Virus record (IMG/VR): IMGVR_UViG_3300046002_009819
Location: 1-26,378 of that record
Source of the DNA: a virus
Reading direction: 5' to 3' (one strand)
Length of the DNA stretch: 26,378 bases
This document shows positions 1-26,378 of the stretch, piece after piece. The notes below the pieces were generated by a model. The model was not told where the DNA came from, made no database searches, and saw only the letters and a list, made by a program, of their open reading frames with translations. A program made the translations under genes and the position numbers. How positions within the stretch are numbered: the stretch's first letter is position 1; every line of letters begins with the position of its first letter.

Positions 1-391
1 ATTCAAACAGTGTTCTCATAAAATCCATAAATCTGTCTGAGCAAAAAATACTATACAACAAAGCGTACGGTCCATAGCTAAAACCGTATTGAACGTAAGT
101 ATTTACGGCTGGTCCTAAAAAACCAGAGGGTATGAGGCCTCTCATCATTCCAGAAAGTCTCATGGCAAAAGCTGTTACCCAGCTAAAAGCAGTTGATAGT
201 TCATTTCCTAAAGTTTTAGGAGCTGGTCTTAAACATACGACTGCTGCGTTCATTAATTCATCCAAGGTACGTGCTGAATTTAATTTCTTTTTGCAGGGGT
301 TTAAAGCAGGACCATCAACCGGATCAATAGAGACTCTAACCTCTTTATTTAGGGCTGATATCAACGTTTTTGATAGTTTGTAGTTATTCAT
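1..391 (-). CDS. Partial putative internal head protein with N-terminal targeting-like segment
   Basis: Reading frame open from an ATG at 391 on the minus strand to the left edge of the window, about 130 residues, so the C-terminus is missing. I do not recognise the body of the protein. Its first 17 residues (MNNYKLSKTLISALNKE) closely match the start of the next gene upstream on the same strand (MDKYKLSKIFISALNSE) and resemble other left-arm proteins. The segment is basic then hydrophobic and ends in a glutamate, as expected for a capsid-targeting peptide removed by a prohead protease. The rest contains hydrophobic stretches around residues 65-115. It follows the 407-808 gene by 15 bases and has no GTGTAT element of its own, so it is probably in the same minus-strand operon. 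Packaging in the head is inference. Confidence 0.75.
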   Translation of the reverse strand, partial: MNNYKLSKTLISALNKEVRVSIDPVDGPALNPCKKKLNSARTLDELMNAAVVCLRPAPKTLGNELSTAFSWVTAFAMRLSGMMRGLIPSGFLGPAVNTYVQYGFSYGPYALLYSIFCSDRFMDFMRTLFE

Positions 392-406
392 ATTGAATAG
401 TTTTCA

Positions 407-808
407 TTATGCTAATAGGGGATCAGCATAATATCCTTTTAATATTTCTTTAACTTCAAGAGTTGCCTCACGTGGTGTTTTTCCACTAAAACGTGCTCTA
501 ATATAAAAAAGCAGCAGTTTTCGCATCACTTTATTATACGCTCGCATCATAATCTCTCTGTCCCGTTCGTTTTTTATTGGGTATAGTCTTGTCCATGCTC
601 TTTCCCAATTAGGCAACTCCGGCCATGCTCCGCGAAAAGTTATATTAAATTCTTTCTCAAACTCTTTTTCTTTTCGATAATATTCTTCGTTATCGCCATC
701 CGGACTAGCGTTCATATTTATAGCGTTCCGCATTCCTTTAAAATAAAGTTCGCTTAATTCACTATTAAGAGCCGATATAAATATTTTTGATAACTTGTAT
801 TTATCCAT
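407..808 (-). CDS. Putative internal head protein, 133 aa, with N-terminal targeting-like segment
   Basis: Begins with ATG at 808; an AAAGAG SD-like run lies about 6-8 bases upstream and a GTGTAT element 29 bases upstream, both on the minus strand. Residues 1-17 form the segment MDKYKLSKIFISALNSE, nearly the same as in the downstream gene (391 to 1), while the remaining sequences are unrelated. The body is highly charged and looks alpha-helical, with aromatic residues such as the WPELPNWERAW stretch, and no signal peptide. I do not recognise a domain. The shared leader on different bodies suggests a modular signal, most simply a prohead-targeting peptide cleaved after Glu17. Role in the virion is inference; the gene itself is well supported by start, promoter and tight packing. 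Confidence 0.8.
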   Translation of the reverse strand: MDKYKLSKIFISALNSELSELYFKGMRNAINMNASPDGDNEEYYRKEKEFEKEFNITFRGAWPELPNWERAWTRLYPIKNERDREIMMRAYNKVMRKLLLFYIRARFSGKTPREATLEVKEILKGYYADPLLA

Positions 809-830
809 TTAATCTCTTTAATTATAAATC

Positions 831-837
831 CATACAC
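831..837 (-). promoter_or_regulatory. GTGTAT-type late promoter candidate for 407-808
   Basis: On the minus strand GTGTATG is followed by GATTTATAATTAAAGAG and then the ATG at 808, 29 bases from the first G. It matches the element found before many other units in the window. Confidence 0.5.
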
Positions 838-839
838 TA

Positions 840-1958
840 TTATACAGAACCCCGCTCAATAGCTTCCTGTATTGACTCTTTAGTATATCCTTCTAAATCT
901 ACTCCAAGCATCGCCGCAAACATCAACAGAGCTGCCGCTAGAGCCGGCGCTGCTGTGCCGCCACTTGCTATTCCACCAGCCACCACCACCGCTATTGCAA
1001 GAGCCAGTAATACGCCAATTGTTATCTGCTCTTGGTTGTTTGCTATAAAATTACTAATAGAAGCAGCGAATTCAGATATAACATTTCTTGCTCCACCCAT
1101 AGTATTTAAAATTATTCCACCTGCAGCTGTGATATAATCAGAAACATTATCCCAAAGGTCAGATAAAGCCTTTTCACGTTGCTCATCCGTTGCACCTATT
1201 TCACTAAATGCGGTATTAAGCGCCGCGAGCGTGCTGCACATACTAGCAATTGGATCCACACCAAGTTCAGGTAATGCCTCAATTTGTTTTCTCATAAAGT
1301 TTGCTAGTTGACCTTCCCAAGAAGCTAATGCAGATGGTATAGCCCCCCAGGTTATTAAAACCGAAGCAATTGCATTTGCTATTGCAACACCAAGATCTGT
1401 AACAGCGTTTCTATATGTTCTAGCCCAATATCTACTTAACCAGGCATAACCACTAAGAATTTCTTTCATTTGAGTCCAAAAACTTTTAAAAGCATTAGAA
1501 CAAAGAATGTTTAAAAATGTAGACCAGTCGCCGCTATTAGTAATAGTCCCTGCACCGCCCATTATTTCTGTATAGGCAGAGGCCATCCATTCCGCAAAAG
1601 ATCTGGCTAATGCTTTTTCAAGATTAAGAACCGCTTTTACCATCCGCGCAAAATCCGAAAAGAATTCCGCACGTATTTTGTTTTCTTCCACAGGAACAAC
1701 TTCGGGTTTTTTATTTTCTAATACGGGAGCTGGGGAATCCGGTGTGTCAGAATTTTCTTTTCTTAATGGAGCAGCAAGACACTCCATATAGGCCACAACA
1801 GCAGTTTCCCATGTTAAGGCAGCTGCTATTTTTTTTGCGCATTCTTCGTCAGACACTGGAACTTTTTCAATATCTGCTGAATTACCTGCTTGGTAAATAG
1901 TTGCCTCTTTATTCATGGCGGCAATAAATCTATAATTTAAATTATTGTGAAAAGTCAT
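840..1958 (-). CDS. Putative internal head or ejection protein, 372 aa, hydrophobic C-terminal region
   Basis: I chose the ATG at 1958 rather than the upstream in-frame TTG at 1976, because the TTG sits next to the GTGTATT promoter-like element. The N-terminus runs MTFHNNLNYRFIAAMNKE and ends in the same hydrophobic-Asn-Lys-Glu pattern (MNKE, compare LNKE at 391) seen in neighbouring genes. A proline- and glutamate-rich linker lies at about residues 65-90. The middle is alanine-rich and helical with many tryptophans. A strongly hydrophobic stretch at about residues 305-355 looks like one or two membrane segments. This layout would suit a protein ejected from the head that inserts into the cell membrane during DNA entry, but that is inference and I recognise no family. 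It heads the minus-strand operon that continues into 808-407 and 391-1. Confidence 0.75.
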   Translation of the reverse strand: MTFHNNLNYRFIAAMNKEATIYQAGNSADIEKVPVSDEECAKKIAAALTWETAVVAYMECLAAPLRKENSDTPDSPAPVLENKKPEVVPVEENKIRAEFFSDFARMVKAVLNLEKALARSFAEWMASAYTEIMGGAGTITNSGDWSTFLNILCSNAFKSFWTQMKEILSGYAWLSRYWARTYRNAVTDLGVAIANAIASVLITWGAIPSALASWEGQLANFMRKQIEALPELGVDPIASMCSTLAALNTAFSEIGATDEQREKALSDLWDNVSDYITAAGGIILNTMGGARNVISEFAASISNFIANNQEQITIGVLLALAIAVVVAGGIASGGTAAPALAAALLMFAAMLGVDLEGYTKESIQEAIERGSV

Positions 1959-1965
1959 CACTTTA

Positions 1966-1972
1966 AATACAC
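1966..1972 (-). promoter_or_regulatory. GTGTATT promoter candidate, leaderless spacing, for 840-1958
   Basis: Minus-strand GTGTATTTAAAGTG runs straight into the ATG at 1958, 14 bases from the first G, leaving no room for a ribosome binding site. It is back to back with the plus-strand element at 1984, forming a compact divergent promoter pair about 11 bases apart. Confidence 0.5.
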
Positions 1973-1983
1973 TCAATCAATTC

Positions 1984-1990
1984 GTGTATA
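1984..1990 (+). promoter_or_regulatory. GTGTATA promoter candidate for 2013-2600
   Basis: GTGTATAAAATAAC lies 29 bases before the ATG at 2013. Almost the same 25-base block, including a following GCCCTGGTATA, is repeated at 2618 before the paralogous gene. Confidence 0.55.
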
Positions 1991-2012
1991 AAATAACAGC
2001 CCTGGTATAACA

Positions 2013-2600
2013 ATGAGCGCCATTGATAAATTAAAAAAAGTATTAGCTGTTGAATATGACTGCAAGGCGCTCAAAGATAAGTACCGGGTGTGCCGTACAC
2101 ATATATTAGTTTGTGAAAAGGAAGGCAGAGACGCGGCCGATAAGACAACGTCAATCACCAGTGTTGGTGACGTAGTATTTTCACCGTTTGACTGGACTTT
2201 TGACAAATGCATGAACGGCAAGGGTTGCACCAATATACCGTTTGGCTCTTCTCCAAATACTAATACTGCGGACGGTAGTTTCCAAAAAGGAAGAGTAAAC
2301 GCCGCCGCGCCTCCAGTCCCATTATATTCTGACCCTGAAAACTCTGCAGGAGAAAGAATAGAAAAAAATAAACGCAAGTGCACAATTATAAAAGATGGTT
2401 TATACAGAATATATGAGTTAGACGCGTCAGAACAAAAAGAACTTTTTAATGGCGGTTGTGATCCATACGTTCGTGATGGTACAAGTTATAATAAGGCATA
2501 TAACCAGTCTTTATTTGAAAAGAATACAAGAAAAATTCTTAAAAATTACCTTAATTTAGTGGAGCAAGCAATGAAAGCATTCCCCTGCTCTGGCAAATAA
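2013..2600 (+). CDS. Putative internal head protein, 195 aa, paralogue of 2646-3302
   Basis: The first 14 residues are MSAIDKLKKVLAVE, almost identical to those of the next gene (MNPIDKLIKVLAVE), and end in AVE, the triplet also present at residues 56-58 of the MCP. The bodies of the two proteins are related too: a KY-x-x-C repeat with spaced cysteines near residues 20-40, an aromatic FDWTFDKC block, a GSFQKGR block, RIEKNKRKC and an EQKELF-x-x-GC motif. Cysteine positions are largely conserved, which suggests a stable fold with disulphides or a metal site. I do not recognise the family. The start lacks a clear SD and instead has TGGTAT four bases before the ATG. Targeting to the prohead is inference. 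Confidence 0.8.
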   Translation: MSAIDKLKKVLAVEYDCKALKDKYRVCRTHILVCEKEGRDAADKTTSITSVGDVVFSPFDWTFDKCMNGKGCTNIPFGSSPNTNTADGSFQKGRVNAAAPPVPLYSDPENSAGERIEKNKRKCTIIKDGLYRIYELDASEQKELFNGGCDPYVRDGTSYNKAYNQSLFEKNTRKILKNYLNLVEQAMKAFPCSGK

Positions 2601-2617
2601 TACAGCTTTGCGTATAT

Positions 2618-2624
2618 GTGTATA
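2618..2624 (+). promoter_or_regulatory. GTGTATA promoter candidate for 2646-3302
   Basis: GTGTATAAAATAACG lies 28 bases before the ATG at 2646. The block from 2618 to about 2642 is a near-perfect copy of 1984-2009, differing by one base insertion. Confidence 0.55.
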
Positions 2625-2645
2625 AAATAACGCCCTGGTATACTA

Positions 2646-3302
2646 ATGAACCCTATTGATAAATTAATAAAAGTGTTAGCTGTTGAAAAAGAACCCGAGT
2701 CTTGCGCGGCTATCCGTAGTAAGTACAGTGAATGCAAAAGAAATATCATTGCGTGTATGGCTGAAGGCACCAGAAGAGTCAACGAATCAAAGTGGTTAGG
2801 TAATCACACCGCAATCTCAGCGTTCACTTGGAGTTGGGATGAGTGCACTACACCCGCCTGCAAAGAATCAACGTTAGAAAAAATACCAGCCGGTTCAACC
2901 ACTGTAACCCCTGGTGGTGGCGGCGATGGTGGTTTTCAAAGAGGCAGAGGAAATGGCGCAGCACAGCCCTCGGTTCTAACTACAGCACCCCCAACAAGAG
3001 GACCAGACGAGCCTAGGCGTGATTATAATAAAGAGCTTAGAATAGAAAAAAATAAACGCCTCTGTGCCATTTCAAAAGATAATTTAAACAGAAGATTTTC
3101 TTCTGAAGTTGCAGAGCAAAAAGAACTTTTTAAAGCTGGTTGTATTCCGTACCTTATTACCACAACCGGCAATAGCCCAAATCAAGGAGCTATTGAGGCT
3201 GCACGCAAGCAAAAGCTTGACACAAACGTAAAAAGAATTACTAGCGATTACATGAAGCAAATGGACAAGTTACTTAAAAGTAAAACCTGTACTGATAAAT
3301 AA
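2646..3302 (+). CDS. Putative internal head protein, 218 aa, paralogue of 2013-2600
   Basis: Starts MNPIDKLIKVLAVE, then follows the same plan as its upstream neighbour: cysteine-spaced helical region (residues 19-40), FTWSWDEC, GGFQRGRGNGAA, RIEKNKRLCAISKD, AEQKELFKAGC, and a lysine-rich helical end. It is longer because of a low-complexity glycine, proline and threonine insert at roughly residues 85-120. No domain is recognised. It has its own GTGTAT element and, like its paralogue, TGGTAT four bases before the ATG in place of an SD. The tandem arrangement with duplicated leader DNA points to gene duplication followed by divergence. Cleavage after Glu14 and packaging in the head are predictions. 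Confidence 0.8.
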   Translation: MNPIDKLIKVLAVEKEPESCAAIRSKYSECKRNIIACMAEGTRRVNESKWLGNHTAISAFTWSWDECTTPACKESTLEKIPAGSTTVTPGGGGDGGFQRGRGNGAAQPSVLTTAPPTRGPDEPRRDYNKELRIEKNKRLCAISKDNLNRRFSSEVAEQKELFKAGCIPYLITTTGNSPNQGAIEAARKQKLDTNVKRITSDYMKQMDKLLKSKTCTDK

Positions 3303-3311
3303 TATACATTA

Positions 3312-3318
3312 GTGTATA
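3312..3318 (+). promoter_or_regulatory. GTGTATA promoter candidate for 3339-3671
   Basis: GTGTATATAAAAAAG lies 27 bases before the ATG at 3339, with an AAAGAAAG purine run between. The GTG of the element is in frame with the gene but is better read as promoter than as start codon. Confidence 0.5.
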
Positions 3319-3338
3319 TAAAAAAGAAAGAAAAAACA

Positions 3339-3671
3339 ATGTCATTAGAAAAAGCAATTCAAAAGTTAACGGAAGTAATTAGTGCCGCCACTCCAAGAAT
3401 GGGCGTACCCGATGGTTCGCCAATTGGGAGAGAGTATGTGAAGAAAAATCCTTGTACCCAAGAGTACCCACCAGGACATCCTTCATACTGTTTTTGCTTC
3501 AAACAAGCAAATCCGGAATTTTCCGGAGCCTGTTATTTTAAGTCAGGTAACAGTTGCTATCAGTTAATCTATAGACAAACCTCCATGAATCCAGTACGAA
3601 CGAAAGTGGACTGCGCCACTGGTGGTAGTAGTGGAATCGATGGCGGTCCGGACATGTCTCCAATAACATAA
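3339..3671 (+). CDS. Small cysteine-rich putative internal head protein, 110 aa
   Basis: Start taken as the ATG at 3339, preceded by a purine-rich AAAGAAAG stretch; an in-frame GTG at 3312 lies inside the GTGTAT element and is unlikely to be used. The N-terminus, MSLEKAIQKLTEVISAA, is an amphipathic helix of the same general type as the neighbours' leaders but without the terminal glutamate. The rest has several cysteines (for example in CFCFKQ), prolines and glycines, with little helix potential, and may be a small disulphide- or metal-stabilised domain. Not recognised. It is followed at once by a strong hairpin shared with the convergent gene 3746-4762. Confidence 0.7.
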   Translation: MSLEKAIQKLTEVISAATPRMGVPDGSPIGREYVKKNPCTQEYPPGHPSYCFCFKQANPEFSGACYFKSGNSCYQLIYRQTSMNPVRTKVDCATGGSSGIDGGPDMSPIT

Positions 3672-3698
3672 AAATTTTAATATATAAAAATCAATTAA

Positions 3699-3726
3699 AA
3701 TAGCCCTCCGTAACAGGAGGGCTATT
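3699..3726. terminator. Bidirectional intrinsic terminator between convergent genes
   Basis: Perfect 11-bp stem, AATAGCCCTCC and GGAGGGCTATT, around a 6-base loop (GTAACA). T-rich sequence follows on both strands (CTTTTAC on plus; the stem's own ATT then TTAATTG on minus). It separates the plus-strand gene ending at 3671 from the minus-strand gene ending at 3746. Confidence 0.85.
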
Positions 3727-3745
3727 CTTTTACACCTTTAATAAC

Positions 3746-4762
3746 TTACGGGTTTAAGTCAGGGCTTGAAACAAACACGTGATTATTATATCTAACTAAA
3801 ACCGCTTTGGTTTCTGCACCTCGATAGCCTATGATAGTATCTTTCCAAAACTTAGCAGGAAACGGATGCCTATTTGCTGACGCCACTGTGCTTGTAGCCC
3901 ACCCCTCTTGCGAGTCGGCTGTTTCAGGATTTAAATACAGGTATGTTCGCTTTGCTTGCGCTTCTGTCATACCACGCTCCACTAAAATTCGTCTTCCGTA
4001 AGCCGGACTCACTCCTGCCATGCTAGGATTTGCCCCACATAGACTTAATAAGTAGTTTAGTCTTTTTTCAAAATTTTCTCTGCTCGCTCTAGGATTAGAT
4101 CCAGCCGCCTCTCGAACCGCAGCATTATTACTAGGGTACCGGTCGTTCCAGCAACTAAAAGCTCGTGGAGTTAAAAATTCACGAACCACCGGCGAGTCTT
4201 CAACCCAAGAAGGAACCACTGATGCAGGTAGTCTATTTACCTTCTTTTGTGCTCTATTATTTGCAATAGCCATCACCAGAGATTTGCCTTCCACACTCTC
4301 CGTAGAAGCCTCTCCACATATAGTAGCCAAGTACATTAGATCTTTGGTAATTTTTTCTAACGGCTTTGGCGGTTCCCGACACGCTTCAGGAGTTCCAGAA
4401 GGTGGTACTATGGTTTCGCTTCCTGGTTCTCCAGTAACAGTATCCAAGGGAGTGTTTGAACCGACTGATATTAATCTCCACCGTCCGTCAGATGGAACAC
4501 CCACTATTGTCGGTGGTGTTGTTGGATAATTAACTTGACCGTTTCCGTCTGCATCATATGCTGGCACCGGCACGTTTACTGGCATACCGTCTGGCCCAGC
4601 AATATTTTGTAAATAAATGCTTCCATAGCCTGGACCGGTAAACCACGCAAACATATAGCAAGTAAAACCACCGGGCGGAGGATTGTTTTTTCCTGTGTTT
4701 ACGGTTGGCGGAGCTACCATAGCAGCACCAAGCACACGTCTTAATTTATTTATAGAATTCAC
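3746..4762 (-). CDS. SleB-type cell wall hydrolase, probably head- or virion-associated, 338 aa
   Basis: Residues about 138-300 look like the SleB cell wall hydrolase family (Hydrolase_2): LATICGEASTES with Glu151 in the position of the presumed catalytic glutamate, GKSLVMAIANNRAQ after it, and the family hallmark FSCWND at 202-207. Such enzymes act on peptidoglycan. The N-terminus MNSINKLRRVLGAA resembles the leaders of 2013 and 2646 (MSAIDKLKKVLAVE), although the AVE motif is missing. Residues 20-135 are proline- and glycine-rich with no recognised domain. The start is a GTG at 4762, 14 bases from a GTGTAT element and without an SD. It lies among putative internal proteins and far from the holin candidate, so an enzyme delivered during entry is more likely than the lysis endolysin. 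The latter remains possible. Confidence 0.75.
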   Translation of the reverse strand: MNSINKLRRVLGAAMVAPPTVNTGKNNPPPGGFTCYMFAWFTGPGYGSIYLQNIAGPDGMPVNVPVPAYDADGNGQVNYPTTPPTIVGVPSDGRWRLISVGSNTPLDTVTGEPGSETIVPPSGTPEACREPPKPLEKITKDLMYLATICGEASTESVEGKSLVMAIANNRAQKKVNRLPASVVPSWVEDSPVVREFLTPRAFSCWNDRYPSNNAAVREAAGSNPRASRENFEKRLNYLLSLCGANPSMAGVSPAYGRRILVERGMTEAQAKRTYLYLNPETADSQEGWATSTVASANRHPFPAKFWKDTIIGYRGAETKAVLVRYNNHVFVSSPDLNP

Positions 4763-4769
4763 AATTTTA

Positions 4770-4776
4770 AATACAC
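4770..4776 (-). promoter_or_regulatory. GTGTATT promoter candidate, leaderless spacing, for 3746-4762
   Basis: Minus-strand GTGTATTTAAAATT is followed directly by the GTG start at 4762, 14 bases from the first G. The arrangement matches that at 1972 and 14855. Confidence 0.5.
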
Positions 4777-4788
4777 AAACGCGAACAA

Positions 4789-5190
4789 CTATATAGTTGG
4801 AAATTTTCGTCTTGTGGACTTCACGGAGTTATAACTCAAGCCTCTGGTTATTTTTGAGAAAATTGTCTTAAATCTAGATGTGGCCACCGGCGGAACATAA
4901 AGCGTAGAACGAAATGATTTAACATAGCACTCCAACTGCCCAGTGCTTGTATCATAAGTTAAATCAATAAACTCGTTTTCAGCACTCCCCGTGACTACCG
5001 TTACGGTAAGCGAGGAATTACCATCTAAAGCCGGAGTATTAGCTACTAAAACTTCACCGGTTGACTGCCTAGTTATTACGCCGTTAGTAAAAGAACCAAA
5101 GCACTCCACGCCGTCTGGTGTTAAATCAGTCACATTAAGCAAAAAACTTGTGGCTGTTCTGTTTGATATTGTGACAACGGGTGTAGGCAT
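4789..5190 (-). CDS. Small beta-rich protein with shared C-terminal FPTI tail, 133 aa
   Basis: Begins MPTPVVTISNRTATSF and continues with alternating hydrophobic and polar residues rich in Thr, Ser and Val, typical of a beta-sandwich. No family is recognised. The last 27 residues, starting FKTIFSKITRG and ending STRRKFPTI, closely match the end of the adjacent upstream gene (IKTIFSILTRG to SPRRQFPTI); the N-termini (TISNRT and TTSNRT) are also similar. The two genes are therefore tandem paralogues, 28 bases apart. DNA just beyond both stop codons (ATATAGTTGG) is conserved as well. A capsid surface or internal structural role is possible, but nothing here proves it. Confidence 0.7.
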   Translation of the reverse strand: MPTPVVTISNRTATSFLLNVTDLTPDGVECFGSFTNGVITRQSTGEVLVANTPALDGNSSLTVTVVTGSAENEFIDLTYDTSTGQLECYVKSFRSTLYVPPVATSRFKTIFSKITRGLSYNSVKSTRRKFPTI

Positions 5191-5218
5191 TATAGTGTAG
5201 TTTTTTTAATAAAAATAA

Positions 5219-5611
5219 TTATATAGTTGGGAATTGTCTTCTAGGGGACTGTACAGATTTATAAGACCCTCCCCTTGTGAGTATTGAAAATATGGTTTTA
5301 ATTCTTTTAATTGCTCCTGAAGAAGCTGAAAAAGCCGCTATATTAAATGTGTACTCAAAACAGTTTGGATTTTCTTCTGCATCAATTGCATATCTAGCGG
5401 TAAATCCAGCGCTTGTTATTCCAGTTAAACTAACTTGCCACGAATCTAAATTTAACTGAGTTGCATTCGAATAACTAGCCGCAAGAACATTGTTTTGAGC
5501 ATCGTAAATAACTATAGCTATAGCAGGGCAAGCCCTAAACTCGTCATCAAATCCTGAACCAGTTAAATCCACTGAATTTATAGTTCTATTACTGGTGGTA
5601 ATCGTTGGCAT
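5219..5611 (-). CDS. Small beta-rich protein with shared C-terminal FPTI tail, 130 aa
   Basis: ATG at 5611 overlaps the stop codon of the upstream gene by one base (TAATG), so translation is probably coupled. The N-terminus MPTITTSNRTINSVDLTGSG precedes a beta-rich body. The C-terminal segment IKTIFSILTRG to SPRRQFPTI matches that of 4789-5190. The basic RR-x-FPTI terminus is the most conserved part, while the middles have diverged, which suggests that the tail is a functional tag or an assembly contact. No known domain recognised. Confidence 0.7.
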   Translation of the reverse strand: MPTITTSNRTINSVDLTGSGFDDEFRACPAIAIVIYDAQNNVLAASYSNATQLNLDSWQVSLTGITSAGFTARYAIDAEENPNCFEYTFNIAAFSASSGAIKRIKTIFSILTRGGSYKSVQSPRRQFPTI

Positions 5612-6024
5612 TATATGTTAGGTATTTCTTTTCTTGTGGTGTTTTGAGTAGCAACACCCTTTTTGGCTTTTGTTAATCTGGCTGTCTTTTTTTTATTATA
5701 TAAAACAGAAACTACTGCTTGACTAACGGCTTCATAAGTTATTGGTATACTAAATTCATCGGCAGGAACAGGACCAGTAGCTACGTATTTTAAATACACC
5801 GTTTCATTAGTTCCAACGTCAAAACTTTCACTCCAATTTGCTATCGATATGTTTTTTCCAGTAGTGTTTAGAGCTGTGTAAGCACCAGCAACTCCTATTT
5901 TATAGTATAGATCATGTGTGTATCTTTCAGATGGCAGCAAGCCAGAACCCAAAAATCCTACAACTTGTAGTTTTGAGCCATCTCTTTGCGCGCAAGAAAC
6001 GGTAATAGTTGTTGCGCTAGACAT
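5611..6024 (-). CDS. Small beta-rich protein with IPNI tail, 137 aa
   Basis: Third member of the minus-strand cassette. ATG at 6024 overlaps the stop of the HTH gene by one base (TAATG). The body is Thr-, Ser- and Val-rich, with regular alternation suggesting an immunoglobulin-like or fibronectin-like sandwich (for example TVYLKYVATGPVP). The C-terminus is basic (KKKTARLTKAKKG) and ends NTTRKEIPNI, which parallels the RRKFPTI and RRQFPTI ends of the two downstream genes but is more distant. The function is unknown to me. Confidence 0.7.
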   Translation of the reverse strand: MSSATTITVSCAQRDGSKLQVVGFLGSGLLPSERYTHDLYYKIGVAGAYTALNTTGKNISIANWSESFDVGTNETVYLKYVATGPVPADEFSIPITYEAVSQAVVSVLYNKKKTARLTKAKKGVATQNTTRKEIPNI

Positions 6025-6236
6025 TAATTATTTTCAGACTTGCCGGCAACAGCTTGTCTTAATTCAACTCGCCCACGACCAGAAAGTTTAATTAAACCAA
6101 GTCTTCGTCTCATTTCTCTTACAGACTTAAGGCTTCGGTTAATTGAAGCCGCGATATCTAAATCTTTCATGTTCGCGGACTCTGACTTTAAAAACTGTTT
6201 ATGTTCCTCGCTCCATCTTTCTTTTTTGTCTTGCAT
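6024..6236 (-). CDS. Small Myb/SANT-like helix-turn-helix DNA-binding protein, 70 aa
   Basis: Residues 7-48 contain a tryptophan (W8) followed by an acidic helix, then a helix-turn-helix with DLDIAASINRSLKSV and MRRRLGL, as in Myb/SANT-like bacterial and phage proteins. A closely similar pattern (KEIAENIGCSIKTV and RRSVGM) opens the candidate small terminase at 6866. An AAGGAG SD lies just before the ATG, and a GTGTATT element is 25 bases upstream. It is the first gene of a minus-strand operon with 6024-5611, 5611-5219 and 5190-4789. It could regulate the divergent sigma-like gene at 6283, whose start region contains a 7-bp inverted repeat; that link is inference. Confidence 0.75.
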   Translation of the reverse strand: MQDKKERWSEEHKQFLKSESANMKDLDIAASINRSLKSVREMRRRLGLIKLSGRGRVELRQAVAGKSENN

Positions 6237-6254
6237 TTTATTCTCCTTTTAATT

Positions 6255-6261
6255 AATACAC
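6255..6261 (-). promoter_or_regulatory. GTGTATT promoter candidate for the 6236-4789 operon
   Basis: Minus-strand GTGTATTAATTAAAAGGAG lies 25 bases before the ATG at 6236, with a good SD in between. Confidence 0.6.
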
Positions 6262-6267
6262 CTCTGA

Positions 6268-6282
6268 ATACTATAATAGTAT
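6268..6282. promoter_or_regulatory. Inverted repeat with TATAAT at the sigma-like gene start
   Basis: ATACTAT and ATAGTAT form a perfect 7-bp inverted repeat around one central A. A TATAAT hexamer at 6272-6277 ends five bases before the GTG start at 6283, so a transcript from it would be leaderless or nearly so. The palindrome could be an operator overlapping the -10 element. No convincing -35 was seen. Confidence 0.4.
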
Positions 6283-6882
6283 GTGAAAAGGCCTCAGAAG
6301 GATACAATATTTGCCTTTTTAAAAAAAATCTCTGTAACGAGCGACAAAAAGGTTACTCATCAAGAGGTCGTGGATTTAATTGAAAAAATTGCTAAAACGC
6401 ACATGAATAAAACATTTGCGTACATGACTTCTGACGATATAGCTTCACAGACTAGATTAATCTGTATACAACAATTAAAATTTTATGAACCAGAAAGGGC
6501 GGCTGGCTGGGATGACATAAACTCTCTTGAGCGTTGGCTTAACAGGGTTGTAAAAAATAGATTAAAAAACTTTTATCGAGATCACTGTGGAAGCTTAAAT
6601 GAAAAACATCAAAAGGCACGACGATCCCTTAGCGCAAAAGCCAAAAACAGGAATGAAGACATGGGCGATTCATTTCATCCATCAACTTCAAAGAATGAAA
6701 CAGAAGACTCTGTTATTTTTAATGAGTTTAGAGATTTCGTCGAGGCAAGACTAACAGAAGAGTCTTTAGAAATATACAGAGCCTGTATGTCAGAAGAGCC
6801 AGTTAACTCATACTATAAAAACAAACTTAAAGTTGAGATATCAGAAATATTAAAAGGGTGGAATAATGGCGAAAAGAATTGA
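6283..6882 (+). CDS. Putative phage RNA polymerase sigma factor (sigma-70 region 2-like), 199 aa
   Basis: Residues about 45-103 resemble sigma-70 region 2: MTSDDIASQTRLICIQQL, then FYEPERA, then SLERWLNRVVKNRLKNFYRD, the usual order of helices for core polymerase binding and -10 recognition. A clear region 4 helix-turn-helix is not visible in the C-terminal half. The length is close to that of late sigma factors such as T4 gp55 (185 aa), which also lacks a normal region 4. That would suit promoters with a -10 element only, as the GTGTAT elements here appear to be. The start is a GTG with TATAAT eleven bases upstream; an ATG two bases earlier is followed at once by a stop. The gene overlaps the next one by 17 bases. 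Specificity for GTGTAT is inference. Confidence 0.65.
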   Translation: MKRPQKDTIFAFLKKISVTSDKKVTHQEVVDLIEKIAKTHMNKTFAYMTSDDIASQTRLICIQQLKFYEPERAAGWDDINSLERWLNRVVKNRLKNFYRDHCGSLNEKHQKARRSLSAKAKNRNEDMGDSFHPSTSKNETEDSVIFNEFRDFVEARLTEESLEIYRACMSEEPVNSYYKNKLKVEISEILKGWNNGEKN

Positions 6883-7708
6883 TGACGCTGACAAGACTTA
6901 CATAGAAAATAACTGTAAATATAAAACAGATAAAGAAATAGCTGAAAATATTGGCTGTTCTATAAAAACTGTGGAGAGACACCGGCGAAGCGTTGGTATG
7001 CAAAAAAACGCAACAAAAGACCCGGTCGTCCTGATAGAACAGAAGAAAGAATTTATAAACCGGGATATGTTTGATTTTCAGATGCGGTCATTTGAAACTA
7101 GTCCACGCGGAATGCGGGTTAAAGATCAGCTACCAAAAAAAGACTGGCAAATCTTTTGTGAAGAGTGGGCAAACTATAAGCTTCAGCTGGAAGACCTTAC
7201 TCATACCGAGCAAAACACAGTTGAGCAAATAATTTTTTTGAAGCTCAGAACCGATAAAAATCAAAAAGAATATTACGACGCTATTAACTTAAGAGACCGG
7301 TTAATGGAAGAAAACGGTATAACCGACGTTAAGGATTTAGATCTCACTAATCCAAAACAGGCTGAAGTATATCAGAAAATATTTAATGCCTCTTTACGAA
7401 CAACCGATCTAAATAAAGAATACAAAGACCTGCTTGATAAACTTGTAAAATTAAATGAAACGCTTAACGCAACGAGAAGACAGCGAGAGGAAAAAGGTAA
7501 GGTTGGAGGCGACACGTTCTTTTCCCTCTGCAAGAAGTTTGAGTCTACTAGAACAAGAGAAAAAGAAGGTCGCATGGCTGAGCTTCTTAAAATTTCAATG
7601 AACAATAACACAAACAACTTAAGAAACGCTGTAGAGTTTTTAGACGGTGAAAACGCACCACAACTACTAGACTCAGTAACAATAGAACTAACAAAGGATC
7701 AAGAATGA
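6866..7708 (+). CDS. Candidate small terminase subunit (HTH plus coiled coil), 280 aa
   Basis: Residues 20-45 form a helix-turn-helix (TDKEIAENIGCSIKTVERHRR) related to that of the protein at 6024-6236. The rest is charged and helical, with probable coiled-coil segments near 105-150 and 175-210 (DLLDKLVKLNETLNATRRQ). A DNA-binding N-terminus followed by an oligomerising coiled coil, encoded upstream of the large terminase, is the usual plan for a small terminase that recognises packaging DNA. It is longer than most small terminases, and three other genes separate it from the large subunit, so a regulator is an alternative. The ATG overlaps the previous gene and has a GGGTGG-like SD. The stop overlaps the next start (ATGA). 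Confidence 0.5.
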   Translation: MAKRIDDADKTYIENNCKYKTDKEIAENIGCSIKTVERHRRSVGMQKNATKDPVVLIEQKKEFINRDMFDFQMRSFETSPRGMRVKDQLPKKDWQIFCEEWANYKLQLEDLTHTEQNTVEQIIFLKLRTDKNQKEYYDAINLRDRLMEENGITDVKDLDLTNPKQAEVYQKIFNASLRTTDLNKEYKDLLDKLVKLNETLNATRRQREEKGKVGGDTFFSLCKKFESTRTREKEGRMAELLKISMNNNTNNLRNAVEFLDGENAPQLLDSVTIELTKDQE

Positions 7709-8709
7709 AAACCGCAATAGTAACAGGATGCCCAGGACAAGACGCTTCTTATTTATCTGAATTACTTTTAGAAAAAGGTTATACCGTGTACGGTGTTCAT
7801 AGAAGAAGCTCTACTTTAAAAGTAAACAGTAATATGAGGAACTGTTACTCTAATAATAGATTTACAACAATAGATATGGATATCACGGATGCTTCGGGCA
7901 TTTACTCAATTATCTCTGATATAAAACCACACGAGTATTATAATTTAGCAGCCATGTCTCACGTTGGGCAAAGTTTTAAGGAGCCGTTGGCTTGTTTAAA
8001 CGTTGACGGCTATGCTGTAGCAATTGCGCTAGAAGCCATAAGCAAGCACTCGCCTGCTACTAAATTTTATCAAGCATCAACCTCTGAACTTTTTGGGGGG
8101 CTAACAGAACTTCAATCAGAAGAAACACCTTTTGTGCCAAGAAGTCCATACGCAGCAGCAAAACTTTATGCGCACAACATGGTAGATATCTATAGAAAGT
8201 CTTATGATATTCACGCTTGTTGCGGTATTCTATTTAATCACGAAAGCCCGAGACGCGGTTTAGATTTCGTAACTAGAAAAATAACGAACTCTATAGCAAA
8301 GTTTAAATTAAATTTAAGTGGTCCTGTTGAGCTTGGAAATCTAGACGCAATGAGAGACTGGGGACACGCCAAAGATTATGTTCGCGCAATGTGGATGATG
8401 TTACAAACGGATAAACCAAAAGACTATGTGGTTTCTACGGGCAAAGCAGTATCAATAAAAACCGCGTTACAATACGTTTGCGATATTGCTGAAGTAGATT
8501 TTAATAAAGCTCATGTGATAAGACCCGGTAATATTCGACCTCTTGAGGTTTCTATTCTCAGGGGTGATTCTTCAAAAATACAATCTGAATTAGGATGGAA
8601 GCCTGAATATGATTGGACTTCTTTGCTTAAAGAAATGTATGAAAGCGATTATACTAGTGTATTAAATTCTAGTGGCTGGAAAAAGATTGAGACAACCACG
8701 GCGGAATAG
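7705..8709 (+). CDS. gmd: GDP-mannose 4,6-dehydratase
   Basis: Extended short-chain dehydrogenase that converts GDP-D-mannose to GDP-4-keto-6-deoxy-D-mannose, the precursor of fucose, rhamnose and related deoxysugars. Diagnostic features are all present: the NAD(P)-binding motif TGCPGQDASYL (residues 7-17, usual family form TGITGQDGSYL), GVHRRSS at 30-36, NLAAMSHVGQSF, the active-site STSE at 125-128, the Y149-x3-K153 pair, NHESPRRG at 178-185 and DAMRDWGHAKDYV. At 334 residues it has about the usual family length, so it appears intact. Translation is coupled to the upstream gene through ATGA. Its place between packaging genes is unusual. A role in modifying host surface sugars or a virion glycan is possible, but no partner sugar enzyme is in the window. 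Confidence 0.95.
   Translation: MKTAIVTGCPGQDASYLSELLLEKGYTVYGVHRRSSTLKVNSNMRNCYSNNRFTTIDMDITDASGIYSIISDIKPHEYYNLAAMSHVGQSFKEPLACLNVDGYAVAIALEAISKHSPATKFYQASTSELFGGLTELQSEETPFVPRSPYAAAKLYAHNMVDIYRKSYDIHACCGILFNHESPRRGLDFVTRKITNSIAKFKLNLSGPVELGNLDAMRDWGHAKDYVRAMWMMLQTDKPKDYVVSTGKAVSIKTALQYVCDIAEVDFNKAHVIRPGNIRPLEVSILRGDSSKIQSELGWKPEYDWTSLLKEMYESDYTSVLNSSGWKKIETTTAE
8657..8663 (+). promoter_or_regulatory. GTGTATT promoter candidate inside the gmd 3' end
   Basis: GTGTATTAAATTCTA leads directly into the GTG start at 8672, 15 bases from the first G. It lies inside coding sequence, so chance is possible, but the spacing matches the other leaderless-type sites. Confidence 0.35.
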
Positions 8710-9070
8710 AAAAAATGGAAGATATAGTCCATCCTACTGGTTGTTTAGAAAAGAAGTGCTTAAGAGAGATTGTTTTCAGTGTCAGTTTCCTGGGTGTTTA
8801 GAAAAGAAAAATCTTGAGGTTCATCATATTAAAAAATATGCAGAATCAACAAGACTTAGAACTGAAAAATCTAACGGGATTACTCTTTGTAAAAAACACC
8901 ACGCCTTGGTTACTGGTAAAGAAGAATCTTTTGAGACAGCGTTTTTTAAAATAATCTGTGAAAAAAACATAGAGGAAATTCAAAAGTTAAATGAACCAGG
9001 GAGACAAGGGAGCCTTAAAAAAGGCGCAAAAGACAATAGAAAACGTTATATACGCAAACGTTATCGTTGA
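8672..9070 (+). CDS. HNH endonuclease, 132 aa
   Basis: Contains a compact HNH nuclease domain: paired cysteines C37 and C42, then LEVHHIKKY with H51-H52, then N68-G69-I70-T71-L72 and the closing CKKHH at 73-77. The cysteines and one closing histidine probably bind structural zinc. The N-terminus is very basic. I chose the GTG at 8672, because no ATG lies upstream of the domain and the GTGTATT element is 15 bases away; this overlaps gmd by 38 bases. In HK97-like phages an HNH protein near the large terminase helps it cleave DNA at the packaging site, and that could be the role here. A homing endonuclease is the alternative. Functional assignment beyond nuclease is inference. Confidence 0.85.
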   Translation: MAGKRLRQPRRNRKNGRYSPSYWLFRKEVLKRDCFQCQFPGCLEKKNLEVHHIKKYAESTRLRTEKSNGITLCKKHHALVTGKEESFETAFFKIICEKNIEEIQKLNEPGRQGSLKKGAKDNRKRYIRKRYR

Positions 9071-9575
9071 TAATCAAGAAAAGAAGCCTTGGGACTTTAA
9101 AGAAAAACTTCCCTCGAAGTTTTTTGTTAAAGATATAATCGTCAGAAACTTAGATTATGGCGATTATACTATTGAAGGTTATGATTTGCCTGAATTTAAG
9201 AACAGTATAATAATTGAACGCAAAGCATCCGTAGAAGAGTTGCTGGGTAATATTGGTAAAAACTGGGAAAGGTTTCAAAGAGAACTAGACGGACTTCAAA
9301 AGTATTCTAAGTCTTTAATTATAGTTGAAGATGATTTACATGACGCTTATGCAAAGTACACCGCTAGAAACCCTAAAAAAGGAATGTACTTTACTTTACC
9401 TCCAGACTTCTTATTAGCCCGAGTTTGCGAAATTGATCATAAGTGGGGAATTAAAACACTTTTTCTTAGCAACAAATATTTTGCAAGAAGATACGCCTGT
9501 AATTTATTTAGATCAATATTAGAAAAGGAAAAAAATGGAACTGAGTCAGGAATATCTGGACAACCTATATCTTGA
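8991..9575 (+). CDS. ERCC4-type (XPF/Mus81-like) nuclease, 194 aa
   Basis: Shows the ERCC4 nuclease signature in order: V26-D27 followed by PWDF (33-36), YGDY (56-59), IIIERKASVEEL with E76-R77-K78, RFQREL (94-99) and LIIVEDD (109-115). The usual ERKxxxD motif appears here as ERKxxxE. Such enzymes cut branched or flap DNA and in phages usually act in replication, recombination or resolution before packaging. No helix-hairpin-helix is evident. The ATG at 8991 overlaps the HNH gene by 80 bases in another frame; the domain proper begins near residue 22, so a slightly later start cannot be ruled out. The 3' end overlaps the large terminase start by 41 bases. Confidence 0.8.
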   Translation: MNQGDKGALKKAQKTIENVIYANVIVDNQEKKPWDFKEKLPSKFFVKDIIVRNLDYGDYTIEGYDLPEFKNSIIIERKASVEELLGNIGKNWERFQRELDGLQKYSKSLIIVEDDLHDAYAKYTARNPKKGMYFTLPPDFLLARVCEIDHKWGIKTLFLSNKYFARRYACNLFRSILEKEKNGTESGISGQPIS

Positions 9576-11508
9576 AATTGGCGATACCACTAAATTAAGT
9601 ATCGTTAGCCCCCTTGATGAAACTATTCCGAAAAGCATGACGGCGGAGATGTTAATTGCTATAGCAAGAAATCCAGAGTACATTGGTTTTACAGCAAAGA
9701 CATTTCTTAATATGAATCTTTTTCCATATCAGATGTCAACACTAAACATCTTGGCCCAAAAAAGACTTCCCATGCTTTTGGCAACTAGAGGTGGTGCGAA
9801 AACAACCATGCTGGCACTGTACGCTATTTTTGAAGCAATGTTTAATCAAGGCACTAAAATAGTTGTAGCCGGAGCAGGATTAAGACAGTCTGGTTTAGTG
9901 TTTGAGGCAATGGAAAGCATTTGGAAAAACGCGCCGATTCTTCAAGATATATGCGGTGCTAATAATGGTCCTCGCCGAAGCGTTCTTGGCTTTAATTGGG
10001 ATCTTGGCGACAGTAAGATCATAGGCATCCCGATTGGTACCGGAGAAAAAATCAGAGGTCTAAGAGCCAACGTTATTATTGTTGATGAGTTTGCTTCTAT
10101 CAACCCAGACATATTTGAGGTTGTCATCAGAGGTTTTGCTGCCGTCCAAAGTCATAATACTTTCGAAAAAGTAAAAAATGAATATATTAAACGAGCCATG
10201 GTAGGAACCTCTGTAGGCAAAGAAACATCAAAGCTTCTTGAGTCGAAGGGTAATAAAATTATCTTGGCTGGTACTGCATCATATCAGTTTAACCATTTCT
10301 ACAAATACTATCAAGACTATGTAAACATCATTAGTTCAGAGTCACACTTTGGTATCAATCCAGACGACTATGCCATAATAAGACTTCCCTACGACCAGCT
10401 ACCTCCCGGTATAATGGATGAGGCTATTTTAAATCAAGGTCGCGTAACCATGGATTCTGTTATATTTAAAATGGAATACGGATGCGTCTTTGCAAAAGAT
10501 TCCGAGGGTTTTTATCCAGCCTCAGCAATATTTGCAGCCACCAGCCCCATAAAAACACCAGAAGGAAACATTTCGTTTACAGTTGAAGCCTTTGGTGATA
10601 AAACAGCTAAATATGTAATGGGCATAGACCCGGCGTCTGAGCGCGATAATCTGGCTATAACAATACTAAAGGTTCATCCTACTCATAGAGAGATGGTTTT
10701 TTGCTGGAGCACCAATAGAAAAAGATTTGAAGCAGATAAGAAAAAAGGAACAAAGTACACTGACATATCTGATTATAACACTTTCGTGATAAGAAAGATA
10801 CATGATCTTTTTAGTAGGTTTAATATAGAAAGAATGCATCTTGACTCCGGTGGTGGCGGTCGCTCTATCTTAGAAGGTTTGAAAGATTATACAAAACTAA
10901 AAGAGGGCGAGTATTGCATATATGATATGGATGATGAAGAGTGCGCCAGAAAAGCCGGACTTCATGCAATAAAAGTAATTGAGTTTTCTTCCAGAGAATG
11001 GTACGAAACCTCGCACTTTAATCTATTAAAAGATATAACAACCATGAAAATTCTTTTCCCAGAATACGATGCGCTTGGTATAGAACAAGAACGTATCCTT
11101 GGAATAGAGTCTTTAGGTGAGTACTCGTCTGAAAATATATTAGGCGAAGTTGAAGAGTGCAAATACCAAACCACCCTTGTTCACGAAACAACAACAGCCA
11201 AAGGACAAAAAAGATGGGATCTTCCAAAAGTTAAAGGGGTTATGACAGAAGGGCTTAAGTCTAGACTCAGAAAAGACCATTTCACAAGTTTACTCTTAGC
11301 TAATGACGCGGCTAGAAACATTGACAACAACGGACATCTTGATAAAATTAAAACCTTTGGTGGATACTCCTCAAAGTATATTGTAAGTAATAACACTTCT
11401 GGTTCAGACGCGATGTACCAAGGTCCTGGCATGAGAAAAATGCGAGGCGGTGACATTGGAACAAGAATATCGATTGATAAGGGCGAACATGGAAACATAG
11501 CCTATTAG
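9535..11508 (+). CDS. terL: Terminase large subunit, 657 aa
   Basis: ATPase and nuclease motor that packages DNA into proheads. The N-terminal ATPase has the adenine-contact region NLFPYQ (61-66), a variant Walker A ATRGGAKTT (83-91), a Walker B VIIVDEFA (180-187) with the catalytic Asp-Glu, and a coupling motif ILAGTA (243-248). The C-terminal RNase H-like nuclease is marked by MGIDPASERDN with D365, MHLDSGGGGRS with D437, and a late acidic site near RKDHFTSLLLANDAAR (D581 or D591). Length is typical. An AAAAGGAA SD precedes the ATG. The final TAG shares its last base with the GTGTAT element that precedes the portal. Confidence 0.95.
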   Translation: MELSQEYLDNLYLEIGDTTKLSIVSPLDETIPKSMTAEMLIAIARNPEYIGFTAKTFLNMNLFPYQMSTLNILAQKRLPMLLATRGGAKTTMLALYAIFEAMFNQGTKIVVAGAGLRQSGLVFEAMESIWKNAPILQDICGANNGPRRSVLGFNWDLGDSKIIGIPIGTGEKIRGLRANVIIVDEFASINPDIFEVVIRGFAAVQSHNTFEKVKNEYIKRAMVGTSVGKETSKLLESKGNKIILAGTASYQFNHFYKYYQDYVNIISSESHFGINPDDYAIIRLPYDQLPPGIMDEAILNQGRVTMDSVIFKMEYGCVFAKDSEGFYPASAIFAATSPIKTPEGNISFTVEAFGDKTAKYVMGIDPASERDNLAITILKVHPTHREMVFCWSTNRKRFEADKKKGTKYTDISDYNTFVIRKIHDLFSRFNIERMHLDSGGGGRSILEGLKDYTKLKEGEYCIYDMDDEECARKAGLHAIKVIEFSSREWYETSHFNLLKDITTMKILFPEYDALGIEQERILGIESLGEYSSENILGEVEECKYQTTLVHETTTAKGQKRWDLPKVKGVMTEGLKSRLRKDHFTSLLLANDAARNIDNNGHLDKIKTFGGYSSKYIVSNNTSGSDAMYQGPGMRKMRGGDIGTRISIDKGEHGNIAY

Positions 11509-11536
11509 TGTATGTTAAATTGGGCTATAATGGTAT
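11508..11536 (+). promoter_or_regulatory. GTGTAT element plus TATAAT and TGGTAT before the portal gene
   Basis: GTGTATG at 11508 is 33 bases before the ATG at 11541. A TATAAT hexamer at 11526-11531 overlaps a TGGTAT (11531-11536) that ends four bases before the ATG. There is no SD. Either promoter element could serve the portal. Confidence 0.45.
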
Positions 11537-11540
11537 TATC

Positions 11541-13187
11541 ATGTCTGAAGATCCAAATTTTTACATCAGCGGCAATAAAGAAAAACAAGAAGGCTTAGAA
11601 AAGCTTGGAAAAGCTATGGCTAGCCAAGATATGGCCGTTGCTGGTTTTTATTCAAATCTTGAAGAAGGTATTTCTGTAAGACCGCCTTTTACTAGAAATA
11701 CCTACGAAAGATTTAGACCAGGCGAGAGAATACCTGAAAAAGACGATGACATCATGACCTCGTGCAGAGATGCATATCAGAGCGTTGGGGTTATCAGATC
11801 TGTGGTAGATTTAATAACTGAAACAGCGGTAGAAGGTCTAGAGATAGTTAGTGAAAATGAAGGCATTACAAACTTTTTCAAAAGCTGGTCTCAAAATGTA
11901 AACTTAAGAGAAAGGGCTGAGAGGTTTGCTAATTATTTTGTGGTTGAGGGAAATGTCGTTGTACGTAAAAAAATTGGTAAAATAGATATACCAACCGCAA
12001 GAAGAATGAAACGTGGATCGGCAGCAACTAAAAATGTGTCGATTCCAATCGGTTATATATTCTATGACCCACAAACAATTCGATTAATTGGCGGACCTCT
12101 TGCTATTTTTGCAGACTATAAGAAGTGGGGCGTTAAAGTTAGTAACGCTCAAATGCAAACTTTAAAAGATGCATACGCTAAAGACAGTGAAATAGTAGAT
12201 AAGCTTCCTGCTGAAATAAAAGAAATAATAACGTCTAAGGGTATTTTGGCTGAAACTCTTATACCTATTCCGCAGGATGAGGTGTGGGTTGCTCATTACA
12301 AGAAAAAAGACAGCGAAGTTTGGGCAAAAAGCTTTATTTTTAGTATTTTACACGACGTTATATATAACGAGAAGCTTCGGCTTGCAAAAATAAGCGCTCT
12401 TGACAGTTGGTACAACTCTATTAGAATTTGGAAGCTTGGTGATCACAAAGAAGAGATTTTACCAGATTCTGGTTCAATTGTAAAGCTGGCAAAGATTCTT
12501 GAAAACCATACTGGTGGCAATCTCGATATTATCTGGGATTCCATGTTAACTTACGAACAGTTCTTTCCGCCAATTGAAAAGCTTGAAAACTTTAAAGAAA
12601 ATTATGAGTCCATGCTTTTAGGTCTTGGTGTTCATCAAACTCTTATTGGTGGAACGGGTAGCACTGGCGGCGACTCTTTCGTTGGTTTAAGAAACCTAAT
12701 GAAGAGAATCGATTGCGTTCGTCGAGCCATGAATGATTGGATTACTAATGAGATTGATGAAGTTTGTGATGTTATGGGTTTTCAGGATAGACCCAAGGTA
12801 AGATTTAATAACGACAACTTGTTTGATCAGCCTAGCTATTTTAAACTTTTAGTTGAGTTAGTTGATCGAGGTGTGGTTTCTAATGAAACTGCTGTAACTA
12901 AGATTGGTGAGATGTGGGATATAGAAAAGAGTCGCATCAAATCAGAAGAAGAAGCTCGTAAAAATAAAGAAATGCCAGAAAAGCTTGGTCCGTTTATACA
13001 ACCAAAAATATCTGAGTCAAACTTTAAAAAGAACAAAGAAATGCAGGGTCTTGTAAGCGAAACCGCTGGACCACAGGTTCCTCCAGGAAAACCAGGAAGA
13101 CCTGCTGGATCTAAAGATACTGTTACTAGAAGCCCAAAAAAGAAAACCAGAGCAGATGTAAATAATGATGTTACTGATGAAGTTTAA
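11541..13187 (+). CDS. Portal protein, 548 aa
   Basis: Forms the dodecameric ring at one capsid vertex through which DNA is packaged and ejected. The identification rests on position directly after the large terminase and on portal-like sequence: an N-terminal clamp region (YQSVGVIRSVVDLITETAVEG, residues about 80-100), a YFVVEGNVVVRK strand pair, a stem-like segment SFIFSILHDVIYNEK, a DIIWDSM to YEQFFPP region and an LGLGVHQTLIGG to RIDCVRRAMNDWI helix. The C-terminal tail is basic and proline-rich with GKPGRPAGSK, an AT-hook-like motif. I start at the ATG at 11541, because the in-frame GTG at 11508 belongs to the promoter element. No prohead cleavage motif like that of the internal proteins is evident. 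Confidence 0.85.
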   Translation: MSEDPNFYISGNKEKQEGLEKLGKAMASQDMAVAGFYSNLEEGISVRPPFTRNTYERFRPGERIPEKDDDIMTSCRDAYQSVGVIRSVVDLITETAVEGLEIVSENEGITNFFKSWSQNVNLRERAERFANYFVVEGNVVVRKKIGKIDIPTARRMKRGSAATKNVSIPIGYIFYDPQTIRLIGGPLAIFADYKKWGVKVSNAQMQTLKDAYAKDSEIVDKLPAEIKEIITSKGILAETLIPIPQDEVWVAHYKKKDSEVWAKSFIFSILHDVIYNEKLRLAKISALDSWYNSIRIWKLGDHKEEILPDSGSIVKLAKILENHTGGNLDIIWDSMLTYEQFFPPIEKLENFKENYESMLLGLGVHQTLIGGTGSTGGDSFVGLRNLMKRIDCVRRAMNDWITNEIDEVCDVMGFQDRPKVRFNNDNLFDQPSYFKLLVELVDRGVVSNETAVTKIGEMWDIEKSRIKSEEEARKNKEMPEKLGPFIQPKISESNFKKNKEMQGLVSETAGPQVPPGKPGRPAGSKDTVTRSPKKKTRADVNNDVTDEV

Positions 13188-13218
13188 GGTCTATAAGCAT
13201 TAATTAAAGGAAGAAAAC

Positions 13219-13653
13219 ATGCCAATGGAATTACTGTCAATGATCGGCGGAAGTGTAACGGGTTTTGTGTTTCGCTACTTGGCTGAAAAAAGACAAAACG
13301 ATAAAGATATTTTTGAGCGACTTATAAATGCTAACAAACAAACTACAGAGAATCAAGACAAGGCAGTTCAAAGAGTTCCTCTTGATGCTGGCAGATTTGT
13401 TCGACAGGTAATAGTTCTTGTGGTTTTATTTGGCGCTTTTGCTGCACCATTTATTCTTCCATTTTTTGGAATTCCTACTTTTGTGGAAATTGATGTTCAA
13501 AACCCAGAAGCTATTTTTGGCTTAGTTCCAGCGACAGCAAGAAAAGCTTTTGTAGAAATAAATGGTTTTTTTTGGACTGCTGAAAATAGAGAAATTTTAC
13601 TTAGTATAGTAGGTTTCTATTTTGGTTCTGCTGCAGCATCTAACAAATCGTGA
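13219..13653 (+). CDS. Putative three-transmembrane holin, 144 aa
   Basis: Small membrane protein with a glycine-rich hydrophobic N-terminus (residues 4-21, LLSMIGGSVTGFVF), a charged segment, a long hydrophobic helix at 63-85 and a third at 126-141, the pattern of 3TM holins of the kind seen in gene transfer agents and many phages. Holins open the inner membrane to time lysis. Its position between portal and protease, next to a small lipoprotein with a membrane helix, suits a lysis pair, but no endolysin adjoins it. The ATG at 13219 has an AAAGGAAG SD. A structural membrane protein remains possible. Confidence 0.5.
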   Translation: MPMELLSMIGGSVTGFVFRYLAEKRQNDKDIFERLINANKQTTENQDKAVQRVPLDAGRFVRQVIVLVVLFGAFAAPFILPFFGIPTFVEIDVQNPEAIFGLVPATARKAFVEINGFFWTAENREILLSIVGFYFGSAAASNKS

Positions 13654-13661
13654 GCTTACAT

Positions 13662-13934
13662 ATGAATAAAATACTTCTTTCAATTTTAGCATTTGCCTTA
13701 GCTGGTTGCGATACCATGCCTGTAATTATTCCAGATAAAACCGGCGATAATGTTATCATGATGACTCTTAAAGATCAAATTGCACAAAGCGGAACAATAC
13801 AACCGTCTTATGGCTGGCTTTTCTGGTATGCTCCAATATTTTTCATAGCTCTTATGTGGGCCTGGAGAGAGTTTATTCACAAACCGGTAGAGTGCGATGA
13901 GCCGGTTGAAACACCTAAAGAAGAAAAAGATTAA
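13662..13934 (+). CDS. Small lipoprotein with C-terminal membrane helix, possible spanin, 90 aa
   Basis: Starts with a short lipoprotein signal, MNKILLSILAFALAGC, with lipobox L13-A14-G15-C16. A polar stretch of about 34 residues follows, then a transmembrane helix at 51-68 (GWLFWYAPIFFIALMWAW) and an acidic C-terminal tail. A lipid anchor at one end and a membrane helix at the other is the plan of unimolecular spanins, which fuse inner and outer membranes after holin action. Against this, Asp17 follows the lipid cysteine, which in enteric bacteria retains lipoproteins in the inner membrane, and the linker is short. The start could also be the GTG at 13650 that overlaps the preceding stop. 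The 3' end overlaps the convergent gene by four bases. Confidence 0.5.
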   Translation: MNKILLSILAFALAGCDTMPVIIPDKTGDNVIMMTLKDQIAQSGTIQPSYGWLFWYAPIFFIALMWAWREFIHKPVECDEPVETPKEEKD

Positions 13935-14155
13935 ACGGGTTTTATATTACCGGCGGCGTTTTGAAAAATTAAAAAGTGAGAAGGCACGTCTTCTTTATTT
14001 TTTAACGCTCTTTTCTTTGCTACTTCTACCTCTTTCTTTGTAAGCAGAAGAGGAATTACGTCTCCGTTTCCTGCCATAAAGCCAACAAAATAATAAAACA
14101 AATTTTCACCTTGTTTACGGTTTTTGTTTTTAATTGCTACTTTTTTCTTGCTCAT
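13931..14155 (-). CDS. Small basic protein of unknown function, 74 aa
   Basis: ATG at 14155, preceded 15 bases upstream by a minus-strand GTGTATA element. Its start overlaps the end of 14130-14768 by 26 bases in another frame. The N-terminus is lysine-rich (MSKKKVAIKNKNRK), followed by a hydrophobic YYFVGFMAGNGDVIPLLL segment and a charged helix (TKKEVEVAKKRALKNKED). It may bind nucleic acid, but no domain is recognised. It ends in a four-base tail-to-tail overlap with the plus-strand lipoprotein gene, with no terminator between. Confidence 0.6.
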   Translation of the reverse strand: MSKKKVAIKNKNRKQGENLFYYFVGFMAGNGDVIPLLLTKKEVEVAKKRALKNKEDVPSHFLIFQNAAGNIKPV

Positions 14156-14768
14156 CTTTATAATATACACTATTGTCCTCAGAAACAGACCATCTTTCAC
14201 AGGTTTCTGCTGTCCACACCGTTGTTCCAACTTTATAACCACATTCTGCCGCGGTTGGTTTATTTCCAACAAAAAACGCGTCTTTGAATAAGATTCTATT
14301 TGTCGGCAATGCTGCAATCTGCCCATTAGATAAGGCAATTACATGAGCACATTTATTTTGCTCTGGTATTCCAGTAAAAGAAGTGTCTGGATTTGAATCT
14401 TTAAGCCACTCAATAGTAAATAAGTAGGTGCCCGACACCCCGTCCTTTGTTCTTAAAAAACACTCACACTCATGACTAGCCAAGTAATCCCATTGAATAA
14501 CCTGAATTTTTTCAGTAAAACAATCCCATAGCTGTAGATGCTCAAGAGAGTATTCATGATCCGTTTCGGGTTCTTTCCACCACAAAGCGTGTAACGGTAA
14601 ACCACGCCAGTGAGCGCCAGTTTTTAACATGCCATGAAAGCACAAAGCTCTTTGATGCTCAGACTTCACCCCAAATAGGTAAGCCTCAGTAAAGCCTTCC
14701 ACGTTATCTAGATCATATAAAAATTTATTTTTTACTAGCACTTGAGTGATAGGAATATTAGCGTGCAT
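14130..14768 (-). CDS. Hypothetical protein, 212 aa
   Basis: Minus-strand gene inserted among plus-strand virion genes. The sequence is rich in aromatic residues, histidine and cysteine (for example CFHGMLKTGAHWRGLPLHALWW near residues 43-64 and SHECECFL near 98-105), suggesting a compact globular, possibly metal-binding fold. A conserved-looking C-terminal block contains LPTNRILFKDAFFVGN. No signal peptide or membrane helix. The ATG at 14768 has no SD; a TACAAT hexamer starts eleven bases upstream, consistent with leaderless expression. I cannot assign a function. Together with 13931-14155 it forms a two-gene minus-strand island that looks like an independently acquired cassette. Confidence 0.65.
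   Translation of the reverse strand: MHANIPITQVLVKNKFLYDLDNVEGFTEAYLFGVKSEHQRALCFHGMLKTGAHWRGLPLHALWWKEPETDHEYSLEHLQLWDCFTEKIQVIQWDYLASHECECFLRTKDGVSGTYLFTIEWLKDSNPDTSFTGIPEQNKCAHVIALSNGQIAALPTNRILFKDAFFVGNKPTAAECGYKVGTTVWTAETCERWSVSEDNSVYYKDEQEKSSN
14164..14170 (-). promoter_or_regulatory. GTGTATA promoter candidate for 13931-14155
   Basis: Minus-strand GTGTATATTATAAAG leads into the ATG at 14155, 15 bases from the first G. It lies inside the 3' end of 14130-14768. Confidence 0.45.
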
Positions 14769-14773
14769 ATGAT

Positions 14774-14779
14774 ATTGTA
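14774..14779 (-). promoter_or_regulatory. TACAAT -10-like hexamer for 14130-14768
   Basis: Minus-strand TACAAT is followed by five bases and then the ATG at 14768, the same spacing as the TATAAT hexamers at 6272, 14858 and 23287. No GTG precedes it and no SD is present. Confidence 0.3.
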
Positions 14780-14854
14780 GTTTACTTTGTTTTTTTTAAT
14801 ACTTAAAAGATTAAAACTAGATATTAAATAAGCCTTTTAACGATTAAAGAGGAT

Positions 14855-14863
14855 GTGTATAAT
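14855..14863 (+). promoter_or_regulatory. GTGTATAAT promoter candidate, leaderless spacing, for the prohead protease
   Basis: GTGTATAATAAATT runs into the ATG at 14869, 14 bases from the first G, with a perfect TATAAT at 14858-14863. The only SD-like run, AAAGAGG, lies upstream of the element and would be too far away to act. Confidence 0.55.
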
Positions 14864-14868
14864 AAATT

Positions 14869-16791
14869 ATGGAAATTTTTGAAAACGAAAAAGTGATATC
14901 TGAGCTTGTTTCTAATAACAAGATATCATACCAATCACAGATTGTTATAGACAAAAGTACCGATGTTAAAAAATTAAACAATATTTGCGCTGGAAACGCT
15001 TGTGCAATTGCTTCAATTGCCCCAAATGGATATAAGCCGACAGATGACGTTACTGCGATTTCGTCAATTCTTGTGACAGACATTTGGAATGCAAACAATG
15101 ATGTTTTTACCTCTGAAGAAATTCTTGCCAGGTATGAAACTGCGCAATTCAAACCAATTAACTGGATGCATAAAGGCTCCGAAGACAGCGAAAATGAAAA
15201 CATCGGTGTTATGCTTGACGCTACTTTAGTTTATGGAGATATTCCAGAGATTAATATTATAAAAGGAGCAGAGGATATTCAATGCTCTGATTTAAAAACC
15301 TGCAGTGGAAAAATACACGTAAAACAAGATGGCATTATTTGGTCGGGGTATTTTCCAACCTATGCTTCTAAAATCGATAAAGGCATTAAAGACGGCTCTC
15401 TGTTTGTTTCCATGGAATGCTTTTTTGATGACTTCGGTTACGCTTTAAGAAAAAACGAAGATTCTAACATTATTTTCCTGGACAGAACAAGCGCCACATC
15501 AAAAATGAGCAAGGATTTGACCGCTTTTCAAGGCAGCGGATACACCAAATATAATGGTGAAAAATACCAAATCGGCAGATGGTTAAAGAAAATCACTTTC
15601 TCTGGTCAGGGAGTGGTGTACGAACCAGCCAATAAAACTAAAAACAAAATCAATAGTATAATTTTTGCAGACGCTGTTAATCCAGTTCCAACCCTGCAGG
15701 AACCTGGCACAATACTTAATACAAATGAGATGCCGGAGGGTATGAGCGATGATGTTTCAAACATTTCTAGAACAGACACTCCTGAAGGTCTACGATACAG
15801 ACAACAAATGCCGACCACTTACCAGCCACCAAAAGACGGCTTTTTGTTCTTTACTGCAAAAGAAGCAGAAACTGTTGGAAAAATAAAACTGGGCTGTACT
15901 GGATACCATCTCTTTCAAGAAAACAGGCATGGAGACAAACCGCTGTTATATTCTGCTCTTATAGCAGATCCTTCAGATCTTGAAAAACAAAATCAAATTC
16001 CACAATTTAGACCGTGTTCTGACGAGCGAGAGCTGCGATTTGCCATGAATGAACTTGGTATTAGTACTGAAACCGATAATAGTTTTTATATAGATAAACC
16101 AGAAGGTGATGGTAGCGAGGTGACTACTTTTAATCCGCAAGGCGAACCGCCAGCAGAAGGACTGCCGCCAGCTGCCGATAAAACAATGATAACTAATAAC
16201 AAAGCGACACGTGGAAACTCAAACGCTTTAGACTTTGATAAAAAATTAAATAAGGTGTATGTTAAGAAAGAGGAAAACATGTCAGACACAAAAAATCTTA
16301 CCGGTTTAGAACAAGCACTAACAGAAAATATACAATTAAAAGAGCAGATTACCTACGCAGAGCAGGCAATTAATTTAGCCGCAAAGCACATTGAAAAAAC
16401 CAATGCTTCTTTAGTAAAGCTTAAAGAACTGCAAGAGTTTAAAGATGAAGCAGAAGCAATTATCAATGAGGCTTACGATAACCAAACTGCGCAAGACAGA
16501 CTCGCTACCATGAAAGAAATTGTTGGAGATAGTTACAACGAAGAAGATCTGGCAGAACTCAAGAGTATGTCAGAAGCTTCTTTCGCGGAGCTAAAGAAGG
16601 CAGTTGCTAAAGTAAGCAAGAAGATCGAAAAAACGATCACCGATCAAGAAATAATTCTTAAAGCAACCGCAGCAATCAAAGAAGCTAGCAAACAAAAACA
16701 AGTATCACCAGTTTTCGTGTTGGAGTCAACACCTGGTAAAAAAGAAGACGCTGCGAAAACACTCATTGATCACGCAATGAGACGCAGATAA
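14869..16791 (+). CDS. Prohead maturation protease fused to scaffold domain, 640 aa
   Basis: Residues about 45-195 look like a herpesvirus/HK97-type prohead protease: INWMHKGSED with the likely catalytic His101, followed by NIGVMLDATLVYGD, and later LFVSMECFFDD with the likely nucleophile Ser181. This enzyme would trim the MCP and internal proteins during maturation. Residues about 310-400 hold an extra domain (FLFFTAKEAE, LGCTGYHLF, RPCSDERELRF). Residues 471-640 are a charged coiled coil rich in Glu, Lys and Ala, as in scaffolds. An internal ATG at 16279 with its own SD and GTGTAT element would give the scaffold alone. The start at 14869 follows a leaderless-type promoter. The gene precedes the decoration-like and MCP genes, the usual position. 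Confidence 0.8.
   Translation: MEIFENEKVISELVSNNKISYQSQIVIDKSTDVKKLNNICAGNACAIASIAPNGYKPTDDVTAISSILVTDIWNANNDVFTSEEILARYETAQFKPINWMHKGSEDSENENIGVMLDATLVYGDIPEINIIKGAEDIQCSDLKTCSGKIHVKQDGIIWSGYFPTYASKIDKGIKDGSLFVSMECFFDDFGYALRKNEDSNIIFLDRTSATSKMSKDLTAFQGSGYTKYNGEKYQIGRWLKKITFSGQGVVYEPANKTKNKINSIIFADAVNPVPTLQEPGTILNTNEMPEGMSDDVSNISRTDTPEGLRYRQQMPTTYQPPKDGFLFFTAKEAETVGKIKLGCTGYHLFQENRHGDKPLLYSALIADPSDLEKQNQIPQFRPCSDERELRFAMNELGISTETDNSFYIDKPEGDGSEVTTFNPQGEPPAEGLPPAADKTMITNNKATRGNSNALDFDKKLNKVYVKKEENMSDTKNLTGLEQALTENIQLKEQITYAEQAINLAAKHIEKTNASLVKLKELQEFKDEAEAIINEAYDNQTAQDRLATMKEIVGDSYNEEDLAELKSMSEASFAELKKAVAKVSKKIEKTITDQEIILKATAAIKEASKQKQVSPVFVLESTPGKKEDAAKTLIDHAMRRR
16255..16260 (+). promoter_or_regulatory. 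Internal GTGTAT promoter candidate for the nested scaffold
   Basis: GTGTATGTTAAGAAAGAGG lies inside the protease reading frame, 24 bases before the in-frame ATG at 16279. AAAGAGGAAAAC provides a good SD, as at normal gene starts in this window. Confidence 0.5.
16279..16791 (+). CDS. Nested scaffold protein, 170 aa, in frame within the protease gene
   Basis: The ATG at 16279 (Met471 of the protease) is preceded by AAAGAGGAAAAC, a better ribosome binding site than the protease gene's own start has, and by a GTGTAT element. The product begins MSDTKNLTGLEQAL and is almost wholly charged helix with heptad-like spacing (ENIQLKEQITYAEQAI and SFAELKKAVAKVSKKIEK), ending in basic HAMRRR. A scaffold made from the 3' part of a protease gene is known from lambda, where Nu3 lies within gene C. 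It would provide many scaffold copies per protease. Separate production is inferred from the signals, not shown. Confidence 0.6.
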   Translation: MSDTKNLTGLEQALTENIQLKEQITYAEQAINLAAKHIEKTNASLVKLKELQEFKDEAEAIINEAYDNQTAQDRLATMKEIVGDSYNEEDLAELKSMSEASFAELKKAVAKVSKKIEKTITDQEIILKATAAIKEASKQKQVSPVFVLESTPGKKEDAAKTLIDHAMRRR

Positions 16792-16811
16792 TTTAGTAAA
16801 ATTTAAAACTT

Positions 16812-16818
16812 GTGTATT
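16812..16818 (+). promoter_or_regulatory. GTGTATT promoter candidate for decoration-like and MCP genes
   Basis: GTGTATTAAAAATTAAGGA lies 27 bases before the ATG at 16839, with an AAGGA SD between. The MCP gene at 17431 has no such element of its own and is probably on the same transcript, which would end at the hairpin at 18516. Confidence 0.55.
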
Positions 16819-16838
16819 AAAAATTAAGGATAAAAAAC

Positions 16839-17402
16839 ATGGCATTAAAACCTGATAGAAACGAACTCGACGTAGACATCTCTTATTTCTGGGCAACCGG
16901 CATTGGTTATGGCAGTGAAAGAGGAGGCTGGGTTTCCGCAACTGGATCCACCGCCGCCTCTGGTGCTGGCATGGATCAAGCAGTTAACCAAGTTTGGTAC
17001 AGCTTAAACGCAACCGGACTTCGTCCGCTCGGCCTTCTGCTGAACGACGTTGTTAACGTAGACTTAACCAGACAGATTCTTAATCCGTACAAGAGCGAAG
17101 TGCAGGTTGGTGACAAGATCACCGTGCTCAAGAAGGGTTATGTCTTAACTAATAGAATCGTAACCACAATTGGACCAAATAGTGTTGCTATTACTCCTGG
17201 CGCTCCAGCTTATACAGGCCCAAGCGGCTTTATCAGCTCTGTTGCCAGCGGATCATTGGGTCTTGGTAACTCAACTACAGCCAACGGCACCGGTAAAGAT
17301 TTTAATGCTCACATTAACAGCCCGTCTGGCTCACACGTTATTGGTAAGTTCCTGAGTGCGGCTGACGAAGACGGTTACGCGAAGGTCTATATAGACTTAT
17401 AA
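16839..17402 (+). CDS. Putative capsid decoration or head structural protein, 187 aa
   Basis: Located between scaffold and MCP, where lambda-type phages encode their decoration protein. The sequence is Gly-, Ser-, Thr- and Val-rich with beta-strand character; notable blocks are GLRPLGLLLNDVVNVDLTRQ (near residues 60-80), VQVGDKITVLKKGYVLTNRI and the C-terminal IGKFLSAADEDGYAKVYIDL. No helix-rich or catalytic region is seen. Codon use looks richer in C and G at third positions than in the left arm, similar to the adjacent MCP, consistent with high expression. The name rests on position and character, not on a recognised family. Confidence 0.55.
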   Translation: MALKPDRNELDVDISYFWATGIGYGSERGGWVSATGSTAASGAGMDQAVNQVWYSLNATGLRPLGLLLNDVVNVDLTRQILNPYKSEVQVGDKITVLKKGYVLTNRIVTTIGPNSVAITPGAPAYTGPSGFISSVASGSLGLGNSTTANGTGKDFNAHINSPSGSHVIGKFLSAADEDGYAKVYIDL

Positions 17403-17430
17403 TTTTGATTTAAAAGAAAGAATATAAAAC

Positions 17431-18495
17431 ATGTCAAATGAAATTAAAGATAGTGTAGAAACAAGTGAGTTAACTGACGCAGCAAAGCGCCTTTTGTCCG
17501 ACGCTGGCAGCAATGATAAAAACACCTCAATGAGAGCACAGGCTCAAATTGCTAAGGGTATTGCTTCAGCCTTGAATGAGTTCAATCACACTCAGGCTGT
17601 TGAAGGACCAATCCGAGAAGGCATTCTGAAGGGAGACATTGTGTCTGACATCTTTGTAACAGAAGACTTCAGCTACACGAATGATCTTAGAATTCCTCTG
17701 GATCTGCTTGCTCCTGGAACCGAGAAGGATCACGTTGCTTACGTTATCCCAGATCACGGCAAGATTCCGATGCGTAGAGTTGAGTCTGATTACATTCAGT
17801 TGAATACCTATATGATTGGTAGCTCAATTGACTGCACTCGCAAGTTCTTGAAGAACGCAAGATTTGATGTTCTTCGCCGAATGATTGAAGTGCTCAACAT
17901 GTCCTTCGTGAAGAAGAACAACGATGACGGCTGGCAGACTCTGCTTGCCGCAGCATACGGTCGTGGTATCGCAGCATTTGATGCCGATGCACCAGCCGGT
18001 TCGTTTACGCCAAAGCTTGTTAGTCTCATGAAGACTGTTGTTCGACGTAACGGTGGCGGTAACTCCACCAGCACGAATCGTCGTAAGCTTACTGACTTGT
18101 ACTTGTCTCCAGAGGCATTCGAGGACATGAGCGCATGGGGTCTCAACTTAGTGTCTGACGACATCCGTTCCTCTATCCAGAGAAGTGATGAAGGTGCTGT
18201 TCGCGGCATGTATGGTGTAAACTTCCATGATGTTGACGAGCTGGGCGTTGGTCAAGAGTACCAGCTTTACTACACCAGTGTGTTAAGTGGATCGCTTGCT
18301 TCTTCTGATGAAGAGTTGGCAATCGGTTTAGATCTGACTCAGCCAGACAAGTCTTTCATTCACCCTGTCTCACAGAAGATTGAAGTGACTGAAGATGACA
18401 ATCTTCACAGACACGGTCTTGTTGGATTCTACGGTTCGATGGAAGGTGGATGGGCTTGCTTAGACGTTCGTTACATCCTTGCTGGTTCATTCTGA
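17431..18495 (+). CDS. Major capsid protein (MCP), 354 aa
   Basis: Probable HK97-fold coat protein: it follows protease, scaffold and decoration-like genes, has the expected length, and is followed by a strong terminator. The N-terminal 58 residues are charged and helical (a delta-like region) and end in AVE before GPIREGI, a plausible prohead protease site that gives a mature protein of about 296 residues. The body has an E-loop-like region (YVIPDHGKIPMRRVESDYIQ, near 110-130), a long spine-like helix (ARFDVLRRMIEVLNMSFVKK) and a C-terminal domain with LYLSPEAFEDM and GLVGFYGSMEGGW. Codons such as CGT, CTG and AAG are frequent here, unlike in the left arm, as expected for the most highly expressed virion gene. 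Confidence 0.85.
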   Translation: MSNEIKDSVETSELTDAAKRLLSDAGSNDKNTSMRAQAQIAKGIASALNEFNHTQAVEGPIREGILKGDIVSDIFVTEDFSYTNDLRIPLDLLAPGTEKDHVAYVIPDHGKIPMRRVESDYIQLNTYMIGSSIDCTRKFLKNARFDVLRRMIEVLNMSFVKKNNDDGWQTLLAAAYGRGIAAFDADAPAGSFTPKLVSLMKTVVRRNGGGNSTSTNRRKLTDLYLSPEAFEDMSAWGLNLVSDDIRSSIQRSDEGAVRGMYGVNFHDVDELGVGQEYQLYYTSVLSGSLASSDEELAIGLDLTQPDKSFIHPVSQKIEVTEDDNLHRHGLVGFYGSMEGGWACLDVRYILAGSF

Positions 18496-18515
18496 TTCTA
18501 AGTTAATTAAATAAG

Positions 18516-18548
18516 TCCCGCCTCCAGTTTATTGGGGGCGGGATTTTT
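18516..18548 (+). terminator. Intrinsic terminator after the MCP
   Basis: TCCCGCCTCC pairs with GGGGGCGGGA (one G-T wobble) around an 8-base loop, followed by TTTTT. It lies 20 bases after the MCP stop codon. Confidence 0.9.
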
Positions 18549-18552
18549 ATTA

Positions 18553-18559
18553 GTGTATT
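18553..18559 (+). promoter_or_regulatory. GTGTATT promoter candidate for the neck gene block
   Basis: GTGTATTTTTATAGAGGAAC lies 25 bases before the ATG at 18578, directly after the terminator, with an AGAGGA SD. Confidence 0.6.
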
Positions 18560-18577
18560 TTTATAGAGGAACATAAA

Positions 18578-19057
18578 ATGGGTCTAATAGCTACAAAAAT
18601 TGGTGGTTCAACCGGAGTAGTAGATAGGGCTGTCAGTCGAGTTAACAGTTTAGTTTACGTGAATCAACAGTACGGCGTGATCGGGCTGAATGGTGAAACC
18701 GCAGTGTCTCATCAATTTTCATTTGATAAAACGTGGAAGCCGTACGCCACTGGAGTTAGTGCAATAGGCAGTGCTGGATTATACTTATACGCTTCTGAAA
18801 GCGGCACACACGGTGAGCCGGTGGAAAATGCTATTATTTATAATCCCGGTCCAACAGCCATAAGAGTCGGCTATAACATTCCAGTTTCTGGTTCGTGGAG
18901 TGCGGAAACAGGCTTCCCTCTTGGTTCTGGTGACAGTATTCAGTTTGGTGGTCTTGGCGTGGCTACAGTTAGAAACGTATGGGCAAAATCACCAGCTGGA
19001 GATATTGGGGCGCAAGTAGTTTATATACAGACAGCACTTAAAGATCACGGGGTATAA
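18578..19057 (+). CDS. Putative head or neck structural protein, 159 aa
   Basis: First gene after the MCP terminator, with its own GTGTAT element and SD. The protein is glycine-rich and beta-rich (TAIRVGYNIPVSGSWSAETG, SGDSIQFGGLGVATVRNVWA), with a C-terminal strand (AQVVYIQTAL). The repeated short strands suggest a compact beta-barrel, such as a minor decoration or head-completion protein. I recognise no family. It is followed by the next gene after one base, so the five genes to 22055 probably form one operon. Confidence 0.6.
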   Translation: MGLIATKIGGSTGVVDRAVSRVNSLVYVNQQYGVIGLNGETAVSHQFSFDKTWKPYATGVSAIGSAGLYLYASESGTHGEPVENAIIYNPGPTAIRVGYNIPVSGSWSAETGFPLGSGDSIQFGGLGVATVRNVWAKSPAGDIGAQVVYIQTALKDHGV

Positions 19058-19058
19058 A

Positions 19059-19586
19059 ATGCCTACAGTTACTTCTTGGACTGATGTATTACCTAGCAGA
19101 CTGCGCTATTACATAGGCGATGTTGCGTCTCCGCAGACATACTCAGACTCAACCCTACAAAGTTATTTAACGCTAGGAGCCTCAGTTGTTATTTCAGAGG
19201 TTCGTTTAATAAAAGTAAATTTTACGATTGACACACTGAATAACACCATTACTCCAGATCCAATCATAAGCGCTGACATAGATCATGGCATAGCCAGTTT
19301 ATTTGTTTTTAAAGCCGGTGCGATAATTGCTATTTCAGAAATGCGTAAAGACGTTTCCAAGTTTGGCATAAAGATCAAAGACGACGTTACTTCTTATGAC
19401 GGCACCGGGGCGCTTAAAGGCAGAATGGATGCTCATAAGATGTATCTTGAAAATTACGAGACTGCAAAATGGGCCTGGGAACGCGGAAACAGGGCTGCAC
19501 TCAAGGCTGTTTTTGGACCATACGAAAGTGCAAATATTGGTCAAACAAGTGTGGATTTCTATTGGCCAACAATAAGTAGGAGATAA
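19059..19586 (+). CDS. Putative head-tail connector (neck adaptor) protein, 175 aa
   Basis: The N-terminal part, WTDVLPSRLRYYIGD followed by a TYSDSTLQSYLTLGASVV helix, and the later FVFKAGAIIAISEM helix resemble helical head-tail adaptor proteins of the HK97 gp6 kind, which stack beneath the portal ring. It also has a central strand pair (VNFTIDTLNNTITPDPI) and a C-terminal helix with YLENYETAKWAWERGNRAAL. Position after the MCP and before other neck genes agrees. The similarity is by pattern only. It is tightly linked to the genes on either side. Confidence 0.5.
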   Translation: MPTVTSWTDVLPSRLRYYIGDVASPQTYSDSTLQSYLTLGASVVISEVRLIKVNFTIDTLNNTITPDPIISADIDHGIASLFVFKAGAIIAISEMRKDVSKFGIKIKDDVTSYDGTGALKGRMDAHKMYLENYETAKWAWERGNRAALKAVFGPYESANIGQTSVDFYWPTISRR

Positions 19587-19588
19587 GT

Positions 19589-20101
19589 ATGACGTATATC
19601 AGTAGTGATATAATATCTGAGTGGCGCACAATAGCACAAGGTCTTAGTAGTACTTCAGAACTTGGTGTGGCTTGTCGGCTGTCATTTCAAAACTCTATTA
19701 TTGCAACCGGCTTTATTACCAGTGATAGTATTGGAAAAAAACAAGCTTTTATGCCAAGCTATGGCGGTAAGTCATCACTGCAATTACGCCCCGGATACGA
19801 GTATTCTAATATACCCACAGGTGTTGGTTTAATACAAAGTGAAAACTCAAAAACAATACCAGCCCGAGTGTACGGCGCTAATAAAGAGTTTAGTGATATA
19901 AGCACAAACGCCGGACAGTCAAAAAATATTTACAAGATGATTTGCGATAAAGAATATCTGCCTGATTTAATGAGATGTTCTGATGCCATTTTGAACTATG
20001 GATTTGCGGAAAAAGAAGTAAGAACAAATCTAATGATGCCTCCCGTTCCTTACGGACTTGGTGGTTTTTCACAAATAAAAAGTTATTGGGTTGAGGCATG
20101 A
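19589..20101 (+). CDS. Putative neck protein, 170 aa
   Basis: Begins two bases after the previous stop with a good AGGAG SD. The sequence alternates helix (SDIISEWRTIAQGL) and beta segments (ACRLSFQNSIIATGFITSD, GVGLIQSENSKTIPARVYG) and has no recognised domain. By position it may be a head-completion or stopper protein that closes the channel after packaging. The stop overlaps the next start (ATGA), so translation of the two is coupled. Confidence 0.45.
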   Translation: MTYISSDIISEWRTIAQGLSSTSELGVACRLSFQNSIIATGFITSDSIGKKQAFMPSYGGKSSLQLRPGYEYSNIPTGVGLIQSENSKTIPARVYGANKEFSDISTNAGQSKNIYKMICDKEYLPDLMRCSDAILNYGFAEKEVRTNLMMPPVPYGLGGFSQIKSYWVEA

Positions 20102-21102
20102 CTAACGTAAATATTCCGTCATCATTACTAATTCTTGATGTGACAGAATATAACTTACTCTACGAACAAGCTGCGCGTAAGCTTAAAAGATCATCTGATC
20201 CAGACAAAATAATTAAACGTGCTTTTCCAGCAGCAGCAAGAAAAACAGCGGCTTGGTTGGCTGACCAATTTACTAATTTTGTTATGAAGGATCCCAATAT
20301 AAGTCAGGTTCTTAAAGACAACCAACTTCGAGGAGCTTTAGGTTTACGACAGGGTTTAGATATAAAAGCCACCATTTTTAGAAAATCAAAAGCTTTTTTT
20401 AAAGTACAGCTAGTTTCAGCAGCTAACAGTTCATACGAAATTAGATTTGTGAATGAAAACGCAATGACGGATGTTGCCAAAAACATATATTACATCTCTA
20501 AAAGAAGTTTCGCTAGCCCTTTTTCATCTAAGCGCGTTCAAAACCCAATGAAACAAAAGATCACTTGGTTTGAGTGGCTTTTAAGACCCAGTACCGGTAA
20601 AATACAAGGATATAGTGTTTGGCCTGGTTTAGGTGGAAATAAAAACGTTTCTACAAAACTTGGTGAAAAACAAAATTTGCCACCTGAGTTTATAAAGCAA
20701 CAGCTTGAAAGCTCAATAAAAAGTAGATCAAGAAGCGGAACGCACACCATGCTGTTTGGTGGAAGCTTTTCAGTTAGAAATTGGGTTAATAGAAAAAACG
20801 ACATAAATATAGATAAAGAATTTCTCATTAAAAGCGCAAAAGACGCGAAGGATTATTTTAGAATAGCGCTTATTGAGCAAGTGGAAAAACAAGGTATATC
20901 AAGAAATGTAACCCGGGCTAGCGGTGGCGCTGCAATTGAACTGATAGCAGCAAAAACCGTTGACGAAGGAACACAACTTAGACAAGAACGAGCATCTAAA
21001 CAATTCTATGATTTAGTAAGAAACCTTAAAGCCAGCGGTGACTTGAAAACTTTGGCTTTAATAAAAGCGCTAGCAGCAAAAGAAGGTATAAAAATAAAAT
21101 AA
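20098..21102 (+). CDS. Putative neck or tail-completion protein, 334 aa
   Basis: Basic, mostly helical protein. The opening includes LYEQAARKLKRSSDPDKI and AFPAAARKTAAWLADQF, reminiscent of HK97 gp10-like tail-completion proteins, but it is more than twice their usual length. The middle contains KITWFEWLLRPSTGKIQGYS and SRSGTHTMLFGGSFSVRNW segments, the kind of WxxWLL and ammonium-like loop seen in large phage neck proteins. The C-terminal 80 residues are charged helix. Position between the neck proteins and the tail tube candidate supports a head-tail joining role. Exact family not recognised. Confidence 0.45.
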   Translation: MTNVNIPSSLLILDVTEYNLLYEQAARKLKRSSDPDKIIKRAFPAAARKTAAWLADQFTNFVMKDPNISQVLKDNQLRGALGLRQGLDIKATIFRKSKAFFKVQLVSAANSSYEIRFVNENAMTDVAKNIYYISKRSFASPFSSKRVQNPMKQKITWFEWLLRPSTGKIQGYSVWPGLGGNKNVSTKLGEKQNLPPEFIKQQLESSIKSRSRSGTHTMLFGGSFSVRNWVNRKNDINIDKEFLIKSAKDAKDYFRIALIEQVEKQGISRNVTRASGGAAIELIAAKTVDEGTQLRQERASKQFYDLVRNLKASGDLKTLALIKALAAKEGIKIK

Positions 21103-21110
21103 GTAATACA

Positions 21111-22055
21111 ATGGCATTTAGAGAAATAAAATATTTAGGACAATACAGCGCGAGATCACAGATACGCGAAAATATGATTTGGCGTCTTCGGGAAGCGTTT
21201 ACAAACATAGGCGGTTATTATAACATTTCATCCGGAACCTATTCCTATAACGGCGTAACGGATATGGCTATTTTAAAACCAGCTTTCAGATCAGAAATAT
21301 CCAGTACTTCCACCGGGTACAAGTTTTGGCAGGGCGTAAGCCCAGACTGGGTTTGGGAAACCGTATCACCAGAATACACTGGAGGAACTGACCGAATATT
21401 AGTTAGCGGCATTCATATAAACGGTCAATTTTACCCCACCGGAACCACCGGCCAATATTCTTTCTATGTAGATTACGCCAGAGGAGGCGTTGTGTTTAAT
21501 AATGAATTAAATGCCGCCACACAAATATACTGCAATAGATCAGAAAGAGCGGTATTTATATATCCGACAAAGTCCGCCAATTATAAAACTATTTTTGTTG
21601 AGCACTTAAAAAGATTTGAAAACTATGTTCCTGGTTCTGGCAATGACGCTCTTCCAACAGAGTTAAGATCGTTCCTGCCAGCCGTATTTGTGGATGTTAT
21701 GCAGTCTAATGCCGAGCCGTTTCAGCTTGGTGATATTACAAATCTGCAACACTACACGGTGTTATTGGATGTTATTGCTGAAGATCCGGCTTTGCATGAC
21801 ACTCTGGTGGACTCCGCTTTGTCGCTGGCTAGCCAAGGAATAAAGATGTTTGATGTCAATCAAGTTGTTCAAAATAAACAGATGCCATTAAACTATAAAG
21901 GTGAGCTTGAGAACACCACAAACTCAGATGCTTTATACGCCTTATACCCATGGAAAACGGGTCGTTTTGATAATAACCCTATTGAAATAGAAGGTTATAC
22001 AGCTCTTCCGCTGTATAAATCAACAGTAACAATAGATTTTGAGATAGTATTATAG
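21111..22055 (+). CDS. Putative virion structural protein of neck or tail, 314 aa
   Basis: Starts MAFREIKYLGQYSARSQ, eight bases after the previous gene, with no strong SD. The N-terminal half is beta-rich with many aromatic residues (YKFWQGVSPDWVWETVSPEY, GQYSFYVDYARGGVVF), while the second half has helical stretches (PALHDTLVDSALSLASQGI) and a C-terminal strand (TVTIDFEIVL). It immediately precedes the tail tube candidate, where tail terminator proteins are often encoded, but at 314 residues it is large for that role. I found no sheath signature. Unassigned structural protein. Confidence 0.5.
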   Translation: MAFREIKYLGQYSARSQIRENMIWRLREAFTNIGGYYNISSGTYSYNGVTDMAILKPAFRSEISSTSTGYKFWQGVSPDWVWETVSPEYTGGTDRILVSGIHINGQFYPTGTTGQYSFYVDYARGGVVFNNELNAATQIYCNRSERAVFIYPTKSANYKTIFVEHLKRFENYVPGSGNDALPTELRSFLPAVFVDVMQSNAEPFQLGDITNLQHYTVLLDVIAEDPALHDTLVDSALSLASQGIKMFDVNQVVQNKQMPLNYKGELENTTNSDALYALYPWKTGRFDNNPIEIEGYTALPLYKSTVTIDFEIVL

Positions 22056-22057
22056 TT

Positions 22058-22064
22058 GTGTATA
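22058..22064 (+). promoter_or_regulatory. GTGTATA promoter candidate for the tail tube gene
   Basis: GTGTATATTTAAAAGGAG lies 29 bases before the ATG at 22087 and includes a strong SD. Transcription would stop at the hairpin at 23261, giving a single-gene unit. Confidence 0.6.
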
Positions 22065-22086
22065 TTTAAAAGGAGAATAACTTTAA

Positions 22087-23235
22087 ATGGCTGACAATAA
22101 AAGACTTTATTACGCTTCATACGGCGCTGGTATTGCAAAAAATAGTACTAGTACTTCAACTGGTTGGATTGCGGTGAGCGGACTACAAAACGTTGGTATA
22201 AATACAACATTCAATTTAGATCAAGTATTTCAACTTGGTCAACTTGATATTTTCGACCTTCCTGAGAACCAGCCTCAGATCGAATGCACCATGGAGCAAG
22301 TTCTGTGTGGAGCAACCCTTCTGCCAATCTTGGCTACTCAAGGAGCTACCACTGGTAGTCTTGTGGGTAGATTTTCAAATGAAACCTGCAATATTGCTGT
22401 AGGTTTTTATTCTGATACGACTGAGATTGTTGGTACTGGTACTGGTTTTGCCGCTGCACCAAGTGGCACATGCGTAATGAGTGGAATGTATGTTAGCTCA
22501 ATAAGTATTAATCTACCGGTTGAAGGCCAAATGACCGCCAGCACAACGTTTGTTGGTAATAACAAGATCTGGGTTTACGGCACTGGTGTTGGCGGTCAAG
22601 GACCAGCAACCGGTTACTACCCAACATCTTTCGGTGCTAATATTGACTCAACTGGTGTTCGCAGAAGATACAACTTTAACCCAACCGGCTCTATTTTACC
22701 AAGAAGCGTTGCCGGAGTAAGACCAATTGGAGCAACTGCAAGTTTACCTGCGTCTGGGCAAAGCGCAACCGGTGAAGACGGTGGTTATCTCCCAAGAATT
22801 CAGTCTATTCAAATTTCAACAGACTTTGGTAGACCTGAAATATTTCAACTTGGCAAGCGCGCTCCTTACTGCCGATACATTGACTTTCCAGTTGAAGTTA
22901 CCACTGCAATTGAAATTATAGACAGAGGCGGAGACAAAGTTGCGGCTTTAGACTCACAAGCAAACGTTAGTAATGAGCCAATTATCATAGGGTTGGATGA
23001 TAACACCGTGTTTGATTTAGGCCTTAAGAATAAACTTACCTCTATATCCAATACCGGTGGAGACACTGGCAAGGGAAATAGAACCACTACTTATAACTAC
23101 GTTAACTATAACTTCCTTTACATCCGCGATCAAAAAGATCTAAGCACCACAAGCCCAAGCCCTAAAGTCCAACTCCTTTCAACCGGAGGCGCGACGGTAG
23201 GCGTCGCTGGTACATTCTCTGGAACGCCAACGTAA
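22087..23235 (+). CDS. Putative major tail tube protein, 382 aa
   Basis: Beta-rich and glycine-, threonine- and serine-rich throughout. The N-terminal block QVFQLGQLDIFDLPENQPQ and the following TMEQVLCGATLLPILATQGA, later IAVGFYSDTTEIVGTG, form a pattern found in phage tail tube-like structural proteins. A second copy of the same theme appears near residues 238-330 (IQSIQISTDFGRPEIFQLGK, FPVEVTTAIEIIDRGG), so the protein may contain two related halves. It has its own promoter element and terminator, as expected for an abundant subunit, and is followed by chaperone-like genes and the tape measure. Assignment rests on pattern and synteny. Confidence 0.6.
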   Translation: MADNKRLYYASYGAGIAKNSTSTSTGWIAVSGLQNVGINTTFNLDQVFQLGQLDIFDLPENQPQIECTMEQVLCGATLLPILATQGATTGSLVGRFSNETCNIAVGFYSDTTEIVGTGTGFAAAPSGTCVMSGMYVSSISINLPVEGQMTASTTFVGNNKIWVYGTGVGGQGPATGYYPTSFGANIDSTGVRRRYNFNPTGSILPRSVAGVRPIGATASLPASGQSATGEDGGYLPRIQSIQISTDFGRPEIFQLGKRAPYCRYIDFPVEVTTAIEIIDRGGDKVAALDSQANVSNEPIIIGLDDNTVFDLGLKNKLTSISNTGGDTGKGNRTTTYNYVNYNFLYIRDQKDLSTTSPSPKVQLLSTGGATVGVAGTFSGTPT

Positions 23236-23260
23236 TATAAGTTTTACAACAAAAATAAAG

Positions 23261-23285
23261 ACCCGGCCGAAAGGTCGGGTTTTTT
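23261..23285 (+). terminator. Intrinsic terminator after the tail tube gene
   Basis: ACCCGGCC and GGTCGGGT form an 8-bp stem (one wobble) with a GAAA tetraloop, followed by TTTTT. It isolates the tail tube gene from the chaperone-like genes. Confidence 0.9.
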
Positions 23286-23286
23286 C

Positions 23287-23292
23287 TATAAT
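23287..23292 (+). promoter_or_regulatory. TATAAT hexamer, leaderless spacing, for 23298-24332
   Basis: TATAAT followed by five bases and then the ATG at 23298, directly after the terminator. The spacing is the same as at 6272-6283 and 14858-14869. No SD is present. Confidence 0.4.
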
Positions 23293-23297
23293 ACTGT

Positions 23298-24332
23298 ATG
23301 AATGTTTCATCAGATAAAATATCAAGCATTATATCTGGAGAATTTCCGATATCGTATAATAATAAAAATTACGTATATAAACAGCCTGGGCTGGTTACAA
23401 TTAATCGTGCCTTATGCAAGCATGGAAACCTAGAACAAGAGCTTAAAAAAGAAGGTTTTTTTACAGAGGAAGACGAAAAGGATATTCTGTATAAAAAGAA
23501 TATATGGTCAGACGAGCTAGAAAAAGAATTGCAATTAGCAAAAGATACAATACCAAAATTAAATTATTCTATTATTGAATGTGAGTTTAGGTCTATAGAA
23601 AAAAACTATTTAACAAATAAAAAGCGTGAACTGCAAAAGCTTATACTGGATCTTGAAAACAAGAAAAACACTTTTGTCTATCAAACTATCTCATACAATA
23701 AATTAAAGCTAGAATATAGTTATCTTTTACCTCACACGATATTTTTAAACGGTGAAAAGTATTGGAAAACAGAGAGTGATTTTGATAACGAAACCGACCA
23801 CGCTTTGATAAATCATTTAATATCAGAGGTTTCTAGCCAGTTTTATTCCGAAAAAGATATTCGTAAAATAGCACGCTCTGAACCCTGGCGGTCATTGTGG
23901 AAAACATATTCTAAGGGTGGAGGGAATCTATTTGATTGCACTATATCCAATATGTGTAAGTCACAAAGAGAGCTTTGCTATTGGTCAAATATATATGATA
24001 ATGTCTTTGACAGTCATGAAAGACCTGAATGGGAAACTATTGATAACGATGACGATCTAGATCTTTGGTTTGAGAATCAATATAATAAAGCCAATAAATC
24101 AGCTGGTTCTGGACCTGTAAGTAAAAACCCAAAAATAGCAGGAGCAAAAGAGGTATTTGTGATGGCAGAAACAATAAATGATGCCCAAAAAGTGTATTCT
24201 AAAATGAATACCCCTGCGTCATTACAGGATATTCAAAGTAGGAATAAGACGCTGCTAGAAGCTGGTGTTATGAGTGACTATCAACTACCTGATGTTAAGC
24301 TTGATATTCAAATGCAGCAAAACAGGAATTAG
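23298..24332 (+). CDS. Putative tail assembly chaperone-like protein, 344 aa
   Basis: Lies between the tail tube and the tape measure, where phages encode tail assembly chaperones. The N-terminus (FPISYNNKNYVYKQPGLVTINRAL) looks like a small beta domain. The centre is charged helix, and SEPWRSLWKTY and LCYWSNIYDNVFDSHERPEW form an aromatic-rich region. The C-terminal 60 residues are polar and perhaps disordered. It is longer than typical chaperones such as lambda G (140 residues), and I saw no obvious slippery frameshift site, so the role is based on position. It starts directly downstream of a TATAAT hexamer with no leader. AT-rich codon use. Confidence 0.5.
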   Translation: MNVSSDKISSIISGEFPISYNNKNYVYKQPGLVTINRALCKHGNLEQELKKEGFFTEEDEKDILYKKNIWSDELEKELQLAKDTIPKLNYSIIECEFRSIEKNYLTNKKRELQKLILDLENKKNTFVYQTISYNKLKLEYSYLLPHTIFLNGEKYWKTESDFDNETDHALINHLISEVSSQFYSEKDIRKIARSEPWRSLWKTYSKGGGNLFDCTISNMCKSQRELCYWSNIYDNVFDSHERPEWETIDNDDDLDLWFENQYNKANKSAGSGPVSKNPKIAGAKEVFVMAETINDAQKVYSKMNTPASLQDIQSRNKTLLEAGVMSDYQLPDVKLDIQMQQNRN

Positions 24333-24337
24333 ATTAA

Positions 24338-24691
24338 ATGAATTATCGGGAAGCTAGAGAAAAAATAAAATTAATTCAAAGCGAAAGAATTAAAGAACTT
24401 AATGAAGTTCGCTGCGAGGAAATATTAAAAAAAGCAACATCGTCACACATAGACACTGTTTTTGTTGGAGCTGTTTCAAAAATAGAAGAGTTTTTTGGTG
24501 TTTTATGGGGTGAAAACGAAAATGTCGATGAAGAGAAGATGACATCAGAACAAAAAAAATGGTTTAATAAATTTCTTGATTTAAGAGATTGTATATTTAA
24601 CCAAGGAAATTCTGAAAAAAAGAAAATGCTTAATGAAATCAGTTCATTTAAAATAACAATAAAAGAAACTAAAATACATGCAGGACAATAA
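24338..24691 (+). CDS. Hypothetical small helical tail-region protein, 117 aa
   Basis: Begins five bases after the previous stop and ends one base before the next start. It is charged and lysine- and glutamate-rich, predicted mostly helical (REAREKIKLIQSERIKEL, EEKMTSEQKKWFNKFLDL), with a short aromatic stretch FFGVLWGENEN near the centre. The length and place between two chaperone-like genes and the tape measure make a tail assembly chaperone plausible, but no family signature is visible. Confidence 0.5.
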   Translation: MNYREAREKIKLIQSERIKELNEVRCEEILKKATSSHIDTVFVGAVSKIEEFFGVLWGENENVDEEKMTSEQKKWFNKFLDLRDCIFNQGNSEKKKMLNEISSFKITIKETKIHAGQ

Positions 24692-24692
24692 A

Positions 24693-25358
24693 ATGGAAAA
24701 CGTAAAAATATTTGAGTTTGAAGGTTCGAATTATAAAATAGTAAAGCCGTCTAATAAAATAAGACGAGAAAGCGATGCCGTCTATGCTAAAGCGTATAGA
24801 GAAGCTATTGCTGGTGGTTTATTCCTTGAGGCTGAGATTGAAAAAATCTTGAAGGAAAGAGGTCTTGATAGATACGCCCAAGAAGAAAGTAGAACAGAAA
24901 CATCTAAGCAGATCGATAAACTTTTAATGAAACTTGACGCGGAGAAGTCCAAAGAAGAAGGACTTAAGATTGTTGATAAGATTAAAGATCTAAGAAAAAT
25001 ATTAGATGAAGTTGATAGTGCGCGATATGAACTTAACTCACAGTCTGCAAACTTGGCTGCAGAAAATAAACGATTTAACTATTACTCATTTGCTTGTTGC
25101 TCTGAGGAAGACGGTAGTAAGGTCTGGTCTTCATTTAAAGAGTTTGAAGAAGATGAATCAGACTTAGCAAACAAGGCAGCAACTGAAATAATGGCCTTTA
25201 TATACGAAGGAACGCAAGAAATACTTCGTCAAATCGAAAAAATGAGACCTGAAAACGCTTGGCTTGAAAAACACGGAGAGCAGCCTGTAGAGTCATTTAT
25301 GGCGGAAGAAGTTAAAGCAAAAAAACCAAAAGCAAAGAAAAAGACCTCAGTTCGATAA
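24693..25358 (+). CDS. Putative tail assembly chaperone-like protein, 221 aa
   Basis: I chose the ATG at 24693 because an AGGA SD lies about eight bases upstream and the start then falls just after the previous stop; an ATG at 24678 would overlap that gene and lack an SD. The product opens with a small beta unit (NVKIFEFEGSNYKIVKPSNK), then helix (RRESDAVYAKAYREAI), then a long coiled-coil-like middle. The tail is basic (KAKKPKAKKKTSVR). The N-terminal part resembles that of 23298 in plan (YKIVKPSNKIRRES against YVYKQPGLVTINRA), so the two may be distantly related. It directly precedes the tape measure. Confidence 0.55.
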   Translation: MENVKIFEFEGSNYKIVKPSNKIRRESDAVYAKAYREAIAGGLFLEAEIEKILKERGLDRYAQEESRTETSKQIDKLLMKLDAEKSKEEGLKIVDKIKDLRKILDEVDSARYELNSQSANLAAENKRFNYYSFACCSEEDGSKVWSSFKEFEEDESDLANKAATEIMAFIYEGTQEILRQIEKMRPENAWLEKHGEQPVESFMAEEVKAKKPKAKKKTSVR

Positions 25359-25368
25359 ATATCCTTTA

Positions 25369-25375
25369 GTGTATA
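25369..25375 (+). promoter_or_regulatory. GTGTATA promoter candidate for the tape measure gene
   Basis: GTGTATAACATATAGAGGAC lies 25 bases before the GTG start at 25394, with a GAGGA SD between. Confidence 0.55.
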
Positions 25376-25393
25376 ACATATAGAGGACATACT

Positions 25394-26378
25394 GTGGCAG
25401 AGGACTTCTTTTTAAGATTTGGTGCTATTGTCAGCACTGTCAGGATTAACCAAGCCGCCGTCAAAAGCGCTTCTAGTGCACTTAAATCTGCTTTATCAAC
25501 TAATGCTGAGATAAATGTTGACGTGGGTTTTAAACAGACCGACGCCAAGCTTGTTATTGATCAGATAAAAAAGATTCAAAAAGAAGCCTCTAGTATATTT
25601 GGCAAGTCTGCTATTGCTGGTGGTTCTGGCACCCCAAAAAACATTACTGATTTAGTCAAGAGCGTTGAGTCAGTTAGAGCAGCCTCTATTTCCGCAGCAG
25701 AAGCTCTTAAATTAATTAATATTAATCCAGCCTCCTTTAAGGGTGCGGATAATATAAAGATAGAACTACTAAAGCTTCAGCAGTCCCTTCGCGTTCTTAA
25801 AAGAGAAGGTGAAGCAAAGATTAAAATTAATTTTGATGAATCAGCTCTTGAGGGTCTGCTGAATAAAACCCAAAGATTAAAATCAAATCTTCAATCTAGA
25901 CAGAATGTTCTTGGTACTACTATAGGTCAATTTATTAAGGCGCGGTCGTCACAAGAAGAACAGAAAGAAAAACTTACACCAGGATATACGGCGAAAAGCA
26001 GAACCGATATTAGAGATGAAGCTTTATCGATGTTTAAGCCGTCTTCTGCAAAAGACTTAACTGGCGTTAACAACCTAATCAACTTAGCACGAAAGAAAAC
26101 ACAAGAAGTTACCAGCGCTGTATTTGATCAAGCCAGAGCAGTTCAGCAAGTCTCTAAAGAAGAAAAAATACGCATAGCTAACGCTGAAAGATTGTTTGCT
26201 ATTGAACAGCAGATACAAAAAACAATAGAGAAAGAAGTTGCGGCAGAGTCAGCGCGAGCAAAACTATCTGCAGCCAGAGGCGTATCATTCTCCCCTAGAA
26301 GCAGAGTTGAAATAGAATCCGCTGTTCGCTCTACTCCTGAGGTTGCGGGAGTTTTATCATCCAGCAATGTTAGTCGAT
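25394..26378 (+). CDS. Tape measure protein, N-terminal part (runs off the window)
   Basis: Open frame from the GTG at 25394, with a GAGGA SD six bases upstream, to the right edge: 328 residues without a stop. It starts MAEDFFLRFGAIVSTVRINQ and continues with alternating short strands and long helices rich in Ala, Ser and Lys, including repeated KSASSALKSALST-like and QIKKIQKEASSIF segments. The pattern, in which small domains of amphipathic helices are followed by long coiled coil, is that of tail tape measure proteins, which set tail length and enter the cell envelope on infection. Position after the chaperone-like genes agrees. Full length and any C-terminal enzymatic domain cannot be seen. 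Confidence 0.75.
   Translation, partial: MAEDFFLRFGAIVSTVRINQAAVKSASSALKSALSTNAEINVDVGFKQTDAKLVIDQIKKIQKEASSIFGKSAIAGGSGTPKNITDLVKSVESVRAASISAAEALKLININPASFKGADNIKIELLKLQQSLRVLKREGEAKIKINFDESALEGLLNKTQRLKSNLQSRQNVLGTTIGQFIKARSSQEEQKEKLTPGYTAKSRTDIRDEALSMFKPSSAKDLTGVNNLINLARKKTQEVTSAVFDQARAVQQVSKEEKIRIANAERLFAIEQQIQKTIEKEVAAESARAKLSAARGVSFSPRSRVEIESAVRSTPEVAGVLSSSNVSR

Follow-up and report, generated by a model that had tools for sequence, protein, structure and literature searches.

T4-like phages vary the set of proteins that they target to the head. In bacterial microcompartments, encapsulation peptides made of a short N-terminal helix and a Pro/Ala-rich linker are found on unrelated cargo. 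The internal proteins (IPs) of T4 carry propeptides of 10–19 residues that target them to the head, and T4 gp21 requires an [LI]-x-E motif (PMC9026906). The first 30 residues of P1 DarB likewise target that protein to the head (PMC9024508). The cleavage motif of SPN3US gp245 is different, and this enzyme cuts after A-x-E (PMC10052503). Here we describe two families of short N-terminal leaders, or tags, encoded beside the head genes of a tailed phage, and compare them with these systems.

Two leader families in the left arm

The window analysed is a complete 26,378-bp IMG/VR record and represents a piece of a tailed-phage genome. Its capsid protein identified 27 relatives in IMG/VR, including records of 122–125 kb (G001, G002 and G006); the relatives compared here are L004–L031, with these three large genomes. 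A near-identical contig, G020, continues the left arm and supplies the complete gene at 391. The annotated phage collection gave no match to positions 1–20000 used as DNA query, or to the capsid and 2013 proteins used as protein queries, and no cultured relative of the window lineage was found in it. The large terminase gave distant matches only, with less than 26% identity.

The original prediction was that up to seven left-arm genes begin alike and continue into different bodies. All seven N-terminal segments are present (table 1; genes are named by their start positions). Ungapped comparison of the seven N-termini showed similarity beyond chance, but divided them into two classes. Class I has the consensus IxKLxxVhxAA/VE (genes 2013, 2646, 3339 and 4762), and class II has the consensus YxxxxFISALNKE (genes 391, 808 and 1958). 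In leave-one-out scoring against profiles of the remaining three, all four class I leaders beat every one of 1,904 pseudo-starts taken at internal Met residues, and class II pairs reached p ≤ 0.005 against internal segments. Similarity between the classes is mostly at chance level, which rules out a single leader family.

The bodies are diverse, although less so than predicted. About five body families stand behind the seven genes, since two pairs are homologous. The 2013 and 2646 proteins are paralogs across their whole length (32–34% identity, E about 1e-26 or better), and the two genes are also alike in about 30 nt of upstream DNA and in their first 42 nt. The complete 391 protein from G020, which has predicted transmembrane (TM) segments, and the 1958 protein are homologous in their C-terminal parts, or halves (E = 5e-6). 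Every class II leader that we checked is followed by a body with TM segments, 808 excepted, and homologs of the 1958 leader (MKKELNYRFISALNKQ) occur in G002, G003 and G016.

Among the class I genes, the 2013 protein has relatives in G001, G002, G003, G005 and G006 and a weak match to phrog_18101 (function unknown). The 4762 leader is followed by a Pro-rich linker. Homologs of this protein in G009, G010 and G012 match Hydrolase_2 (PF07486) and SleB below the cut-off; the structure model of the SleB-like protein was unusable (mean pLDDT 36.5), and no fold claim rests on it.

Table 1. Leaders, leader genes, upstream motifs and head genes of the window. Leave-one-out scores are followed by the number of pseudo-starts scoring as high.
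Feature	Position	Strand	Remarks
Class II leader MNNYKLSKTLISALNKE	341..391	-	
Leader gene, truncated at window end	1..391	-	Complete 333-aa copy in G020 (L076:14356-15357)
Class II leader MDKYKLSKIFISALNSE	758..808	-	
Leader gene, 133 aa, function unknown	407..808	-	No TM segment, no Cys
GTGTAT of 808	832..837	-	
Class II leader MTFHNNLNYRFIAAMNKE	1905..1958	-	
Leader gene, 372 aa	840..1958	-	TM segments at about 185-209 and 308-357
GTGTAT of 1958	1967..1972	-	
GTGTAT of 2013	1984..1989	+	
Class I leader MSAIDKLKKVLAVE	2013..2054	+	Leave-one-out 23.5, 0/1904
Leader gene, 195 aa, Cys-rich body	2013..2600	+	Full-length paralog of 2646-3302
GTGTAT of 2646	2618..2623	+	
Class I leader MNPIDKLIKVLAVE	2646..2687	+	Leave-one-out 22.2, 0/1904
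Leader gene, 218 aa, Cys-rich	2646..3302	+	Paralog of 2013-2600
GTGTAT of 3339	3312..3317	+	
Class I leader, MSLEK type, MSLEKAIQKLTEVISAA	3339..3389	+	Leave-one-out 13.3, 0/1904
Leader gene, 110 aa, Cys-rich body (6 Cys)	3339..3671	+	
Class I leader MNSINKLRRVLGAA, GTG start	4721..4762	-	Leave-one-out 16.9, 0/1904
Leader gene, 338 aa, SleB-like peptidoglycan hydrolase	3746..4762	-	
GTGTAT of 4762	4771..4776	-	
Large terminase	9535		Window gene
Portal protein	11541..13187	+	phrog_2739 portal, E=1.7e-9; GTGTAT at 11508-11513
Predicted maturation protease (N-terminal ~270 aa) fused to probable scaffold	14869..16791	+	AF2 model, fold comparison; GTGTAT at 14855-14860
XM1 gp53-like minor capsid protein	16839..17402	+	PF23982, E=2.8e-4, below cut-off; GTGTAT at 16812-16817
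Major capsid protein	17431..18495	+	phrog_2522 and PF25209, both weak; N-arm with TQAVE-GPIREG

Modular use of the leaders in relatives

In seven relatives, a profile of the four class I leaders of the window picked out about 25 left-arm leader genes, with scores of 15–24 vs 12.1 for the best internal segment of any protein. The leader family is far larger than first noted, with roughly 12–18 leader genes per 122–125-kb genome in at least two clusters. The second cluster contains tandem genes with weaker leaders (G006 78999–82918, G001 63484–67513 and G002 115089–116822), in which MKRSIEDxIKLVAxKQ is followed by Pro-rich linkers and Cys-rich bodies. Lineage-specific leaders are carried by GH24 lysozymes, SleB-like hydrolases and tandem Cys-rich proteins. 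In G001, G002, G005 and G006 a GH24 lysozyme bears the same leader type that a SleB-like hydrolase bears in the window and G003. The GH24-type lysozyme of G006 (8459–9304) matches phage lysozyme, endolysin, and internal and tail lysozyme families. An N-terminal segment of 10–19 residues is, in short, common to otherwise unrelated proteins.

The number of MSLEK leaders varies between a single one (window) and five (G006). These leaders are 82–83% identical over 17 residues on mostly dissimilar bodies, most of which do not align at E < 1e-3; for the 3339 leader, identity at this level to several relatives is confined to residues 1–17/18. Across the 17 leader codons, a mean of 5.33 synonymous vs 3.44 nonsynonymous differences was counted, which argues that the peptide has been kept and not the DNA alone.

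In the SleB-like enzyme, the leader tracks the phage lineage rather than the enzyme. We scored this leader with profiles of leaders on other bodies, taken from its own or from the other lineage. The own-lineage profile scored higher in the window (28.2 vs 10.5), G003 (16.3 vs -4.4), G013 (18.4 vs 6.4), G010 (27.8 vs 9.8) and G008 (28.9 vs 9.4), and the leaders of G011 and G009 leaned weakly to their own lineage. G012 was the exception (own 11.5 vs other 14.6). This pattern would fit all leaders of one phage binding one lineage-variable partner.

A common upstream motif and a predicted head protease

GTGTAT was the most enriched upstream hexamer, found before 13 window genes vs 0.59 expected and before 28–31 genes in each of the three large genomes vs about 2 expected. 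The window contains 23 occurrences vs 9.8 in shuffles (maximum 20; 0/100 shuffles reach 23). Six of the seven leader genes have the motif upstream, and the seventh sits 16 nt downstream of 808. It is also found before the portal, protease-scaffold and minor capsid genes, and before 18578, 22087 and 25394, the last being the start of a tape-measure homolog. The starts at 1958 (ATG) and 4762 (GTG) are plausible, with GTGTAT 8 nt upstream of each.

Leader genes carry GTGTAT more often than other genes (p = 0.0027, 0.0030 and 0.031, for hand-curated leader genes from lists fixed before the motif was seen). Adding leader genes after the promoter list had been seen strengthened the association, and those values are not quoted. 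By analogy with T4 late promoters, GTGTAT is a putative late promoter common to the leader and virion genes. In several relatives a terminator-like hairpin immediately precedes GTGTAT, so that each tag gene looks like a self-contained cassette.

Between the portal and capsid genes lies the gene at 14869. The N-terminal 276 residues of its product gave a moderate AF2 model (pLDDT 72, pTM 0.70). The best Foldseek match was a herpesvirus protease and was non-significant (E = 0.22), while on structural realignment the best 20 rows were all herpesvirus proteases (Z 9.1 to 6.0). Residues H101, H150 and S181 are invariant; for H101 in distant homologs this depends, in our reading, on moving a gap at KPxN. 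The fold at issue is the one used by T4 gp21 and herpesvirus assemblin. With this modelled fold, a scaffold-like C-terminal fusion and a position between portal and capsid, the window phage very probably encodes a head-maturation protease.

Candidate functions of the leaders

As far as sequence can tell, modular leaders encoded next to head genes, with the common motif and the protease, form the arrangement that capsid-targeting sequences should show. Targeting to the capsid or virion explains the leaders best, with a probability of about 0.5. As the particle assembles, the tags would tether a variable set of late proteins to a single shared partner, most likely the prohead scaffold or core; the tagged bodies would be enclosed in the virion and ejected at infection. 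Virion cargo is our preferred reading in view of how many tagged genes there are and how they turn over, the putative promoter motif that they have in common with virion genes, the maturation protease and the precedents of T4 and P1.

The scaffold and capsid proteins yielded no demonstrable leader-like segment. A class II-like stretch of the capsid N-arm (IASALNEF) was rejected at rank 15 of 7,954 window segments. The C-termini of the Ig-like proteins (4789–6024) were also rejected as carriers of the same docking helix, with profile scores of -5 to 4.

The tagged proteins are Cys-rich in two of the three genomes compared, with 4.1% vs 1.9% in G006 (p = 3e-5) and p values of 3e-4 in G001 and 0.07 in G002, again for hand-curated leader genes from lists fixed before the motif was seen. 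Cys-rich bodies suit an extracytoplasmic site as well as the virion. The combination of Cys-rich, wall hydrolase and TM bodies suggests that these proteins act at the cell envelope, as cargo during entry or in lysis during exit.

Alternatively, the tags might be permanent anchors on another late structure (tail, capsid exterior or neck), with the bodies displayed or acting as tail-associated enzymes. The Pro/Ala-rich linkers behind many class I leaders would fit this role, as in tethered decorations, and so would the late-type putative promoter and the G006 lysozyme, whose matches to tail and internal virion lysozyme families are about equal to those with endolysins. However, no partner signature was detected in the tape-measure and tail genes, and small Cys-rich proteins in such number and variety are unusual for tail parts. 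We consider anchoring of this kind doubtful.

Another role would be in lysis or envelope remodelling, with the tags addressing late proteins to the host envelope or the phage holin complex and the proteins not becoming virion parts. No lysin other than the tagged one, whose slot alternates between a GH24 and a SleB type, can be recognised in any of the larger genomes, so an endolysin role fits equally well. A search with six Pfam families found no second lysin, a result of little weight since matches of the known lysins were themselves near threshold. The TM segments of class II bodies and the Cys content also favour an envelope address. The leaders, however, are not Sec signals, as their maximum 15-residue Kyte–Doolittle mean is only 0.13–0.95. 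Nor is a membrane-binding amphipathic helix clearly indicated, the hydrophobic moment, at percentiles 0.37–0.96 among internal segments, being unremarkable for several leaders. We see an envelope address as rather improbable.

Possible processing and origin of the leaders

The original prediction took the leaders for propeptides of the T4 kind, which the prohead protease would remove by cutting after Glu at residues 14–18. Five window leaders do have a terminal Glu, and a protease of the right fold is encoded. The AVE before GPIREG in the capsid N-arm resembles the AVE leader ends, and SPN3US gp245 cuts after A-x-E (PMC10052503). Glu is, however, no feature of the family. At the last aligned position of 18 class I leaders, Ala occurs in 11 and Glu in only 4, which rules out Glu as a conserved leader end. 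Class II relatives have NKQ or NRQ in place of the window NKE, and in the capsid alignment the AVE-GPIREG of the window clade gives way to AVD, AQA or PVQA in other relatives. The would-be cleavage sites of the window are A-V-E in class I and N-[KS]-E in class II; the two have no motif in common and neither is the [LI]-x-E of T4, which was found at none of the leader ends. Tag removal after Glu as a general rule is unlikely on these alignments, and we give Glu-cleaved propeptides of the T4 kind little chance. Cleavage at some other residue is possible.

Finally, it is very improbable that the similarity is a by-product of a duplicated promoter and 5' end (mobile cassettes) with a functionless peptide, as the common upstream DNA of the 2013 and 2646 paralogs and the repeated terminator, GTGTAT and MSLEK start unit of G006 might suggest, given the excess of synonymous differences among MSLEK leaders, the distinct consensus shared within each lineage and the recurrence of leaders in separate clusters without common upstream DNA.

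Proposed virion loading and comparison with known systems

Returning to virion targeting, we tentatively propose a more specific form, a two-class address code for virion loading. Class I would mark soluble Cys-rich proteins and wall hydrolases and class II membrane-spanning proteins; the tags would co-evolve with a lineage-specific partner, and cargo would be gained by body swaps behind terminator-promoter-tag cassettes. If this is true, no larger set of tagged cargo would be known from any phage of such size. If the tags load the particle, sequence alone marks which unknown genes of the lineage reach the host, and the phage would represent a second, independent solution to the T4 and P1 problem of packaging a changing effector set. 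If they serve lysis or tail assembly instead, they would still amount to an address of a new kind, shared by late proteins. Being short and well defined, the tags could be tried on a reporter protein.

Microcompartment encapsulation peptides resemble the leaders in placing an N-terminal tag and a Pro/Ala-rich linker on unrelated cargo. The compartment is different, though, and the amphipathicity of the leaders is not consistently high. SPN3US and phiKZ package many ejection proteins in the head, and their protease cleaves behind Glu residues (A-x-E in SPN3US, PMC10052503); the window 2013 and 2646 leaders end in a comparable A-V-E. Propeptides there are mostly long and not shared, and here A-x-E is not conserved. 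In P1, an N-terminal tag of less than 30 residues sends DarB to the head, and antirestriction proteins are delivered (PMC9024508). The Dar N-termini have no consensus (PMC9024508), while here a clear consensus is found on many genes.

T4 differs in that no conserved [LI]-x-E end is found here, that there are two leader classes, and that the bodies include wall hydrolases and TM proteins; packaging here is a proposal drawn from the gene layout. As with T4 IPI–III and Alt, a short N-terminal segment is common to unrelated small, putatively late proteins (PMC9026906). As in T4, too, the protein set varies among related phages, and a head protease of related fold is very probably encoded (PMC9026906).

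Spacing of a putative promoter and shared protein termini

In some tag genes, the putative late genes that carry one of two shared N-terminal leader classes, only 8 nt separate the end of the upstream putative late-promoter hexamer GTGTAT from the start codon. If GTGTAT is a -10 element, the mRNA of these genes would be nearly leaderless.

Three small proteins have a common C-terminal tail, RFKTIFSKITRGxSYxxxxSxRRxFPTI, which is also kept in relatives and is perhaps a docking tail. Two of the three (4789 and 5219) are mutually homologous; the third, 5611, terminates in RKEIPNI. In the second tag-gene cluster, the tagged proteins carry a repeated Cys-rich module at the C-terminus, GACCxxxGxFGGFxCxxxxxxxCxGxFYxGxxCxxIGGxNCG. 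A different shared start, MKIR[TA]GFV[AS]NSS[ST]SF, is read at three protein N-termini of a 154-kb distant relative, G019 (L100-L107), with no detectable homology among the three bodies.

Features and their positions
Feature	Genome	Position	Strand	Note
GTGTAT/start pairs, 8-nt spacing	window	1967-1972/1958; 4771-4776/4762		
GTGTAT/start pair, 8-nt spacing	G006	8459		tagged lysozyme gene
Small proteins, common C-terminal tail	window	4789-6024	minus	three
Tagged proteins, C-terminal Cys-rich module	G006	78999-82557		
Tagged proteins, C-terminal Cys-rich module	G002	115089-116822		
MKIR-type N-termini	G019	58774; 62919; 103524		
GC-rich stretch beside left arm	G001	22-32 kb		
GC-rich stretch beside left arm	G002	28-38 kb		
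phrog_3704 match	window	14130-14768	minus	ferredoxin label; E=1e-48

Genomic surroundings and related genes

The tag-gene arm is adjoined by a GC-rich stretch (0.50-0.64 vs 0.40) in relatives G001, G002, G003, G006 and G016, with a tRNA-Arg inside it in G001 and G002. In the window, the ferredoxin-labelled gene has the portal gene on one side and the protease gene on the other. Related genes for the capsid and from the portal and terminase regions occur in a Heimdallarchaeota MAG chromosome (L113, CP070695.1; capsid identity 44%) and a SAR202 MAG (L112, VFHP01000009.1; 49%), where they represent either an integrated virus or a mis-binned contig.
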